In this document: piece by piece, positions 1-64,000 of the stretch | How positions within the stretch are numbered: position 1 is the stretch's first letter | Layout: the number at the start of each line of letters is the position of its first letter | Assembly (NCBI RefSeq): GCF_031195445.1 | Contig: NZ_CP133480.1 | Coordinates: 3,402,501 to 3,466,500, forward strand | Origin: Acuticoccus sp. MNP-M23 | Lineage (GTDB): Bacteria; Pseudomonadota; Alphaproteobacteria; Rhizobiales; Amorphaceae | Length of the DNA: 64,000 nucleotides | Reading direction: 5' to 3' | The notes under the pieces: model-generated | Told to the model about the DNA's origin: nothing | Seen by the model: the letters and a program-made list of their open reading frames with translations, nothing else | Database searches by the model: none | Made by a program: the position numbers and the translations under genes

Positions 1-406
1 GACCGGCGAGCTGTTCGAGGCTTTGTCCAGGCACACGATCCTTGCGAAAATGATGGAGAAGGACGGCGGCGATCCGCGCGCGTTTCGCCGCGGCCTCGAA
101 GCGGCAAGCGAGCTTGGTGCGCCCGGCGAACTGATGCAGCGCTTCTTCAACATCCGCGCCGAAACGCTGTTTGGCCGCCTTGCGCCAGAAGACGGCGCGG
201 CATTCCTGTCCGGTCTGCTGATCGGCGCCGAAGTGGCAACGGCAGCGCACGGGCTGACGCGGGTCGTCGTGGTTGGTGCGGCGGACCTTGCGGCGCGCTA
301 TGCGGACGCGCTGGGTGCCTTCGGCATCGAGGCGGAGCGCGCCGAAGCCAGCGCCGCCGCGCTCGGTCTGTCCACCATCGCCCGGCGCAGGGTGCGCGTG
401 CATTGA
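1..406 (+). CDS. dgoK: 2-dehydro-3-deoxygalactonokinase, C-terminal part (partial)
   Basis: This is the last roughly 134 codons of a gene that begins before the window; the reading frame is open from base 2. The family phosphorylates 2-keto-3-deoxygalactonate with ATP to the 6-phosphate in the cytosolic De Ley-Doudoroff galactonate pathway. The visible part matches the C-terminal half of the DgoK family: a helical stretch with FNIRAETLFG, then SGLLIGAEV, then a strand-loop reading RVVVVGAADLAARYADAL. The next gene is the aldolase that uses its product, 87 bases downstream on the same strand, which strongly supports the call. The N-terminal phosphate-binding region is not in view. Confidence 0.85.
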   Translation, partial: TGELFEALSRHTILAKMMEKDGGDPRAFRRGLEAASELGAPGELMQRFFNIRAETLFGRLAPEDGAAFLSGLLIGAEVATAAHGLTRVVVVGAADLAARYADALGAFGIEAERAEASAAALGLSTIARRRVRVH

Positions 407-493
407 TGCGCGCCTGCTGCCCGGCGGCATCGCCGCGTTGACGGCGCTGCCGCTTTGGGCGAGACCGCCCATGTTACCCAAGGAGAGCCCACG

Positions 494-1129
494 ATGACGC
501 TTGATGATGCCATTGCCAAACTGCCGCTGATTGCGGTGCTGCGCGGCATCTCCCCGGAAGAGGCCGAGCCGGTGGGCGAGGTGCTTCTTGGCGCGGGGTT
601 CCCCGTGATGGAAGTGCCGCTGAATTCGCCGAAGCCCTACCGCTCCATCCGCATTCAGGCGGAGAAATTCGGCGCCGACGCCATTGTGGGCGCGGGCACC
701 GTCCTTCAGGCGGAGCAGGTGTCAAGGGTGGCCGACTGCGGCGGCAGGATCATCGTTTCGCCGAACCTCAACGAAGAGGTTGTGCGCGCCACCAAGCGCT
801 GCGGGCTGATTTCGGTGCCGGGCGTGTTCACCCCGTCAGAAGCCTTCCGCGCGCTTGATGCCGGCGCCGACGGGCTGAAGCTTTTCCCCGGTGACGGCAT
901 GTCGCCCGCCGTGGTGAAGGCGATGCGCGCAGTGCTGCCCAAGGGCACGCGCCTGTTCGTGACCGGCGGCGTCAGCCTCGGCAACATTGCCGACTGGATG
1001 AAGGGCGGCGTGGACGGTCTCGGCATCGGCTCGGCGCTCTACAAGCCCGGCAAATCGGTTGACGCCATTGCCGCCGACGCGAACGCCTTCTGCGAGGCGA
1101 CCGTCAGCGCCCGCGCCACAGCCAAGTGA
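494..1129 (+). CDS. dgoA: 2-dehydro-3-deoxy-6-phosphogalactonate aldolase
   Basis: The 211-residue product is a class I KDPG/KDPGal aldolase that splits the 6-phosphate into pyruvate and glyceraldehyde 3-phosphate. Visible features are the LRGISPEEA start of the barrel, Glu40 in VMEVPLNSP (catalytic acid/base position), the GAGTV strand around 66-70, and Lys129 in GLKLFP as the Schiff-base lysine. The ATG at 494 was chosen because AGGAGAG lies 7 bases upstream; an in-frame TTG at 455 would add 13 unlikely residues. It lies between dgoK and the sugar kinase, and its stop overlaps the next start (GTGA). The dgoK neighbour favours the galactonate over the gluconate substrate. Confidence 0.93.
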   Translation: MTLDDAIAKLPLIAVLRGISPEEAEPVGEVLLGAGFPVMEVPLNSPKPYRSIRIQAEKFGADAIVGAGTVLQAEQVSRVADCGGRIIVSPNLNEEVVRATKRCGLISVPGVFTPSEAFRALDAGADGLKLFPGDGMSPAVVKAMRAVLPKGTRLFVTGGVSLGNIADWMKGGVDGLGIGSALYKPGKSVDAIAADANAFCEATVSARATAK

Positions 1130-2046
1130 ACCAGCGGCCGATGGATATTGTTGCCCTTGGGGAACCGCTGATCGAGTTCAACCACATCGAGGGGAGCAAC
1201 TGGCTCCAGGGCCATGGCGGCGATACCTCGAACGTGGCCATTGCCGCAGCCCGGCAGGGGGCGCGCACGGCAATGATTGCGGCCATCGGCGCCGACGAGT
1301 TCGGGGACAGCCTGATGGGCCTGTGGGCCACCGAGGGCGTCTCGTCTGCGCATGTGACGCGGGACCCCGTGGCGCCCACCGGCCTTTATTTCGTCCACCA
1401 CGACGAGAAGGGCCACCGCTTTACCTACTTGCGCAAGGGTTCGGCCGCCAGCCGGATGCGGCCGGCGGATCTGCCGCTGGAGGCCATCCGGTCGGCCAGC
1501 ATCCTGCACCTGTCCGGCATCAGCATGGCGATTTCCGAATCGGCTTGCGACGCGTGTTTCGCCGCCATGAAAGTGGCGCGCGAGGCGGGGGTGACGGTCT
1601 CCATCGACACCAACCTGCGCACGCTGCTGTGGCCGGTGGACCGCGCCCGCGCCGTCATCCACGAGGCAATGCGGATGGCTGACATTGCGCTTCCCGGCAT
1701 GGACGATGCACGGCTCCTGTGCGGTCTTGAAGAGCCGCGCGAAATAATCGACTTTTACGCAAGCCTCGGGCCGCGCATCGTTGCGCTGACCCTCGGCGAA
1801 GCCGGCGCGCTGATTGGCGAGAGCGGCGCCTTGCACCAGATCGCATCACGCCCGGCAAAGCTGGTGGATGCCAGCGGAGCGGGGGACTGTTTCGACGGCG
1901 CGTTCCTTGCCAGACTGTCCGCTGGAGACAGTGTGACGGACGCGGCAACCTACGCCACGGCCGCCGCATCGCTCTCGGTGGAAGGGTATGGGGCGATTGC
2001 GCCGATCCCCACGGCGGACAAGGTGCGCCTGGCGCTTGGCGCCTGA
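1126..2046 (+). CDS. kdgK: PfkB-family sugar kinase, probable 2-dehydro-3-deoxygluconokinase
   Basis: The 306-residue protein is a ribokinase/PfkB-fold kinase. It has the N-terminal GGDTSNVA sugar-binding motif (31-38), DTNLR at 161-165, and the C-terminal signature DASGAGDCFDGAF, with Asp254 as catalytic base. The family member KdgK phosphorylates 2-keto-3-deoxygluconate with ATP. The GTG start overlaps the dgoA stop by four bases, implying translational coupling; an ATG at 1141 is an alternative. Having both a DgoK-type and a KdgK-type kinase next to one aldolase suggests the operon handles more than one keto-deoxy sugar acid, but this protein could also act on another keto-sugar. Confidence 0.8.
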   Translation: MNQRPMDIVALGEPLIEFNHIEGSNWLQGHGGDTSNVAIAAARQGARTAMIAAIGADEFGDSLMGLWATEGVSSAHVTRDPVAPTGLYFVHHDEKGHRFTYLRKGSAASRMRPADLPLEAIRSASILHLSGISMAISESACDACFAAMKVAREAGVTVSIDTNLRTLLWPVDRARAVIHEAMRMADIALPGMDDARLLCGLEEPREIIDFYASLGPRIVALTLGEAGALIGESGALHQIASRPAKLVDASGAGDCFDGAFLARLSAGDSVTDAATYATAAASLSVEGYGAIAPIPTADKVRLALGA

Positions 2047-2084
2047 ACCGACGGGCGCCGCAACAGACAAAGGAAGTGACGGGC

Positions 2085-3407
2085 ATGGATGCACGGGTGA
2101 ACCGGCCGAACGACCTCGACGCGTTCTGGATGCCCTACACGGCCAACCGCGCCTTCAAGGCCGCGCCGCGCATGTGCGTATCCGCCAAGGACATGCACTA
2201 CACAACCGACGATGGCCGCAAGATCCTCGACGGCAGCGCCGCACTTTGGTGCGTGAATGCCGGCCACGCGCGGCCGCGCATCGTGGAAGCGGTGCAGCAG
2301 CAGGTGGCGACGCTGGACTTCGCCCCGTCCTTCCAGTTCGGCCACCCCCAGGCGTTCACGCTGGCCTCCCGGCTTGCGGGCATGTTTCCGGACGGGCTCG
2401 ACCATGTGTTCTACGCCAATTCCGGGTCGGAGGCGGTGGACAGCGCGCTGAAGATCGCGCTTGCCTACCACCGCGCGCGCGGTGAGGGCGGCCGGGTCCG
2501 GTTGATCGGGCGTGAGCGCGGCTATCACGGCTCGGGCTTTGGCGGGACGGCGGTCGGCGGCATCGTCAAGAACCGCATCCAGTTCGGCGCGGCTGTGCAG
2601 CCGGTGGACCACATGCGCCACACCCATCTGGCGGAAAACGCGTTCAGCCGCGGCTGCCCGGCCCATGGCGCGGACCTTGCCGACGATCTGGAGCGCATGG
2701 TTGCGCTGCACGATGCCTCGTCGATCGCGGCCGTCATCGTCGAGCCGATGGCAGGCTCCACCGGGGTTCTGCTGCCGCCGGTCGGCTACCTGAAGCGCCT
2801 TCGCGAAATATGCGACCGTCACGGCATCCTCCTCATCTTTGACGAGGTGATCACCGCCTTCGGCCGGCTCGGCACCGCCTCCGCATCCGATTATTTCGGC
2901 GTGACGCCCGACCTCATCACCCTTGCCAAGGGGCTGACCAACGCCACCGTGCCCATGGGCGCCGTGATTGCTTCCTCGCACATCTACGACACGGTGCTGG
3001 CGGCGGCCGATGCGCCCATCGAGTTCTTCCACGGCTACACCTACTCGGGCCATCCGCTGGCCTGCGCCGCAGCCCTTGCCACCCTCGATACCTACGAGGA
3101 GGAGGGACTCTTTGCCCGTGCCGCCGCCCTGGCGCCGCTGTGGGAGGAGCGCGTCCACAGCCTGCGCGAGCGGCGCAACGTCGTCGATATCCGCAATCTC
3201 GGCCTTGTGGCCGCGTTCGAGCTTGCGCCGCGGCCGGATGCGCCGGGTGCCCGCGGGCTGGAAGCCGTCGCGCGCGCATTCGAGGCTGGGCTGATGGTCC
3301 GGGTGACGGCGGATATCATCGCGCTGTCGCCGCCGTTGATCGTGTCGGAAGACCAGATCGACGAGATGGTCGGGATTGTCGGCGACGTGATCGACGCCAT
3401 CCAGTAG
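2085..3407 (+). CDS. Class III PLP aminotransferase, omega-amino acid:pyruvate type
   Basis: The 440-residue protein is a fold-type I, class III transaminase, close to beta-alanine/omega-amino acid:pyruvate aminotransferases. Seen in sequence: SGSEAVDSALK for phosphate binding, GYHG, FDEVITAFGR with the PLP-pyridine Asp253, and Lys282 in LAKGLTNA as the internal aldimine lysine. The ATG at 2085 was preferred because AGGAAG sits 8 bases before it; the GTG at 2076 overlaps that site. It is the last gene of the dgo operon, 38 bases after kdgK, and may consume pyruvate made by DgoA, but its amino donor cannot be read from sequence. A terminator follows. Confidence 0.85.
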   Translation: MDARVNRPNDLDAFWMPYTANRAFKAAPRMCVSAKDMHYTTDDGRKILDGSAALWCVNAGHARPRIVEAVQQQVATLDFAPSFQFGHPQAFTLASRLAGMFPDGLDHVFYANSGSEAVDSALKIALAYHRARGEGGRVRLIGRERGYHGSGFGGTAVGGIVKNRIQFGAAVQPVDHMRHTHLAENAFSRGCPAHGADLADDLERMVALHDASSIAAVIVEPMAGSTGVLLPPVGYLKRLREICDRHGILLIFDEVITAFGRLGTASASDYFGVTPDLITLAKGLTNATVPMGAVIASSHIYDTVLAAADAPIEFFHGYTYSGHPLACAAALATLDTYEEEGLFARAAALAPLWEERVHSLRERRNVVDIRNLGLVAAFELAPRPDAPGARGLEAVARAFEAGLMVRVTADIIALSPPLIVSEDQIDEMVGIVGDVIDAIQ

Positions 3408-3414
3408 GGGCGGG

Positions 3415-3440
3415 GCCGGAGGGCGCTGCCTCCGGCTTTT
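3415..3440 (+). terminator. Rho-independent terminator after the aminotransferase gene
   Basis: An 8-bp perfect stem (GCCGGAGG with CCTCCGGC) and 6-base loop is followed by TTTT, starting 8 bases after the aminotransferase stop codon. It closes the dgo operon and separates it from the convergent minus-strand unit. Confidence 0.75.
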
Positions 3441-3550
3441 CACTTGTCGAAGCGAGGGCAATCCCCCTCGCGCTCTCCCGGTTTGCCACCTGCCGGTTAA
3501 CTGCGGAACATCGCAGCCGGCCGGCAGGTCGCAGCCCGTTCCGCCTATGG

Positions 3551-4708
3551 TTACAGAAGGTTGCGGCCGGCCAGATTCTGCATCAGGGCGCGGGTGCCGA
3601 AGGTCCACGGGGCGGCCTTGGTCGACAGCGTCACGCGGTTGATGAGAGCGCCCAGTGCGGGGGTTTTGATCTTCACGAGGTCGCCTTCGTGGTGGGTGAA
3701 ACCCTTGCCTTCGCCGTCACGGTCCTTGGTGGGGGCAAACATGGTGCCGCAATAAAGCACGAGCCCGTCCGGGTACTGGTGGTGGGACCCGATGGTGGCG
3801 GCCACGAGTTTGTCCGGCGAGCGGCTGATCTCGGCCATGGACGAGCGGCCTTCGAGGCGGAAACCGTCGAGACCTTCCACCACCATGGCAAGGTCGGCGG
3901 TGGCGACGTCTTCGGGGACGAACGCGCCGTCATAAAGGCGGATGAACGGGCCGAGGGAGGCCGACGCGTTGTTGTCCTTCGCCTTGCCGAGGAGGAGGGC
4001 GGAGCGCCCTTCCACATCGCGCAGGTTCACGTCGTTGCCGAGGGTCGCGCCGACCGTGGTGCCGTCGGAGCGGACCACCAGCACGATCTCGGGTTCAGGG
4101 TTGTTCCACGTGGAGACCGGGTGGATGCCGACGTTCGCGCCGTGCCCGACTGCCGACATCGGCTGCGACTTTGTAAAGATCTCCGCGTCAGGCCCGATGC
4201 CCACCTCTAGATATTGCGACCAGACGCCTTTTTCCTGCAGCACGGCCTTGAGGGCCATCGCCTCGTCGGAACCGGGCGTGAGCTGGGAGAGGTCTGCGCC
4301 GATCACGTCGACGATTTCGGTGCGTAGTGCTGCGGCGCGGCTCATGTCGCCGCGGGCCTGCTCCTCGATGACTCGCTCCAGAAGGCTCGTCACGAAGGTG
4401 ACGCCGGACGCCTTGATCGCCTGAAGGTCGATCGGGGCCAAGGGGTGCGGCTTGTCGGTATCGCGCGTTGTCTCGTCTGCATTGTCGAAAAGGGCGTCGG
4501 TGCTGGTAAAGCTCTCGCCGGGCGCACTGGCCGCAATATCGGCCGGGGCGGTTGCCTCGGTCACGTCGCGCATCGTCGCGAATTCGCGGCTGGTGATGTC
4601 CACCACGTCGCCGCCGCGCACTGCGACCACGGAAGGGCCGATGCCCGGGCGCCAGACGCGGCCGACAAGGGCGCCTTCGGTTTGGGGGAGGGCTTGGGTC
4701 ATGTCCAT
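3551..4708 (-). CDS. Fumarylacetoacetate hydrolase family protein
   Basis: The 385-residue protein belongs to the FAH superfamily of metal-dependent C-C hydrolases and dehydratases. The C-terminal FAH fold is visible from about residue 165: the PEPEIVLV stretch with Glu205 and Glu207 and the GNDVNLRD stretch with Asp226 are the expected Mg2+ ligands. Its length and its roughly 160-residue N-terminal region match the FAH-family proteins found in sugar-acid clusters, some of which are 2-keto-3-deoxy-acid dehydratases, rather than short FAHD1-type proteins. The ATG at 4708 has GGAG 9 bases upstream. It follows an NAD(P)-dependent dehydrogenase on the same strand, and together they probably process a keto acid; the substrate is unknown. 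Confidence 0.75.
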   Translation of the reverse strand: MDMTQALPQTEGALVGRVWRPGIGPSVVAVRGGDVVDITSREFATMRDVTEATAPADIAASAPGESFTSTDALFDNADETTRDTDKPHPLAPIDLQAIKASGVTFVTSLLERVIEEQARGDMSRAAALRTEIVDVIGADLSQLTPGSDEAMALKAVLQEKGVWSQYLEVGIGPDAEIFTKSQPMSAVGHGANVGIHPVSTWNNPEPEIVLVVRSDGTTVGATLGNDVNLRDVEGRSALLLGKAKDNNASASLGPFIRLYDGAFVPEDVATADLAMVVEGLDGFRLEGRSSMAEISRSPDKLVAATIGSHHQYPDGLVLYCGTMFAPTKDRDGEGKGFTHHEGDLVKIKTPALGALINRVTLSTKAAPWTFGTRALMQNLAGRNLL

Positions 4709-4786
4709 CAGTGGTGCTCCGGCGGCGTGTTGTCGCTTGGGGTGAGAGGTTGGTGCGAAGTCGGGTAATCGGTTACGGGGGCGGGG

Positions 4787-5662
4787 TCAGCCGAGCTTGT
4801 CGGCCACGGCGGGTTCCAGCCGGCGGGATACGCGAAGGTCCCCGAAGCCCGCGTCGACGGCGGCTTGCGTGGTGCCGGCGACGGCTGCGGCAAGCGGGGA
4901 GATTTTGCCGGTGATGGCTTCGGACAATTCGGCGTAGTAGCGCGCATCCTTGGCGCTGTTGGCCATGGAGAAGGCGTGGCCGTCAAAGTCGCCGGCGAGG
5001 GCCGGGGGCACCACCTTTTCCAGCGTGCCGGAGCGGGCCGCGCCGCGCTGCATGATGCCGTGCAGCTTGTCCCAGTCCACCCCGGCGTGACGAGCCGTGG
5101 TGAAGGCTTCGGCCAGAAGCAGCACCATGCCCTGCGTCACGTAATTGTTGATGAGCTTGGCGGTGTGTGCGGTGCCGGCCGCCCCGAAATACTCCACATG
5201 GGCGGACCAGAGCGCCACAACCTCGCGGGCCTTTGCCTCAAACGGCGCGTCGGCCCCGAGCAGCGTTGCCAGCTTGCCGGCAGCAGCTTCCGGCGGGCCG
5301 CCCGCGATGGGCGCGTCGGCAAAGCCGATGCCCCGCTCGGCGAAGCCATCGGCAAGACGGCGGGTCAGCACCGGGTCGGACGTCGAGGTGTCGATGATGA
5401 GGTGGTTTTCGCGAAGCCCCGGATCCAGCTTCTGGAGGACGGCCTCGACTGCGGGAGCATCGCTGACGCAAAGGACGATGACATCCGCTTCGCGGGCCAG
5501 CGTTTCGAGGTCGGGGACCTCTAGTGCGCCAGCGGCGACCAGTCGCTCCACGCCTGCGCGGTTGCGGTGGGCGGTCACCACAAGCTGCTGGCCGCCCTTG
5601 AGCGCGCACGAGGCCATGCCTTCGCCCATCATGCCTGCCCCGACGAATCCGATTGTCGTCAT
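4787..5662 (-). CDS. NAD(P)-dependent oxidoreductase, 3-hydroxyisobutyrate dehydrogenase family
   Basis: The 291-residue protein is a beta-hydroxyacid dehydrogenase. It has an N-terminal dinucleotide fold with GFVGAGMMGEGM (5-16), the DAPIAGGPPEAAAG substrate-binding segment (116-129), and Lys169 in AKLINNYV as the catalytic lysine. Family members oxidise 3-hydroxyisobutyrate, tartronate semialdehyde or other beta-hydroxy acids. It is the first gene of a two-gene minus-strand unit, 78 bases ahead of the FAA-hydrolase-family gene, and faces the sugar-acid operon. Linkage to that operon suggests a tartronate-semialdehyde or sugar-acid role, which is inference only. Confidence 0.75.
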   Translation of the reverse strand: MTTIGFVGAGMMGEGMASCALKGGQQLVVTAHRNRAGVERLVAAGALEVPDLETLAREADVIVLCVSDAPAVEAVLQKLDPGLRENHLIIDTSTSDPVLTRRLADGFAERGIGFADAPIAGGPPEAAAGKLATLLGADAPFEAKAREVVALWSAHVEYFGAAGTAHTAKLINNYVTQGMVLLLAEAFTTARHAGVDWDKLHGIMQRGAARSGTLEKVVPPALAGDFDGHAFSMANSAKDARYYAELSEAITGKISPLAAAVAGTTQAAVDAGFGDLRVSRRLEPAVADKLG

Positions 5663-6086
5663 GCCGTTTCTCCCTTTTTCATCTTGTTAGCAGGCGAGAG
5701 CGCCTTTTACGCAAGCCCCGCACACCGCTCCCGCGGCGCCGTGTTAGTCTGCGCTTGCGCCAAAAGAGCTATGACAGGTTGCATCAAGTGGCCGCCGGCT
5801 GCGGCGCCCGGAGGCCCATCGCACTGCTCGGCACCACACCGCGATGATGGGGCAACCTGTGTGAAAACCGTAAATTTTTGATGGACTTGCGGCTGTTCTG
5901 CAAAGCGAGCGGTCCGCAATCCGTGGCGGACGCCGATCTGCTCAAGGTGGGTTGAGCCATGGCGCGAGCCCAGCCCCGGCCAAGCCACGGGGCCTGACGG
6001 GCGGAGGCCGCCGGAACGAAGGGTTTGCCTGCCGGTTCCATCTTCAGGTTGTGGGCGCAGGCGCAGCGGGCGCGGGAGACAGTGTC
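5663..6086. other. Intergenic region without a recognisable gene
   Basis: These 424 bases lie upstream of the minus-strand oxidoreductase gene and so should hold its promoter. There is an A/T-richer patch around 5863-5883 but no convincing promoter hexamers, and I recognised no RNA gene. Confidence 0.5.
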
Positions 6087-6305
6087 ATGAGTATCGTTTT
6101 CGACAGTTCCAGGCGCGTCTTCCCGGCCAGCCGCCTTGCCCTCGGTGTGGACGCAATGTTCCGGCGCATTCCGCAAACCGTGGCCCTGCCGATGAAGGCT
6201 TGGCGCTGGCGTCACTACCGGCCGGAGTGCCACTACATGCGCGGGCCGGGGCCCGCCTGCCAGCGCAAGCTGGATGCGCTGGCAGCCCGCCAGAGCGCCG
6301 GCTGA
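6087..6305 (+). CDS. Possible small basic protein, unknown function
   Basis: A 72-residue frame starts at an ATG with GGGAGA about 8 bases upstream. The product is Arg-rich with three Cys or His pairs late in the sequence (YRPECHYMRGPGPAC). It has no signal peptide or membrane segment and I do not recognise a family. It lies alone between two minus-strand units, downstream of a 424-base gap. The frame can be extended upstream to 5952, but that part looks non-coding. It may be a real small protein or chance in GC-rich DNA. Confidence 0.3.
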   Translation: MSIVFDSSRRVFPASRLALGVDAMFRRIPQTVALPMKAWRWRHYRPECHYMRGPGPACQRKLDALAARQSAG

Positions 6306-6381
6306 CGCTCACCCCTTCGGGCAAGCGATCGGCGCTCTGTGGCGCCGTTCGCGCGGTGCGTTTCTTCTATGGGGCGAGGCC

Positions 6382-7965
6382 CTAGAAGCCGACCGCGTTG
6401 CCGTCCTTGCGGTGGTCCGAGCCGGCGACGTAACCGTCGTCCGTTTTCATGATGAGCTGCGCGCCGCCGAAACCGAAGGCATTGTCGGGCGCCTCGCGCG
6501 AGATCTGGTGGCCCTTTGCTTCCAGCGCCTCGATGGTGGCGGCGGGAACGTCCCACTCCACCGCCACGCCCCGGCCGGAGGTGAAGCGCCAGCGCGGCGC
6601 ATCGCTCGCCGCCTGGGGCGACTGGCCGAAGATCATCGTGCGCACCAGCATCTGCACATGGCCCTGGGCCTGCATCGGACCGCCCATCACGCCATAGCTC
6701 ATCAAGGGCGCACCGTCCTTCATGGCGAAGGCGGGGATGATGGTGTGGAACGGGCGCTTGTTGGGGCCCACCTCATTGGGATGACCCGGCGTCTTCACGA
6801 AGCCGAAGCCGCGATTTTGCATGTGAATGCCGGTGCCGGGCACCACAACACCGGAACCGAAGCCCGAATAGTTGGACTGGATGTAGGAGATCATCCGCCC
6901 CGAGGCATCGGCCGCGGTGAGGTATACCGTGCCGCCCTCTTTGGGCGCGCCGGCCCCCGGTTCGCCCGCGCGGTCCGGGTCGATGAGTGCAGCGCGGCTC
7001 TTGCAGTAGGCGGGATCGAGCAGCGCGTCCGGGCGCATGGTCATGGTGGCGGGGTCGGACACATAGGCGTGGGCATCGGCAAGGCCGAGCTTCAGCGCCT
7101 CGATCATCAGGTGCATGCCCTCGGGGCTGTCGGGGTGGTGCGCCTCGATGTCGAGGTGCTCCAGGATGCCGATTGCCATCAGCGCGGCAATGCCCTGGCC
7201 GTTGGGCGGGATTTCGTGAAGCGTGGTGCCGCGCAGGGTGTTCGAGATAGTGCCGCACCAGTCTGCGGTGTGGTTCGCCATGTCGGCTGCCGTCAGCACC
7301 GCGCCGTTTGCCTTGGCGGCCGCCTCGATCGCCTGAGCAAGCTCGCCGCGATAGAACGCCTCGCCCTTGGTGCTGGCAATCAGCTCCAGCGTCCTTGCCA
7401 GCGCTTCGTTGCGGTAAAGCTCACCGGCGGCGGGGGCGCGGCCACCTGGCATGAAATTGTCGGCAAAGCCCGGCTGTTCGGACAGGATCTTTGCGCCCGC
7501 TGCCCATAGCGCGGCAATGGTCGGCGACACCGAAAAGCCGTCGCGCGCGTAGCCGATGGCCGGGCCGAACAGGGTTTCGAACGGCAGCGCGCCGAACTTG
7601 TCGGACAGCGCGACCCAGGCGGAGACGGCGCCCGGGACGGTCACACTGTCCCAGCCGCGCTGGGGCATGGGGCCGTCGCCGGCAAAGCGCTCCGGCGTCC
7701 ACGCGGCAGGCGAGCGACCCGAGGCATTGAGGCCGTGCAGCTCCGCACCGTCCCACAGGATCGCGAACGCGTCGCTGCCAAGGCCGTTGCCGGTGGGCTC
7801 GACCACGGTGAGCGTGATGGCGGCGGCAAGGACCGCGTCGATGGCGTTGCCGCCCTGCGCCAGCATCCGCAGCCCGGCAGAGGCCGCCAGCGGCTGTGAG
7901 GCGGAGACCATGTTGCGCGCAAGGACCGGGACCCGGCGGACGGCGTAGGGAGTGTCGAAATTCAT
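6382..7965 (-). CDS. Gamma-glutamyltransferase family protein (first paralogue)
   Basis: The 527-residue protein is an Ntn-hydrolase of the gamma-glutamyltransferase family, which self-cleaves before a threonine that becomes the nucleophile. The expected Thr346 lies in GGTVYLTAAD, with the correct spacing to the following Asp. The N-terminal GGNAIDAVLAAAITLTVVEP motif and the GVMGGPMQAQGH glycine loop near the C-terminus are intact. There is no signal peptide, so it should be cytosolic, unlike periplasmic Ggt. The start at 7965 (MNFDTPYAV) was preferred; an upstream ATG at 8007 would overlap the preceding dehydrogenase by 20 bases. It is the last gene of the unit led by the TRAP transporter. 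The substrate is unknown; glutathione-type or amide compounds are possible. Confidence 0.8.
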   Translation of the reverse strand: MNFDTPYAVRRVPVLARNMVSASQPLAASAGLRMLAQGGNAIDAVLAAAITLTVVEPTGNGLGSDAFAILWDGAELHGLNASGRSPAAWTPERFAGDGPMPQRGWDSVTVPGAVSAWVALSDKFGALPFETLFGPAIGYARDGFSVSPTIAALWAAGAKILSEQPGFADNFMPGGRAPAAGELYRNEALARTLELIASTKGEAFYRGELAQAIEAAAKANGAVLTAADMANHTADWCGTISNTLRGTTLHEIPPNGQGIAALMAIGILEHLDIEAHHPDSPEGMHLMIEALKLGLADAHAYVSDPATMTMRPDALLDPAYCKSRAALIDPDRAGEPGAGAPKEGGTVYLTAADASGRMISYIQSNYSGFGSGVVVPGTGIHMQNRGFGFVKTPGHPNEVGPNKRPFHTIIPAFAMKDGAPLMSYGVMGGPMQAQGHVQMLVRTMIFGQSPQAASDAPRWRFTSGRGVAVEWDVPAATIEALEAKGHQISREAPDNAFGFGGAQLIMKTDDGYVAGSDHRKDGNAVGF

Positions 7966-7987
7966 GAAAGACCGGGCTTCTGGCTGG

Positions 7988-8887
7988 TTATTCGGCAAGG
8001 AGGGCAAGGCCCGCTTCGAGAAGGCGGACCGAGGCTCCGGGGGTCTTATAGGCGACGTGAGGGGTCAGCGTCACGTTTGGTGCTGCGAGAAGCGGGGCGC
8101 CGGGGCCGAGCGGCTCCTCGGCGAACACGTCGAGCGCGGCGTGGGCAAGGTGCTCCGATTGCAGCGCCGCAATGAGCGCCGTTTCATCGACCAGCGCGCC
8201 GCGGGCCGTGTTGACGAGGATGGCGCCTTGTTTCATCCGCGCCAGCGCGTCCGCGTCGATGAGGCCGGTGGTCTCCGCCGTCAGCGCCAGATGGAGGGAA
8301 ACGATGTCGGCCTTCGCCAGCACATCGTCCAGCGGCATGAAGGTGGCAGGGAGGTTGTCCGGCGGGGTGCGGGCATAGGCGATCAGGTTGAGGCCGAGGG
8401 CTGCCCCAAGGCTGATCATCTCCGCCCCAATTCCGCCGGCGCCGATGACGCCAAGGGTTGCGCCGGAAAGCTCCGTCCCCACCTGCGGCACCCACTCGCC
8501 GCGCTTCAGCGCTGCATCCTGCGCCGCAACCTGGCGTGCGGCGGCAAACATCAGCGCCAGCGCGTGCTCGGCCACGCTCCGGTCGCCGTAGCCCTTGATG
8601 GTGCGCACTTCGATGCCGTGGGCTGCGGCAGCGTCAAGGTCGATATAGCTGGCAGCGCCGGTGCCGAGGAAGACGATCCGCTCAAGCGCCGGAAGCGCCG
8701 CGAAAAGAGCAGCATCCATCACCGTGTGACCGTTGAGGACACGGGCGGCATCGCCGATGATTGCGGGAAGCTCGGCCGGCGCCGGGTCGCCTTCGTGGAT
8801 GCGAAGGCCCGGCACCGCAGCAAGGCGTGCCGGCGTCAGCAGCGCGTGCATTGCCGCACTGCAGTCGACGTAGACGGGGGCGGTCAT
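7988..8887 (-). CDS. D-isomer-specific 2-hydroxyacid dehydrogenase
   Basis: The 299-residue protein is an NAD(P)-dependent dehydrogenase of the D-lactate/phosphoglycerate dehydrogenase group, which interconverts 2-keto acids and D-2-hydroxy acids. The Rossmann motif is GVIGAGGIGAEM (146-157). The catalytic triad is visible as Arg229 (NTARGALVD), Glu258 (EEPLG) and His277 (TPHVAY). Its start overlaps the end of the second gamma-glutamyltransferase gene by four bases (ATGA), so the two are translationally coupled. It may reduce or oxidise a keto acid released by the neighbouring amide-cleaving enzymes; this is inferred from context. Confidence 0.85.
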   Translation of the reverse strand: MTAPVYVDCSAAMHALLTPARLAAVPGLRIHEGDPAPAELPAIIGDAARVLNGHTVMDAALFAALPALERIVFLGTGAASYIDLDAAAAHGIEVRTIKGYGDRSVAEHALALMFAAARQVAAQDAALKRGEWVPQVGTELSGATLGVIGAGGIGAEMISLGAALGLNLIAYARTPPDNLPATFMPLDDVLAKADIVSLHLALTAETTGLIDADALARMKQGAILVNTARGALVDETALIAALQSEHLAHAALDVFAEEPLGPGAPLLAAPNVTLTPHVAYKTPGASVRLLEAGLALLAE

Positions 8888-10566
8888 CGCCCGGCAGTAC
8901 CGCTGGCACGGCGCGGGTCGGCGCCGCCTTCGAGCCCACCATCGGCGCGCATTTCAACCGCGCAGAAGGTGCCGGCGAGGTAGGTGAATTCCTCCCACAC
9001 CTCCACGGTGTGGCCGAGGGCGGACAGTTCGGCGCGCACGCTTTCGGGAATGCGCTTTTCGGCGCGCACCAGCCCGGGATAGCTTTCGTGCGGGGCAAAG
9101 CTCGACGGAAAGCTGTAGCTCGCCACCCGCGGCGCCTCGATCGCGTCCTGCAGATCCATGCCGTAGACGACGCGGTTGAGGAGAACCTGCGCCATGGTCT
9201 GGATCTGCACGTCGCCGCCGGGGGTGCCGAACGGCATCGCGTGCCCTTCCGGCCCGACCCAGATGGCGGGGTTGGGCGTCAGGCGAGGCCGCTTGCCGGG
9301 CGCAACGCCGCTTGGATGCGACGGGTCCGCCCAGCTCGCCGACCCGCGCGAGGACGGGACCAGCCCGGTCCCCGGAATGACGGGGCTGTTGTAGGACACG
9401 TCCGACGGCGTTGCCGAAAACGCGAGCCCGCCGGAATCCACCACCGCAATATAGGACGTATCCCCGTGGGTGGCGCCGCCGGTGCCGTCGCCAGCCTTGC
9501 CGGCCGTGCCGATGCCGGGGGCCGGCATGTCCGGCGAAGCGCTCTCGGGATCAAACGCCTTGAGCCGCTCGCGCGTGTAGGCCTCGGACAAGAGCGTCTC
9601 GACCGGAACGTCGACGAAATTGGGATCGCCGAGCACCGCCTCGCGGTCCGCGAAGGCAAGCTTCACGCATTCGATCAGCCGGTGGTAGTAGACGGCGCTG
9701 CCCCGCTCGATGCCGCGCCACTCGAAGCCGTCCAGCAACTGCATGACCTCGCCGAGGAACGGGCCCTGGCAGTAGGCGCCCGAGCACAGCACCGTGCCGC
9801 CTGCAAACCTTGCCGGCAGCGGCTTGCCGATCTCCACGCGGTAGTTGGCAAGGTCGGCCGCCGACATGAGACCGCCTTCCGCCTCGTGAAAGCGCACGAT
9901 GGCCGCGGCAATGTCGCCTTCGTAGAAGGCCGCACGGGCCGCGGCGAGGCCGCCCGCGCGGTCGCCTGCGGCCCCGCTCTCGCAATCGGCCATGTACTGG
10001 AGGCTCGCCGCGAGATCGGTCTGGACGAACTTTGCGCCGGTGGCCGGGGGGCGGCCGCCGGGGAGATAGATGGCGGCGTTCTGCGGCCACTTGTTGTAGT
10101 CGGCCTCGTGGGCGGCAATCAGCTTGTGCTTCAGCCAGTGCATGGCGAAGCCGTCGCGCGCCAGCGTGATGGCGGGGGCTGCAACTTCGGCAAAACTCAT
10201 GGTGCCGAAGCGGGCGAGCGCCTCGATCCATGCCGCAGGCGCTGCCGGAATGACCGTGCGCAGGATGCCGAGCGGGATCTGCCCGCCGTGCTCGCGCATG
10301 AAAAGGGTCGGGTCGAGGGCGGCGGGCCAGCCGCCGAGGCCGTCGATGGTGGTGGCGGTGCCGTCCGGCTCGCGCACCATGATTGGCGCCACGCCGGCAA
10401 CGTTGACGAGGTCGCCCTGGACGACGCCGAGCACCAGCCCGCCGGCGACCCCGGCGTCGGCTGCGTTGCCCCCCGCTTCCAGAATGTCGTCGGCGGCTCT
10501 GGCGGCGAGGGCATGGCCGGCGGACGCCATGTGGTGGTGGCCGATGGCGCGGTATCCCTTGGGCAT
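8884..10566 (-). CDS. Gamma-glutamyltransferase family protein (second paralogue)
   Basis: The 560-residue Ntn-hydrolase is only distantly similar to the first paralogue. The predicted autocleavage and nucleophile residue is Thr370 in HGDTSYIAVVD, and the N-terminal motif EAGGNAADAGVAGG and the GTPGGDVQIQT glycine loop are present. It has no export signal. Besides gamma-glutamyl hydrolase or transferase, this family includes oxamate amidohydrolase (HpxW), so an amide such as oxamate is an alternative substrate. It sits 17 bases downstream of the TRAP permease gene and overlaps the 2-hydroxyacid dehydrogenase start, making import followed by cytosolic amide cleavage the natural reading. Confidence 0.8.
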   Translation of the reverse strand: MPKGYRAIGHHHMASAGHALAARAADDILEAGGNAADAGVAGGLVLGVVQGDLVNVAGVAPIMVREPDGTATTIDGLGGWPAALDPTLFMREHGGQIPLGILRTVIPAAPAAWIEALARFGTMSFAEVAAPAITLARDGFAMHWLKHKLIAAHEADYNKWPQNAAIYLPGGRPPATGAKFVQTDLAASLQYMADCESGAAGDRAGGLAAARAAFYEGDIAAAIVRFHEAEGGLMSAADLANYRVEIGKPLPARFAGGTVLCSGAYCQGPFLGEVMQLLDGFEWRGIERGSAVYYHRLIECVKLAFADREAVLGDPNFVDVPVETLLSEAYTRERLKAFDPESASPDMPAPGIGTAGKAGDGTGGATHGDTSYIAVVDSGGLAFSATPSDVSYNSPVIPGTGLVPSSRGSASWADPSHPSGVAPGKRPRLTPNPAIWVGPEGHAMPFGTPGGDVQIQTMAQVLLNRVVYGMDLQDAIEAPRVASYSFPSSFAPHESYPGLVRAEKRIPESVRAELSALGHTVEVWEEFTYLAGTFCAVEMRADGGLEGGADPRRASGTAGR

Positions 10567-10583
10567 GGCAGTCCTTTCGTGGG

Positions 10584-12551
10584 TCAGGCAGCGGCAGCTT
10601 CAGGCCGGGGCGCGCTGAGGAACTGGCGGCCGATCACCACCGCAAACAGGGCAATGCCGACCGCCGTGGTCCACCAAGAATGGTGGAACAGGCAAAATGC
10701 CGCCGGAAGCAGCGCAATCCGCTCGACCACGTGGAGGCGCCGCCGGAACGTGCCTTCCAGCGCGATGTTGATGGCGACGAGCGCAACGCCCGCCAGAAGT
10801 GCGGTGAGCAGCTGGAGCCAGAACGGTGCGCCAAGGCCCAGAAGCTCGGGCCGGGCGATGAACAGCATCGGCAGGAGAAAGCCCGGCAGGCCGAGACGCA
10901 CGGCGGTGAACGAGGTTTTCATGAAAGGCGCTTCGGCAATGTTGGCGGCCACCAGGCAACCCACCGCAACAGGCGGCGTGATGGCCGACATGTTGGCAAG
11001 GTAGAAGACGAAGAGGTGCGCCGCCAGCACCGGCACCCCAAGGTCGATCAGGGCCGGAGCGCCCAGCAGCGCCACCAGGATGTACGCGGCCGACGTTGGC
11101 ATTCCGACGCCGAACACGAGGCAGGTCAGCGCAGCGATGAACACCAGCGGCCACAGGCTTTCGCCCGCGAGGTCAAGCATCATGTAGGAGAGCTTTTGCG
11201 CAAGGCCCGTGGCGGACAGCATCTCCACCATGATGGAGATGACCGCCACCACAACGGCAACCTGCGCACCGGAGTGGGCCCCGCGCGCCAGACCGCCGAG
11301 GATCGGCGCGCCCATGGATTTCACCATCGCGACCGGTGTGCGCCAGCCGAGAACGACGCGCTTCACCACTTCCAGTGCCAGCGTGATTTCCACCGCACAA
11401 AGCGCCGCCGTGTTGGCGGGGCTGCCGGTGAGGAGGAGCCAGATGAGCACGGTGACGGCGAGGATCGGGTGGCCGTGCATCAGGAACGCCCGGAGCATGG
11501 AGACGTCTGTCAGCGGGAGGCCCGCCACCTGACGCGCTTCGTGGGTGGCCCCAAGGTCGAGCTTCACCGCCTGAATGTGGACAGCAAACATCAGGTAGCC
11601 GTAGTAGATGATCGCCGGCAGCGTCGCCGCCGCAATGATCTCCACATACGGAATGCCGGTGATGCCGACGATCAGGAACGCGGCCAGCCCCATTTTCGGC
11701 GGGGTGATCTGCCCGCCCGCGGATGCAACGGCCTCCACGGCGCCGGCAAAATGCGGCTTGAAGCCGAAGCGCTTCATCATCGGAATGGTGAAGGCGCCGG
11801 TGGAGGCCACGTTGGCCATGGTGCTGCCCGAAATCATGCCCATGAAGCCGGAGCCGATCACCGCGGCCTGCGCCGGACCGGCGCGCGACTTGCCGGACAG
11901 CGCAAAGGCGATCTTCATCAGAAGGTCGAGCCCGCCGGTGGACTTCAGGAGCCCTGCAAACAGCATGTAGATGAAGATCGTCGACGCGGATACGGCGGTC
12001 AGACCGCCCAGAAGGCCGCGGAAATAGGGGATCGACGTGTAGCCGATCAGCCGCTCAAGGTTGAAGCCGTTGTGGTAGAGCAGGTCGCCCGGCATGAGAA
12101 AGCCGAAATAGCCGTAGAGCAGCCCCAGCACCGCAATCCCCGGAATGATGAGCCCCCATTCGCGCGCCGCCACAAACAGCGACAGGGCGAGGAGAAGCAC
12201 GGCCACAATCAGGTCGGGGGTGTTGGGGAAAAAGGCGCGGTCGTCGATCAGCGCCTGATACTGGCTGAGCATGTAGAAGAACGGCACCAGCGCCACCAGC
12301 GCCAGAAGGGACAGAAGCCGGCGCGCCCAGCGGCGCTCCACCGGCGTTGCAACAATCAGCCCCAGGAGCGACAGGAGCAGCGCCAGCGTGAGGTGCATCG
12401 CCTTGAAGAGACCAGACGGGAAATGGAACGTCTGGATCTGGTACATGTGGAGCACCGCCATCCCCACGCCGACGATGCCGAACAGGGCCGCAGCAGGGCC
12501 CGCCGTCTTGTCGGTGAAAAGACGCGAAAATGATTTCAGCGCAGACGGCAT
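10584..12551 (-). CDS. TRAP transporter fused permease (TAXI type)
   Basis: The 655-residue inner-membrane protein fuses the small 4-helix and large 12-helix TRAP permease subunits, as is usual for TAXI-type TRAP systems. Hydrophobic segments run through the whole length after the first 30 residues. The DctM-like core shows GSGFMGMISGSTMANVASTG and, in the second half, FGVGMPTSAAYILVALLGAP. The ATG at 12551 (MPSALKSF) was chosen; the frame extends upstream to 12647, but that part is low-quality sequence between genes. Its partner binding protein is encoded 130 bases upstream on the same strand. The transporter is expected to be driven by an ion gradient; the substrate is unknown. Confidence 0.9.
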   Translation of the reverse strand: MPSALKSFSRLFTDKTAGPAAALFGIVGVGMAVLHMYQIQTFHFPSGLFKAMHLTLALLLSLLGLIVATPVERRWARRLLSLLALVALVPFFYMLSQYQALIDDRAFFPNTPDLIVAVLLLALSLFVAAREWGLIIPGIAVLGLLYGYFGFLMPGDLLYHNGFNLERLIGYTSIPYFRGLLGGLTAVSASTIFIYMLFAGLLKSTGGLDLLMKIAFALSGKSRAGPAQAAVIGSGFMGMISGSTMANVASTGAFTIPMMKRFGFKPHFAGAVEAVASAGGQITPPKMGLAAFLIVGITGIPYVEIIAAATLPAIIYYGYLMFAVHIQAVKLDLGATHEARQVAGLPLTDVSMLRAFLMHGHPILAVTVLIWLLLTGSPANTAALCAVEITLALEVVKRVVLGWRTPVAMVKSMGAPILGGLARGAHSGAQVAVVVAVISIMVEMLSATGLAQKLSYMMLDLAGESLWPLVFIAALTCLVFGVGMPTSAAYILVALLGAPALIDLGVPVLAAHLFVFYLANMSAITPPVAVGCLVAANIAEAPFMKTSFTAVRLGLPGFLLPMLFIARPELLGLGAPFWLQLLTALLAGVALVAINIALEGTFRRRLHVVERIALLPAAFCLFHHSWWTTAVGIALFAVVIGRQFLSAPRPEAAAA

Positions 12552-12645
12552 CGGCGGTGTTCCATGACAGTCAGCCGGTGCGCCCCAAGGCGCCCGGCTG
12601 ATCCGAGGGGAAAGTGGCGGCCCGGCTGCGCTGCGGGGCGGCGGC

Positions 12646-12664
12646 AAGCGAAGCCGCTTCGCAG
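12646..12664 (-). other. Intercistronic hairpin between TAXI binding-protein and permease genes
   Basis: GCGAAG and CTTCGC form a short perfect stem with a 3-base loop (12648-12662) in the 130-base gap between the two transporter genes. There is no T-run on the minus strand, so it is more like an mRNA-stabilising or attenuating hairpin than a full terminator. Such structures often keep binding-protein mRNA in excess over permease mRNA. Confidence 0.35.
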
Positions 12665-12681
12665 CGAACCGGCAGGGCGGC

Positions 12682-13671
12682 TCAGCTTGCGATCGTCAGA
12701 TCGTCGCGCCAGATGCCGCGCTCCTTGAAGTACTGGGCGGCACCCGCATTCACCGGCGCGTTCTTGATCATGTAGCGCACGGCAAATTCCGGATCGATGC
12801 TCTCAAGTTCCATGGAGACCTTGCGCACCGCCCCGGCGTTATCGAACACCGCCTTGGTGACCTCGTAGCCCACCTCGTCGCTCACCTTGGGTGCCGTGCC
12901 CAGAAGACCAATGGTGGCGGTGCACGGCGTCATTTCGCTAACGCCTTCCCACAGCGCGGGGTCGGCCTCGTAGGGGGAGATGCCGGGGTTGGTCTCGTTG
13001 GCGAAGTCGATGGCGTCCTTGGGCCAGCCGAGGCCGCGCACATCCACCGATGCCATCAGCTCCAGGAGAAGCGGCGAGGGACGGCCGCCGACCAGAAGCG
13101 CCGGAACGCAGTCGAGCGAGCCGGCACGGAAGGCATCGTACACTTCGCGCCAGGAGCCGAAATTCCAGTTGATCTCGTCCTTCACGCCCAGGAAGTCGGT
13201 CATCATCTCCCAGGTCCGGCGGGTGGAGCCGCCGGCGGTGGAGGGGCTGACGCGCTTGCCGCCAAGGTCGCGCGCGGTTTCGATGTCGCTGTCGGCGCGC
13301 ACCATCGGCAGGGTCGCCCACGCGGTGTAGGCGAACGACTGCTCGACCGCGATCGGCTCGCGGAAGCGGCCGCGACCGGCCATCGCGTCCGCATAGTCGT
13401 TGGAGGCGGTCTGGCCGAAGTCGATCATGCCCTGGCCGATCAGCTGCAGGTTCTCCGCACCGCCGGAGGTGGACATGGAGGACGTGCGCAGGTCGCTGTA
13501 CTTGTTCACGATCGCCGAGATGGTCTCGATGATGACGTAGCCGGTGGAGCCGAGGCTTGCGGAACCGAACAGCACGGGCGCCTGCGCAAAGGCGCGGGAG
13601 ACGCCGGACGCTGCGATGGGCAGGGCTGCGCCTGCGGCGAGAAGCTGACGGCGATTGATCGTTGCGGACAT
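12682..13671 (-). CDS. TAXI-family TRAP transporter solute-binding protein
   Basis: The 329-residue protein is the periplasmic receptor of the TRAP system. Residues 1-30 form a twin-arginine-type export signal (NRRQLLAAGAALPIAASG, then AFAQA). The mature part starts with PVLFGSASLGSTGY and contains GGAENLQLIGQGMIDFGQT, typical of the TAXI family (Imp/TRAP glutamate-binding type). The ATG at 13671 has a strong AGGGGGA site 7 to 8 bases upstream; an earlier ATG at 13746 would run into the operator region. It is the first gene of the minus-strand unit and is divergent from the XRE-cupin regulator, which probably controls it. Confidence 0.92.
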   Translation of the reverse strand: MSATINRRQLLAAGAALPIAASGVSRAFAQAPVLFGSASLGSTGYVIIETISAIVNKYSDLRTSSMSTSGGAENLQLIGQGMIDFGQTASNDYADAMAGRGRFREPIAVEQSFAYTAWATLPMVRADSDIETARDLGGKRVSPSTAGGSTRRTWEMMTDFLGVKDEINWNFGSWREVYDAFRAGSLDCVPALLVGGRPSPLLLELMASVDVRGLGWPKDAIDFANETNPGISPYEADPALWEGVSEMTPCTATIGLLGTAPKVSDEVGYEVTKAVFDNAGAVRKVSMELESIDPEFAVRYMIKNAPVNAGAAQYFKERGIWRDDLTIAS

Positions 13672-13710
13672 GACGTGTCCCCCTGTTGTAGATTCAACGG
13701 CGTGGCACAG

Positions 13711-13770
13711 TCTCGTGAAAATCCATGCGTGTTTTTTCAGCGTCATGAAAATTTATGCCTCGTTTTTTGG
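13711..13770. promoter_or_regulatory. Tandem 30-bp direct repeat in divergent promoter, candidate operator
   Basis: Two imperfect copies lie exactly 30 bases apart: TCGTGAAAATCCATGCGT from 13713 and TCATGAAAATTTATGCCT from 13743, each followed by a T-rich run. The second copy contains the near-palindrome CATGAAAATTTATG (10 of 14 positions). The repeats lie between the start codons of the binding-protein gene (13671) and the XRE-cupin regulator (13814), the expected place for an operator serving both genes. A/T content is well above the surroundings. Binding is inferred from position and symmetry. Confidence 0.55.
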
Positions 13771-13813
13771 TAGAGGCGGTGTAGACACGAGTCAAGAATA
13801 CAAGGGGAATGCC

Positions 13814-14410
13814 ATGCAGGCTCGGAACGGCGAAGGCAGTGCGGATCCTTATGATCTGCGCGTCGGCCAACGCCTCCGCTCCCGGCGCAAGGCACGCCGG
13901 ATGACGCTTGACGAGGTGGCCAGCGCCAGCGCGATCTCGACGGCGCAATTGTCGATGATCGAGCGTGGCCTCGCCTCGCCCTCGGTGAAGGGCCTGCGCG
14001 AGATCTGCCGGACGCTCGACATCTCGGTCGCATGGCTGTTCGAGGAGGAGGATGCGGACGAAGCGCCCGAGCAGGGCATTGTCGTGCGCCGCCACCGTCG
14101 CAAGCGGTTCGATCTGTCCAAGAAGAAGATGCACAAGGAGCTGCTCACGCCGGATCTCGACGGCAAGCTGCAGTTTCTGTGGATCGAGATGCAGCCCGGC
14201 GGCTCCAGCGGGCCCGAGAAATATTTTCACGAGGGGGAAGAGACCGGTCTCATCCTTTCGGGACGCATGCGCCTTGTGGTCGAGGACGATACCTTCACGC
14301 TGGAAGAGGGGGACAGCTTCCGCTTTGACAGCCACCGCCCGCACCGCTTCGAAAATGCCGGCGACACCCCTTGCAAGGTGCTGTGGGTCTGCACCCCGCC
14401 ATTTTACTAA
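13814..14410 (+). CDS. XRE-family transcriptional regulator with C-terminal cupin domain
   Basis: The 198-residue protein has a helix-turn-helix domain at about 17-77 (GQRLRSRRKARRMTLDEVA, then STAQLSMIERG) and a cupin barrel at about 115-195 (EKYFHEGEETGLILSG, LEEGDSFRFDSHRPHRFEN). This architecture is common in regulators of amino-acid and polyamine catabolism such as PuuR, where the cupin senses the substrate. The ATG at 13814 has AAGGGGAA about 5 bases upstream. It is divergent from the TAXI transporter operon and is followed after 16 bases by a PuuB-like oxidase, so it probably controls both directions. Confidence 0.9.
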   Translation: MQARNGEGSADPYDLRVGQRLRSRRKARRMTLDEVASASAISTAQLSMIERGLASPSVKGLREICRTLDISVAWLFEEEDADEAPEQGIVVRRHRRKRFDLSKKKMHKELLTPDLDGKLQFLWIEMQPGGSSGPEKYFHEGEETGLILSGRMRLVVEDDTFTLEEGDSFRFDSHRPHRFENAGDTPCKVLWVCTPPFY

Positions 14411-14426
14411 AGCATGAGAGCCGCTG

Positions 14427-15737
14427 ATGATTGCTGAGATGATGCGCCCGGCGATGCCGCCCTCGCTGTGGGCCGAGACCGTGCGCGAAACATTCGATGC
14501 GCCACCGCTGACGGGCGACGCGGACGTGGACGTGGCCATTGTCGGCGCCGGGTTCACGGGCCTCAGCACTGCGCTGCATCTGGCGCGCGGCGGGGCGCGG
14601 GTGGTGGCGCTGGACGCCGGCGAGCCCGGCTGGGGCGCCTCCGGCCGCAATGGCGGTCAGGTGATTGCGGGGCTCAAGGATGATCCGGATGCGCTGGACG
14701 CAAGGTTCGGCGCGGCCGATGGCGGGTTGATGGCAGAGACGGCCGGCAGCGCCCCTGCCTTGGTGTTCAGCCTGATCGAGGAATTCGGGATCGACTGTGA
14801 CGTCCAGAAGGCGGGCTGGATCCAGCCGGCCCATTGCGACAGTGCGCTGGCAACCGTCCGCCGCCGCTGCGGCGAGTGGGCGGCAAGGGGCGCGCCCGCG
14901 CGGATGCTGGACGCCGGCGAGGTCGCAACGCTGCTGGGCAGTCGCGCCGATGCCTACCGCGGCGGCTGGCTGGACGAGCGCGGCGGTGCAGTGCAGCCGC
15001 TGGCCTATGCGCGCGGCCTTGCGCGGGCCGCTGCCGCCTGCGGAGCCGCGGTTCACGGCCGCTCGCGCGCCACGGCGCTGACCCGGGAGGGGGAACGCTG
15101 GCGCCTCGACCTTGAAAATGGCGTGACCGTGCGGGCCGACCAGATCGTTCTTGCCACCAATGGCTACACCGATGGTCTCTGGCCCGGCCTCAGGCAGACC
15201 GTGGTGCCGGTGTACAGCTTCCAGACCGCTTCGCAGCCTCTGTCTCACAACGCGCGGGCGGCGATCTTTCCGAACGACCATGTCGCCTCCGACACGCGAC
15301 GGCTCCTGTGGTATTTCCGGCTGAGCCGGGAGGGCCGGCTGGTGATGGGCGGACGCGGACCCTACCGCGAGACCCCCGGCGAGGACGCCGCCCGGATGGC
15401 GCTGAAAAACCTGGAGACGCTGTTTCCGGAGGCCGGACCGCTGGAGCCGTCGTTCAGCTGGGCAGGGCGCGTTGCGATGACGCGGGACCATTTTCCCCAT
15501 CTCCATCAGCTTTCGAGGGGGCTGTGGGCGGGGCTCGGTTTCAACGGGCGCGGCGTTGCGATGGGAACGATGATGGGCCGCTGCCTTGCGCAGGCGGTGC
15601 GCGGGGAAACGCCCGGCATGCCGGTGACGCGGCCGGAACGCTTCAAGTTTCACGGGTTCGGCCGCTGGGGCGTTGCCGCCTACGCCGCACTTTACCGCCG
15701 GCGCGATGCGCGGGAGGCCGCGGACCCCTCGCTTTGA
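14427..15737 (+). CDS. FAD-dependent oxidoreductase, gamma-glutamylputrescine oxidase (PuuB)-like
   Basis: The 436-residue protein is a DAO-family flavin oxidase. The FAD dinucleotide motif VAIVGAGFTGLSTALHLARGG covers 36-56, followed by GASGRNGGQV (70-79), which in PuuB-like enzymes contacts the flavin. Late motifs GRVAMTRDHFPHLHQL and GLGFNGRGVAMGTMMGR match the group. PuuB oxidises gamma-glutamylputrescine; related proteins oxidise other secondary or primary amines. It follows the XRE-cupin regulator by 16 bases and lies beside two gamma-glutamyltransferase-family genes, which makes a gamma-glutamylated amine an attractive substrate. Other amines remain possible. Confidence 0.8.
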   Translation: MIAEMMRPAMPPSLWAETVRETFDAPPLTGDADVDVAIVGAGFTGLSTALHLARGGARVVALDAGEPGWGASGRNGGQVIAGLKDDPDALDARFGAADGGLMAETAGSAPALVFSLIEEFGIDCDVQKAGWIQPAHCDSALATVRRRCGEWAARGAPARMLDAGEVATLLGSRADAYRGGWLDERGGAVQPLAYARGLARAAAACGAAVHGRSRATALTREGERWRLDLENGVTVRADQIVLATNGYTDGLWPGLRQTVVPVYSFQTASQPLSHNARAAIFPNDHVASDTRRLLWYFRLSREGRLVMGGRGPYRETPGEDAARMALKNLETLFPEAGPLEPSFSWAGRVAMTRDHFPHLHQLSRGLWAGLGFNGRGVAMGTMMGRCLAQAVRGETPGMPVTRPERFKFHGFGRWGVAAYAALYRRRDAREAADPSL

Positions 15738-16424
15738 TCAACGCGCCTGGCGCAGCGCGCGGGCAAGGTCTGGCAGGGTTTCGGCGAAATGGTCGCAGCC
15801 GTCGCCGGGGGCAAGGTCCGTGGTCTGGCCGGGGCCGTGCTCGAGGGGGCGAGGGATGAACATGGTCCTGAAGCCGCAGGCGCGGGCGGCGGCAAGGTCG
15901 CTGTTGTGCGCGGCAACCATCGCGCATTCTTCGGGCTGCAGCATCAAAAGCGCGGCGGCGCGCAGGTAACTCTCCGGCTGGGGCTTGTAGTGGCCGGTGG
16001 TTTCGGCGCCCATGATGGCGTCCCAGCGCCAGCCATTGTGGCGCGCAAGGTCAACCATCAGCCGCACATTGCCGTTGGAATGGGGCGCAAGGACAAAGCG
16101 CTCGCCCAGCATCGCCAGCCCCTCGGTCACATCGGCCCAGGGGCTGAGCCTGTGCCAGAACAGCGTCATCCCACGCCGCTCGTCGTCGGAAGCGCTGATG
16201 CCGAAATCGTCGAGCGTGGCGTCCAGGCTTTCCCGGTGGAGGGTGTCGAGCGGGACGAACGCCCGTGCCCCGCTGCGCACGGCTTCCATGGAGGGCTGGT
16301 AGCGCCCGCGCCAAGCATCGGCAAATGCCGCGCCCTGGTCGGTGAACGGCGCCATCTGGTCAGCAACGGACGTGCGCCAGTCCACCAGGGTGCCGAACAC
16401 ATCGAACAACAGCGCCTTGATCAT
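15738..16424 (-). CDS. Haloacid dehalogenase, type II
   Basis: The 228-residue HAD-superfamily protein carries the type II haloacid dehalogenase pattern: nucleophile Asp8 in FDVFGTLVDWR, the Ser/Asn motif HSNGNVRLM, Lys in GHYKPQP, and the AAHNSDLAAARACGFRTMFIPRP C-terminal motif. L-2-haloacid dehalogenases convert 2-haloacids to D-2-hydroxy acids, but many genomic members act on other small acids or phosphates. The ATG at 16424 (MIKALLFDVF) was preferred to 16448 because the family starts just before the nucleophile. Its stop is directly adjacent to that of the PuuB-like gene (convergent). Confidence 0.8.
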   Translation of the reverse strand: MIKALLFDVFGTLVDWRTSVADQMAPFTDQGAAFADAWRGRYQPSMEAVRSGARAFVPLDTLHRESLDATLDDFGISASDDERRGMTLFWHRLSPWADVTEGLAMLGERFVLAPHSNGNVRLMVDLARHNGWRWDAIMGAETTGHYKPQPESYLRAAALLMLQPEECAMVAAHNSDLAAARACGFRTMFIPRPLEHGPGQTTDLAPGDGCDHFAETLPDLARALRQAR

Positions 16425-16488
16425 CACGGCAAGATCCACGGCGCACACGCGCGCTCAACGGCTGGGCGCGGGGTTGCGTCCTGCAGGG

Positions 16489-16511
16489 CCGGCCCGTTCA
16501 ATCCGGGCCGG
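16489..16511 (-). terminator. Hairpin downstream of the small secreted protein gene
   Basis: CCGGCCCG and CGGGCCGG form an 8-bp perfect stem with a 7-base loop. It lies 45 bases past the stop of the minus-strand small gene and upstream of the haloacid dehalogenase gene. No T-run follows, so termination is only a possibility. Confidence 0.35.
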
Positions 16512-16555
16512 TCTGTGCCATCTTCAGGCGTGAGGCGGGTGGAGGCAAGCGGCGC

Positions 16556-16786
16556 CTAGCTTGTGGGGTAGGCCTTGGCGCTGCTCCAGCTGCAGCCGGA
16601 CTTGCCGGCGCCGACCTGACGCACACTGGTTCCGGCGGGCGTGCTGGCAGGTTGCGGCGTGGTTGCCACGGTTGTGGACTGGGCGGGTGCGGTGACGGCG
16701 CTTGCCACCGGCTTTTCCGCCGATTGGGCGAAAGCGGGTGCGGCAAACAGTGCAACGGCGGCGGCGAGAGCAACGTGACGGACCAT
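16556..16786 (-). CDS. Small secreted protein, unknown function
   Basis: The 76-residue product has a clear Sec signal peptide (HVALAAAVALFAAPAFAQ) with cleavage expected after AFA or AFAQ. The mature part is a Thr/Pro/Ala-rich linker followed by VGAGKSGCSWSSAKAYPTS with a single cysteine. The ATG at 16786 is preceded by a textbook GAAGGAGATATA ribosome site, which is the main reason to believe the gene. I do not recognise the family. It stands alone, divergent from the fatty-acid-hydroxylase-like gene. Confidence 0.65.
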   Translation of the reverse strand: MVRHVALAAAVALFAAPAFAQSAEKPVASAVTAPAQSTTVATTPQPASTPAGTSVRQVGAGKSGCSWSSAKAYPTS

Positions 16787-17121
16787 CGTATATCTCCTTC
16801 GTCTTGCCATTTGAGGTTACGGTCGGGGTGCCCACCCTGCAAGCACAGGATACACGCGGATTGACGCAGGTTCGGCAGCAAAGGCACGGCACCCCGTCCT
16901 GACCGGCGCCCAGGGCATAAAAAGCGCGCCTGACCGACCGGACCGCGCGATGCCGGACCATGCCGCAGCCTCATACTTGACAGAACCATGCGTCGCCGGT
17001 CAGTGGTGAGCCACTGGTCGGCATAATAGCGTGCGCAAACGGCTGGCACGTCCTTTGCTGGGCGAGCTGAACCTGAACAGTTTTGGACGACCCGCAGTGT
17101 TCATTCGGTGAAACTGCGGGG
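16787..17121. other. Divergent intergenic region
   Basis: These 335 bases separate the start of the small secreted protein (minus) from the hydroxylase-like gene (plus), and should hold both promoters. I see no clear hexamers, RNA gene or repeat. Confidence 0.45.
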
Positions 17122-17799
17122 ATGCCTGTGAAACGGATTGAAATGTCTCAGAAGTCGTCGTCGCGGGCTCAGGCTATGGCACGGGCCGAAGCCTCTCGGA
17201 CACACACGATCCGCGACATCATCATTTATCCGAAGACCCGAAAGCTGGTTCTGATCTGGCTCAGCTTCAACGCCGTAATCATCACGCTGGCCGTGCGTGC
17301 AGCGGAGGGGATCGTCCTGCCGCTGGTCGGCATCGTCTGCGGCATGATCATCTACAGCGTCGTCGAATATCTTTCGCACCGGTTCCTCTACCACGACGTG
17401 CCGAAGAGCCGGATCCTGCGGCTCCTCACCGCAGATGTGGCGCGCGCGCACCTGCGCCACCACGAAGAGCCGGCGAAATATGGCGGGGCGATCAACGGCA
17501 ACCAGCTTCCGGTGGTGGGTTTTGCGACCGTGCTGGCGTTATTGGCGCTGGTCGCGCCGCTACCTCTGGCGGCGACGCTGTTTGCGCTCGCGTCCGGCAC
17601 GCTGTCCTACATGGCGCAGGAGCTGGTTCACTTCGGCTGCCACCAGCTTCCCATGCGCGGCCGTTTCGCGTCTGCGATGAAGCGGCACCACATGCTGCAC
17701 CACTACCGTGACGATACCGCGAACTTCGGGATCCTGTGGTCGGTCTGGGACGTCTGGCTCGGCACACATGTCGAGCGCAAACTGGCGGGAAAAAGCTGA
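17122..17799 (+). CDS. Sterol desaturase/fatty acid hydroxylase superfamily membrane protein
   Basis: The 225-residue protein has about four hydrophobic segments and the His clusters of the di-iron fatty acid hydroxylase superfamily: HRFLYH, HLRHH, HFGCH and HMLHHY. These enzymes insert oxygen into lipids or carotenoids at the inner membrane. The short length resembles bacterial fatty-acid 2-hydroxylase or carotenoid-hydroxylase-like proteins. The start is uncertain: ATG at 17122 or 17143, neither with a good ribosome site, and a TTG at 17083 is less likely. It precedes parE by 108 bases on the same strand, with no obvious functional link. Confidence 0.75.
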   Translation: MPVKRIEMSQKSSSRAQAMARAEASRTHTIRDIIIYPKTRKLVLIWLSFNAVIITLAVRAAEGIVLPLVGIVCGMIIYSVVEYLSHRFLYHDVPKSRILRLLTADVARAHLRHHEEPAKYGGAINGNQLPVVGFATVLALLALVAPLPLAATLFALASGTLSYMAQELVHFGCHQLPMRGRFASAMKRHHMLHHYRDDTANFGILWSVWDVWLGTHVERKLAGKS

Positions 17800-17907
17800 T
17801 TGGCCGCAGCGTCCGCCGATTTTTGAGGAAAACGGTGCGCTGATTCACAGCGGGCACCTGTTGCACCGGGCCGGAGCGCGCTACATGGATGCGTATCACC
17901 GGACAAA

Positions 17908-20025
17908 ATGATGGCCAGCAAAGACCTCTTCGAATCCGGCGCGCCCGACAGCCGGCCCGCAACCCCCAAAAAAACCAAGCCCGCAGAGGCCAGCGCTCCT
18001 GCAACCGAGCCGAAGCCGGGCGGGACCAGTCCCGAGGCGGAAAAAGACCTCTCGCCGGCCGCGGCGAAGAAGGCGGCTGCCGCGCGCGATGCCGGGGAGG
18101 CGGGCTACACCGCTGCCGATATCGAGGTGCTGGAGGGACTTGAGCCTGTCCGCCGCCGCCCCGGCATGTACATCGGCGGGACGGACAGCCGCGCGCTCCA
18201 CCACCTCTTTGCCGAAGTTCTCGACAACTGCATGGACGAGGCCGTCGCCGGCCACGCCAGCTGGATTGAGGTGCGTCTCACGCCCGACCACCTCTGCGTC
18301 ACCGACAATGGCCGCGGCATCCCCGTGGAACCGCACCCCCGTTTTCCGGACAAGTCCGCCCTCGAAGTCATCATGACCACGCTCCACGCGGGCGGAAAAT
18401 TCGACTCGAAGGCCTACGAGGCGTCGGGTGGTCTCCACGGCGTGGGCATCTCGGTGGTCAACGCCCTGTCCGAAGATCTCATCGTCGAGGTGGTGCGCAA
18501 CCGCACGCTCTACCGGCAGAGCTTTTCGCGCGGCCTCGCGCAGGGGAAGCTGGAGGAGGTGGGGGCTGCCCCCAACCGCCGCGGCACCAAGGTGATGTTC
18601 CGGCCCGACCCGGAGATCTTCAAGGGCCTCAAGTTCGACCCCAAGCGCCTGTTCGCGCAGACCCGCGCCAAGGCGTACCTGTTCGCCAACGTCGAGCTGC
18701 GCTGGCGGGCCGACCCGTCGATGCTGACGGGAGACAACGCGCCCCCCGCCGAAGCCACGTTCCGCTTTCCCGGCGGCCTTGCCGACTATCTGGAAGGCGA
18801 ACTTGCCAGCGGGCCGAAGATCCACGACGCGATCTTCGCCGGCCGCTCGGGCGAGCCGGGCCGCAAGGGCTCGGTGGAGTGGGCTGTCGGCTTCGTGCCG
18901 GTGGACGAGTTCTCGCGCTCCTACTGCAACACGATCCCCACGCCGGAGGGCGGCACCCACGAGGCCGGCCTCCGCTCGGCATTGCTGAAGGGTTTCAAGA
19001 GCCACGGCGAGCGGGTCAACGCCAAGAAGGTCACGCAGGTGACAGGCGACGACGTGATGGCCTGCGCTGCCTCCGTCCTGTCGGTGTTCGTGCGTGAGCC
19101 GGAATTCGTTGGCCAGACCAAGGACAAGCTCTCCACCACGTCGGCCACCCGCCAGGTTGAGACGGCGGTGCGCGAGGCGTTCGAGGAATGGCTCGCTGCC
19201 GATGCCGCCCGCGCTGCCACCGTCATGGATGCCGTCGTCGACAAGTCCGACGAACGGCTCCGTCGCCGCGCCGAAAAGGACGTCGCCCGCCGGTCGGCCA
19301 CCCGCCGCACGCGCCTGCCGGGCAAATTGTCGGACTGCACGCAGTCGCAGGCGTCGGGCACGGAGATCTTCATTGTCGAGGGCGATTCGGCTGGCGGATC
19401 GGCCAAGCAGGCGCGGGCCCGTGCCACCCAGGCCGTGCTGCCGCTGCGGGGCAAGATCCTCAACGTGGCCAATGCGGGGCGCGACAAGGTCTCGTCCAAC
19501 CAGCAGCTTGCGGATCTGACGCTGGCGCTCGGCTGCAGCTCCCGCAAGGATTTCGACCTTGCCAAGCTGCGCTATGAGCGCGTCATCATCATGACCGACG
19601 CGGACGTGGACGGCGCGCACATCGCCTCGCTGCTCATCACCTTCTTCTACCGCGAGATGCCGGCGCTGATCGACGACGGGCACCTCTTCCTCGCCGTCCC
19701 GCCGCTCTACAAGCTGACCCAGGGCGCCAAGACGCTGTACGCCCGCGACGACCGTCACCGCGAAGAGCTGATGAAGACCGAGTTCAACGCAGAGCGGAAG
19801 ATGGAAATCGGCCGCTTCAAGGGCCTTGGCGAGATGATGCCGGCGCAGCTGAAAGAGACGACCATGGATCCCAAATCGCGCACCCTCCTGCGCGTCGCGA
19901 TCCGGTCGGAAGTGGATGCCACCGCCAGCTCCATCGACAGGCTGATGGGCAACAAGCCCGAAGCCCGGTTCGCCTTCATTCAGGAGAACGCGGAATTTGC
20001 CTCCGCCGAGGCGCTGGACATCTGA
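17908..20025 (+). CDS. parE: DNA topoisomerase IV subunit B
   Basis: The 705-residue protein is the ATPase subunit of topoisomerase IV, which decatenates daughter chromosomes together with ParC. After a Lys/Pro/Ala-rich N-terminal extension of about 65 residues come the GHKL ATPase motifs (EVLDNCMDEA, TDNGRGIP, GGLHGVGISVVNALS), the transducer region, and a TOPRIM domain with IFIVEGDSAGGSAKQAR and TDADVDGAHI. GyrB is the alternative, but the size and the absence of an inserted domain fit ParE. ATG codons at 17908 and 17911 are both possible. It ends 15 bases from the convergent ureidoglycolate lyase gene. Confidence 0.93.
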   Translation: MMASKDLFESGAPDSRPATPKKTKPAEASAPATEPKPGGTSPEAEKDLSPAAAKKAAAARDAGEAGYTAADIEVLEGLEPVRRRPGMYIGGTDSRALHHLFAEVLDNCMDEAVAGHASWIEVRLTPDHLCVTDNGRGIPVEPHPRFPDKSALEVIMTTLHAGGKFDSKAYEASGGLHGVGISVVNALSEDLIVEVVRNRTLYRQSFSRGLAQGKLEEVGAAPNRRGTKVMFRPDPEIFKGLKFDPKRLFAQTRAKAYLFANVELRWRADPSMLTGDNAPPAEATFRFPGGLADYLEGELASGPKIHDAIFAGRSGEPGRKGSVEWAVGFVPVDEFSRSYCNTIPTPEGGTHEAGLRSALLKGFKSHGERVNAKKVTQVTGDDVMACAASVLSVFVREPEFVGQTKDKLSTTSATRQVETAVREAFEEWLAADAARAATVMDAVVDKSDERLRRRAEKDVARRSATRRTRLPGKLSDCTQSQASGTEIFIVEGDSAGGSAKQARARATQAVLPLRGKILNVANAGRDKVSSNQQLADLTLALGCSSRKDFDLAKLRYERVIIMTDADVDGAHIASLLITFFYREMPALIDDGHLFLAVPPLYKLTQGAKTLYARDDRHREELMKTEFNAERKMEIGRFKGLGEMMPAQLKETTMDPKSRTLLRVAIRSEVDATASSIDRLMGNKPEARFAFIQENAEFASAEALDI

Positions 20026-20040
20026 GGCTGCGACGGTCCG

Positions 20041-20574
20041 TCAGCTCACCGTCACAGCGACGGGGGTGTCGAGCGCAATGAGCTCGGTGTCCGGGGCAGC
20101 GCCGCGCCACATCGCCATCAGAAACTTGCCGCCCTCGCTTAATGCGGTGAGGCCGGCATGCCAGACGCCGGGGCGGTAGATCACCGCCTGGCCGGGCGTT
20201 GAGGCGAACGCGGTGAGCGTCGTCTCGTCCGGCTTGCCGTCCGCGCCCGCGCGGGCCACCAGCACCAGCGCCGTTGCGCCCGCCACCGGCAGGAACGCCT
20301 GCTCGGAGTGGGGGTGCTGCTCCAGCTTGGTGATGGACAGCGCGCCGTGCGTGGCCGCAAGATCGAACCACGACAACACCATCACCGCATCGTCCTCCGT
20401 CCGCGCAAGAGCGGTCGCAATGTCGTGCCGCGTGGCGCGGCCTTCATTGACGCGGGCCGGCGCATCGAGCGGCATCACACGGCCGAAGGGGGCAAAGCTG
20501 CCCGCCGACAAAGGGGCTGTGCGAAGGGTCCGGGGGGAGGTGATCTGATCGAGGTTTTCAGTTGTTGAAGGCAT
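20041..20574 (-). CDS. allA: Ureidoglycolate lyase
   Basis: The 177-residue protein matches the AllA family, which releases urea from ureidoglycolate to give glyoxylate in purine/allantoin breakdown. It has the cupin-like core with LEQHPHSEQAFLPV (84-97) and GQAVIYRPGVWHAGL (128-142). The ATG at 20574 was chosen; a longer open frame upstream overlaps the divergent regulator and does not look like protein. No other allantoin genes (allantoinase, allantoate amidohydrolase) are in the window. It is divergent from a FadR-type regulator with a candidate operator 49 bases before the start. Confidence 0.85.
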   Translation of the reverse strand: MPSTTENLDQITSPRTLRTAPLSAGSFAPFGRVMPLDAPARVNEGRATRHDIATALARTEDDAVMVLSWFDLAATHGALSITKLEQHPHSEQAFLPVAGATALVLVARAGADGKPDETTLTAFASTPGQAVIYRPGVWHAGLTALSEGGKFLMAMWRGAAPDTELIALDTPVAVTVS

Positions 20575-20622
20575 GGCGGTCCGTAAGGAAATCGGGATGA
20601 AAATGGCGTGGTGCACGAACGG

Positions 20623-20641
20623 ACTAGCCGGTCTGGCCAGT
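20623..20641. promoter_or_regulatory. Candidate FadR-type operator between allA and the regulator gene
   Basis: A 19-bp inverted repeat, ACTAGCCGGTCTGGCCAGT, matches itself in 7 of 9 base pairs. It has the GGTCnGrCC-like core typical of FadR-group sites. It lies 49 bases before the allA start and 49 bases before the regulator GTG. Fourteen of its bases (20628-20641) recur with two mismatches in front of the TRAP operon at 25991-26004. Confidence 0.55.
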
Positions 20642-20689
20642 GCCGTGTCAGATGGGTGGCGCGAACAAGATCGTGCGGGGAGAAGTATT

Positions 20690-21376
20690 GTGCTTAAGCG
20701 GATGCAGCAACCGGTGCCGATCCGCACCGCCGAGCGCATACAGGCGCTGATCGGCGAGAGCGGACTTGGCGTTGGCGACGCGCTGCCCGGCCAGCGCCAG
20801 CTGGCCGCGACGCTGGGCGTCTCGCGTCCATCGCTGCGCGAGGCATTGTCGATCCTCGAAACGCTGGGAATCATCCGCGTTGAGGCGGGACGTGCGGCCT
20901 TTGTGGCGGACGGCAGCGGCGGCGGCGGTTCGGAAAGCCCCTGGCGCTACGGGGCATTCTACAGCCTGCGCGACGTGTACCAGACCCGCGTGGTGATCGA
21001 GGGCATGGCGGCGGGCCTGACGGCGCTGGCTGTCCATGGCGAGGTGATTGCCGAGTTCACCGCCATCTGCGACGCGATGGACGATGCCGCGGCAAGCCGC
21101 GACCCTGTCGCGCTGGCCGGCGCTGACGCCCGCTTCCACGACCTCACATTGTCGCTGTGCGGCAACGCCCTGTTCCAGAAGATCTACCGCGACACCCGCG
21201 ACGTGTTTGTGGAGAGCCAGCGCGTGCCGATGGTGGAACGCGCGCGCCTCGCCGAAACCGCCGCCGAGCACCGGGCTGTGCTTGATGCTTTTCGTGCCCG
21301 CGACATGGACGGGGCGAGGGCGGCGATGGAAAGTCACATCCGCAACGCCGCGGCACGGGCTGGGCTTTCGGTCTGA
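20690..21376 (+). CDS. FadR/GntR-family transcriptional regulator
   Basis: The 228-residue protein has an N-terminal winged helix (about 10-75; PGQRQLAATLGVSRPSLREALSILETLGII) and a C-terminal FCD ligand domain with the expected metal-site residues in ADARFHD, AAEHRAV and AMESHI. FCD regulators sense carboxylates and usually repress nearby catabolic genes. The GTG at 20690 was chosen because GGGGAGAAG lies just upstream; an ATG at 20702 is the alternative. It is divergent from allA and convergent with the TRAP/aldolase operon, and the shared inverted repeat suggests that it controls both. Confidence 0.87.
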   Translation: MLKRMQQPVPIRTAERIQALIGESGLGVGDALPGQRQLAATLGVSRPSLREALSILETLGIIRVEAGRAAFVADGSGGGGSESPWRYGAFYSLRDVYQTRVVIEGMAAGLTALAVHGEVIAEFTAICDAMDDAAASRDPVALAGADARFHDLTLSLCGNALFQKIYRDTRDVFVESQRVPMVERARLAETAAEHRAVLDAFRARDMDGARAAMESHIRNAAARAGLSV

Positions 21377-21381
21377 TCGCT

Positions 21382-22125
21382 TCAAGCCGCGGCGTCCCGC
21401 ACGGTGGCCAGCGCCCGCTCGGCGCCGTCGAACAACAGGTTCACGTCGTTGGTGGCAATCACCACCGACGCGCCATGCGCCGTGCCATAGGGGCCGACCA
21501 GCGCCGGCGGCAGGCCGATCACCCCGTAGGCCTTGCCGGCACGGGCCGTTGCGCTGGCGATGGCGGCGAAGGCAGCCGCCACCTCGGGGTGGTCGAGGTT
21601 GCCGAGATGGCCGAGCGAATCGGCAAGATCGTTTGCGCCGACCATCAGCATGTCGATGCCCGGCACGGCGGCGATGGCGTCCGCCGCGGCCACGCCTTCC
21701 GCGCTCTCGATCATCGCCACCACGGTGAGGGCCGGTTCGGCGTTGGCCACCAGCGTGCGCGGCGGGGTCGGGCGGAACTGGTGGAGCGCGAGGGGACTGG
21801 GGATCGAGCGGCGGCCGACCGGCGCAAAGCGCACAGCCGCCGCAATGGCGCTGGCCTGCGCGGCAGTATCGACATGGGGCACGACGATACCGGCCGCGCC
21901 GCAGTCCACCAGCCGCGCCAGACCGTCCGGGCCGTTGCCGCCGGCGCGCACCCACACGGGAAAGCCCGCAAGCCCGCCGGCAATGCACATCTGTGCCACG
22001 TCGCCAACGCCGATTGAGGTGTGTTCGGTGTCGGCCAGCAAGAGGTCGAACCCTGCGCCTCTGGCGATCGCGACGATTTCCACCGTGCGCATCACCGAGG
22101 CGGCAAGGCCGATGCGCAGCGTCAC
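21382..22125 (-). CDS. HpcH/HpaI-family aldolase
   Basis: The 247-residue protein is a class II, metal-dependent pyruvate-type aldolase. It has the ADTEHT motif with His35, Arg60 in VRAGGNG, Glu140 in MIESAEG and Asp167 in GANDLA, as in HpaI and related 2-keto-3-deoxy acid or 4-hydroxy-2-oxo acid aldolases. The GTG start at 22125 overlaps the stop of the DUF6282 gene by four bases and is preceded by AAGGTG; upstream in-frame sequence is not protein-like. It ends the TRAP operon. The aldehyde partner is unknown; given allA in the same regulon, glyoxylate is a testable guess. Confidence 0.85.
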   Translation of the reverse strand: MTLRIGLAASVMRTVEIVAIARGAGFDLLLADTEHTSIGVGDVAQMCIAGGLAGFPVWVRAGGNGPDGLARLVDCGAAGIVVPHVDTAAQASAIAAAVRFAPVGRRSIPSPLALHQFRPTPPRTLVANAEPALTVVAMIESAEGVAAADAIAAVPGIDMLMVGANDLADSLGHLGNLDHPEVAAAFAAIASATARAGKAYGVIGLPPALVGPYGTAHGASVVIATNDVNLLFDGAERALATVRDAAA

Positions 22126-23072
22126 GAAGGCACCTTGAAGAGGCGCGCCGGCGTGTCGCTCACCATAACGCGTACCGCGTCGCGCGGTGCGCCGCAGCCG
22201 ATGAGGAGCATCAGGAGTTCGCGCAGCGCCTCGACGGGCGGGGCGAGCGTGACCGAACCAGAATCGCTCGACAGCACGATCTTTTCGGGCGGGACGGTCT
22301 TCAGGACATCGACGACGCGGCGCACGTCGGCTCTCGCGAACTGGTGCGGCTCGGCGTCGATCATGGTTTGCGGAACATCGGTCGCGTGGCTGAGGACGAA
22401 GAAGGAATATTCCAGCGTGCAGCCGGTGGCGGACACCGCCAGTGCCTCCTCTCGGGTGAGGTAGGCGGCGGGGCACAGCATCCGCGTGCAGCCGCGCGCG
22501 GCGGCCGCTTCGGCCACCGCGACGGCCTCAGGACCGGACAGGTGGCCAAGGTTGAAGACGACGTCGGCCCCGGTGCAGAGGTCGATGATCTCGGGCAGGG
22601 GGTCGGGCAGCGGGCCGGTGGTCGGCACCGACAGGCAGCTCTCGATATAGGCCGGGCTGCGGTTCTCGGACCGCGCCACGAAGGCGGTATGATGGCAGGG
22701 GAGCGAGACGAAGCGCGCGCCGCCATCGCCATACCCCATGCCGAGCGCCGTGGTGACGGCGCGGGGCGACAGGCCGCCGGCGTAAGGCTCCAGAATGATG
22801 CCGCCGAACACATCGACACCGAGGTGCGCAAGTTCGCGCCGGGCAAGTGCCGCAAGGCCGGAGGTGTTGGCAAACACGTCCATCAACCCGATGCCGCGCT
22901 GGCCGGCGGCAGCGGCCGCGCGCACCGCATCGAACACGGTGAGGGTGCGCTGATTGATGTGCGGGCAGGCGTGAACATGGCTGTCCACGGAGCCTGCGAC
23001 AAGTTCCATCCCCGGCGGACCGGGGATGGGGAGCGTTGCAAATGAGGGGCCGTCGACGGGTTCGGAAGTCAT
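22122..23072 (-). CDS. DUF6282 family protein, probable metal-dependent hydrolase
   Basis: The 316-residue protein resembles amidohydrolase-fold proteins of the DUF6282 group. DSHVHACPH at about 30-38 supplies the first metal ligands, HHTAF and NLGHLSG lie in the middle, and SSDSG near residue 265 fits the last Asp. The enzymatic reaction is not known to me. It is the fourth gene of the TRAP operon, 16 bases after dctP, and is translationally coupled to the aldolase gene by a GTGA overlap. Hydrolysis of an imported amide, ester or lactone before aldol cleavage is the likeliest role by context. Confidence 0.7.
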   Translation of the reverse strand: MTSEPVDGPSFATLPIPGPPGMELVAGSVDSHVHACPHINQRTLTVFDAVRAAAAAGQRGIGLMDVFANTSGLAALARRELAHLGVDVFGGIILEPYAGGLSPRAVTTALGMGYGDGGARFVSLPCHHTAFVARSENRSPAYIESCLSVPTTGPLPDPLPEIIDLCTGADVVFNLGHLSGPEAVAVAEAAAARGCTRMLCPAAYLTREEALAVSATGCTLEYSFFVLSHATDVPQTMIDAEPHQFARADVRRVVDVLKTVPPEKIVLSSDSGSVTLAPPVEALRELLMLLIGCGAPRDAVRVMVSDTPARLFKVPS

Positions 23073-23088
23073 GACCCCTCCTGTTCGA

Positions 23089-24060
23089 TTATTGGCTGAG
23101 GGTCTCGAACAGCGTCTTCTGGCTGTCGGTCTCCAGGAACTCTTCGTAAAGCGGCTTGGCCTTCTCGCGGAAGTCGGCGAGCGCGGGCTTGGTGATGGTC
23201 ACGCCCTTGCCTTCAAGCTCGGCCAGCAGCGGCTCTTCCTGCTCGACGACGTACTTGCGCTGCCAGAGGGCCGACTCTTCGCCAGCTTCCATAAGGGCGG
23301 CCCTCACGTCTTCCGGCAGTTCGTTGAACTTGGCCTCGTTCATGACGATCTGCGCCGTCAGGTTCAGCCAGCCGACCAGCGCAAAGTCGCTCGCGACCTC
23401 GTAGAATTTCTGTGCGTTGTAATCCGACGTTGCACCCTCGGCGCCGTCGACCACGCCCGACTGCAGCGCGCCATAAAGCTCGGCGTAGGCGAGCGGGGTG
23501 GGGTTGGCCCCGAACGCGCGCCAGGTGGAGACGTGCATCGGCACCTGCATGGTGCGCAGCTTCAGGCCCTCCACGTCGGCAAAGCTCTCGATGGGCTTCT
23601 TCGTCATCATGTGGCGGATGCCGGAGGAGTAGGTGCCGATCAGCTCGAAGCCGGCGCTTTCAGAGGCAGCCTGCATGGCTTCCTTGGCGGCGGGCTGCTC
23701 GACCGCATCGCTCATCGCCATGATGTTCTCGAACATGAACGGCATGTCGAGGACGCGCAGATCGCTGACGTAGTTGGAGAGGACCGAGTTGGAGGTCATC
23801 GCCATCTCGACGGTGCCGAGGAGCACGCCTTCGACCAGCTGTGCTTCGTCGCCGATCTGACCGTTGGGGAAGATCTCGATGGTGGCCTTGCCGTCGGTCT
23901 TTTCTTCCAGAAGGTCGCGCAGCTTCTGCAGGCCCATGTCCTGAATGCTGCCGGCGACGTTGGTGTGCCCGGCCTTGATGACGATGTCCTGGGCAAAGGC
24001 CCCGGTTGCGCCGAGGGCAAGCCCCGTCGCGACGAGGGTGGAGAACGCGATGTGTTTCAT
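23089..24060 (-). CDS. dctP: TRAP transporter substrate-binding protein
   Basis: The 323-residue protein is the periplasmic receptor of a DctP-type TRAP system. A Sec signal peptide (MKHIAFSTLVATGLALGATG, cut near GAFAQ) precedes a mature chain with VIKAGHTNVAGS, GQIGDEAQLVEGVLLGTVEM and the RTMQVP segment, whose arginine usually pairs with a substrate carboxylate. A carboxylate ligand is therefore likely. It lies after the permease genes on the same strand, with a 47-base gap. Confidence 0.92.
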   Translation of the reverse strand: MKHIAFSTLVATGLALGATGAFAQDIVIKAGHTNVAGSIQDMGLQKLRDLLEEKTDGKATIEIFPNGQIGDEAQLVEGVLLGTVEMAMTSNSVLSNYVSDLRVLDMPFMFENIMAMSDAVEQPAAKEAMQAASESAGFELIGTYSSGIRHMMTKKPIESFADVEGLKLRTMQVPMHVSTWRAFGANPTPLAYAELYGALQSGVVDGAEGATSDYNAQKFYEVASDFALVGWLNLTAQIVMNEAKFNELPEDVRAALMEAGEESALWQRKYVVEQEEPLLAELEGKGVTITKPALADFREKAKPLYEEFLETDSQKTLFETLSQ

Positions 24061-24107
24061 GAATGGCTCGCTGGTTGTTGGGAGATGTTGGGTGTTTCGG
24101 CGGCGCG

Positions 24108-25388
24108 TCACGGGAAGAACACGCGGGGCAGCGCAAGCACGATGGCCGGCACGTAGGAGACCAGCGCCAGCACCGCGATCATCGGGATCAAGAGGATCCA
24201 GATCCGACCGGAGACCTGCTCCACGGTCCGGCCGGAAACCATCGCGGCCACGTAGAGGCAGATGCCGTAGGGCGGTGTGATGACGCCGATGGACAGGTTG
24301 AGCGTTGCCATCACGCCGAACTGCACGGGGTCGATCCCGTAGCTCACCGCAATCGGCATCAGCACCGGCAGGATGATCAGGATCGCCGAGATGCTCTCCA
24401 TGAACATGCCGACGATCAGCAAAAGCAGGTTGACGATGAGGAGGAAGATCACCGGATCGCTGGTCAGGGAGCGGAGCCAGCTGTCCAGCATCTGCGTGGC
24501 GCCAAGGCTGGCGATGATCCAGGAGAAGATGCTGGCGGTGGCGACAATCATCAGCACTGCCGCGGAGATGGATACCGACTTGAGGATCAGCGGCGGAATG
24601 TCCCTCAACCCGATCTCGCGGTAGACGAACAGCGAGACGATCAGCGTCACGATCACCGCCACGCAGGCCGCTTCCGTTGCGGTGAAAATGCCGCCGACAA
24701 TGCCGCCGACAATAATGAAGGGCAGAGTGAGCGCGGGCAGCGCATCGACGAAGGCGCGGCCGAGCCGAGCGCGCGAGAAGGGCTCCGAATCGCGGTACGC
24801 ATCGCCGCCGCGCCGGGCGAACACATAGGCGGTGATGCCGAGCGCCAGCGCAATGAGAAGGCCGGGCACGATGCCGCCGAGGAACATGGCGCCGATGGAA
24901 AGGTTGGAGGTGATCGCCACCACCACCATGATGATCGACGGCGGAATGATGGGCGCGAGCGCGCCGGAGGCCGCGATGATGGAGGCGGCCATGTCGATGT
25001 CGTAGCCGCGCTTCTTCATTTCCGGCGACAGGATGGAGCCGACGGCGGCGGTGTCGGCGGAGCCGGAGCCGGATATGGCGGCAAGGCCGGTGCCGGTGAC
25101 GATGGCAACCAGAAAGAGGCTGCCGGTGATCCACCCCACCAGCGCCGCGGAAAGGTCCACGAAGCGCCGCGCAATGCCGCCCGCTGCCATGATGACGCCG
25201 GCCGCGACGAAGAACGGGATCGCCATCAGCGGGAAGGAGTTGATGCCGCCATAAAGGCGCTGGGCGACAATGACGAGCGGCGTGTCAGTCATCATCACGA
25301 TGGTGAGGAGGGCCGCGACGCCGAGCGCGAAGACGATGGGGAGGCCGGAGAAGATGAGGAGGAGGAAGCCCCCGAACGCGAGACTCAT
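24108..25388 (-). CDS. dctM: TRAP transporter large permease subunit
   Basis: The 426-residue integral membrane protein is the 12-helix DctM subunit. Hydrophobic segments cover the whole chain, with the motifs ALVGWITGSLFLVAIVTGTG, GSGSADTAAVGSI and SGALAPIIPPSIIM typical of the family. It carries the ion-driven translocation path and pairs with the DctQ subunit encoded just upstream. The start overlaps the dctQ stop by four bases (ATGA). Confidence 0.93.
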   Translation of the reverse strand: MSLAFGGFLLLIFSGLPIVFALGVAALLTIVMMTDTPLVIVAQRLYGGINSFPLMAIPFFVAAGVIMAAGGIARRFVDLSAALVGWITGSLFLVAIVTGTGLAAISGSGSADTAAVGSILSPEMKKRGYDIDMAASIIAASGALAPIIPPSIIMVVVAITSNLSIGAMFLGGIVPGLLIALALGITAYVFARRGGDAYRDSEPFSRARLGRAFVDALPALTLPFIIVGGIVGGIFTATEAACVAVIVTLIVSLFVYREIGLRDIPPLILKSVSISAAVLMIVATASIFSWIIASLGATQMLDSWLRSLTSDPVIFLLIVNLLLLIVGMFMESISAILIILPVLMPIAVSYGIDPVQFGVMATLNLSIGVITPPYGICLYVAAMVSGRTVEQVSGRIWILLIPMIAVLALVSYVPAIVLALPRVFFP

Positions 25389-25948
25389 TCGCCGACCTCC
25401 ACGGTGGACAGGCGCTTGGAAGGGTCAATCAGCGTCGGCAGGGTCGCAATCGCGAATTCGAGCAGGAAGTAGCTCACGCCTACGGGAAGTGCGGCATAGG
25501 GAATTGCAAGCGGCAGCCGCAGCGCGGGCGACTTCACGATCATCCCGATGGACAGCATGCCGAAGCTGCTGACGATGATGACGAGGAGGAGCCACGTGCC
25601 GAGGAGAAAGGCGGTGCCCTGTGCCAGGCGCTGCACCATGGGCGGGCAGCGGGAAACCAGAATGTCGATCCCGACGTGCTGGCGGTTTCGCATGGCAATG
25701 CCGGCGCCCAGAAGAACGAGCCAGATCTGCGCAAACGTGGCGGTTTCTTCGGTCCACGCGATGGAGAAGTTGAAAACGTAGCGGCCGGCGATCTGAGCGG
25801 CGATGGCAACTGTCATGTACGAAAACAAGACGATGGCGATAACGTCGATCAGCCGGCGCAACACGGTCAGTCCAATTCGCGCAGCCTTCAGCAACACCGG
25901 CTCGCGCGGAGCTGGTTCAGACGGCAACGCGGTCGATTCTGTCATCAT
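25385..25948 (-). CDS. dctQ: TRAP transporter small permease subunit
   Basis: The 187-residue protein has four predicted membrane helices and the DctQ signature WTEETATFAQIWLVLLGAGIAMRNRQHVGIDIL. It stabilises and orients the large permease. It is the first gene of the five-gene operon dctQ-dctM-dctP-DUF6282-aldolase. Start choice is between 25948 and 25945 (two consecutive ATG codons) and 25981; the former keep the candidate operator at 25989-26005 outside the coding region. Confidence 0.88.
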   Translation of the reverse strand: MMTESTALPSEPAPREPVLLKAARIGLTVLRRLIDVIAIVLFSYMTVAIAAQIAGRYVFNFSIAWTEETATFAQIWLVLLGAGIAMRNRQHVGIDILVSRCPPMVQRLAQGTAFLLGTWLLLVIIVSSFGMLSIGMIVKSPALRLPLAIPYAALPVGVSYFLLEFAIATLPTLIDPSKRLSTVEVGE

Positions 25949-25988
25949 TCGGGCGCTCGATGTTGGCGCCGGTGCGGTCAACTGGCTT

Positions 25989-26005
25989 TACCGGCCTGAC
26001 CAGTA
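25989..26005. promoter_or_regulatory. Candidate FadR-type operator upstream of the TRAP operon
   Basis: The 17-bp sequence TACCGGCCTGACCAGTA is palindromic in 6 of 8 pairs. CCGGCCTGACCAGT (25991-26004) matches 12 of 14 bases of the site between allA and the FadR-type regulator. It sits about 41 bases upstream of the dctQ start. The match suggests that one regulator controls both promoters. Confidence 0.5.
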
Positions 26006-26108
26006 TCTACACGCCCAATTTTCGAGCAAGTCTTAAATCTATGCCGCAGGTGCACGCGCAGTGTGCGGTGGCAGCCATTGTTGGCGGGGCGGCTTGCCGG
26101 GGCGCGCA

Positions 26109-26145
26109 CAAAAAAGCCGCACCGGCCATATTGGCGGGTGCGGCT
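26109..26145 (-). terminator. Rho-independent terminator after the DUF4167 gene
   Basis: On the minus strand a 9-bp perfect stem (AGCCGCACC with GGTGCGGCT) with a 13-base loop is followed directly by TTTTTT, 25 bases past the stop codon of the DUF4167 gene. Confidence 0.85.
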
Positions 26146-26169
26146 CGGTCCTGCGCGGGCTTCGTTGCC

Positions 26170-26916
26170 TCAGCTCGGCTGCTGTTCGGCGGTGGCGTCT
26201 GCGGACTCGGCGTCGTCGGTACGGCGCGGGGCGCGGGGACGCCGTGTCGTCGAGCGGGCGCGGCGCTTGGGCTTCGGCGCTTCGGTCTCTTCGCTGGCCT
26301 CGGTGCCTGCTGCAGCGTCAATCACCGGTTCGACGATGGGTTGTTCGTCGCTGGTGTCGGCACTGTCTTCGACAGGACGGGCGGTCTTGGCCGGGCGGCG
26401 GCGGCTCGTGCTGGGTTTGGGCGCGGGCTCCTGCTGCGGTGCTGCGTTCTGCTCGTCGTCGCCGTCATCATCGTCATGGCTGGCGTTGTTGCCATTGCCG
26501 TTGCCATTTCCGTTGAACCGCAGCGCGCTGCGCACGCCTTCGTCGTCTTCCTCGACACCGTCGAAGCCGTTGATGTTCGGCTGTTCGTTGGTGCGGTAGG
26601 GCTGACGGTCGTCGAATCGGTTGCGTTCGCCGGGTTCGCGCTGCTGTTCGCGCGGGGCCTGCTGGTTGCTCTGCTCGTAAGCCGACGCGACGATCCGGTA
26701 ATAATGCTCGGCGTGCTGAAGGTAGTTTTCGGCTTGAACACGGTCGCCGGACGACTGCGAATCGCGGGCGAGCTGGGCGTATTTATCCGCCACCTGCAAC
26801 GCGCTGCCCCGGATTTTTACATCAGGCCCGTTGGATTCATAGGAGCGCGACAGCGGGTTGCTGTTCTTGCTCCGATTGCGGCCACGCGGACGCTTGTTTG
26901 AACTGTTGGGTCTCAT
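26170..26916 (-). CDS. DUF4167 domain-containing protein
   Basis: The 248-residue protein has the DUF4167 domain at the N-terminus: a basic RPRGRNRSKN-like start, then NPLSRSYESNGPDVKIRGSA, VADKYAQLARDSQSSGDRV and NYLQHAEHYYRI. The rest is a disordered tail with an NG-repeat, an acidic run (HDDDDGDDE), and Arg-rich patches near the C-terminus, suggesting nucleic-acid contact. The family is almost confined to alphaproteobacteria and is normally found beside prmC, as here. Its exact role is not established to my knowledge. The ATG at 26916 has GAGAGA upstream; 26958 is less likely. Confidence 0.9.
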   Translation of the reverse strand: MRPNSSNKRPRGRNRSKNSNPLSRSYESNGPDVKIRGSALQVADKYAQLARDSQSSGDRVQAENYLQHAEHYYRIVASAYEQSNQQAPREQQREPGERNRFDDRQPYRTNEQPNINGFDGVEEDDEGVRSALRFNGNGNGNGNNASHDDDDGDDEQNAAPQQEPAPKPSTSRRRPAKTARPVEDSADTSDEQPIVEPVIDAAAGTEASEETEAPKPKRRARSTTRRPRAPRRTDDAESADATAEQQPS

Positions 26917-27483
26917 TGGCTCTCTCGTCCGGGACACACGATACGGCGACCGGAACATGTCTTGAGGGCGGACGTCTTAACCGTTTCCTTAAAACCGGAT
27001 GCTTCTGACGCTGCGCGATTGCGTTTTGCCAGATTTCCCAACCGGTGTGGCGGAGCATCGCAATGCAATTCTCCGAAAACTCGGCCCGTGCCGTGGCATT
27101 GTACCGGAACCCGGTAAACGCCGTGCAGGCGGTCCATTACCCGGCGCGGTGACACAGTTGTGCCGGGCGGGCGGTCAGACTGAAGAGGACCGCACAGTCC
27201 CGGGCACCGCTGCAGCAGCGCACCGATCCAAGATTCCCGCAGGGAATGCCGCGCAAACGAATCACGGCTCGGCCCTTTTGGACCGTTGTTCGCCTGCAGG
27301 CGTCTAAGATTACGTTGTCCCGCGAAGGGACTAAATTTCGTTCGCCCTACCGGAGGACTGGCACGCGAGGGGTCTGGCTGCAGTGGCGCGACCCTCGGCC
27401 AACGCAGATACGTTAGCGGTTCCTCGATTCCTTTCCAAGACTTAATTGCGCATTATTCCGCAACTTTTCATGCTTGAAGGCAA
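26917..27483. other. 567-base intergenic region between prmC and DUF4167
   Basis: The region is unusually long for this compact locus and becomes A/T-richer toward 27410-27480. It contains a small hairpin, GTCCC-GCGAA-GGGAC at 27317-27331, and no convincing open frame. I compared it by eye with tmRNA, RNase P RNA and SRP RNA signatures and found no match. It must contain the DUF4167 leader or promoter. Confidence 0.4.
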
Positions 27484-28359
27484 TCATGACCGTGGCGCAC
27501 CGAGCGACACGGCCCGCGGACGGCCGGACAAGTCGTCCGCGCTTGCCAGGTGGATCAGACCATGCCGCGCTGCTTCATCGACAACAATGTCGTGCGCGCG
27601 CGGATCGATCTCGACGATCAAGCGACCATTTTTTCTCAACATGGACCCGGCCTGACGGAAGACTGTGCGATAGCAATCCAGCCCGTCGATGCCGCCATCA
27701 AGCGCCAGGCGAGGATCGTAGTCACGCACGGTTGCATCGAGCTGTTCGATGTCTGCCGTGGCGATGTAGGGCGGGTTCGACACCACAAGGTCGAACACCG
27801 GCGCCAGCGCTGCGCCGAAATCGCTCTGAACGAACAGCGTGCGGTCGGCCAGATTGTGCCGCTCGGCGTTGCGCGCGGCCTGGCGCAGCGCAAGCTCCGA
27901 TACATCCACGCCGACGCCGCGCGCATCAAGCCGTTCCGACAGGATCGACAGGAGGATCGCCCCGGTGCCAACGCCAAGATCCGCGACGAGGACGGGCGGG
28001 GCAATCTCGGTCAGAGCCGCAAGCGCAAGCTCCACCACGGTTTCAGTTTCGGGCCGGGGTTCCAGCGTGTGCGGGCTGACCCGAAGGTCCAGCGACCAGA
28101 ATGCGCGCCGGCCAAGGATGCGGCCGATGGACTGGCCGGCAAGACGCGCCTTCGCCTTCTCGTGGAGTTCGCGGGCAAGATCGGGGGCGATCTTGCGGCG
28201 GGGGTTGGCGATCAGCTGTGCGGTGGACACGCCCAGCGTTTCGGTGACGAGCAGGCGGGCATCAAGGTCGGGCGTCGGCAGTCCCGCCTCGCGAAAGGCG
28301 TTCTTGACGCTCGTATAGAGCGTCTGCAGTTCGATCTCGTGCCCGCCGTGCTCAAGCAT
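27484..28359 (-). CDS. prmC: Peptide chain release factor N5-glutamine methyltransferase
   Basis: The 291-residue enzyme methylates the Gln of the GGQ motif in release factors, using S-adenosylmethionine. An N-terminal helical domain is followed by the SAM-binding motif [16 protein letters not shown] and the catalytic VVSNPPYI motif that binds the glutamine. The start at 28359 (MLEHGG) was chosen: it overlaps the prfA stop by 8 bases, as expected for coupled genes; an ATG at 28404 would overlap by 53 bases. It directly follows prfA, whose product is its substrate. Confidence 0.93.
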
Positions 28360-29413
28360 CGGCGTCTGCGAGGAGGCGGGTCTGGTGATCTGTGGCAAGG
28401 GCATCGATTACTTCATCTAGACCGGGACCGGAAAGGATCTCATCGAGCTTGTAGAGCGTCAGGTTGATGCGGTGGTCGGAGACCCGACCCTGAGGGAAAT
28501 TATACGTTCGAATTCGCTCGGACCTGTCCCCGGAGCCGACCTGGGTCTTGCGGTCGGCCGCACGGGCGTCATCGGCGGTCTGCCGGTGGAGGTCGTAAAG
28601 CCGTGCCCGCAGCACTTCCATGGCGCGAGCGCGGTTCTGATGCTGCGATTTTTCCGACGACGTGACCACGATCCCGGTGGGCAGGTGAGTGATGCGAACC
28701 GCCGAATCGGTGGTGTTGACGTGCTGTCCGCCGGCACCCGAGGCGCGCATGGTGTCGATGCGGATGTCACCGGCGGGAATGTCGATGTCGACGTCCTCGG
28801 CCTCGGGCAGAACCGCAACCGTCGCGGCGGAGGTGTGGATGCGGCCCTGGCTTTCGGTGCTCGGCACGCGCTGGACCCGGTGGACGCCGGACTCATATTT
28901 CAGCCGCGCGAACACGCCGTCGCCGCGCACGGCCGCAATCACTTCCTTGAAGCCGCCCGATTCGCCCTCCGACAGGCTCATCACTTCCACCTTCCAGCGG
29001 TGCTCGGCGGCAAGTTTTTCGTACATGCGAAAAAGGTCTCCGGCGAAGAGAGCCGCTTCGTCGCCGCCGGTGCCGGCGCGCACTTCCAAAATTGCCGATT
29101 TGCCGTCAGCCTCGTCCTTGGGCAGGAGCGAGAGGCGGATCTCGTCGGTCAACGCCTCCACCTTCTCGACCAGGGTGGGCTTTTCCTCCTGCGCAAGCTC
29201 CGCAAGCTCGCCGCCGGTCGCCAGCATCTCGTTGACGCCCTTCAGCTCCGTTTCGGCGTTGCGCAGTGCGTTGACCATCGCCACCAACGGTTCAAGCTCG
29301 GCGTACTCGCGCGAAAGCGCGACGAATTCGTCCGGCGCCGGACCGGACGCCATGCGTTGTTCGATGATGTTGAAGCGGTCGACGACATCGTCGAGCCGCT
29401 GACGGTGGAGCAT
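28352..29413 (-). CDS. prfA: Peptide chain release factor 1
   Basis: The 353-residue protein terminates translation at UAA and UAG. The codon-recognition loop reads [15 protein letters not shown], a PST variant of the RF1-type PxT motif, and the peptidyl-hydrolysis loop [15 protein letters not shown] carries GGQ. RF2-type SPF is absent, so RF1 is firm. It leads the prfA-prmC unit; a 202-base upstream gap includes an A/T-rich patch near 29486-29525 that probably holds its promoter. Confidence 0.96.
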
Positions 29414-29615
29414 GGTGATCCCGTTCGTGAGGGCTGGGGCCGTGGTGGCTGGCGGGGTTACGCCTGCTCGAACCTAAGCGACCAGTACCTTATACGTGGT
29501 AAATTTATATCCAATCACAAGAACCGGCAACCGGCGACGTGCGGTCGAGTCAACGTTTGACGCTCACAGGCCGGCAATTGTGACATTCGTCAACAATCCC
29601 GGCGCCAATACGCGA

Positions 29616-30659
29616 TCACACTCCGTAATAGGCGCGGTACCAGTCCACAAAGCGGCGCACGCCGGTGTCGATGGTCGTGCTGGGGCGGATGCCGGTCGCG
29701 GCTTCCAGCCGGGTGGTATCGGCGTAAGTGTCGGGTGCATCTCCCGGCTGGAGCGGCAACAGTGTCTGCTGCGCAGCTTGCCCCAGCGTTTCCTCGATGG
29801 CGGCAATATAGGCAGACAGCTTGGCCGGCGCGTTGTTGCCGATGTTGTAGATGCGGAACGGCGCGTTGGACGTGGCAGGGTCCGGATCGTCCGACTGCCA
29901 CTCGGGGTCCGGGGTGGCCGGCTTGTCGCTGGCGGCCAGGATCCCGGCGACGATATCGTCCACATACGTGAAGTCACGCGTGTGGTTGCCGTGGTTGAAC
30001 ACTTCGATGGGTTCGCCCGCCAGAATGGCCTTGGTGAACTTGAACAGCGCCATGTCCGGCCGGCCCCAGGGCCCGTAGACGGTGAAGAAGCGCAGACCCG
30101 TGGTCGGCAACCGGAAGAGGTGGCTGTAGCTGTGCGCCATCAGCTCGTTGGCGCGCTTGGTGGCGGCGTAAAACTGGAGGGGGTGGCTGGCGCTGTCACC
30201 TTCGCGGAAGGGCAGGCTGGTGTTGGCGCCATAGACCGAGGAGGTGGACGCGTAGGTGAGGTGCTTCACCCCCGTGTGCCGGCACCCTTCGAGGATGTTG
30301 GTGAACGCGATGAGGTTCGACTGCACATACGCGTGAGGATGTTCCAGCGAATGCCGCACCCCGGCCTGCGCAGCCAGATGGATCACCCGGTCGAACGCAT
30401 TGTCCGAAAAGAGCCGCGCCACGGCGTCGATCTCGGCAAGGTCGATCCGGTGGAAGTCGAACGAGCCGTCCGTGCTGGCCGCGGTCTTCTCAAGCTCGTC
30501 GAGCCGCGCCTCTTTCAACGACACGTCATAGTAGGCGTTGACGATATCGGCGCCGATCACCCGAACGCCGCGGGACAACAGCGTTCGCGCCACATGGAAG
30601 CCGATGAAGCCGGCGACCCCCGTGACCAGAACGGTCTGCGGCATTTCAGAGTCGGCCAT
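29616..30659 (-). CDS. UDP-glucuronate 4-epimerase-like NAD-dependent epimerase
   Basis: The 347-residue short-chain epimerase has the NAD motif [13 protein letters not shown] near its start, the [14 protein letters not shown] segment typical of UDP-glucuronate 4-epimerases, the STSSVYG serine motif, and YAATKRANE with catalytic Tyr and Lys. It likely converts UDP-glucuronate to UDP-galacturonate in the cytosol for cell-surface polysaccharide. The ATG at 30659 (MADSEMPQ) has AAGGG upstream and overlaps the dehydrogenase stop by 14 bases, implying coupling. Confidence 0.85.
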
Positions 30660-31920
30660 CGGACTGACCCTTTTCAAACAGGGATTTCACGTCGAAGAAC
30701 ACCGCGCCCGGCGCGCCGAGCGCACGAATGCCGGAAGCGCCGATTTCGCTGAACGCGGTGTGCGCGACCGCGAGGATCATCGCATCGTAGCCCGGCGGCG
30801 GGGCATCCTGCCGGACGGTGAGGCCATATTCGCGCTCGGCTTCCGCCGGATCGACCCACGGGTCCCACACGTCGACGTCGGCGTGGAGCGCGGTCAGCTC
30901 GGCCACAATGTCGGTCACGCGGCTGTTGCGGATGTCGGGGCAGTTTTCCTTGAAGGCGAGGCCCATCACCAGAATTTTAGAGCCGACCACGGGCAGCCGC
31001 TTGCGCATCATCAGTCGCGCCACGCGGTCGACGATGTGGGCGCCCATGCCGTCGTTGATGCGGCGGCCGGCGAGGATCACCTCGGGGTGGTGGCCCACCT
31101 CCTGCGCGCGGTGGGTGAGATAATAGGGATCGACGCCGATACAGTGGCCCCCGACGAGACCAGGGCGAAATGGCAGGAAATTCCACTTGGTGCCGGCTGC
31201 CGCCAGAACCTCGCCCGTGTCGAGCCCCAGCTTGTGGAAGACGATGGCAAGCTCGTTCATCAGCGCGATGTTGACGTCACGCTGGGTATTCTCGATCACC
31301 TTGGCCGCCTCCGCCACCTCGAGCGACGGCGCAAGATGGGTGCCGGCCGGCACGATCTCGCGGTAGAGCGCGTCGATCGCCTCAGCCGCCTCGGGTGTCG
31401 ATCCGGCGGTCACCTTGGTGATGGTGGAGAGGCGGTGTGTCCGGTCGCCGGGGTTGGCGCGCTCGGGGCTGTAGCCGAGAAAGAACGTCTCATCCAGCGT
31501 CAGGCCGGATGCGGCGGCGAGGATCGGTGCACACACATCGCGCGTACAGCCCGGAAACACCGTCGATTCGTAGATGACCACGGCCCCTTCGCGCATGGCG
31601 GCGCCCACGGCGCGGGACGCTGCCTTGAGTGCCCCGAGGTCCGGCCGCTTGGCGCCGTCCACCGGTGTCGGCACCGCAATGATGAAGACCGAGGCGGCGG
31701 CAAGGTCGGCCGCGTCGGCCGTCAAGGTGAGGTGGGTCGCCGCGCCGAGTTCGTCGGCGCTCACCTCGCCGGTGGCGTCGTGGCCGCCGTTCAGCGCGTC
31801 GATGCGGGCCTTGTTGTGGTCGAAGCCGATTGTGGTGCGGTGCTGGCCGAAGGCTGCCGCAACCGGCAGACCGACATAGCCGAGGCCGATGACGGCAATC
31901 GTGGCGGAGGCAAGATCCAT
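30646..31920 (-). CDS. Nucleotide sugar dehydrogenase (WbpO/TviB-type)
   Basis: The 424-residue protein oxidises the C6 hydroxyl of a UDP-sugar to a uronate with two NAD+. It has [14 protein letters not shown] at the N-terminus, the [12 protein letters not shown] and [10 protein letters not shown] motifs, [14 protein letters not shown], and the catalytic Cys in [11 protein letters not shown]. These resemble the UDP-N-acetyl-hexosamine dehydrogenases WbpO and TviB more than classical UDP-glucose dehydrogenases (Ugd), so UDP-GalNAc or UDP-GlcNAc is a possible substrate. The ATG at 31920 precedes the family N-terminus; the frame upstream is not protein-like. It forms a two-gene unit with the epimerase. 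Confidence 0.85.
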
Positions 31921-32033
31921 CGCAGTTTCAGTCAGTCCGGCGCGGGGGAATGGGGCGGTGCGGAAGCGCGCGCGGTGCGCGTCGACCCGGCGCCGAACCG
32001 TTAACCGGCTCAGCGCCTGCGTCAACCGGCACC

Positions 32034-33464
32034 CTACCAGGCGGCCGAGATATACTGGGTTTCCATGAACTCGGCCATGCCTTCCTTGCCGCCTTCGCGC
32101 CCGAGGCCGGATTGCTTGGTGCCGCCGAACGGTGCCGCCGGGTCCGAAACCAGCCCGCGATTGAGGCCGATCATGCCGTAGTCCAGCGTTTCGGAAACTT
32201 TCAGCCCGCGCTTGAAATCGCCGGTATAGAGGTAGGCGACCAGACCATATTCGGTGTCGTTGGCGCGGGCGATCACGTCCGCCTCGTCGTCGAAGGTCTG
32301 GATGGCGGCCACCGGACCGAAGATTTCGTCATCCACCAGAAGCGCGTTCGGGGTGATGCCGGTCAGCACGGTTGCCGGATAGTAGAACCCCGTTCCGCCG
32401 GGGCGCTCGCCGCCGAGGCGGACCGTTGCGCCCTTGGCAACGGCATCGTCCACAAAGCCCGCCACCTTGTCGCGCGTGTCGGCGTTGACGAGGGGGCCAA
32501 GGCCAACGCCGTCATCGAGCCCGTTGCCCATCTTCAATGCGGCCATCTTGGCGGTGAAGATCTCGGTGAAGCGCTCTTCCACCGCCTTGTGCACATAGAT
32601 GCGGTTGGCTGCGGTGCAGGCCTCGCCGCCATTGCGCATCTTGGCGACCATCAGCCCGTCGGCCGCCGCTTCAAGGTCGGCATCCTCGAACACGATGAAC
32701 GGCGCGTTGCCGCCCAGCTCCATGGCCGGCTTGAGGATGGTGTCGGCTGCGGTGTGAAGGAGTTTGCGGCCCACCTCGGTGGAGCCGGTGAACGAAATCA
32801 CGCGCACACGCGGGTCGCCCATCATCCGGGCGACAATGGTGCCCGACGAGCGGCTGGGAAGCACGTTGACGATGCCCTTCGGCACGCCGGCCTCTTCAAG
32901 AAGCGGCATCAGCGCCAGCATGGTGAGGGGCGTTTCGGAGGCCGGCTTGATGATGACGGGGCAGCCCGCCGCCAGCGCCGGCGCAATCTTCCGCGTGCCC
33001 ATCGCGGCGGGAAAATTCCACGGGGTGACGAGAACGGCAATGCCGGCAGGCTTCTGGTGGACGAGAATGCGGGCGCCGGACGCCGGGGCGTGGCCAAGGT
33101 GGCCCTCGGCGCGCACGGCCTCCTCGGCGTACCAGCGGAAGAATTCGGCAGCGTAGGCCGCTTCGCCCTTTGCGTCGGAGAGCGCTTTGCCGTTTTCGAG
33201 CGTGATGAGGCGGGCGAACTCGTCGATCCGTTCCGTCATCAGCTCGAATGCACGGCGCAGGATCTGGCTGCGGGCACGCGGGGTGCGTCCGGCCCACTCC
33301 GCGAAGGCGGCGCCGGCGGCGTCCAGCGCCGCGTCCGCGTCGGCCGTGGTGGCGGATGCGACGGAGGCAAGCACGGTCTCGTCGGCGGGGTTGAGAACGT
33401 CGAAGCGGCCGCCGTCGGAAGCCGGGCGGAAAGCGCCGTCAATGTAAAGGTCGGTGTGGTCCAT
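32034..33464 (-). CDS. gabD: NAD(P)-dependent succinate-semialdehyde dehydrogenase
   Basis: The 476-residue aldehyde dehydrogenase has the TPWNFPAAM active-site segment, FTGSTEVGR, the general-base Glu in MELGGNAPF, and the nucleophile Cys in NGGEACTAANR. Overall it fits the GabD-type group that oxidises succinate semialdehyde to succinate (GABA catabolism), although glutarate semialdehyde is an alternative. The ATG at 33464 has AAAGGGAGAGAA upstream. It stands alone, between the sugar dehydrogenase and a divergent metallophosphoesterase. Confidence 0.85.
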   Translation of the reverse strand: MDHTDLYIDGAFRPASDGGRFDVLNPADETVLASVASATTADADAALDAAGAAFAEWAGRTPRARSQILRRAFELMTERIDEFARLITLENGKALSDAKGEAAYAAEFFRWYAEEAVRAEGHLGHAPASGARILVHQKPAGIAVLVTPWNFPAAMGTRKIAPALAAGCPVIIKPASETPLTMLALMPLLEEAGVPKGIVNVLPSRSSGTIVARMMGDPRVRVISFTGSTEVGRKLLHTAADTILKPAMELGGNAPFIVFEDADLEAAADGLMVAKMRNGGEACTAANRIYVHKAVEERFTEIFTAKMAALKMGNGLDDGVGLGPLVNADTRDKVAGFVDDAVAKGATVRLGGERPGGTGFYYPATVLTGITPNALLVDDEIFGPVAAIQTFDDEADVIARANDTEYGLVAYLYTGDFKRGLKVSETLDYGMIGLNRGLVSDPAAPFGGTKQSGLGREGGKEGMAEFMETQYISAAW

Positions 33465-33610
33465 GCATTCTCTCCCTTTGGCCACTTCGATAGCGCCGTA
33501 TCGGCGGCCCTGTCGACCGTCTGGCAGATGTGATGGGCACCAGCGTTTGACAATGAGCCCGCCATTCGCGCAGCCAGAAGACCCAGAGGTACAGGCGGGC
33601 AGGAGCGGCA

Positions 33611-34423
33611 ATGACGACAAGGATCGCCTTCGTTTCGGATCTTCACCACGGCTCGGACGGACCCACCCGCCGCGGCGCCGAGGCGCTGGACCGGCTTGCG
33701 CAGTTCAAGGCGTTCGTGGCGTACGAGATGCCGGATGCGGCGGTCGACCTTGGTGATCGCATTACAGGCGAAGGGGCGGACGATGCCGCAAGAGCCGCCG
33801 AGGTCGCTGCCATCTTCCGGCGGTTCGATCGCCCCGTCCACCATATCTGCGGCAACCACGACGTGAAGAACCTGTCCGTGGCGGATAATGCCGAAATTCT
33901 CGGCCAGACGCTCGGCCACGCCTGCGCCGATTATGGCGGGTGGCGGCTCGTCCTGTTTCGCGCACGAGCCCGTCGCCGGAAGGGCCTGTTTCATCTGAAG
34001 GAGGGCGACCTCGATTTTCTGGCCGACACGATCCGGCGCGCCGACCGGCCGCTGGTGGTGGCCAGCCACATCCCGCTTTCGGGCCAGAACGTCGCCGAGA
34101 ATCCGTATTTCTCGAAGAAGCCGGAGCGCTCGGCCTATCAGGAGGCGGGGGCCTTGCGGCAGGTGCTTCTGGGCGCAACCGTGCCCCTGGTGGCGATTGC
34201 CGGCCACGTCCACTGGAATTCGCTGTCGCTGGTGTCGGGCCAGCCGCACATCACATTGCAATCAGCCACCGATTCGGCGGCGACGCATCCGGTCGGCTCA
34301 GGGGCCTACGCCATGCTGACTCTGAGCGAGGAGCGCATTGCGTGGCGCGTTCATGGCGAAGACCCCTTCGCGGCCGAGGTGGCAACCCGCTCTGCCGGCC
34401 GGCGGTGGCTGATGGAGGACTGA
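33611..34423 (+). CDS. Metallophosphoesterase family protein
   Basis: The 270-residue protein has all five calcineurin-type metal motifs in order: SDLHHG, LGDRI, GNHDV, SHIPL and GHVHW. These bind two metal ions and hydrolyse phosphodiesters or monoesters. It resembles small cAMP-phosphodiesterase-like (CpdA) or Icc-type proteins, but the substrate cannot be assigned. ATG at 33611 has GGAG 8 bases upstream. It ends convergently with hemY, 7 bases apart. Confidence 0.8.
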   Translation: MTTRIAFVSDLHHGSDGPTRRGAEALDRLAQFKAFVAYEMPDAAVDLGDRITGEGADDAARAAEVAAIFRRFDRPVHHICGNHDVKNLSVADNAEILGQTLGHACADYGGWRLVLFRARARRRKGLFHLKEGDLDFLADTIRRADRPLVVASHIPLSGQNVAENPYFSKKPERSAYQEAGALRQVLLGATVPLVAIAGHVHWNSLSLVSGQPHITLQSATDSAATHPVGSGAYAMLTLSEERIAWRVHGEDPFAAEVATRSAGRRWLMED

Positions 34424-34430
34424 CCGGCCC

Positions 34431-35828
34431 TCAGGTGAGCGGAACGGAGGGGCCGGGTATCATCCGCTGCGTATCGTCAGCGTTCTGGTCGTCCAGCGAA
34501 GGCTGCGCGGGCGGCTGTGCCAGTGGCGCGGGGAAATCCACGGCCGGGACCGGCGGTTCGCCAAGGGTGGGCGGCACGCGCCAGACAAACGCATCCAGCC
34601 GGCCTGTAACGGGCGAGACCGGCGCCCATGCTTTCGCGGTCACCCCGTCGGCAAACCATACGGGGTCCTTGGGGGCGCGCACGGCACGGGCGAGCCAGTC
34701 GCGCACGCGGCCCTCGTCGCCGGGCGCCAGCGCCTCCAGCTCGGCCATCAGGATGCACACGCGCTGGGTCGCCCCGGCAAGGTGCGGGGCGATGGTTTCG
34801 CGTGCCAGTTCCGGCTCGCGGGCCGAAAGCGCGGCGCGGGCAAGGCCGAGCGCGCTTTCGATATGCTCGGGCCGCGCGCCCGCGAAGGTGCGCGCGCGCT
34901 TCAGCCGTTCGCCCGCGGGACCGGCTTCCAGATCGAGCGCTGCGCGAAACACGTCCGGATGGGGCGAGAGGCGGTAGGTCTCGATCAGGATCGAAGCGGC
35001 TTGGCGCCGGTTCTTCGTGGCGACGGCGCTGGCCGCAATCAGCGCGGCAGGCACGAAGTCCTTGGCGAGGTTGTGGGCTTCCAGCGCCAGCGAACGGGCA
35101 GCTTCCGCGCGGGGGAGGGTCATCGCTTCGGCAGTGAGAAGAACGGCGCGCAGGCGCCTGTGGGCGGCGCGATCCACCAGCTTGTTGCGGTGGTTGGTTT
35201 CCAGCTGCGCCAGCGCTGCGGGAAAATCGCCCGCGGCGGCTGCGGCGGTGAAACTGGTTTCGGCGGCCCAGTGCAGGGCCGGGTCGTGGGCCAGCGCATC
35301 GGCCGCAAGGGTGCGCATGGCCGCAAGGTCGCCAGCGCGCTCGGCCTCGACGGTGAGGCCGCGCAGCCCGAGGGCGCGCGTCTCCGGCACCTCGGCCAGC
35401 GCCAGAAAATGCTGCCGTGCGGCGGCGCTGTCGCCGGAAAGCTGCGCTGCCTGTGCGGCAACGAAGTGCGCCAGCGGCTCGGCCGGGGCAGCGGCCAGCG
35501 CATCCGCCGCGGCACGGCTTGCAGCGCGCGCATGCCCGGTGCCGATCGCCAGAACGCCGGCGGAGAGCGCCCGCGCTGTGCGCGCCGCCCGTGCATTGTC
35601 CCGGCGGCGCCGGATGGTGCGCGGCAGCCGCCACATCGCCTTGGCGACTTCAGCCATGAGGAGGAGCGCGACGGCCGCGCCAAGCGCCAGCGCAGCGGCC
35701 TCGGTGGTGGACAAGGTGCCGGCGGTCTCCCCCCAGCGATAGGTGATGGTGCCGGGGTTGTCGGCCAGAAAGGCGGCAACGGTGGCAGCGCCGAACAGCA
35801 CCGCAAGGAGGATGAGAAGCCGCACCAT
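34431..35828 (-). CDS. hemY: HemY-type haem biosynthesis protein
   Basis: The 465-residue protein is the alphaproteobacterial HemY/YcfC-like TPR membrane protein, not the protoporphyrinogen oxidase of the same name. Two N-terminal hydrophobic segments (about 2-20 and 45-65) with the LADNPGTITYRWG loop are followed by a long Ala-rich helical, TPR-like region and a Pro-rich C-terminal tail. Its function is unresolved; the gene is always linked to hemC/hemD. The ATG at 35828 overlaps the hemD stop by one base (TGATG). The open frame upstream to 36290 overlaps hemD and is spurious. Confidence 0.85.
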   Translation of the reverse strand: MVRLLILLAVLFGAATVAAFLADNPGTITYRWGETAGTLSTTEAAALALGAAVALLLMAEVAKAMWRLPRTIRRRRDNARAARTARALSAGVLAIGTGHARAASRAAADALAAAPAEPLAHFVAAQAAQLSGDSAAARQHFLALAEVPETRALGLRGLTVEAERAGDLAAMRTLAADALAHDPALHWAAETSFTAAAAAGDFPAALAQLETNHRNKLVDRAAHRRLRAVLLTAEAMTLPRAEAARSLALEAHNLAKDFVPAALIAASAVATKNRRQAASILIETYRLSPHPDVFRAALDLEAGPAGERLKRARTFAGARPEHIESALGLARAALSAREPELARETIAPHLAGATQRVCILMAELEALAPGDEGRVRDWLARAVRAPKDPVWFADGVTAKAWAPVSPVTGRLDAFVWRVPPTLGEPPVPAVDFPAPLAQPPAQPSLDDQNADDTQRMIPGPSVPLT

Positions 35829-36511
35829 CAGGCGCGTGCGCCCGCACGCAGACGGTCGAGTGCCTCCAGCAGCGCAGCTTCGGTGGGCGCTTTGGCAATG
35901 GCGGCAGCACCCGGCTCCGGCAGCGCGTCCGACACCGCCGCCGACAGGGCAACGCACGGTGCGCTCCGCCAAGGCGGCAGTGTCGCAAGGCGGGCATAGA
36001 TGGCAGCCGTGCGGGGCGAATAGAGCAGCACCGCATCGAGCGGCTCGTTGCAGGCCGGCAGCGCGGACACGGGCCGCATAGCGTAGATCACGCGCCGTTC
36101 GGCACGAAGGCCCGCTGCGGTCAGCTTCCCGGTCAGGTCGCCGCGCTGGTCGGCGCCGGAGAGGTGGACGATGGGCTCTGCGGTGCCGCCAAGGAGGGCG
36201 CCGAGAAGGTCGTCCACATCGCCGTCGACGCTGGTGACGCGGGTGGCCCCGGCGGCCAGCGCCTCGCGCCGGGTGGCATCGCCCACGCACAAGACGGGGA
36301 GGTGATGGAACGATGGGGCGCCGGCGAGAAGCCGCGCGGCGGTGCGGCTCGTGAGCGCCAGCGTGCCGATCCCGTCTGCCGTGCCGAACCCGTCATGCGC
36401 AACGGCCTCCATCAACGGTGCCTTCACCACGGTGTCGCCGCGTGCCCGGAGCCGCTGCGCCGTTTCCGACGCCTGGGGTTCGGGGCGGGTGACGGCGACG
36501 GTGAAAATCAC
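35828..36511 (-). CDS. hemD: Uroporphyrinogen-III synthase
   Basis: The 227-residue protein cyclises hydroxymethylbilane into uroporphyrinogen III. The sequence is poorly conserved in this family, but VTRPEPQASETAQRL at the start, LALTSRTAARLL, VLCVGDATRREA and LLYSPRTAAIYARL follow the expected two-domain pattern. Position between hemC and hemY settles the call. The start overlaps the hemC stop by four bases (ATGA). Confidence 0.9.
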   Translation of the reverse strand: MIFTVAVTRPEPQASETAQRLRARGDTVVKAPLMEAVAHDGFGTADGIGTLALTSRTAARLLAGAPSFHHLPVLCVGDATRREALAAGATRVTSVDGDVDDLLGALLGGTAEPIVHLSGADQRGDLTGKLTAAGLRAERRVIYAMRPVSALPACNEPLDAVLLYSPRTAAIYARLATLPPWRSAPCVALSAAVSDALPEPGAAAIAKAPTEAALLEALDRLRAGARA

Positions 36512-37431
36512 AACCAGCCGTCGAAGAAGAATTCTCCGATGCGCTCGCGCAGCATCTTGCCGGTCTCGAACCCCATTTCGGCGGCGTCGGCCCGGCTGGC
36601 CGCGCCCTCGATCGATTCCACGCGCGATCCGTCCGGCAGCGCCACCATGGCGCTCAGCGCAATCCGGTCACCGTCGACTGTGCCAAGACCCGCAATCGGC
36701 GTGCGGCACGAGCCGTCGAGCGCTGCCAGAAAGCCGCGCTCGGCGGACACCGCAACCTCGGTGTCCGGGTGGTTGAGCTTGTCCAGCGCCTCGATCATCC
36801 GGTCATCGTCGCGGCGCATCTCGATGGCGATCGCCCCTTGCGCCAGCGCGGGCGGAAAAATGTCAATGCCCATGATCTCGGTGGCGACGGCCTCGTTGCC
36901 GAGCCGCTTGAGGCCCGCCAGCGCCAGAAGCGTCGCGTCGCAATCGCCGGCCTCAAGCTTGGCAAGGCGGGTCTGCACATTGCCCCTGAGAACCTCGCAG
37001 CGCAGGTCCGGCCGCGCGCGTTTCACCAGCGCCTGCCGGCGCAGCGAGGCGGTGCCGACCACAGCGCCCTGCGGCAGGTCCTTGAACATCACGCCGCCGC
37101 GGCCGATGAAGGCGTCCCGCACATCCTCGCGCGGCAGGAATGCGCCGAGGGTGAGCGGGGCGGGCAGGATCGTTTCCAGATCCTTGGCGCTGTGGACGGC
37201 GCAATCGATCCGGTTCTCGATCAGCGCGGTCTGGATTTCCTTGACGAACAGCCCTTTACCGCCGACTTCGGCAAGGGAGCGGTCGAGGATCTGATCGCCG
37301 ATGACCTTGATGATCACGATTTCCGTGTCATCGGGGTCGACCCCTGCCTGGCTGTGAAGCGCCGCCGCGACCATGTTGGCCTGGGCGAGGGCAAGGGGGC
37401 TGCCGCGGGTGCCGATGCGAATTTTGGTCAC
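36508..37431 (-). CDS. hemC: Hydroxymethylbilane synthase (porphobilinogen deaminase)
   Basis: The 307-residue enzyme joins four porphobilinogens. Visible are RIGTRGSPLALAQA at the N-terminus, VHSAKDLET, GTASLRRQA, EVLRGNVQTRLAKL, and Cys in DGSCRTPIAG, which carries the dipyrromethane cofactor. A GTG start at 37431 gives the usual family length; an ATG at 37470 would overlap the divergent tsaD start by 21 bases. It leads hemC-hemD-hemY. Confidence 0.94.
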   Translation of the reverse strand: MTKIRIGTRGSPLALAQANMVAAALHSQAGVDPDDTEIVIIKVIGDQILDRSLAEVGGKGLFVKEIQTALIENRIDCAVHSAKDLETILPAPLTLGAFLPREDVRDAFIGRGGVMFKDLPQGAVVGTASLRRQALVKRARPDLRCEVLRGNVQTRLAKLEAGDCDATLLALAGLKRLGNEAVATEIMGIDIFPPALAQGAIAIEMRRDDDRMIEALDKLNHPDTEVAVSAERGFLAALDGSCRTPIAGLGTVDGDRIALSAMVALPDGSRVESIEGAASRADAAEMGFETGKMLRERIGEFFFDGWL

Positions 37432-37449
37432 GAAACGTCCGGAGAAAGG

Positions 37450-38568
37450 GTGAGTGAGGCTTTGGAGCATAGTAAACGCCCCGCCGCGGCGGAAGCCTTG
37501 GTGCTCGGGATCGAGACGAGTTGTGACGAATGCGCCGTGGCTGTGGTTTCAGGCACGCCCGGCCAGGCGGCAATCCGGTCCGATGTGATCCGGAGCCAGG
37601 TGGACCTTCACGCCCATTTCGGCGGCGTGGTGCCCGAAATTGCCGCGCGCGCCCACGCCGACACCATCGAGGCCGTTGCCGCCGCGGCCCTGGCCGAAGC
37701 CGGGGTTGTTCTGTCCGATATCACCGCGGTGGCGGCCACAATCGGCCCGGGCCTCCTGGGCGGGTTGCTGGTGGGGGCGACGTTCGGCAAGGCGGCGGCG
37801 TTTGGTGCGGGGGTGCCGTTCGTGCCCGTCAACCACCTCGAAGGCCATGTGCTGACGCCGCGGCTGACGCACGGCATCGCCTTTCCGTACTGCGTGGCGC
37901 TCCTCTCCGGCGGGCATGCTCAATTTGTCGCAGTGGCGGGGCCGGGTCAGTATCACCGGCTCGGCGGCACCATCGACGATGCGGCGGGCGAGGCGTTCGA
38001 CAAGACGGCCAAGCTCCTCGGCCTTGGCTATCCCGGCGGTCCGGCGGTGGAAGAAGCTGCGCGATCCGGCGACCCCCATCGTTTCGATTTTCCGGTCCCG
38101 CTGCAAAAACGTGCCGGGTGCGATCTTTCTTTTTCGGGCCTCAAGACCGCCGTGCGCCTTGCGGCACAGAAGACAGCCCCGCTCACCGATCAGGATGTCG
38201 CCGATATCTGCGCCGGCTTCCAGTTCACTGTCGCGAGGCTTCTGGAGAAAAAAGCGCGGCGGGCCATGGATGCGTTTGCCGAGGTGGTGGAGGCGGCACC
38301 GTCCGCGCTGGTGACGGTGGGCGGCGTTGCGGCCAACGGGGTGATCCGGGCGGCGCTGGAGCGGGTTGCGACGCGCGCCGGCGCGCCATTCATCGCCCCG
38401 CCGCTGGCACTGTGCACCGACAATGGCGCGATGATCGCCTACGCCGCCATCGAGACCGAGGCGGCCGGCACTGCACTGGCGCCGACCGCACGGGTGCGCT
38501 CGCGCTGGCCGCTGGATGGCGAGGCTGCCGTGCTGCTGGGCGCCGGCAAACGGGGTGCCAAGGGCTAG
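37450..38568 (+). CDS. tsaD: tRNA N6-adenosine threonylcarbamoyltransferase
   Basis: The 372-residue Kae1/TsaD protein transfers the threonylcarbamoyl group to A37 of ANN-decoding tRNAs. It shows VLGIETSCDECAVAVV, the metal-binding VNHLEGHVL, GGTIDDAAGEAFDKTAKLLGL and the C-terminal LCTDNGAMIAYA. A GTG start at 37450 has GGAGAAAG just upstream and adds about 17 residues before the conserved start. It is divergent from hemC, with only 18 bases between the start codons chosen here. Confidence 0.94.
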   Translation: MSEALEHSKRPAAAEALVLGIETSCDECAVAVVSGTPGQAAIRSDVIRSQVDLHAHFGGVVPEIAARAHADTIEAVAAAALAEAGVVLSDITAVAATIGPGLLGGLLVGATFGKAAAFGAGVPFVPVNHLEGHVLTPRLTHGIAFPYCVALLSGGHAQFVAVAGPGQYHRLGGTIDDAAGEAFDKTAKLLGLGYPGGPAVEEAARSGDPHRFDFPVPLQKRAGCDLSFSGLKTAVRLAAQKTAPLTDQDVADICAGFQFTVARLLEKKARRAMDAFAEVVEAAPSALVTVGGVAANGVIRAALERVATRAGAPFIAPPLALCTDNGAMIAYAAIETEAAGTALAPTARVRSRWPLDGEAAVLLGAGKRGAKG

Positions 38569-38628
38569 GCCGCAGGGCTGGAGGCGTGCGGCGAGGCAAG
38601 CTCGATGCCCCGGCAAGAGCCTTGGCCG

Positions 38629-39372
38629 TCAGACGTGCTGGCCGCCGTTGACGTGAATTTCCGCGCCCGAAATGTAGCTGGAGGGGGCGGTGCAGAGGAA
38701 GAAGATCAGCTCGGCCACCTCCGCCGGGGACCCGAGCCGGCGCAGCGGAATGTCCACCACCATGTCCTCGGTGCCGGGCGACAGGATTGCGGTATCGATC
38801 TCGCCGGGCGCAATGGCGTTCACGCGGACGCCAAGGGGGCCGAAGTCGGCGGCCATCTCGCGCGTCAGCGAGGCGAGCGCGGCCTTGGACGTGGCATACG
38901 CGGTGCCGGCGAACGGGTGGACGCGGGTGCCGGCAATGGACGACACGTTGACCACCGAACCGCCGGCATATTGCAGTTCGCGCCGCAAGCCGCGCGCCAG
39001 CATGATCGGCGCGAAGAAATTCACCTGAAACACCGTGCGCCAGAGGTGCATCGGCGTGTCGATGGAATTGAGCCGTGCGCCGCCGTCGCCCTTGGGGCTG
39101 ATGCCGGCATTGTTGACCAGCGCATCGAGCCGCCCGCCGTTGGCCTCCAGCCGGTCGCGGATCTCGGCAATGGCGCTGCCGAGATTTTCGGGGTCCGACA
39201 GGTCCACCTGGATGTGGTCTTCCTCGCCGGCGGGCCAGGGACATTTGTCGCCCGCGAAAGGCTGGCGCGAGCAGGTAATTATTCTCCATCCGGCTGTGGA
39301 AAACCGTTTCACCGATGCATGGCCGATGCCGCGGCTCGCGCCGGTGAGAACCAGAGTCTTCCGATCATCCAT
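38629..39372 (-). CDS. SDR-family oxidoreductase
   Basis: The 247-residue short-chain dehydrogenase has the NAD(P) motif TGASRGIGHAS, the NNAGISP stretch, the catalytic Ser in NVSSIAGTR and YATSK with Tyr and Lys. It oxidises or reduces an alcohol or carbonyl of unknown identity. The ATG at 39372 has GGAAGAA upstream; the frame continues to 39417, but that part lacks support. It is a single gene between tsaD and nudC. Confidence 0.85.
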   Translation of the reverse strand: MDDRKTLVLTGASRGIGHASVKRFSTAGWRIITCSRQPFAGDKCPWPAGEEDHIQVDLSDPENLGSAIAEIRDRLEANGGRLDALVNNAGISPKGDGGARLNSIDTPMHLWRTVFQVNFFAPIMLARGLRRELQYAGGSVVNVSSIAGTRVHPFAGTAYATSKAALASLTREMAADFGPLGVRVNAIAPGEIDTAILSPGTEDMVVDIPLRRLGSPAEVAELIFFLCTAPSSYISGAEIHVNGGQHV

Positions 39373-39523
39373 GGTGTTTTCTTCCGTTCGCGCGCCCGGC
39401 CCGCTTTGCGCGTGCACACCGCCAGCGCAAATGCTTACAGGACCGTTTGCCTTGATGACAGCATCTTGCCGTTAATCGGGTTCCATCTCGCCAACCGCCG
39501 CGCGCCGCGCTAAGAGCTTCGCC

Positions 39524-40477
39524 ATGCTGACATATCCCCCCCGTGACCATTCCGCTGCCATCGGCTTCGGCGATAACCGGCTCGACCGGATGTCCGAGCG
39601 CCGGGACGATGCCCCGTTCATCGAAAGCGTCCGCGCCGATCCGGCCGGCCGGACCATGCTGTTTCACGACGATCAGCTCGTCACGCAGGAGGGGGAGGGC
39701 CATGGCGCCCTGTTTACCCGCGATGAAGCAGCCGCGCTTGGCGGCGACTGGGACAGCGCGCTGTTTCTGGGCATCGGCGATGACGGCCCGCTGTTCGCGA
39801 CCCCCTTGCCGGCAGCGCCGGACGAGAACCGCTTCATCGCCCACAATCTGCGGGCGCTGGCCGTCGACGGGCGGTTGCCGTCACCGCTTCTGGGCGCAGC
39901 CGCGCAGGGGCGCAGCATTCTAGGCTGGCACGCCACTCACGGCTTTTGTGCCCGCTGCGGAGCCGCGACGACGGCCGGTCAGGCGGGCATGCGGCGCGAT
40001 TGCAGCAACTGCGGCACGCACCATTTTCCGCGCACCGATCCGGTGGTGATCATGCTGGCGGTGGATGGCGAGCGGTGCCTGCTGGGCCGTCAGGCGCGCT
40101 TTCTGCCCGGCATGTATTCCTCCCTTGCAGGCTTCATGGAGCCGGGCGAGACCATCGAGGCTGCCGTCCGCCGCGAAATCTGGGAGGAGGCCGGCATCAA
40201 GACCAGCCGCGTCGTCTATCATGCCAGCCAGCCATGGCCGTTTCCGTCTTCGATCATGATCGGCTGTTTCGCGCAGGCCACCTCGACGGTAATCGAGCCG
40301 CGCGATCCGGAGCTGGAAGATGTGCGCTGGTTCGACCGGGCCGACATTGGCCCGATGCTGGACCGCACGCACGCAACGTATGGCGCGCCGCCGGCCATTG
40401 CCATCGCGCACCACCTTTTGCGCGCCTACGCCGAGCATGGCGCGCCGGTGCTGGACGGCGCCGACGCACAAGGCTGA
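39524..40477 (+). CDS. nudC: NAD(+) diphosphatase (NudC)
   Basis: The 317-residue Nudix enzyme splits NADH into NMNH and AMP and can remove NAD caps from RNA. It has a zinc ribbon (CARCG with CSNCG), the Nudix box with GFMEPGETIEAAVRREIWEE, and the NudC-specific SQPWPFPSSIM motif. The ATG at 39524 was taken as start. It ends convergently with pheA; a strong hairpin separates them. Confidence 0.93.
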   Translation: MLTYPPRDHSAAIGFGDNRLDRMSERRDDAPFIESVRADPAGRTMLFHDDQLVTQEGEGHGALFTRDEAAALGGDWDSALFLGIGDDGPLFATPLPAAPDENRFIAHNLRALAVDGRLPSPLLGAAAQGRSILGWHATHGFCARCGAATTAGQAGMRRDCSNCGTHHFPRTDPVVIMLAVDGERCLLGRQARFLPGMYSSLAGFMEPGETIEAAVRREIWEEAGIKTSRVVYHASQPWPFPSSIMIGCFAQATSTVIEPRDPELEDVRWFDRADIGPMLDRTHATYGAPPAIAIAHHLLRAYAEHGAPVLDGADAQG

Positions 40478-40494
40478 ACAATGCCTGATTCGCT

Positions 40495-40526
40495 GGTGCT
40501 GCGGCGCAGCCAGCGGCCGCAGCACC
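40495..40526. terminator. Hairpin between convergent nudC and pheA
   Basis: GGTGCTGCGG and CCGCAGCACC form a 10-bp perfect stem with a 12-base loop, starting 17 bases after the nudC stop and ending 8 bases before the pheA stop. There is no T-run on either side, so it may act as a bidirectional stop or 3' stabiliser. Confidence 0.5.
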
Positions 40527-40533
40527 GCGCCCG

Positions 40534-41427
40534 CTATAGGCGCGGGGAGGGGCGAAGGGCGGCGTTTTCGGCGGGCTCGCGAATGGTATCGCGGAACGGG
40601 GCGGCCGGGTAGGTGCCGAGGAGGCGGAGTTCGGCCGAGAAGAAGCGCAGTTCTTCCAGCGCGAGGGCGACGTTGGGGTCCTCGGGGTGTCCCTCGATGT
40701 CGGCGTAAAACAGCGTCGCGAAGAATTTTCCGCCCAGCTGGTAGCTCTCCAGCTTCACGATGTTCACGCCATTGGTCGCAAACCCGCCCATCGCCTTGTA
40801 GAGCGCCGCCGGTACGTTGCGCACCCGGAACAGCACCGACGTCATCGACGGGGTGTCCTTCGGCGGCGTCACGGCGTCGCGGGCGACAATGACGAACCGT
40901 GTGGTGTTGTGCGCTTCATCCTCTATATCGCCCTGCAGCACCTTGAGGCCGTAGATTTCGGCGGCAAGGCGGGAGGCGATGGCGGCCTGGCTCTTGTCGC
41001 CGAGTTCGGCAATTTCCCGCGCCGAGCCTGCGGTATCGGCAGCGACGCGCGGTGTGAGACCCATGCTGCGCAGCCGGGCGCGGCACTGGCCGAGTGCTTG
41101 CACATGGCTTCGCACGGTGGTGATGTCAGCAAGCTCCGCGCCAGCAAGACCCAGCAGTTGATGGCGCACGGGCAGGAAATGCTCGCCGATGAAGTGAACG
41201 GCAGAGGAGGGCAACAGCGTGTGGATGTCGGCCACCCGGCCCGCGACCGAATTTTCGATGGGAATCATCGCAAAGTCGGCGGTTCCATGCTCGACTGCCG
41301 CAAAGCAGTCCTCGAACGTCGGCATCGCCACCGGGGTCGCTTCGGGGTAGACCTCGTTAACCGCAATATGCGAGTTGGCGCCGGGTTCGCCTTGATAGGC
41401 GACCGTCAGCGGTCCATTCGTATTCAT
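40534..41427 (-). CDS. pheA: Prephenate dehydratase
   Basis: The 297-residue enzyme decarboxylates and dehydrates prephenate to phenylpyruvate for phenylalanine synthesis. The catalytic domain shows AYQGEPGANSHIA, IPIENSVAGRVAD and NTTRFVIVAR; the C-terminal ACT domain (NIVKLESYQLGG) gives phenylalanine feedback. There is no chorismate mutase domain. The ATG at 41427 was chosen; the open frame to 41523 has no protein-like sequence. Confidence 0.95.
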   Translation of the reverse strand: MNTNGPLTVAYQGEPGANSHIAVNEVYPEATPVAMPTFEDCFAAVEHGTADFAMIPIENSVAGRVADIHTLLPSSAVHFIGEHFLPVRHQLLGLAGAELADITTVRSHVQALGQCRARLRSMGLTPRVAADTAGSAREIAELGDKSQAAIASRLAAEIYGLKVLQGDIEDEAHNTTRFVIVARDAVTPPKDTPSMTSVLFRVRNVPAALYKAMGGFATNGVNIVKLESYQLGGKFFATLFYADIEGHPEDPNVALALEELRFFSAELRLLGTYPAAPFRDTIREPAENAALRPSPRL

Positions 41428-41706
41428 GGTGCTGTCCGCTCGTGGGTGGTGCTGGGAAGTGTGGCGATAAGGCCACGTTGGCGTGGAGTGAAGGGCAAAA
41501 ATTGTCGTCCTGACCTTGCGCAAGGTGCGCGCGAGCGGGATGTGAAACGCTTCGTGTGCGCTGGTGTCTCATTTGCTGGCGGGGGTCTCGGCTTTTATAG
41601 CTTGCCGGGTTCTGCCGTTGCGGCACATAGCGTAGAAGCACGGCTAGGTGAAAGAGGGGGGCGCCCGGATGCCCGGCGCCTGCCCGAAGCAGGGATTTGA
41701 GCGGGA

Positions 41707-43320
41707 ATGAACGCCTTCGAGCTAAATAAGATCATCGGCGCCGTGCTGGCCGCATTGGTGTTGGGGATGGGACTCAGCGTTCTGTCGGAGATCATCTTCG
41801 ATGAAGAGCCACTTTATGACCCGGCCTATGAGGTCGCCATCGCCGAGCAGGAAGAGACCATGCAGGACGAGGAGGCGACCGAGACGCCCTTCGCCGTCCT
41901 CCTTGCCAGCGCCGACCCTGCCAAGGGCGAAAGCGCGGTTCGCGTCTGCCAGGCGTGCCACAATTTCGAGGATGGTGGCGCCAACGGCATCGGCCCGCAC
42001 CTTCACGACGTCGTCGGTCGTGACATGGCGTCCGTTGAAGGCTTCAACTATTCCGCCGCAATGAAGACCCATGCCGAGGAAGCCCCCGCATGGACCTACG
42101 AGGAACTGGATGGCTTCCTCGAGAACCCGCAGGCTTGGGTGCCCGGCACCGCCATGGGTTATGCCGGCATCAAGGACGATGCGCAGCGCGCCGACGTTGT
42201 CGCGTATCTGAAGAGCATTTCGCCGAACGCGCCTGCGCTCCCCGAGCCGCCCGCAGCCGAGCCGGAAATTCCGGCTGACGCCGTCGGTGCCGACCCTGCC
42301 GCCGCCGAAGAGGCGGTTTCGGCTGAGCCCGCCATGGACGATTCGGCGGCGGTCACGTCCGACGATCCGTTCACCCAGATGGTGCTCGACGCCAGCGCCG
42401 AGGATGGCCTTGCGAACGCTGCGGTCTGCCTTGCCTGCCACTCGGTGGAGGACGGCGCGGCCCACAAGCTCGGGCCCAACATCCATGGTGTCTACGGCCG
42501 CGCGGTGGCATCGGCGGAAGGGTTCCCCTATTCCCCCGCAATGACCGCCCACGCCGAGGAAGCCAGCCACTGGGACATCGAAGCGCTGAACACCTATCTT
42601 GAAGCCCCCATGGAAGTGGTGCCCGGCACGAAGATGGCGTTTGCCGGCGTGAAGGACGAGGCGCAACGCGCCGCGATCATCAAGTGGCTGCACTCGATCT
42701 CGCCCGAAGCCGGGCCGATCGTCCCGGCGGCAGTCGATGCGGCAGCGCCGACCGCAGCGGCACCGGCAGAAGCGGCACCCGCCGCGCCTGAAGCCGCTGC
42801 ACCGGCCGAAGCCGCACCCGAGACCGACGCTGCGGTCGAGACCGTGGAGCCGACTGAGCAGGCGAGTGCTCCGGCGGATGCTGGCGCCGAGGTGGCGCCT
42901 GCGCCGTCCACGCTGACGGCCGCGCCGTCGACAGTGGCGCCTGTCGCTCCGGCCGAAGTCGCCACGCCGGAAGCGGCCACCACCGAAGACGCTGCCCCGG
43001 CAGAGGAAGCGGCACCTGCTGGCGCTGCCGTCACGCCGGCGGCAGACGAAGCCGCTGCGCCGGCCGCGGCAGACGAAGCTGCCGCTCCGGCAACAGAGGT
43101 TGCACCCGTCGACACAGCAGTGGCCCCGGCCACAGTCGACGCTGCGGTCCCGGCTGCCGAAGAGGCAGCAACCCCGGCAGCAGCGACCGAGGCCAGCACC
43201 GCTGATGAAACCGAGGCCCCGGCCGCCAACAGCCGCGTAACGATCCAGCCGGGCCGTTCGGCAACGGTCGAAATCGTGAACCCGAACCGGCCTGCCAGCG
43301 CGACCGCAACCACCAACTGA
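41707..43320 (+). CDS. Membrane-anchored di-haem cytochrome c with low-complexity tail
   Basis: The 537-residue protein has an N-terminal signal anchor (about 8-30), two cytochrome c domains and a long Ala/Pro/Glu/Thr-rich tail (about 340-510) ending in a basic segment VTIQPGRSATVEIVNPNRP. Haem 1 ligands are CQACH (81-85) with Met150; haem 2 ligands are CLACH (241-245) with Met310. The N-terminus and domains resemble the CycM/c-552 type of alphaproteobacteria, which pass electrons from the bc1 complex to oxidases. The tail and the doubled domain are not usual for CycM, which is about 180 residues. It stands alone after the divergent pheA gene. Confidence 0.85.
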   Translation: MNAFELNKIIGAVLAALVLGMGLSVLSEIIFDEEPLYDPAYEVAIAEQEETMQDEEATETPFAVLLASADPAKGESAVRVCQACHNFEDGGANGIGPHLHDVVGRDMASVEGFNYSAAMKTHAEEAPAWTYEELDGFLENPQAWVPGTAMGYAGIKDDAQRADVVAYLKSISPNAPALPEPPAAEPEIPADAVGADPAAAEEAVSAEPAMDDSAAVTSDDPFTQMVLDASAEDGLANAAVCLACHSVEDGAAHKLGPNIHGVYGRAVASAEGFPYSPAMTAHAEEASHWDIEALNTYLEAPMEVVPGTKMAFAGVKDEAQRAAIIKWLHSISPEAGPIVPAAVDAAAPTAAAPAEAAPAAPEAAAPAEAAPETDAAVETVEPTEQASAPADAGAEVAPAPSTLTAAPSTVAPVAPAEVATPEAATTEDAAPAEEAAPAGAAVTPAADEAAAPAAADEAAAPATEVAPVDTAVAPATVDAAVPAAEEAATPAAATEASTADETEAPAANSRVTIQPGRSATVEIVNPNRPASATATTN

Positions 43321-43329
43321 GCTGGTGTT

Positions 43330-43358
43330 GCCGGCGGGCGCATCGCGCGCCCGCTGGC
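43330..43358 (+). terminator. Terminator-like hairpin after the cytochrome gene
   Basis: A 12-bp stem with one G-T pair (GCCGGCGGGCGC with GCGCCCGCTGGC) and a 5-base loop begins 10 bases after the stop codon. It lacks a T-run but is very stable. Confidence 0.5.
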
Positions 43359-43674
43359 AAACGCGCAGCCCCGGTCTGCGACCTTTCCGCCCGCCGGCCA
43401 GAGCCGGCAATCGGCATCGGCCTTGATCCCGCGGCGGAGGAATTCCGAAACCCAACATCCGCAGTTGCTCATGCCGAGCAGGCCGCAACAGAATCTGGCG
43501 GCCAAACCCGGCATTGCGGGCACGTCTCCCATTCCGCCGGCAGCTCCAAAGCGCGCATGCGGGCCGCACGGGAACGGGGACAGGCGATTACATCTCGGTT
43601 AGCCTCACCATCCACGGGTTGCACCGCACCAAAGCGCCGATAAGCTGTCCCGCGGATCTAACGAGAGGTGTGAC
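43359..43674. other. Intergenic region upstream of the yej operon
   Basis: These 316 bases hold no gene that I recognise. They should contain the promoter of the yejA-yejF operon, but no clear hexamers could be assigned. Confidence 0.4.
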
Positions 43675-45540
43675 ATGCGTGCCACGATGCTGGCGGCCAC
43701 AGCCGCGCTTTTGGCAACCCTTGCCACGGCCATGCCCGGCGCCGCCCTTGCGCAGAGCGCTGGCGAGCCGGTCTGGCACCATGCGTCGTCCCTGTCGGAA
43801 GAACCGCGCTACCCCGAAGATTTCGCTCACTTCGACTATGTGAACCCGGATGCGCCGAAGGGTGGCCGTGTACGGCTTGCCGACCCCTCCGGGTTCGACA
43901 GCTTCAATCCCGTCCTGCAGCGCGGCAACCCGGCCCCCGGCGCCGCGCTCACCTACGACACGCTGATGACCACGTCGTTCGATGAGGTGGACATTTCCGG
44001 CATGTACGGCCTCCTGGCCGGTGCGGTCCGCTACCCTGACGATTATGCGTGGGTCGAATACAGGCTCCGTCCCGAAGCCCGGTGGCACGACGGCACACCA
44101 ATCACTGCCGAGGATGTCGTCTGGTCGATGGACGTCACGAAGCAGGCCGACCCCACCCGCGCCTTCTATTACAAGGACGTGGCCGAAGTTCGCGACATGG
44201 GAGACAACATCGTCCGGTTCGAGTTTGCGCGGGCCGGCAACAAGGAGCTGCCGCACATTGTCGGCCAGCTCCAGATCCTGCCCAAGCACTGGTGGACGGG
44301 CGAGGGGCCCGGTGGCCCGCGGGACATCATGTCCGGCACGCTGGAGCCGCCGCTCGGCTCCGGCCCGTACAAGATTGCCCGCTTCGAACCCAACCGCTTC
44401 ATCGAATATGAGCGCGTGCCGGACTATTGGGGCGCCGACCTGCCGGTGAACATCGGCACCAACAATTTCGATACCGTCCGCTACGACACCTACCGCGATC
44501 AGACCGTCCTTCTGGAAGCCTTCAAGGGCGATCAGTACGATTTCCGTATGGAAAACAGCGCCAAGAACTGGGCAACCGGCTACGATTTCCCGGCCCGCAA
44601 GCGCGGCGCCGTCATTTTGGAAGAATTTCCGGACGAGGCGCGCGGGGTGATGCAGGGCTTCGTGATGAACCTGCGCCTGCCGAAATTCCAGGACCAGCGG
44701 GTGCGCCGCGCGCTCAACCTCCTTTATGATTTCGAGGCGCAACGCGACACGATCTTCTATGGCCAGTACGAGCGCATCAACTCCTACTTCCACGGCACGG
44801 AGCTTGCCGCCTCCGGCCTGCCGGAAGGCCAGGAGCTGGAGATTCTCGAAGGCGTGCGCGACTTGGTGCCGCCCGAAGTGTTCACCGAGCCCTACGAAAA
44901 CCCGGTCAACGGCACGCCGCAGAACGTGCGCAACAACGCGCGCGAGGCCGTTCGCCTGTTCAAGGAAGCCGGTTACGAAATCGATGGCGGCAAGATGGTC
45001 AGCTCGGAAACGGGCGAGCAATTCACCATCGAGCTGATCGAGAATTCGCCGACGATGGAACGGGTCGTGCTGCCCTATCAGCAGAGCCTTGCGCGCATCG
45101 GCGTGGCGCTCAGCCTGCGCATTGTCGACACCTCGCAATATCTGAACCGCCTGCGCAATTTCGACTTCGAGATGACGGTGCTGCCCTACGGCCAGTCCCT
45201 TTCGCCGGGCAACGAGCAGCTGGATTTCTGGGGCTCGGAGGCTGCCGATCGTCCGCAGTCGCAGAACTTTGCCGGCATCAAGAACGAGGCGGTGGATAAG
45301 CTGATCGACGTCCTGATCACAGCGCCGGACCGGGCAACGCTGGTCGCCGCGACGCGCGCGCTCGACCGGGTGCTCCTCCACAACGATTATATCGTGCCGC
45401 AGTTCGCCAGCCACATGATCCGCACGGCGCGTTGGGACCGGTTCGGCCATCCCGATGCGATCCCGCCCTACACGGTCGGTTTCCCGACGATCTGGTGGTG
45501 GGATGAAGCCAAGGCCGCCAGCGTTCAGGACCGGTCATGA
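43675..45540 (+). CDS. yejA: Peptide ABC transporter substrate-binding protein (YejA-like, first copy)
   Basis: The 621-residue protein is a family 5 extracellular binding protein with a Sec signal (about 1-26, ending GAALAQ). It has the SBP_bac_5 pattern: [35 protein letters not shown], and GSGPYKIARFEPNRFIEYERV. YejA proteins bring in peptides and, in some bacteria, peptide antibiotics. It leads yejA-yejA-yejB-yejE-yejF, with GAGGTGTGAC in front of the ATG. Its stop overlaps the next start (ATGA). Confidence 0.9.
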   Translation: MRATMLAATAALLATLATAMPGAALAQSAGEPVWHHASSLSEEPRYPEDFAHFDYVNPDAPKGGRVRLADPSGFDSFNPVLQRGNPAPGAALTYDTLMTTSFDEVDISGMYGLLAGAVRYPDDYAWVEYRLRPEARWHDGTPITAEDVVWSMDVTKQADPTRAFYYKDVAEVRDMGDNIVRFEFARAGNKELPHIVGQLQILPKHWWTGEGPGGPRDIMSGTLEPPLGSGPYKIARFEPNRFIEYERVPDYWGADLPVNIGTNNFDTVRYDTYRDQTVLLEAFKGDQYDFRMENSAKNWATGYDFPARKRGAVILEEFPDEARGVMQGFVMNLRLPKFQDQRVRRALNLLYDFEAQRDTIFYGQYERINSYFHGTELAASGLPEGQELEILEGVRDLVPPEVFTEPYENPVNGTPQNVRNNAREAVRLFKEAGYEIDGGKMVSSETGEQFTIELIENSPTMERVVLPYQQSLARIGVALSLRIVDTSQYLNRLRNFDFEMTVLPYGQSLSPGNEQLDFWGSEAADRPQSQNFAGIKNEAVDKLIDVLITAPDRATLVAATRALDRVLLHNDYIVPQFASHMIRTARWDRFGHPDAIPPYTVGFPTIWWWDEAKAASVQDRS

Positions 45541-47405
45541 CGGGGCTCACCCGCCGGCGCGTGCTGGTGCTGTCCGGTGCAGCGGCGCTCGCCGCCCATC
45601 CGGACCTTGTCCTTGCGCAGGCAAGTTCGGAGGCGGGCGCAGCCGGGGCCACGGTGGCTGGGGCCGGCCCGCGCCACGCACTCAGCGTTTTCGGAGCGCC
45701 GCAATATGGCGCCGACTTCAAGCACTTCTCCTACGTGAACCCGGATGCGCCCAAGCAAGGCCGCATCAATCTCACCCCGTCGCGCTGGACCACCAACCAG
45801 AACCCGATCACGTTCAACACCTTCAACATGCTGATCTTGCGTGGCGATTCTCCGGCGTTCATGGAACTCACCCACGCGGCTTTGATGACGCGCAACCTTG
45901 ACGAGCCGGATGCGGTCTATCCGCTGATTGCCGAAAGCGTCGTTGTCGACGGGCGGGCCTACACGTTCCGGCTGCGTGAGGATGCCACCTTTTCCGACGG
46001 CAGCACCATCACCGCCGAAGACGTGGCGTTCACCTACGAGACGCTTGGCAAAAAGGGCCACCCGCTGCTGCGCCAGCTCCTGAGCGGCGTGGAGAAGGTC
46101 GATGTCGAAACCCCGCTTTCGGCGCGCATCACCTTCAGGGACGGGACCTCCAACCGCCTGCCGCCGCTGGTTTCGGCGGAGATCCCGATCATCTCCAAGG
46201 CCTATTACACCGCCAACGACATCGAGGATGCCACCCTCACGGTTCCCGTGACCTCTGGCGCCTACACGGTCGGCGATTACCGGGCAGGGCGCTACGTGGT
46301 GTTCGACCGCCGGCCGGATGACTGGAGCACCAACGTGCCTTCGCGCGTCGGCCACAACAATTTCGACAGCGTGCGCGTGGACTTCTTCCGCGAGCGGATC
46401 ACCGGGTTCGAGGCGTTCAAGAAGGGTGACATCACCTTCCGCGAGGAGTTCACCTCAAAGACCTGGGCAACCGAATACAACTTTCCCGCCATCGAGGACG
46501 GCCGCGTCCTCAAGCGCACATTCCCGGACCAGCGCCCGTCCGGCGCGCAGGGCATGTTCATCAACACGCGGCGCAAGAAGTTCGCGGACCCGCGCACCCG
46601 CCAGGCGCTCGGCACCGCATTCGACTTCGAGTGGACCAACGAGAACATCTTCTACGGCCTCTACGACCGCACGGTCTCGTTCTTCATGAATTCGGACATG
46701 ATGGCGACCGGCGACCCGGACCCGGCGGAGCTGGCGCTGCTGGAGCCCTTCCGCGACCAGATCCCGGCCGAAGCGTTCGGCCCCGCCTGGCTGCCGCCGC
46801 AGACCGATGGGTCCGGCCGCGACCGCGCCCCCTTGCGCGAAGGCGCGCGGCTCCTGAAGGAAGCCGGCTGGGAGCGCGATGGCAGCGGTCTCGTCAATGC
46901 CGACGGCGAGCGGCTGACCGTCGAGTTTCTCTACGCCCAGCCCTACTGGGACAAGATCCTGCAACCTTTCGCCACGCGGCTTGGCCTTCTCGGGGTGGAG
47001 GTCACGCTGCGCGTGGTGGAATCCGCGCAGTACCAGTCGCGCACCAAATCGTTCGACTTCGACCTTGCGATCCAGCGTCTGTCGCTGGCGCCGACGCCGG
47101 GCGAGAGCATCCGCGAGTTCTGGACTTCGGCGGCTGCGAAAACGGAAGGTTCGTACAACCTTGCCGGTATTTCCGACCCGGTGGTCGACGCGCTGGTCCA
47201 GACCATGATCACCGCGCCGACCCGTGACGAGATGGTCACGGCCGCCCGCGCGCTGGACCGCGTGCTGCGTGTGGGTCACTATTGGGTGCCCCAGTGGTAC
47301 AGTGGCACGCACAAGGTTGCCTACTGGGACCAGTTCGGTATCCCTGAAACGAAACCAAAATATGACCTGCCGGTGGAAACCACCTGGTGGGCAAAGGACG
47401 CCTGA
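45537..47405 (+). CDS. Peptide ABC transporter substrate-binding protein (YejA-like, second copy, Tat signal)
   Basis: The 622-residue protein is a paralogue of the preceding binding protein. It shares [34 protein letters not shown] and [19 protein letters not shown]. Its N-terminus is a twin-arginine signal ([20 protein letters not shown], then LVLAQ), so it is probably exported folded, unlike its neighbour. The start overlaps the previous stop by four bases. One permease and ATPase set seems to be fed by two receptors. Confidence 0.88.
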
Positions 47406-47410
47406 AAACC

Positions 47411-48508
47411 ATGGGCGCTTATATCTTTCGCCGCATCCTTCTGATGTTCCCGACCATCTTCGGGATCATGCTGATCTCGTTCGCCATCGTGCAGTTTGCC
47501 CCCGGCGGCCCGGTGGACAAGGTGGTCGCGCAGATCCGCGGCACTGATGTCGCGGCCACGGCGCGGGTGTCGGGCGGCACCGCGTCGGGAGATTTTGCCG
47601 GCAGTGCGCAGGGCGGCGAGGGCTCCACCTACCGCGGCGCGCAGGGGCTGGACCCGGAGTTCATTGCCGAACTCGAAAAGCAGTTCGGCTTCGACAAGCC
47701 CCCCATCGAACGCTTTGGCCTGATGCTCGGCAACTACCTCACCTTCGACTTTGGCGAGAGCTATTTTCGCGACCGCGGGGTGCTGGAACTGATTGCCGAC
47801 AAACTGCCGGTCTCCATCTCGCTCGGCCTGTGGATGACGCTGATTTCCTACACGATCTCGATTCCGCTCGGCATCCGCAAGGCGGTGAAGGACGGCTCCT
47901 CTTTCGATATCTGGACGAGCGGGGTCATCATCGTTGCCTACGCCATTCCGGGCTTCCTGTTTGCGGTCCTCCTGATGGTGCTGTTTGCCGGCGGCTCGTT
48001 CTGGAACATCTTCCCGCTGACGGGCCTCACGTCGGACAATTTCGACCAGCTGAACTGGTACCAGAAGATCGGCGACTATTTCTGGCACCTGACGCTGCCG
48101 CTGATCGCGCTGTCGCTCTCCGCCTTCGCCACCACCACGCTCCTCACCAAGAACTCGTTCCTGGAAGAAATCCGCAAGCAATACGTGATGACGGCGCGGA
48201 TGAAGGGCCTGTCCGAGCGTGAGGTGCTTTACGGGCATATCTTCCGCAATGCGATGCTGATCATCATCGCGGGTTTTCCGGGCGCCTTCATCAGCGCCTT
48301 CTTCACAGGCTCGCTCCTGATCGAGACCATCTTCAACCTCGACGGGCTGGGCCTTCTGGGCTTCGAGAGCGTGATCGACCGGGACTATCCGATCGTGTTT
48401 GGCACCCTTTACATCTTCTCGCTGCTGGGCCTCTTCGTCAGCCTCATCTCCGACCTCACCTACACCGCCGTCGATCCGCGGATCGACTTCGAGAGCCGGG
48501 AGGTCTGA
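47411..48508 (+). CDS. yejB: Peptide ABC transporter permease (YejB-like)
   Basis: The 365-residue inner-membrane protein has an N-terminal helix ([20 protein letters not shown]), a periplasmic loop from about 37 to 130, and five further helices ending in the DPRIDFE segment. The cytoplasmic EAA loop is [23 protein letters not shown]. Length is almost identical to E. coli YejB. The ATG at 47411 lies 5 bases after the preceding stop; a TTG or other start at 47387 is less likely. Confidence 0.92.
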
Positions 48509-48512
48509 ACTG

Positions 48513-49706
48513 ATGGACCAGCGCGCGCCAGCTCCCGAAAAAACCGACACGCCGCTCCACACCACGGCGGCAGAGCGGGAATCCACCGCAGTGCCCACCG
48601 GCGCAGGCTTCGGCGTGGCGCAGACGCTGAACCAGCGGCGCTGGCGCCTCTTCAAGCGGCACCGGCGCGGCTATGTTTCGCTGTGGATTTTCGGCTTCCT
48701 GTTCATTCTCACCCTGTTTGCCGAGTTCATCGCTAACGACAAGCCGCTGATCGTCTCCTACAAGGGCGAAATTCTGGTCCCCGTGCTGGTAGACTACCCG
48801 GAAGAAAAGTTCGGCGGCTTCCTCGCCGTCACCGACTATCGCGACCCCTTCATCCGCGATGAGATCGACGCCAACGGCTGGATGGTCTGGCCGCCGATCC
48901 GGTACGACTACCGCGCCGTCAACACGTCCCCGCCGACGCCGCTGCCGGCCGCGCCGTCCTGGTTGTTCTCCAAGGCGGAACGGTGCGCGCCGTATCCCGG
49001 CGGTATCGATGACCCCAAATGCTCGATCTGGAACTGGAACTGGCTGGGGACGGACGATCAGGGGCGGGACGTTCTGGCCCGCGTTATCTACGGCTTCCGC
49101 ATCTCGGTTCTGTTCGGGCTGGTGCTGACCGTTGCGTCCTCGGTCATCGGCATCGGGGCAGGGGCCGTGCAGGGCTTTTTCGGCGGCTGGACGGACCTAC
49201 TGTTCCAGCGCTTCATCGAGATCTGGACGTCGATCCCGTCGCTTTACATCATCCTCATTCTGGCCTCGGTGTTCGCACCCAACTTCTTCCTGTTGCTTGG
49301 CATTCTCCTTCTTTTCTCTTGGGTGGCGCTGGTGGGTGTCGTTCGCGCCGAATTTCTGCGCGCCCGCAATTTCGAGTATGTGGCGGCGGCCAAGGCGCTG
49401 GGGGTCGGCAACCTCACCATCATGTGGCGGCACCTTCTGCCCAACGCGATGGTGGCGACGCTCACCTTCCTGCCGTTCATCATGAACGGCTCCATCACAA
49501 CGCTCACCTCGCTGGACTTCCTGGGCTTCGGGCTGCCGCCGGGCTCCCCGTCGCTGGGCGAGCTTCTGGCGCAGGGCAAGAACAACATTCAGGCGCCCTG
49601 GCTCGGCATTTCCGGCTTCGTGGTCATCTCGCTGATGCTGTCGCTGCTGATCTTCATCGGCGAGGCCGTTCGCGATGCCTTCGACCCCAGCAAGACCTTC
49701 GGGTGA
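48513..49706 (+). CDS. yejE: Peptide ABC transporter permease (YejE-like)
   Basis: The 397-residue permease begins with a cytoplasmic tail and a first helix (VSLWIFGFLFILTLFAEFIA), then a large periplasmic insert with WLGTDDQGRDVLARVIYGFR, typical of DppC/OppC/YejE proteins, and five further helices. The EAA loop is YVAAAKALGVGNLTIMWRHL. The ATG at 48513 has GGGAGG about 10 bases upstream and follows the yejB stop by 4 bases. Confidence 0.92.
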   Translation: MDQRAPAPEKTDTPLHTTAAERESTAVPTGAGFGVAQTLNQRRWRLFKRHRRGYVSLWIFGFLFILTLFAEFIANDKPLIVSYKGEILVPVLVDYPEEKFGGFLAVTDYRDPFIRDEIDANGWMVWPPIRYDYRAVNTSPPTPLPAAPSWLFSKAERCAPYPGGIDDPKCSIWNWNWLGTDDQGRDVLARVIYGFRISVLFGLVLTVASSVIGIGAGAVQGFFGGWTDLLFQRFIEIWTSIPSLYIILILASVFAPNFFLLLGILLLFSWVALVGVVRAEFLRARNFEYVAAAKALGVGNLTIMWRHLLPNAMVATLTFLPFIMNGSITTLTSLDFLGFGLPPGSPSLGELLAQGKNNIQAPWLGISGFVVISLMLSLLIFIGEAVRDAFDPSKTFG

Positions 49707-49763
49707 TGTGATGCCCGTTCAAGCGAAAGACATGATGACCGCAGCGCTGCACGAGGCGGGTCG

Positions 49764-51386
49764 ATGACCGCACCGCTCCTCGAGATCAAGAATCTCTCCG
49801 TCGCGTTCCACAACGAGGGACGCACCAACCTTGCGGTGGATGACGTCTCGCTCGTCGTGCGTCCCGGCGAGACGCTGGCGGTGGTGGGCGAATCGGGGTC
49901 GGGCAAATCCGTTACCGCGCTCTCGGTGGTGCGACTTCTGCCCTCGGCAACGCACCCCGGCAACGGCGAGGTTCTGTTCAAGGGCAAGGACCTCCTGAAG
50001 GCCGACGCGTCCGCGCTCCAGAAGATGCGCGGCAACGACATCTCGATGATCTTTCAGGAGCCGATGACCTCGCTCAATCCGCTGCACCGGGTGGAAAAGC
50101 AGGTGGGCGAGATCCTGCGCAAGCACCGCGGCCTGTCGGAGCGGGCCGCACGGGAGCGGACGCTGGAGCTTCTGGAGGCGGTCGGCATTCGCGACGCGGA
50201 GTCCCGGCTCGGCAGCTACCCGCACCAGCTTTCCGGCGGGCAGCGCCAGCGCGTGATGATCGCCATGGCGCTCGCCAACGAGCCCGACCTGTTGATCGCA
50301 GACGAGCCGACCACCGCGCTCGACGTCACCGTACAGGCGCAGATCCTCGACCTTCTGAAGGAAATCCAGACCCGCGTCGGCATGGCGATGCTGTTCATCA
50401 CCCATGACCTTGGGATCGTGCGAAAGGTGGCGGACCGGGTTGCGGTGATGACCGAGGGCAAGGTGGTGGAAACCGGCGAGACGGAGAGCGTCTTCACCAG
50501 CCCGCAACACGCCTACACACGCCATCTGCTGGCCGCCGAGCCGAAGGGCCGCGCCGAGCCGGCCAACCCCAATGCGCCCATTTTGATCGAGACCAAGGAT
50601 CTCAAGGTCTGGTTCCCGGTCAAGCGCGGGCTGATGCGGCGGACGGTCAGCCACATCAAGGCCGTGGACGGGATCGACCTGACGCTGCGCAAGGGCGCGA
50701 CGCTCGGCGTCGTGGGCGAATCGGGTTCCGGCAAGACCACGCTCGGGTTCGCCATTTTGCGGATGATCTCGTCTACCGGCCGGATCGTTTTCATGGGCGA
50801 CAGCATCGACGACCGGTCCTGGAAGGCCATGCGCCCGCTGCGCTCGAAAATGCAGATCGTGTTTCAGGACCCGTTCGGCTCGCTCTCCCCGCGCATGTCC
50901 ATCGCCGAAATCATCGCCGAGGGGCTGAAGATCCACACCGATCTTTCGGCCAACGCGAGGGACACGCGCGTGGTGCAGGCGCTGCAGGAGGTTGGGCTGG
51001 ACCCCGCCACCCGCTACCGCTATCCGCACGAATTTTCCGGCGGGCAGCGCCAGCGCATCGCCATTGCCCGCGCGCTGGTGCTGGAACCGGACTTCATCAT
51101 GCTGGACGAACCCACAAGCGCGCTCGACCGCTCGGTTCAGGCGCAGGTGGTGGACCTGTTGCGCGATGTTCAGGCCCGGCGCGAACTGACCTTCCTGTTC
51201 ATCTCCCACGACCTGCAGGTGGTGCGGGCGCTGGCCAACGAGGTGATTGTCATGCGGCAGGGCAAGGTGGTGGAGCGAGGCCCGGTGGAAAAAATATTCG
51301 ACGCGCCGGAAACCGAATATACCAAGGCCCTCATGGCCGCCGCGCTCTATCATGTGGCTGCACCGGAGGGGATTGTCGCCGACTGA
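49764..51386 (+). CDS. yejF: Peptide ABC transporter, double ATP-binding protein (YejF-like)
   Basis: The 540-residue cytoplasmic protein contains two ABC ATPase domains. Each has a Walker A (GESGSGKS and GESGSGKTT), signature (LSGGQRQRV and FSGGQRQRI), Walker B ([12 protein letters not shown] and [11 protein letters not shown]) and H-loop. Such fused ATPases power YejBE. It ends the operon, 57 bases after yejE. Confidence 0.95.
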
Positions 51387-51491
51387 CCGGCGCCACAGAC
51401 ACGGGGCAGGGGGGATGCTGACGGTTCGTTCACCAACCTGCGGCTAATGCTTGGGGCTCTGAGTGATTCGGGTGTGTGGCGCGGTCGTCCT

Positions 51492-52226
51492 ATGATTAAA
51501 GAGCGTTTGGTTGCGGAAATTTCCGGTGCGCCGGTGACGATCGACGTGAAGCGCGTGACCCGCGCCAAGCGGATGACGCTGCGCATCCCGCCCGGCGATG
51601 CCAACCCTGTGGTGACGATCCCCTTCCGCGCCTCGCTGCGCAATGTGGAGCCGTTCGTGCGCCAGCAGCGCAACTGGCTGGCCGCGCGCCTTGCCGAGCG
51701 CTGCCCGGCCGCCCCGTTTGCCGATGGCGCCGAAATTCCGTTCCGCGGCGAACTGGTGCGCATCGTCTGGCAGCCGGGCACCCGCGGCACGGTGCGCGAA
51801 GGCCGGGTGGATGGCGCGCCGGTCCTGCTGGTGAGCGGAGACGCCGCCCACATCACGCGCCGGGTGAGCGACTTCATGCGCCGCAGTGCCCGTGCGGACC
51901 TTGAAGTGGCCGTGGCCGAGTTCGCCGCCATGGTCGGCCGCCGCCCCACCGCCATCCGCATCAAGGATACGCGTGCGCAATGGGGCTCGTGCACGCCCGC
52001 CGGTGTGTTGTCGTTCTCGTGGCGGCTTGTGCTGGCGCCGCCTTCGGTGCTGCGCTACGTGGCGGCGCACGAGGTGGCGCACCTCATCGAGCTCAATCAC
52101 TCGGCCGACTTCTGGGCGCTCAACGAGAAACTCGACCCTAACCATGAGTGCGCGAGGCTCTGGCTGAAGACCCATGGCCGCACCCTGCACGCCGTCGGCG
52201 GAGAGCGGGCGGTTCACGCCGCCTGA
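51492..52226 (+). CDS. YgjP/SprT-like zinc metallopeptidase
   Basis: The protein (244 residues from 51492) carries the zinc-protease motif HEVAHLIELNH with the third-ligand region following, plus WGSCTPAGVLSFSWRLVLAP upstream, as in YgjP-type (DUF45) metallopeptidases. RVTRAKRMTLRI near the N-terminus fits the same group. Its cellular role is not defined. No good ribosome site marks the start; an earlier ATG at 51447 is possible. Confidence 0.8.
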   Translation: MIKERLVAEISGAPVTIDVKRVTRAKRMTLRIPPGDANPVVTIPFRASLRNVEPFVRQQRNWLAARLAERCPAAPFADGAEIPFRGELVRIVWQPGTRGTVREGRVDGAPVLLVSGDAAHITRRVSDFMRRSARADLEVAVAEFAAMVGRRPTAIRIKDTRAQWGSCTPAGVLSFSWRLVLAPPSVLRYVAAHEVAHLIELNHSADFWALNEKLDPNHECARLWLKTHGRTLHAVGGERAVHAA

Positions 52227-52330
52227 CCGGCCAGCTGCCCGGCGGGCACCATCCATGCTGCGGCGGAGGTTTCCTTTTGCGCCGCAGGGCTCTAAGCCAT
52301 TGACCGTCTGACCTTTCCCAGAGCGGCTCC

Positions 52331-53287
52331 TTGTCCAACAGCGCCCTCGTCACCGTCGTCCTGCCCGTCTTCTGCTTTATCGGGCTTGGCTACGCGATCA
52401 TCGCCTCGCGCCTTCTGACCGACCGCGCCGGAGAGGCGATGGCGGATTTCGTCTTCACCATTGCGGTGCCGATGCTGCTGTTTCGCGCGCTCGGCACGCT
52501 TGCCATGCCGGACGTGAACCCGTGGCCCTTCTGGGGCGCCTATTTTGGCGGCATCGCCGTCAACATCGCGATCGGGTATGTGATCGTGCGTAGGGCGTTC
52601 AAGCGCGATGCGCGGGTCGGCGTCATTGCGGGAATGAGCGCGTCCTACTCCAACGTCGTGATGGTGGGGATGCCGATCATCACCCAGGCGTTCGGCGATC
52701 CGGGCCTCGTCACGGTATTCCTGCTGATTGCGGTCCACCTGCCGGTGATGACCACGGTGTCGGCCATCATGATCGAGCTGACCGACATCAAGGACGGCCA
52801 CAAGGCCGATATTCCGCGCGCGCTGGTGCGGGTGGTGAAGACGGTGCTCATGAACCCCTTCATCATCGCCATCATCCTGGGCGTCCTGTTCCGCTTCACC
52901 GGCCTGCCGCTGGAGGGAATTCCGCGCATCGTGATCGACCGGGTGTCCGACACCGCAATCCCGCTGGCGCTGATTTCGCTGGGCATGAGCCTGCACAAAT
53001 ATGGCATTCGCGGGAGCATCCTGCCGGCGGTCGCCATTGGTGCGGTCAAGCTTCTGGTGATGCCCATCGTGGTGTTTGCTCTGGCGCAATATGTGTTCGG
53101 CCTGTCCGAGCTTGGCGTTGCGGTGGCGGTGATTTCCGCGGCCTGCCCGACGGGAGCCAACGCCTATCTGATCGCCAACCGCTTCCAGACGGGGCTGGCG
53201 ATTTCGGCCAATACCATCACGCTTTCGACGTTGCTGTCGGTGCTCACCATCGGCTTCTGGCTCAGCCACTTCCTGCACGTGATCTGA
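52331..53287 (+). CDS. AEC-family transporter (auxin efflux carrier-like)
   Basis: The 318-residue membrane protein has about ten helices in the AEC/bile-acid-transporter-like fold, with SYSNVVMVGMPIITQAFG and SAACPTGANAYLIANRF as the two characteristic broken-helix motifs. Relatives export or import malonate or other small acids. A TTG codon at 52331 is the only good start. It is not obviously part of an operon. Confidence 0.85.
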   Translation: MSNSALVTVVLPVFCFIGLGYAIIASRLLTDRAGEAMADFVFTIAVPMLLFRALGTLAMPDVNPWPFWGAYFGGIAVNIAIGYVIVRRAFKRDARVGVIAGMSASYSNVVMVGMPIITQAFGDPGLVTVFLLIAVHLPVMTTVSAIMIELTDIKDGHKADIPRALVRVVKTVLMNPFIIAIILGVLFRFTGLPLEGIPRIVIDRVSDTAIPLALISLGMSLHKYGIRGSILPAVAIGAVKLLVMPIVVFALAQYVFGLSELGVAVAVISAACPTGANAYLIANRFQTGLAISANTITLSTLLSVLTIGFWLSHFLHVI

Positions 53288-53291
53288 GCGT

Positions 53292-54059
53292 TCAGGCCGT
53301 CACGAACCCGGTGCGAAGTGCTCTGGCCCACTCCGCCCGGCCAGCCGCCTCGGCAAACGCTGCCATGCGCGCCGTGTCGTAGGGCACGTGGTGGATCTCG
53401 GTGCGCCATCCGGCCTGCGTTCGGGTGACGATGCCGTAGGCGGCCGCGGGCGTGGCCGCTTCCATGACATGAAAGAACGGCGTGTCGTCATCGTACCCCG
53501 GGCAGCCGACGCTGCCGGGGTTGAAGATCACCGGCCCGCCCGGCACGTCCACACGGCGGGGAATGTGGGTGTGCCCGCAAAGGATGAGACCTGCCGAAGG
53601 ATCCGCTAGATAGCCGCTGATTTCGCCTAGCGGCCTGCGGTTGGGGAGGCCGTCCGGTCCCAGATGTTCCAGCCAGTAGGTCGTGTCGCTGTCCGGCGTG
53701 CCGTGGCACAGGAGGATGTCCGGTGCTGCGTGAAGGGTTGCGGGAAGCGCGCAGAGCCAGGCGAGATGCGCCGGTTCCAGCGCGTCGAATGCGGCGCGGT
53801 CGGACGCGCCCATTGCGGCAGGCTCCATCTCCACCAGCCATCGGTCGTGGTTGCCGCGGATGGTGATGATGTCTCGCGCCATCAGGATCTCGGCGGTTTC
53901 ACGGGCAGCAAGGGGACCGCTGAAATGATCGCCGAGGTTGACGAGCTCACCAATCGCGCGGGCGTCGATGTCGGACAGCACGGCGCGCAGCGCGTCGGCA
54001 TTGCCATGAATGTCCGCAATCACCGCAAAGGCCTGCCCGGCTTCGCCAATCATCCGCAT
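53292..54059 (-). CDS. Metallophosphoesterase family protein (YfcE/MJ0936-like)
   Basis: The 255-residue phosphoesterase has IADIHGN, LGDHFSGP, RGNHDRW, LCHGTP and CGHTHIPRR in order, then FNPGSVG, as in YfcE-like phosphodiesterases. Two divalent metals are expected; the substrate is unknown. It ends 4 bases from the convergent AEC transporter and is followed upstream by gluQ on the same strand. Confidence 0.82.
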   Translation of the reverse strand: MRMIGEAGQAFAVIADIHGNADALRAVLSDIDARAIGELVNLGDHFSGPLAARETAEILMARDIITIRGNHDRWLVEMEPAAMGASDRAAFDALEPAHLAWLCALPATLHAAPDILLCHGTPDSDTTYWLEHLGPDGLPNRRPLGEISGYLADPSAGLILCGHTHIPRRVDVPGGPVIFNPGSVGCPGYDDDTPFFHVMEAATPAAAYGIVTRTQAGWRTEIHHVPYDTARMAAFAEAAGRAEWARALRTGFVTA

Positions 54060-54075
54060 GTCCTGTCTTTGGGTG

Positions 54076-54936
54076 CTACGCCGGCTCTTCCCGAAGAATT
54101 GGCTCCAGCGTAGCGCGCAGCGCGCCGGGTGTCAGGCCGTCTGCCGCCAGCGCCTCGAGGCTTTCCGCACCCGCTGACTTGGAGAGCTTGCGCCCGTCCG
54201 GCCCCAGGATCAGCGGATGGTGGCGGTAGGCGGGGGCGGGAAGGTCGAGGAGCGTCTGCAGGACGCGGTGAACGGCGGTGGCCGCCAGAAGGTCCGCACC
54301 GCGCACGACGTGCGAAATGCCCTGATGCGCATCGTCCACCACAACCGACAGGTGGTAGCTCGTCGGCGTGTCCTTGCGGGCAAGCACCACATCGCCCCAG
54401 GCGAGGGGGTCGGCCGGCATTTCGCCGTCAGGCGTGCCGTCTGCGGTGACGGTGCGGAAGGTTGGCGTTCCCACCAGATCGACAGCCCGCGCCATGTGGA
54501 GCCGCCATGCCGCGGGGGTCTGCCCCGCACGGCGGCGCGCTGTCTCGGCCTCACCGAGAATGGCGTCATCGCCAATAAAACGGGGTGCGCCGTCGGGGTC
54601 GCGGGGGGCGCCGGGCCTCATGGCCTGCGCAATCTCGCGCCTGGTGGCGAACGAAGGGTAGATGAGCCCGCGCGCCGAAAGCCGGGTCAGCGCGTCGCGG
54701 TAGTCGGCAAAATGTTCGCTCTGGCGGCGCATGGGCGGTGTCCATGCCACGCCAAGCCAGGCGATGTCGGCGAGGATGGCGCGTTCGAAGGCCGGGCGGG
54801 CGCGGCTTTGATCGATATCCTCCATCCGTATTGTGAGGGGGAGGCCTAGGACATCCGCCATCGCCTCGTTGGCCAGAAGGCTGAGCGCGTGACCGCGGTG
54901 GAGGGGCCCGTTGGGGCTGGGAGCAAAGCGCAGCAT
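54076..54936 (-). CDS. gluQ: tRNA glutamyl-Q(34) synthetase (GluQRS)
   Basis: The 286-residue protein is a truncated glutamyl-tRNA synthetase without an anticodon-binding domain. It attaches glutamate to queuosine-34 of tRNA-Asp. The class I motifs are visible as SPNGPLHRGHA (HIGH-type) and GRKLSKS (KMSKS-type). The usual zinc-binding Cys residues around YPxFxTRxEI are replaced (YPSFATRREI), and the chain contains no cysteine at all. It lies 16 bases upstream of the metallophosphoesterase gene on the same strand. Confidence 0.9.
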   Translation of the reverse strand: MLRFAPSPNGPLHRGHALSLLANEAMADVLGLPLTIRMEDIDQSRARPAFERAILADIAWLGVAWTPPMRRQSEHFADYRDALTRLSARGLIYPSFATRREIAQAMRPGAPRDPDGAPRFIGDDAILGEAETARRRAGQTPAAWRLHMARAVDLVGTPTFRTVTADGTPDGEMPADPLAWGDVVLARKDTPTSYHLSVVVDDAHQGISHVVRGADLLAATAVHRVLQTLLDLPAPAYRHHPLILGPDGRKLSKSAGAESLEALAADGLTPGALRATLEPILREEPA

Positions 54937-55016
54937 GACCGCATTCTAGCACCAACTGGACAAGCGCACGGCAAGCCGCATTGACGGCAGCGCAGGGCGG
55001 GCTACGCTGTCCCGTG

Positions 55017-55709
55017 ATGGTTAAGCGGATCCGAACTGAAGCGGACCTGGCGCGTGCCCTCGACGCGCTGCTGGCACAGGACGCGCGGCTTTTGCCGGCG
55101 GCTGAAGCCGTTGGCCGGTTGCCGCTGCGGCTGCACCCGGCCGGGCTTGCCGGGCTGTTGCGCATTGTCGCCGGTCAGCAGCTTTCCACAGCATCCGCCG
55201 CCGCGCTCTGGACGCGCTTTCAGGCTGCCTTCCCGTCGCCGGGGGCTGGCGCCCTCCTTGCCGCGGACGACGACACGCTGCGCGCCGCCGGTCTTTCACG
55301 CCAGAAGATGCGCACCGTCCGCGCCATCGCCGGTGCGCTCGATGACGGTCTCGACCTTGAAGTCCTGGCGGTGTGCGATGCCGAGGAGGCCCGCGCCGCG
55401 CTTGAGGCAATATCGGGCATCGGCCCGTGGACGGCCGACCTCTACCTCATGTTCTGCGCCGGCCATCCGGACATTTTGCCCGTGGGGGACCTTGCCGTCC
55501 GCCGCGGGATGACGGCTGCGCTGGCGCTGCCGGCGGAACCGCCGCCAGACGAATGCGCTTCGATGGGCCGCGCCTTTGCGCCGTATCGCAGCACGGCCGC
55601 CCGCCTGTTCTGGGCCTATTATGCGCACTGCCGCAGCGCGGCGCGGAAGACACCGAAGGTGGCCAGTGCCGCGACACCTGAAAGACCGCTGGAAGGAATG
55701 CCTTTGTGA
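55017..55709 (+). CDS. DNA-3-methyladenine glycosylase II (AlkA-type)
   Basis: The 230-residue HhH-GPD glycosylase removes alkylated bases. The fold is visible as RIVAGQQLSTASAAALW, AAGLSRQKMRTVRAIA, the helix-hairpin-helix ISGIGPWTADLYLMF and the catalytic Asp in LPVGDLAVRRG. It is an AlkA-like core without the N-terminal domain of E. coli AlkA. The ATG at 55017 follows a GTG in frame. The gene overlaps the next start by four bases (GTGA). Confidence 0.88.
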   Translation: MVKRIRTEADLARALDALLAQDARLLPAAEAVGRLPLRLHPAGLAGLLRIVAGQQLSTASAAALWTRFQAAFPSPGAGALLAADDDTLRAAGLSRQKMRTVRAIAGALDDGLDLEVLAVCDAEEARAALEAISGIGPWTADLYLMFCAGHPDILPVGDLAVRRGMTAALALPAEPPPDECASMGRAFAPYRSTAARLFWAYYAHCRSAARKTPKVASAATPERPLEGMPL

Positions 55710-56341
55710 CCGAGTTGAGTGGACCGCGCGTTGCCCCCGCCAATGGCGGGCCGGCGGATGCGCTGGTGGTGTTCCTGCACGGCTATGGTGCCGATGGGTC
55801 GGACCTGATCGGCCTGTCCGAATTCTTTGCGCGCGCGCTGCCGGGGGCTGCCTTCGTCGCGCCGGATGCACCGGGCCAGATGGGCATGGGCGGCCGCGAG
55901 TGGTTTCCGCTTACCATGCGCGATCCGTCCGAATACCGGCGCGGCGTGGCCGTGGCCGCCCCCATCCTGCAGCGCTTTCTGGACGCAGAGCTGGAACGCC
56001 ACGGCCTTGGCAACGACAGGCTCGCGCTGGTCGGCTTCAGCCAGGGCACCATGATGGCGCTTGAGGTGGCCTACCGGCGGGCCGAGAGAATTGCCGCCGT
56101 GGTGGGGTTTTCGGGCGCGCTGGCCAACACGGACCCCGACGCGCTCAAGCCCGCACCAACGCTTCTCGTGCACGGCACGGCGGACGAGGTGCTGCCGGCG
56201 TCGATGACGGAGATCGCCGCCAGGGCGCTGGTGGCCGCCGACGTGCCGGTGGCCTTCCACATGGTGCCGGGCCTCGGCCACGGCATCGACCAGAGCGGAT
56301 TGACCATGGCGGTGAACCATCTTCACCAGAATCTGGGCTGA
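55706..56341 (+). CDS. Phospholipase/carboxylesterase (alpha/beta hydrolase)
   Basis: The 211-residue protein is a carboxylesterase II-type alpha/beta hydrolase: LHGYGADGSDL oxyanion loop, nucleophile Ser in GFSQGTMMA, Asp in HGTADEVLP and His in GLGHGID. It hydrolyses short esters or lysophospholipids. The GTG start overlaps the glycosylase stop, so the two are co-translated. Confidence 0.88.
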   Translation: MTELSGPRVAPANGGPADALVVFLHGYGADGSDLIGLSEFFARALPGAAFVAPDAPGQMGMGGREWFPLTMRDPSEYRRGVAVAAPILQRFLDAELERHGLGNDRLALVGFSQGTMMALEVAYRRAERIAAVVGFSGALANTDPDALKPAPTLLVHGTADEVLPASMTEIAARALVAADVPVAFHMVPGLGHGIDQSGLTMAVNHLHQNLG

Positions 56342-56455
56342 CGGAAAGCGAACAAGCAATATGGATCCAACGTGGCGCTTCACATCTCCGTCACGTTGGC
56401 GCACGATAAGTCTGTGGCGTAGAGCGCGATTCCATCGCAAGACGGAGACGGTCGA

Positions 56456-57013
56456 GTGACCATAGCGGTCCATCCCGATGCCCATCCGACACTGGTGCTG
56501 AATGCCGATTACCGGCCGCTCAGCTATTACCCTCTCTCGCTCTGGTCATGGCAGGACGCCATCAAGGCCGTTTTCCTTGACCGGGTGAACATCGTCTCCG
56601 AATATGCTCACGAAGTGCGCAGCCCGTCTTTCCGGATGCAGCTGCCTTCGGTGGTGTGCCTCAAGACTTACATTCGCCCGGCGCGCTATCCCGCCTTCAC
56701 CCGCTTCAACGTCTTTTTGCGGGACCGTTTCGAGTGCCAGTACTGCACCTCGCCGGACGATCTGACGTTCGATCACCTCATCCCGCGCTCCAAGGGCGGG
56801 CTGACGACGTGGGAGAATGTTGTCACCGCCTGTTCGCCCTGCAATCTGCGCAAGGGCAACAAGAGCTGCCGCGTCGCCGAGATGTTTCCCCACCAGAACC
56901 CGTTCCGGCCCACGGTGCAGGACCTGCACAACAATGGCCGCCTGTTCCCGCCGAACTATCTTCACGAAAGCTGGCTAGACTTTTTGTACTGGGACACCGA
57001 ACTGGAGCCTTGA
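56456..57013 (+). CDS. HNH endonuclease family protein
   Basis: The 185-residue protein has an HNH nuclease module with FECQYC and CSPCNLRKGN providing four zinc cysteines, and the catalytic TFDHLIPRSKGG segment. The N-terminal half (NADYRPLSYYPLSLWSWQDAI) matches the widely conserved bacterial HNH group of unclear role rather than a homing endonuclease or restriction enzyme. The GTG at 56456 has GGAG upstream. No mobile-element features surround it. Confidence 0.85.
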   Translation: MTIAVHPDAHPTLVLNADYRPLSYYPLSLWSWQDAIKAVFLDRVNIVSEYAHEVRSPSFRMQLPSVVCLKTYIRPARYPAFTRFNVFLRDRFECQYCTSPDDLTFDHLIPRSKGGLTTWENVVTACSPCNLRKGNKSCRVAEMFPHQNPFRPTVQDLHNNGRLFPPNYLHESWLDFLYWDTELEP

Positions 57014-57128
57014 CCGGCGCCACGTTGCCGATTCGTCTCGTAATTCGGTGCAATTTTACGAAAATCTGCAAACGGAACGAATCAGGTCTGTCTCTACTGT
57101 CAGCTGAAATGGTTGGCAGGAGTGAGGG

Positions 57129-57551
57129 ATGGTTGGACCTTTGTTCAAGGCGCGCCGGGTAAAAGGGTGCCTGATTCTTGCGGCGCTGGTGTTTCTCGCC
57201 CCGCTGCCGCTGGCTGCGGCGGACCTTGTGGCGGGCCAGTCGGCCCACGTGGTGGCGCAGCCGTCCCGCGTGTTCGTGCGGCAGGACGTTTACGAGGAAA
57301 CGCTGGTTCTGAGCCCGCCGCCTGCCATCCGCGGACGGTGTGGCCACGCCTGCGGAACCGGCGCTGCCACCCGCACCGTACGCAAGGCAAAGGAGCGCTA
57401 TTGGTCGCGGGCCGTGCTGGTGCCGGCCCCCACGGTGCGCGTGGTGACGGCACCCGCGCCGCGTGCCGTTCGGCCGCGCCGGCCGCTGCCTCGCGTGCGC
57501 CCCGCGCCAGCCGTCTCGGCGCACTGCCTGCTGCGCGGCTGCGACCGGTAA
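57129..57551 (+). CDS. Secreted basic protein, unknown function
   Basis: The 140-residue product has a Sec signal (about 10-30; LILAALVFLAPLPLAAA) and a very basic, Pro/Arg/Val-rich mature chain with Cys residues in RCGHACGTG and HCLLRGCDR, suggesting two disulphides or a metal site. The ATG at 57129 has a GGAG element upstream (CAGGAGTGAGGG). I do not recognise a family. It is alone between the HNH and VOC genes. Confidence 0.55.
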   Translation: MVGPLFKARRVKGCLILAALVFLAPLPLAAADLVAGQSAHVVAQPSRVFVRQDVYEETLVLSPPPAIRGRCGHACGTGAATRTVRKAKERYWSRAVLVPAPTVRVVTAPAPRAVRPRRPLPRVRPAPAVSAHCLLRGCDR

Positions 57552-57636
57552 ACCGGCGCGCGCGGGGCGAATTTCTTTTCGCCGCCAGACGGTCTAGAGG
57601 TTCTCCCAACGACACCAACGGCTGAGGGAGCCCGCC

Positions 57637-58080
57637 ATGCATTATCTTCACACGATGGTCCGCATCACGGACGTCGATGCGTCGCTCGACTTCTACTGCA
57701 ACAAACTCGGGATGCGCGAAGTGCGCCGGACCGAAAGCGAGAAGGGCCGCTACACGCTGATCTTCCTTGCTGCACCGGACGACATGGCGCGTGCGCAGAG
57801 CGACGAGAAAAGCCCGATGCTCGAGCTGACCTACAACTGGGATCCGGAATCCTATTCCGGCGGCCGCAATTTCGGCCACCTCGCATTCCGCGTCGACGAT
57901 ATCTACGTCACCTGCCAGCGCCTCATGGATGGCGGCGTGGAGATCAACCGCCCGCCGCGCGATGGCCACATGGCCTTCGTGAAATCACCTGACGGGATCT
58001 CCATCGAGCTTCTGCAGGGCGGCGAATCGCTGGATCCGGCCGAGCCCTGGGCTTCGATGGAAAATACCGGTTCCTGGTAA
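57637..58080 (+). CDS. gloA: VOC-family lactoylglutathione lyase (glyoxalase I)-like protein
   Basis: The 147-residue protein is a vicinal-oxygen-chelate protein. MHYLHTMVRITDVDASLDFYCNKLGM contributes the first His; LELTYNW and NFGHLAFRV hold Glu and His ligands, and SIELLQ the last Glu. It detoxifies methylglyoxal via the glutathione hemithioacetal. ATG at 57637 has GAGGGAG upstream. A terminator follows. Confidence 0.88.
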   Translation: MHYLHTMVRITDVDASLDFYCNKLGMREVRRTESEKGRYTLIFLAAPDDMARAQSDEKSPMLELTYNWDPESYSGGRNFGHLAFRVDDIYVTCQRLMDGGVEINRPPRDGHMAFVKSPDGISIELLQGGESLDPAEPWASMENTGSW

Positions 58081-58101
58081 CGAGCCCGCCTCGCAAACAT
58101 G

Positions 58102-58136
58102 AAAACGCCACCGGCTTTCGGGCCGGTGGCGTTTTT
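58102..58136. terminator. Bidirectional terminator between gloA and the DUF1674 gene
   Basis: An 11-bp perfect stem (ACGCCACCGGC with GCCGGTGGCGT) with a 6-base loop is flanked by AAAA on the left and TTTTT on the right, so it can stop transcription from both the plus-strand gloA and the minus-strand gene. Confidence 0.85.
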
Positions 58137-58159
58137 CGTTGTCATGCCGGGCGGGGCCG

Positions 58160-58396
58160 TCAGAAGTCGGTGGCGATGCCCTTGTTTTCCCAATCGCCGT
58201 AGCGAACGGGTTCGGGGCCTTTTCGGCCGCCTTCCTCCGGCGGCAAATCGCTGCCGTGGATCTTTTCCGCGTCGTTGGCGGCGCGGCGGGCCTCGGCTTC
58301 GGCGCGGGCGCGCTCTGCCGCTTCCGCGCCGCGGGATGCCTGATGCTCGCCGTCTGCTTCGGTGCCGGTGGAGTGGGTGTCTTTTTCATTGCTCAT
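58160..58396 (-). CDS. DUF1674 protein, succinate dehydrogenase assembly factor 4-like
   Basis: The 78-residue protein has a charged, helical Ala/Glu/Arg-rich N-terminal part and the conserved DUF1674 C-terminus EEGGRKGPEPVRYGDWENKGIATDF region (about 52-78). In mitochondria the homologue SDHAF4 helps mature the flavoprotein subunit of succinate dehydrogenase; bacterial members are assumed to do likewise. It is a single minus-strand gene. Confidence 0.85.
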   Translation of the reverse strand: MSNEKDTHSTGTEADGEHQASRGAEAAERARAEAEARRAANDAEKIHGSDLPPEEGGRKGPEPVRYGDWENKGIATDF

Positions 58397-58568
58397 ACGT
58401 GGCTATCTAACGCAAAACCGGCGGCCTTCAACGCAGCCATCACCAATGCGTGAGCCACTGCGGCATTGCGTCCGGCCCGGCCTGCCTTAGCTCCTTGTAC
58501 AACATCACCGCGCGCGCGGTGCCAACTGCGGCGCAGCGTTGATCGAGACGAACGCAAGGAGCGAACCC

Positions 58569-59543
58569 ATGACCATCAACCGCCGTCACCTTCTGGCCGG
58601 CGCCGCATTTGCCGGTGCAACCGCCGCGCTGCCTCTCACCGTCCGCGTCTCGCGCGCGCAGGACGGGGCGAACGGCATGGCCCAGGCGCCCGCCTACCAG
58701 CGCATCACGCTCGGCGGCGATACCGTCGTCACCGCCATTGCCGACGGGAACCTCACCATCGGCGCCGGTGCGTTCCCCAATGCCGACGACGCCACCTTCG
58801 ACGCTGCAATGGAAGCGGCATTCATGCCGGCCGGCGGTTATACCGCGCCGGTCAACGCCTACGTGGTCCAGGTCGGCGGCCGCACGATCCTGATCGACGC
58901 CGGCGGCTCGACCGGAATGGCGCCGACGCTCGGCAAGCTGGACGCAAACCTTGCCGCCGCCGGGATCGATCCGGCCAGCGTCGACACCATCCTCATGACG
59001 CACCTGCATCCGGATCATATTGGCGGCCTCACCGAGGGTAGCGCCGCGGTGTTCCCGGAGGCCGAGATGGCGGTGCGCGCCGAGGAACTCAATTTCTGGA
59101 CCGACCCTGCCACCCGCGAGATGCTGCCCGAAGGCCAGCGCGGCATGGTGGACGCCGTCGCCAACATGGCGGCAGCCTATGATGGCCGCATCACGCCGTT
59201 CGATGGTGATGTTGTGGTGACACCCGGCATCGAGGCGGTGTTCCTGCCCGGCCACACGCCGGGTCACACGGGCTACCGCGTCTCGTCCGGCGCCGATTCC
59301 CTGCTGATCTGGGGCGATATCGTCCACGTGGCGCCACTTCAGATGGCAAACCCCGATCAGTTCATCGGCTTCGACGTGAAGCCCGAGCAGGCCGTCGCAA
59401 CGCGCAAGGCCATTCTGGAAGAGGTTGCCGAAGACCGCACGCTGGTCGCCGGGATGCACCTCCCGTTCCCGGGTTTCTGCCATGTCGCCAAGGACGGCGA
59501 CGGCTACGCCTTCGTCCGCTCCGACTGGCAGTACACGCTTTAA
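58569..59543 (+). CDS. MBL-fold metallo-hydrolase, Tat-exported
   Basis: The 324-residue protein starts with a twin-arginine signal (INRRHLLAGAAFAGATAALP, then SRAQDG). The mature part has the metallo-beta-lactamase motif THLHPDHIGG, then FLPGHTPGHTGY and the Asp of IWGDIVH, completing the dinuclear site. Relatives are periplasmic lactonase-like or unknown hydrolases. The ATG at 58569 has AAGGAGCG about 7 bases upstream. Confidence 0.85.
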   Translation: MTINRRHLLAGAAFAGATAALPLTVRVSRAQDGANGMAQAPAYQRITLGGDTVVTAIADGNLTIGAGAFPNADDATFDAAMEAAFMPAGGYTAPVNAYVVQVGGRTILIDAGGSTGMAPTLGKLDANLAAAGIDPASVDTILMTHLHPDHIGGLTEGSAAVFPEAEMAVRAEELNFWTDPATREMLPEGQRGMVDAVANMAAAYDGRITPFDGDVVVTPGIEAVFLPGHTPGHTGYRVSSGADSLLIWGDIVHVAPLQMANPDQFIGFDVKPEQAVATRKAILEEVAEDRTLVAGMHLPFPGFCHVAKDGDGYAFVRSDWQYTL

Positions 59544-59592
59544 GCGGTCCGGCGGCAAAGCATCGGGACCGGCTGACCGGACCCGGTGCCCG

Positions 59593-61758
59593 TCAGAGAA
59601 AGGACTGGGGGTCGATGTCGACGGCGCGGCGTACCGTGCCGTCGACCGGGACGCCCTCAAGCCACGCACCGAGTATGTCCTGCAGCGGTGTGCTGCGCGG
59701 CGCCCGCGCCAGCAGGCGAAAACGATAGCGCCCCCGCAGGATCGCAAGCGGCGCTTCCGCAGGGCCAAGAATTTCCACCTCGCCCGGCGGTGCCGTTCGC
59801 GCCAGTGCGGCGGCATGGGCGTAGGCCTCCGCACGGTCGGTGGCTGAAATGATGATGGCGGCCATCCGCTGGAACGGCGGCAGGCCGCCTTCGCGCCGCA
59901 CGAGTGTCTCCTCGGCATAAAACGCCTCGGTGTCACCGCGGACCATGGCTTCGATCACAGGATGCCGGGGCGCGTAGGTCTGGAGGAGGGCGCGGCCGCC
60001 GTGGGCGATGCGCCCGGCGCGTCCGGTGACTTGCGTCAGCAGCTGGAAGGTGCGCTCGCCAGCGCGCGGGTCCGCATTTTCGAGCCCCAGATCGGCATCC
60101 ACCACAACCACCAGCTGGAGCTTGGGGAAGGTGTGTCCCTTGGCCACCAGCTGCGTGCCGACGATGATATCCACATCGCCGCGGCTGATGGCATCGAGCG
60201 CCTCGGTGAGCGCGCCGGGACCGCCCGAAAGGTCCGACGACATCACGGTCGTTCGCGCCTCGGGCCACACGGTGGCGGCTTCTTCCGCGACCCGTTCCAC
60301 CCCCGGACCGCAGGCGGCGAGGGTGTCTTCGGCGCCGCAGGCGCGGCAGGTGTCGGGGCGCCGCTCGTCGTGGCCGCAATGGTGGCAGATGAGGCGGCCG
60401 CGCAGGCGATGCTCCACCAGCGCCGCGCTGCAATTGGGGCAGTGGATGCGGTGGCCGCAGCGCCGGCACACGGTGAGCGGCGCATAGCCCCGCCGGTTGA
60501 GGAAAAGGAGCACCTGCTCGCCGGCCTTCAGCGTCGCGTCGATTTCCGTGCGCACAGAAGGCGCCAGCCATGTGCCGCGCGCCGGTGCGTCCCGCGTCAG
60601 GTCCACCGCGCGGATCGACGGCATCGGCGCGCCGCCGAACCGGGCCGGGAGGATCAGGCGCCGGTATCTGCCCTTCTCGGCGTTGATGCGGGTCTCGACC
60701 GAAGGCGTGGCCGAGGTGAGAATTGTGGGAATGCCTGCGGTCTGCGCGCGCACGATCGCCATGTCCCGCGCATTGTAGGTGACGCCATCGTCCTGCTTGT
60801 AGCTCTGGTCGTGCTCCTCATCGACAATGATGACGCCAAGGTCCGCAAATGGCAGGAAGAGCGCCGAGCGTGCGCCGACCACAATTTTCGCGCTGCCGGA
60901 TGCCACGTTGCGCCACAGCGCCGTGCGGGCCGCGGGGGTGCGCCCGGAGTGCCATTCGCCGGGTTCTGCGCCGAAGCGTTCGATCAGCCGGGCGACCACC
61001 ATCGGCGTCAGCGCAATCTCCGGCATCAGGATCAGCGCCTGCCGCCCGGCGCGCAGCGCCGCCGCCACCGCCTCGAAATAGACCTCCGTCTTGCCGGACC
61101 CGGTCACACCTTCCAGGAGGATCGGCGCAAACTCGTGTGCGGTCACGGCCGCGCCAAGTGCGGCGGCAGCCTCGGCCTGGCCTTCGGAAAGGTCCGGCGG
61201 GGCAGCGTCAGCGTCCGGCTGGGGCGGGAGCGGCGGGGGGAGGCTGAGTTCGGTGAGGTTGCCGGCCTTCACCATCGCGCCGAGGACGGCGGGGGTGGCG
61301 GCGGCTTGCGCCAAAAGCGCCTTGCGGCCCACGGGGCCGGCGGCCAGCGCGTCAAGCACCCGGCGGCGCGGCTCGGTCATCCGCTCGGGCGCGGTCTCTC
61401 CCAGCTTCAGCGCCTTCACCGGCTTTTCCGCCTCCAGCGCGTCTGGGCTGCGCAGGATCATGCGCAGGATCGCGCCGCGCGGGGTCATGGTGTAGCGGGC
61501 GACGAAATCGGCGAACTGGCGCAGGTCCGCGCTGATGGTCGCCGCCGTGCTCATGGGCTTCACGGGCTTCAGCCGCGCATCGTCGATGGCCATGTCCGGC
61601 GGGTCGTCCCACACCACGCCCACCAGCGGGCGGCCGCCAAGGGGCGCCAGCACAACCGTTCCGGGCGCAATGGGCGCATCAGCAGCGTAGGTCAGAAGCC
61701 CGAGCCGGTGCGGCAGCAGGACCGAGACGCGGGGCAACAGAGTGAGGTTTTCGGTCAT
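59593..61758 (-). CDS. priA: Primosomal protein N' (PriA) helicase
   Basis: The 721-residue 3'-5' DNA helicase restarts stalled replication forks. It has the N-terminal DNA-binding region, Walker A GVTGSGKTEVYFEAV, DEEHDQSYKQDD (DEAH-type), SATPSVET, and a zinc region with eight cysteines (CRRCGHRIHCPNC to CRACG). Start ATG at 61758. It is divergent from the transaldolase gene, 106 bases apart. Confidence 0.95.
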   Translation of the reverse strand: MTENLTLLPRVSVLLPHRLGLLTYAADAPIAPGTVVLAPLGGRPLVGVVWDDPPDMAIDDARLKPVKPMSTAATISADLRQFADFVARYTMTPRGAILRMILRSPDALEAEKPVKALKLGETAPERMTEPRRRVLDALAAGPVGRKALLAQAAATPAVLGAMVKAGNLTELSLPPPLPPQPDADAAPPDLSEGQAEAAAALGAAVTAHEFAPILLEGVTGSGKTEVYFEAVAAALRAGRQALILMPEIALTPMVVARLIERFGAEPGEWHSGRTPAARTALWRNVASGSAKIVVGARSALFLPFADLGVIIVDEEHDQSYKQDDGVTYNARDMAIVRAQTAGIPTILTSATPSVETRINAEKGRYRRLILPARFGGAPMPSIRAVDLTRDAPARGTWLAPSVRTEIDATLKAGEQVLLFLNRRGYAPLTVCRRCGHRIHCPNCSAALVEHRLRGRLICHHCGHDERRPDTCRACGAEDTLAACGPGVERVAEEAATVWPEARTTVMSSDLSGGPGALTEALDAISRGDVDIIVGTQLVAKGHTFPKLQLVVVVDADLGLENADPRAGERTFQLLTQVTGRAGRIAHGGRALLQTYAPRHPVIEAMVRGDTEAFYAEETLVRREGGLPPFQRMAAIIISATDRAEAYAHAAALARTAPPGEVEILGPAEAPLAILRGRYRFRLLARAPRSTPLQDILGAWLEGVPVDGTVRRAVDIDPQSFL

Positions 61759-61864
61759 CGGTGTCTTCGCATCGTGCCCGGATAACGCGCTTTGGCCGCG
61801 AAGGGGAGTTTATCGGCGCTATGGAATGGTGTAGGCGCCCACTAAGGCGTCGGGGAGGAACAAG

Positions 61865-62521
61865 ATGCAATTTTTCGTGGATACAGCGGATGTTTCGGAG
61901 ATCGAAGCGCTCGCCGACACCGGGATGCTCGACGGGGTGACCACAAACCCCTCGCTTATCATGAAGGCCGGCCGGCCGATGCTGGAGGTGATCGCCGAGA
62001 TTGCCAAGCTGGTCGACGGCCCGGTGAGCGCGGAAGTCACCGCGACCGAGAAGGACGCGATGATTGCCGAAGGCCGCAAGCTGGCCGCCATCGCCCCCAA
62101 CATTGCGGTGAAGCTGCCGCTGACGTGGGACGGGCTGAAGGCCTGCCGTGCGCTGACCGGCGACGGCCACATGGTCAACGTCACGCTCTGCTTCTCGGCG
62201 GCGCAGGCGCTGCTGGCGGCAAAGGCGGGGGCGACCTTCATCTCGCCGTTCGTCGGCCGGTTGGACGATTTGGGCCTCGACGGCATGAAGCTGATTGAGG
62301 ATATCCGTGCCATCTACGACAACGACGACGATCTCCAGACCGAGATTCTCGCCGCGTCCATCCGCACGGTGAACCACGTGCAGGCGGCGGCCATTGCAGG
62401 CGCCGATGTGGCAACCATTCCGCCCGGCATCCTCCTGAAGCTGATCGAGCACCCGCTCACCAACAAGGGCCTCGAGACCTTCCTGGCGGACTGGAAGACG
62501 ACCGGCCAGTCCATCCTCTGA
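61865..62521 (+). CDS. tal: Transaldolase (MipB/TalC family)
   Basis: The 218-residue short aldolase has [10 protein letters not shown] with Asp6, TTNPSLI, and Lys83 in VKLPLTW as the Schiff-base lysine. SPFVGRLDD with Phe129, rather than the Tyr of true fructose-6-phosphate aldolases (APYVxR type), points to transaldolase activity in the pentose phosphate pathway. GGGGAGGAAC lies before the ATG at 61865. Confidence 0.9.
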
Positions 62522-62554
62522 CAGCCCGGCTCTGCCCGGCTTCGGAAGAGGGTC

Positions 62555-63208
62555 CTAAGCGTTCGCCGCCTTCTCGATGGCGGCGTACGCGTGGCTGCGA
62601 AAGATTTCGTGGTCATAAAGGTAGAGATAGCGCTCGGGATAGCCTTTCACCCAGTCGACGATCCGGCGGTCCTCGTCCGGGGCCGGGAAGTTGAACGGCG
62701 GCAAAGTCAGATTGACGAGGCGCCCTTCACCCGGCGTGCCGAGATCCCGGTTTGCAGGGTTGACGTAGCTTGAGATCAGGACCCACTTCAGCTCCGCATC
62801 CGCAACGTTCTTGAAGAGATCGAGAATGTTCTCGAACGGCAGATGCAACAGGAGATCGCGGCAGACGAGCAGGTCCGATGGCGGCAGCGGATCCACCGTC
62901 ACATCGGCAATGACGAAGGAACATCCGGGGGCTGCGTGGCGCTCGATATTGCGGGCAATCACCTCGTCGACAATATCGAGCCCTACATAAGAGGCGCCGC
63001 CAAGGTCCACATGGCGCATCCAGTTGAAGTCTCCGCAAGGGGCGTCAAGAACACGCCGCACGCCAAGATCGCGGACAATCGCTTCCAGTTTGGGGCGGAG
63101 AGCGTCTGTGTACTTCACCGTGGAGCCGGCACCGGAGACGGTTTCTTCACCGCCGCCCGGCCACATCCCGACGCGGGCAAACTGCTTCAGCCCTGTATCT
63201 TTCATCAC
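62555..63208 (-). CDS. Class I SAM-dependent methyltransferase
   Basis: The 217-residue protein has the SAM motif VLDAPCGDFNWM, then YVGLDIVDEVI, FVIADVTVD and LLVCRDLLLHLPFENI. The DAPCGDFNWM form is typical of a methyltransferase group often found in surface-glycan clusters; the acceptor is unknown. An N-terminal segment GSGSTVKYT-like (AGSTVKYT) precedes it. It lies convergent to tal and divergent from xerC, where no methyltransferase is needed; it may be a later arrival. Confidence 0.8.
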   Translation of the reverse strand: MMKDTGLKQFARVGMWPGGGEETVSGAGSTVKYTDALRPKLEAIVRDLGVRRVLDAPCGDFNWMRHVDLGGASYVGLDIVDEVIARNIERHAAPGCSFVIADVTVDPLPPSDLLVCRDLLLHLPFENILDLFKNVADAELKWVLISSYVNPANRDLGTPGEGRLVNLTLPPFNFPAPDEDRRIVDWVKGYPERYLYLYDHEIFRSHAYAAIEKAANA

Positions 63209-63523
63209 GAGTCCGTCGTTCCTGTGGGATTTCGCTCGAAGAGGAAAGTCGCGTCAGGCGCAACGTCTGACCGCCACTCAGACCCTTGGTCACGATGTTC
63301 GGTATCGGGCTCCCCGTGTGCCGTCGTGCTGACACCCGAAGTTGAACGCAATATTTGCGACAATAGCATAAGGGTGCAAGCGAACTGCGCGACAGGCACG
63401 GGATATGAAGCCTGCTCCCTTCACGCTGAGAGCCAACAAGGTTTGCGCCGCCACACCAGCGGGGCATCAATTGCGCCAACTTTAAGAACGGTGCGTGGAG
63501 GTTTTGCCTCTAGATTGCATGAC
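63209..63523. other. Divergent intergenic region between methyltransferase and xerC
   Basis: These 315 bases hold no gene that I recognise. Base composition is less GC-rich than neighbouring coding DNA. Promoters for both flanking genes are expected here. Confidence 0.4.
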
Positions 63524-64000
63524 ATGGCACAAGAGGGCGCATTCGGCTGGGATGAGAACGTGACGGCGGCACGGGCGGCATGGCTTGCCGCGCTGACGGC
63601 CGAGCGTGGCCGTTCGGCCAACACCGCCGAAGCCTATGAGCGCGACACGCGCCAGTTTCTCTCTTTCCTTTGTGTTCACCTTGGCGGTGCGCCGGACTTT
63701 GACGGCCTTTCCGCCCTGCGCCCGGCCGACATTCGCGCGTTTCTGGCAGCTCGCAAGCGGGAGGGGGCGGGGCCGCGGACGCTGGCCCGCATTCTGGCCG
63801 GCGTGCGTGCCATGCTCACCGCGTTCGAGCGCGCGCACGGCGTCAACGCCGCCGCGGCCCGCGCGGTGGAAGCGCCGTCAAAGCCCCGGCCGCTGCCGCG
63901 CCCCATTGCGGTGGAGTCCGCGCAGCAGATGATGGCCATGGGGAGCGACTGGGTCAGCGCACGCGATGCCGCGGTGCTCGGCCTCCTTTACGGGGCGGGC
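63524..64000 (+). CDS. xerC: Tyrosine recombinase XerC, N-terminal part (partial)
   Basis: The frame is open from ATG 63524 to the window end (159 codons). It shows the SAM-like core-binding domain of XerC/XerD: AAWLAALTAERGRSANTAEAYERD, RPADIRAFLAARKREG and the LRARxLAR-type helix, followed by KPRPLPRPI and the beginning of the catalytic domain (ARDAAVLGLLYGAG). The catalytic Arg, His and Tyr lie beyond the edge. XerC acts with XerD at dif to resolve chromosome dimers. XerC is favoured over a phage integrase by family pattern. Confidence 0.85.
   Translation, partial: MAQEGAFGWDENVTAARAAWLAALTAERGRSANTAEAYERDTRQFLSFLCVHLGGAPDFDGLSALRPADIRAFLAARKREGAGPRTLARILAGVRAMLTAFERAHGVNAAAARAVEAPSKPRPLPRPIAVESAQQMMAMGSDWVSARDAAVLGLLYGAG

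Follow-up and report, generated by a model that had tools for sequence, protein, structure and literature searches.

A gene set linking a TAXI-family TRAP importer to GGT2, a GGT-fold Ntn-hydrolase, was found in the window, i.e. the whole analysed stretch of 64,000 nucleotides from Acuticoccus sp. MNP-M23 (Table 1). The gene set, its recurrence in other genomes, the predicted fold of GGT2 and the missing gamma-glutamyl-binding residues are features of the sequence itself. With about even confidence, we read these genes as a regulated unit for the uptake and catabolism of a small carboxylated amide or 2-oxoacyl compound. The TAXI-TRAP importer would bring a small carboxylated compound, the presumed ligand class, into the cell. 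Cytosolic GGT2, predicted to cleave itself at Asp369/Thr370, would cut an amide or 2-oxoacyl bond of the imported compound. In this putative order of steps, the amine or amino acid set free would be oxidised by the FAD oxidase, and DH2 would reduce a 2-oxoacid, reduction being the assumed direction. The XRE-cupin protein would control the divergent promoters, perhaps via 30-bp repeats as its putative operator. The preliminary description had proposed import followed by cytosolic cleavage of a gamma-glutamyl or amide compound. The genes point to a compound that is taken up and cut by a GGT-fold Ntn-hydrolase, but its gamma-glutamyl identity is disfavoured.

Table 1. Features of the locus and its surroundings, with window positions
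Feature	Position	Strand	Evidence
FAH	3551-4708		
HIBDH	4787-5662		
GGT1: GGT-fold Ntn-hydrolase, 2NLZ/HpxW-like branch, nucleophile Thr346	6382-7965	-	PF01019 479.8 bits; 2NLZ 468 bits
DH2: D-2-hydroxyacid dehydrogenase family	7988-8887	-	PF02826 194.2 bits; adjoins GGT2 in L022 and L062
GGT2: GGT-fold Ntn-hydrolase, LmbA-like branch, Thr370 after Asp369, no export signal	8884-10566	-	PF01019 346.7 bits; best PDB match 6J3A
Fused TRAP permease	10584-12551	-	TIGR02123 499.9 bits (cut-off 320.65)
TAXI-family TRAP solute-binding protein, hydrophobic N-terminus	12682-13671	-	TIGR02122 110.7 bits (cut-off 84.35)
Candidate operator in the TAXI-XRE interval: 30-bp repeat present twice, head to tail (copies 73% alike)	13708-13767	.	
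XRE-cupin regulator, divergent from TAXI	13814-14410	+	HTH_3 and Cupin_2; present in L022 and L062
DAO-family FAD oxidase	14427-15737	+	PF01266 234.6 bits; present in L022 and L062
HAD type II	15738-16424	-	TIGR01428 over cut-off

All genes named in the preliminary description were found where it had placed them, and profile matches confirmed their families. The minus-strand order is TAXI – TRAP permease – GGT2 – DH2 – GGT1, with the regulator and the FAD oxidase divergent. The intergenic distances were 130 bp (TAXI-TRAP), 17 bp (TRAP-GGT2) and 22 bp (DH2-GGT1), and GGT2 and DH2 overlap by 4 bp. Because of these short gaps (17–130 bp) and the overlap, the five genes likely form a single transcription unit, as had been described. 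Both nucleophile threonines were also confirmed, as was the lack of an export signal: the N-termini of GGT1 and GGT2 are not hydrophobic, unlike that of the genome's own canonical GGT. A looser single copy of the 30-bp repeat was seen by eye in an alignment with the other two complete copies of the gene set (L022 and L062). HAD, HIBDH and FAH were rejected as core parts, since none of the three was found in the stretches of L022 and L062 (20 kb in the case of HAD), and the end of HIBDH lies 719 bp away from GGT1. The HAD gene is on the opposite strand to the FAD oxidase.

The complete core (TAXI, permease, GGT2, DH2, regulator and oxidase, without GGT1) was present in three genomes: the source genome, L022 of the same genus and L062 of another family. 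In L062, the oxidase sits past DH2, at the opposite end of the operon. The preliminary description had made its proposal depend on conservation in relatives. This held for the transporter, GGT2, DH2, regulator and oxidase, but the two Ntn-hydrolases were rarely paired: GGT1 was beside a GGT2 relative only in the source genome and in L123, a distant genome and the only one among the 11 others with this TAXI to show the pair. Close relatives of DH2, the regulator and the oxidase occurred alongside TAXI in only 3 of the 12 TAXI genomes. The gene set looks real but rare. A literature search, with most subscription papers outside its coverage, found no description of a combination of GGT, TAXI and TRAP transporter.

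A GGT2-family gene was found near TAXI in 6 of the 12 TAXI genomes; a rough guide based on assumed gene numbers gives 0.03 such adjacencies expected by chance. These six GGT2s fell into two separate clades (support 100/99 and 100/100), so that, judging by the tree, the pairing is either old or arose twice. The tree was midpoint-rooted, with long branches on two outgroup rows and G2_L098. All four members of the window's clade adjoin a TRAP importer (three TAXI, one DctP). The other six TAXI genomes showed no GGT2-family gene near TAXI (in G186, one side lies past the contig end); in three of them, all of one genus, TAXI was instead accompanied by a glyoxalase-fold protein and a thiamine-diphosphate enzyme. 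Among seven other genomes of the source genus, two had GGT2 (E≤1e-80) and one had TAXI (E≤1e-60). The GGT2 group was found in 43 of 385 genomes of the class, including the source (E≤1e-80). Phylum-wide, TAXI was found in 1 of 398 genomes at E≤1e-45, which was the source genome itself. The plasmid records gave no TAXI match at E≤1e-40; seven of them held GGT2 relatives (36.6–55.0% identity). In each genome, the searches scored a subset of the candidates, and the set of relatives was limited to E≤1e-60, so these counts may include misses. The source genome also has a second set of similar make-up but with other parts (L028): a DctPQM TRAP transporter, a GGT-family gene, a creatininase-family gene and a 2-hydroxyacid dehydrogenase.

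The importer does not accompany the GGT2 family in general. Neighbours up to two genes away from a GGT2-family gene (near; 133 proteins scanned out of 159) were set against those at a distance of five to nine genes (far; 124 out of 152). The window, L100, L123 and L128 were excluded because they had been ascertained by discovery or by TAXI, and L097–L099 were also left out. The Pfam content of near and far neighbours differed little. Binding-protein-dependent permeases (6/133 near, 4/124 far), TAXI-type proteins (NMT1_3; 2 near, 3 far) and DAO proteins (4 near, 3 far) had similar counts, and a general rule that the family sits by transporters was therefore rejected. Neither DctM (3 near) nor 2-hydroxyacid dehydrogenase (4 near) was one of the 25 far families listed, the lowest of which had a count of two.

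The closest match of GGT2 to a solved structure was LmbA2991 (6J3A), which came first both by phmmer and by fold (VIA-align Z 51.7, 35% identity, 550 residues; AF2 model of GGT2 with pLDDT 94.4). The next entry of another protein was 2nlz (Z 49.9), and B. licheniformis GGT reached Z 47.0. For the catalytic half alone, the scores were 92.9 bits for LmbA2991, 87.1 for HpxW, 52.6 each for 2NLZ and B. licheniformis GGT and 36.1 for E. coli GGT. The nucleophile Thr was present in 47 of 47 aligned rows, and the Asp of the Asp-Thr cleavage site in 39 of the 41 GGT2-family rows. None of the 41 rows had an equivalent of E. coli Arg114, which is Leu in GGT2, and 40 of them had an Arg at the E. coli Gln430 site (Arg407 in GGT2). 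The Ser-Ser of the PLSSMXP motif is Leu-Thr in GGT2. As to the sample, the codon-model gene caller failed to call GGT2 in three of the 45 loci (L064, L086 and L090), and L081, whose predicted gene extended into a frame of 948 aa, was left out of both the tree and the residue counts.

In one narrower version of the chemistry, GGT2 would form an oxalyl-threonine and release oxalate, having cut either an oxamate-type N-oxalyl amide or the C-C bond of a 2-oxoacid. An oxalyl-threonine intermediate has been proposed for LmbA and its homologues, and the ranking of LmbA2991 and then HpxW by catalytic half, with LmbA2991 first by fold, is in line with it. The same applies to the Asp-Thr site, whose conservation among LmbA-like proteins has been reported (PMC5519988), and to HpxW, reported to turn oxamate into oxalate and ammonium (PMC5270733). 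We nevertheless consider this version rather unlikely. The Z-scores of the other family members are close behind, and no oxalyl-CoA decarboxylase scored over the TIGR03254 cut-off in the source genome, G004, G006, G115, G157 or G477; one was found in only 2 of 13 genomes (G079 and G186). Hence, the earlier hint at HpxW fits the branch of the enzyme, but the oxalate product lacks a decarboxylase over the cut-off in the genome. It is unlikely that the locus represents a catabolic LmbA-type chemistry in full, in which a cytosolic, oxalyl-threonine-forming Ntn-hydrolase, its carboxylate-binding Arg moved from Arg114 (large subunit) to Arg407 (small subunit), would receive an N-oxalyl or 2-oxoacyl compound from TAXI-TRAP. 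If GGT2 did work through oxalyl-threonine, these bacteria would break down nutrients with a reaction known from the assembly of antibiotics.

The substrate of the locus is probably not a gamma-glutamyl compound, as had been suggested, judging by the pockets and the family models. Import of such a compound or a related glutamate derivative, with both hydrolases removing the glutamyl group in the cytosol, would suit the GGT fold of the two enzymes, but it appears improbable because the Arg114 equivalent (alpha-carboxylate binding) and Ser-Ser are absent from both, both fail TIGR00066 and a Gln of glutamate-binding TAXIs is replaced. Against the cut-off of this canonical GGT model (357.85 bits), GGT1 scored 319.1 and GGT2 259.6 bits. 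Two same-genome paralogues passed (L027 with 573.0 and L028 with 386.3 bits) and a third failed (L026, 283.3 bits); L027 has the Arg and L028 a Met at the Arg114 site. GGT2 has Leu at this site, and E. coli GGT R114L is reported to have no detectable activity. In favour of a gamma-glutamyl substrate, B. licheniformis GGT can tolerate changes at these sites: R109S is reported to keep 85% activity and R109L 5% hydrolysis, and activity rose about twofold when one Ser or the other of the pair was changed to Ala (all PMC8062742). In GGT1, the Arg114 site holds a Ser and the Ser-Ser pair is His-Thr. Extremophile GGTs with this pattern and no signal peptide reportedly hydrolyse gamma-glutamyl compounds (PMC8062742), and for this reason GGT1 may, by analogy, act on such compounds. 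An Arg at the Gln430 site also occurs in 2I3O of the extremophile-GGT group, and in L021 the GGT2 orthologue adjoins HyuA/HyuB hydantoinase/oxoprolinase-family genes; both count in favour of a gamma-glutamyl substrate.

The binding protein was modelled with a pLDDT of 88.0 (AF2), and solved TAXI structures matched it with Z 29.4–32.2 (next row: 16.3). Also in favour of a gamma-glutamyl substrate, glutamate is reported as a common TAXI ligand (PMC12344293). The equivalent of VcGluP Gln93 is Ala in the TAXI proteins of the window, L022 and L062, and Q93A is reported to weaken glutamate binding 990-fold, yet only 54% of TAXIs carry the Gln in the alignment of the same source (PMC11574862). VcGluP Tyr45 was paired with Gly44 in both alignments; a one-residue loop shift would pair it with Tyr45, which is invariant in 12 of 12.

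In our reading, GGT1 serves as an accessory hydrolase; it is a local addition to the operon outside the core. Its catalytic half scored 177.4 bits with 2NLZ vs 95.4 bits with HpxW, and the Arg114 equivalent was missing from all four GGT1-type rows. Genes of the GGT1 type are common, with a match at E≤1e-80 in 12 of the 13 genomes searched; at E≤1e-150, a threshold chosen afterwards, 8 of 190 class genomes including the source had one. Three other genomes (G115, G157 and G253), two of them among the TAXI genomes, had GGT1 at 66–68% identity. We know of no TAXI context for the extremophile/YwrD-type GGTs. It is as improbable as the gamma-glutamyl reading that only the transporter-GGT2-DH2 unit is real, with the divergent oxidase, GGT1 and HAD as independent neighbours of no common substrate: the shifted oxidase in L062, the missing HAD in L022 and L062, the frequency of GGT1-type genes and the location of the GGT1 relative of G115 (68%) elsewhere in its genome agree with this, but the oxidase and regulator occur in all three genomes having TAXI, GGT2 and DH2 together, and GGT1 is adjacent to DH2 here, while in L123 it adjoins a GGT2 relative.

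The uptake and catabolism of a small carboxylated compound remains our preferred reading, and it bears on annotation. GGT-fold genes are readily labelled gamma-glutamyltransferase, and the 41 GGT2-family members examined lack the glutamyl-carboxylate residue. The GGT2 relatives in the seven plasmid records were annotated as gamma-glutamyltransferase (four) or gamma-glutamyltransferase family protein (two), and one was unannotated. For importer-linked GGT2, the ligand of a single binding protein would name the substrate class of the group, and the ligand of this TAXI would add to a poorly known family.

Among known systems, the Puu pathway (breakdown of gamma-glutamylated putrescine) also has an XRE-cupin regulator adjoining a DAO-family oxidase. 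The preliminary description had called the oxidase PuuB-like; both genes are divergent as it said, but the regulator reached 82.4 bits with the PuuR model (cut-off 211), and the best named model of the oxidase was L-pipecolate oxidase AmaA (320.6 bits, under the cut-off of 600), its sole PDB match at E≤1e-10 being a glycine oxidase. The importer resembles the TAXI-TRAP transporters VcGluP and TtGluBP, with family models over cut-off and fold Z of about 30; it differs from VcGluP in the Ala for Gln93, and its ligand may differ. Like 2NLZ (Bacillus halodurans 'cephalosporin acylase') and the extremophile/YwrD-type GGTs, GGT1 has no signal peptide, carries Ser instead of Arg114 and shows the QNRG and FHT/YHT motifs; what extremophile GGTs do physiologically is reported to be still unexplained (PMC8062742). 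For GGT1 and GGT2 alike, HpxW (oxamate amidohydrolase, PDB 5HFT) ranks second by similarity of the catalytic half, and its Gln430 site is likewise an Arg, but it is the closest solved relative of neither and is reported as tied to purine breakdown (PMC5270733). LmbA, Ant6 and LmbA2991, GGT homologues cleaving a C-C bond in 4-alkyl-L-proline biosynthesis, share with GGT2 the branch, the Asp-Thr site and the lack of Arg at the Arg114 site. They differ in sequence, with 35% identity, and in setting: an actinobacterial antibiotic pathway there, and an uptake operon with an importer and a 2-hydroxyacid dehydrogenase here.

The gene set in the window is best read as a genuine catabolic unit, rare and patchily distributed, that combines an importer with a GGT-fold hydrolase, and this hydrolase is probably not a gamma-glutamyltransferase. 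ORF calling and family-model searches bore out the reading frames and gene families that the preliminary description had assigned in 6382-16424. The minus-strand genes are listed in the table in order of transcription. The claim that GGT1 and GGT2 carry no export signal also held: the N-termini of both are not hydrophobic, while the canonical GGT of the same genome has a hydrophobic one. The two copies of the direct repeat in the divergent promoter region are 73% alike. Judged by eye, the related loci L022 and L062 have a single, looser copy.

Features of the window and of compared loci (L-numbers; positions within each)
Feature	Coordinates	Strand	Remark
TAXI (TRAP solute-binding protein)	12682-13671	-	first gene
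Fused TRAP permease	10584-12551	-	gap 130 bp
GGT2 (Thr370)	8884-10566	-	gap 17 bp
DH2 (D-2-hydroxyacid dehydrogenase family)	7988-8887	-	gap -4 bp
GGT1 (Thr346)	6382-7965	-	gap 22 bp
XRE-cupin regulator	13814-14410	+	start 142 bp from TAXI
DAO-family FAD oxidase	14427-15737	+	16 bp from regulator
HAD type II gene			convergent to oxidase
30-bp direct repeat	13708-13767		two copies
Omega-aminotransferase	2085-3407		AptA model 727.8, cut-off 500
Ureidoglycolate lyase-family, GntR-type regulator, HpcH/HpaI-family aldolase, DUF6282, DctP and DctM TRAP genes	20041-25388		clustered; perhaps another uptake set
L021: GGT2 relative with DctP-type importer, M20, HyuA/HyuB-family genes	7966-17829		importer in place of TAXI
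L028 (G000:C1:749500-769400): whole second set of the same genome	9406-16098		GGT-family gene divergent from DctQ, DctM, creatininase-family, DctP, GhrA-like 2-hydroxyacid dehydrogenase genes
L168: acetamidase/formamidase-family gene	10401-11351		immediately after GGT1-type gene
L026: relative of the L168 gene	2014-2955		57% identity; far under FmdA cut-off; ~6 kb from GGT1 paralogue

We searched 101 relatives and 385 class genomes; all four hit counts include the own genome. GGT2 was matched at E<=1e-80 in 6 of the 101 relatives and 43 of the 385 class genomes. The TAXI was matched in 4/101 relatives (E<=1e-60) and 9/385 class genomes (E<=1e-45), giving 12 distinct genomes across both sets. 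Around the TAXI matches, stretches of up to 20 kb were inspected. The full core (TAXI, permease, GGT2, DH2, XRE-cupin and oxidase) was found in three of the 12 TAXI genomes: the window, L022 (same genus, core proteins 66-83% identical) and L062 (different family, 48-66%). A GGT2-family gene adjoined the TAXI-permease pair, or lay at most four genes off, in 6/12 (window, L022, L062, L100, L128 and L123). In genome G186, the TAXI is at a contig end with one flank not visible, and a nearby DAO-family gene is distantly related to the oxidase (26% identity).

A tree was built from 47 rows, of which 41 belong to the GGT2 family. In it, the six GGT2s linked to a TAXI split over parts of two distant clades (support 100/99 and 100/100). 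A TRAP importer adjoins in all four members of the window's clade, including L021 of the same genus, whose GGT2 is the closest relative (74% identical). For the wider GGT2 family, a comparison of gene content near and far revealed no fixed neighbours. Among the TAXI loci inspected, the window and L123 were the only ones with a GGT1 next to a GGT2 (in L123 the GGT1 relative is 67% identical and 14 bp from the GGT2 relative). Genome G115 encodes a GGT1 relative (68%) elsewhere, and distant GGT1-type genes are widespread (12/13 genomes). GGT1 is therefore accessory to the unit.

Related genes also occurred in other arrangements. In a marine lineage (L006-L014), a GGT2 relative (52-54%) has conserved neighbours: an enolase-superfamily gene, a HAD gene and, where the contig extends far enough, D-glutamate cyclase-family and acetolactate-synthase-like genes; CoA-transferase and enoyl-CoA hydratase genes were seen by eye. 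L065, L067 and L072 were taken as identical contigs to L006, L009 and L013, whose lengths they match. In L100, L123, L124, L126 and L127, two genes often accompany the TAXI-TRAP pair, whether or not a GGT is present: one for a thiamine-diphosphate enzyme (60-62% alike), the other for a Glyoxalase_3-domain protein. DH2 relatives (44-47% identity) from a different family of this order occur with M20 carbamoylase-family, Ldh_2 and D-glutamate cyclase-family genes in L132-L135 and with thiamine-diphosphate enzyme, D-amino acid dehydrogenase-like and Asp/Glu racemase-family genes in L131 and L138. L028, a second set of similar composition but different parts in the same genome, weakly supports the theme of import, cleavage and redox steps; its GhrA-like dehydrogenase scored under the GhrA cut-off. 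Acetamidase/formamidase-like genes, found in 5/82 loci compared and each time with a GGT1- or GGT2-type gene, are loosely in line with this theme.

Both GGT1 (319.1 bits) and GGT2 (259.6) fell under the cut-off of the NCBI gamma-glutamyltransferase model (357.85). Of the genome's three further PF01019 proteins, two were over it (573.0 and 386.3) and L026, GGT1's nearest relative among them, was under (283.3). In E. coli GGT, Arg114, Ser462 and Ser463 bind the glutamyl carboxylate, and Asn411, Gln430 and Asp433 the amino group (PMC6769717). Pocket residues were counted in an alignment of 47 family members. The Arg114 site held Leu in 32/41 GGT2-family rows (Arg in 0/41) and Ser in 4/4 GGT1-type rows. 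The Ser-Ser position was mostly Leu-Thr (GGT2) or His-Thr (GGT1), and the Gln430 site was Arg in 40/41 and 4/4 rows, respectively. In further alignments, HpxW, 2NLZ, 2I3O and LmbA2991 share this Arg. Judging by these alignments, the carboxylate-binding Arg appears to have switched sides of the pocket. Some extremophile-type GGTs (2I3O's group) are reported to hydrolyse gamma-glutamyl compounds. B. licheniformis GGT retains 85% of its activity as R109S and 5% of its hydrolysis as R109L, and is about twice as active when either Ser of the pair is replaced by Ala (PMC8062742). The pocket sites alone are therefore compatible with gamma-glutamyl hydrolysis, above all for GGT1.

The top PDB match of GGT2 was 6J3A, titled LmbA2991. 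The catalytic half of GGT2 scored 92.9 bits with LmbA2991, 87.1 with HpxW, 52.6 with 2NLZ and B. licheniformis GGT and 36.1 with E. coli GGT. The AF2 model of GGT2 (pLDDT 94.4) was closest in fold to LmbA2991 (Z 51.7; 550 residues superposed with an rmsd of 1.9), followed by 2NLZ (49.9), B. licheniformis GGT (47.0) and E. coli GGT (45.2). LmbA-type proteins cleave C-C bonds, likely through an oxalyl-Thr intermediate (PMC5519988), and HpxW hydrolyses oxamate with release of oxalate (PMC5270733). In the own genome and in those of L022 and L062, no oxalyl-CoA decarboxylase scored over cut-off, which counts against an oxalate product.

DH2 retains the Pfam domains of its family, and its PDB relatives are mainly phosphoglycerate dehydrogenases and glyoxylate reductases. 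By eye, the pair that follows its second nucleotide-binding strand is Arg-Thr in the window, Arg-Arg in L022 and Arg-Ser in L062; pairs of this type are usual for NADPH-dependent reductases. DH2 overlaps the GGT2 stop, so the cleavage and dehydrogenase steps are probably linked. The oxidase's family acts on amines and amino acids. In the inferred order, import would be followed by cleavage, and then by amine oxidation and 2-oxoacid reduction, a sequence that accommodates all genes.

The importance lies mainly in the importer: the ligand of one protein would name what the unit handles. TAXI and permease both scored over their family-model cut-offs, and the AF2 model of the TAXI (pLDDT 88.0) matched solved TAXIs at Z 29.4-32.2. 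In the glutamate-binding VcGluP, Gln93 is described as most important for glutamate, with Q93A 990-fold weaker (PMC11574862); the window TAXI has Ala at the aligned position. The loop around the VcGluP Tyr45 site can be aligned in two ways. Gln93 is present in 54% of the TAXIs aligned in the VcGluP study (PMC11574862), so loss of the Gln is not rare. Other TAXI systems import 2-oxoglutarate, 2-hydroxyglutarate or phthalate (PMC12344293), so, by analogy, an acid other than glutamate is a plausible ligand of the window TAXI.
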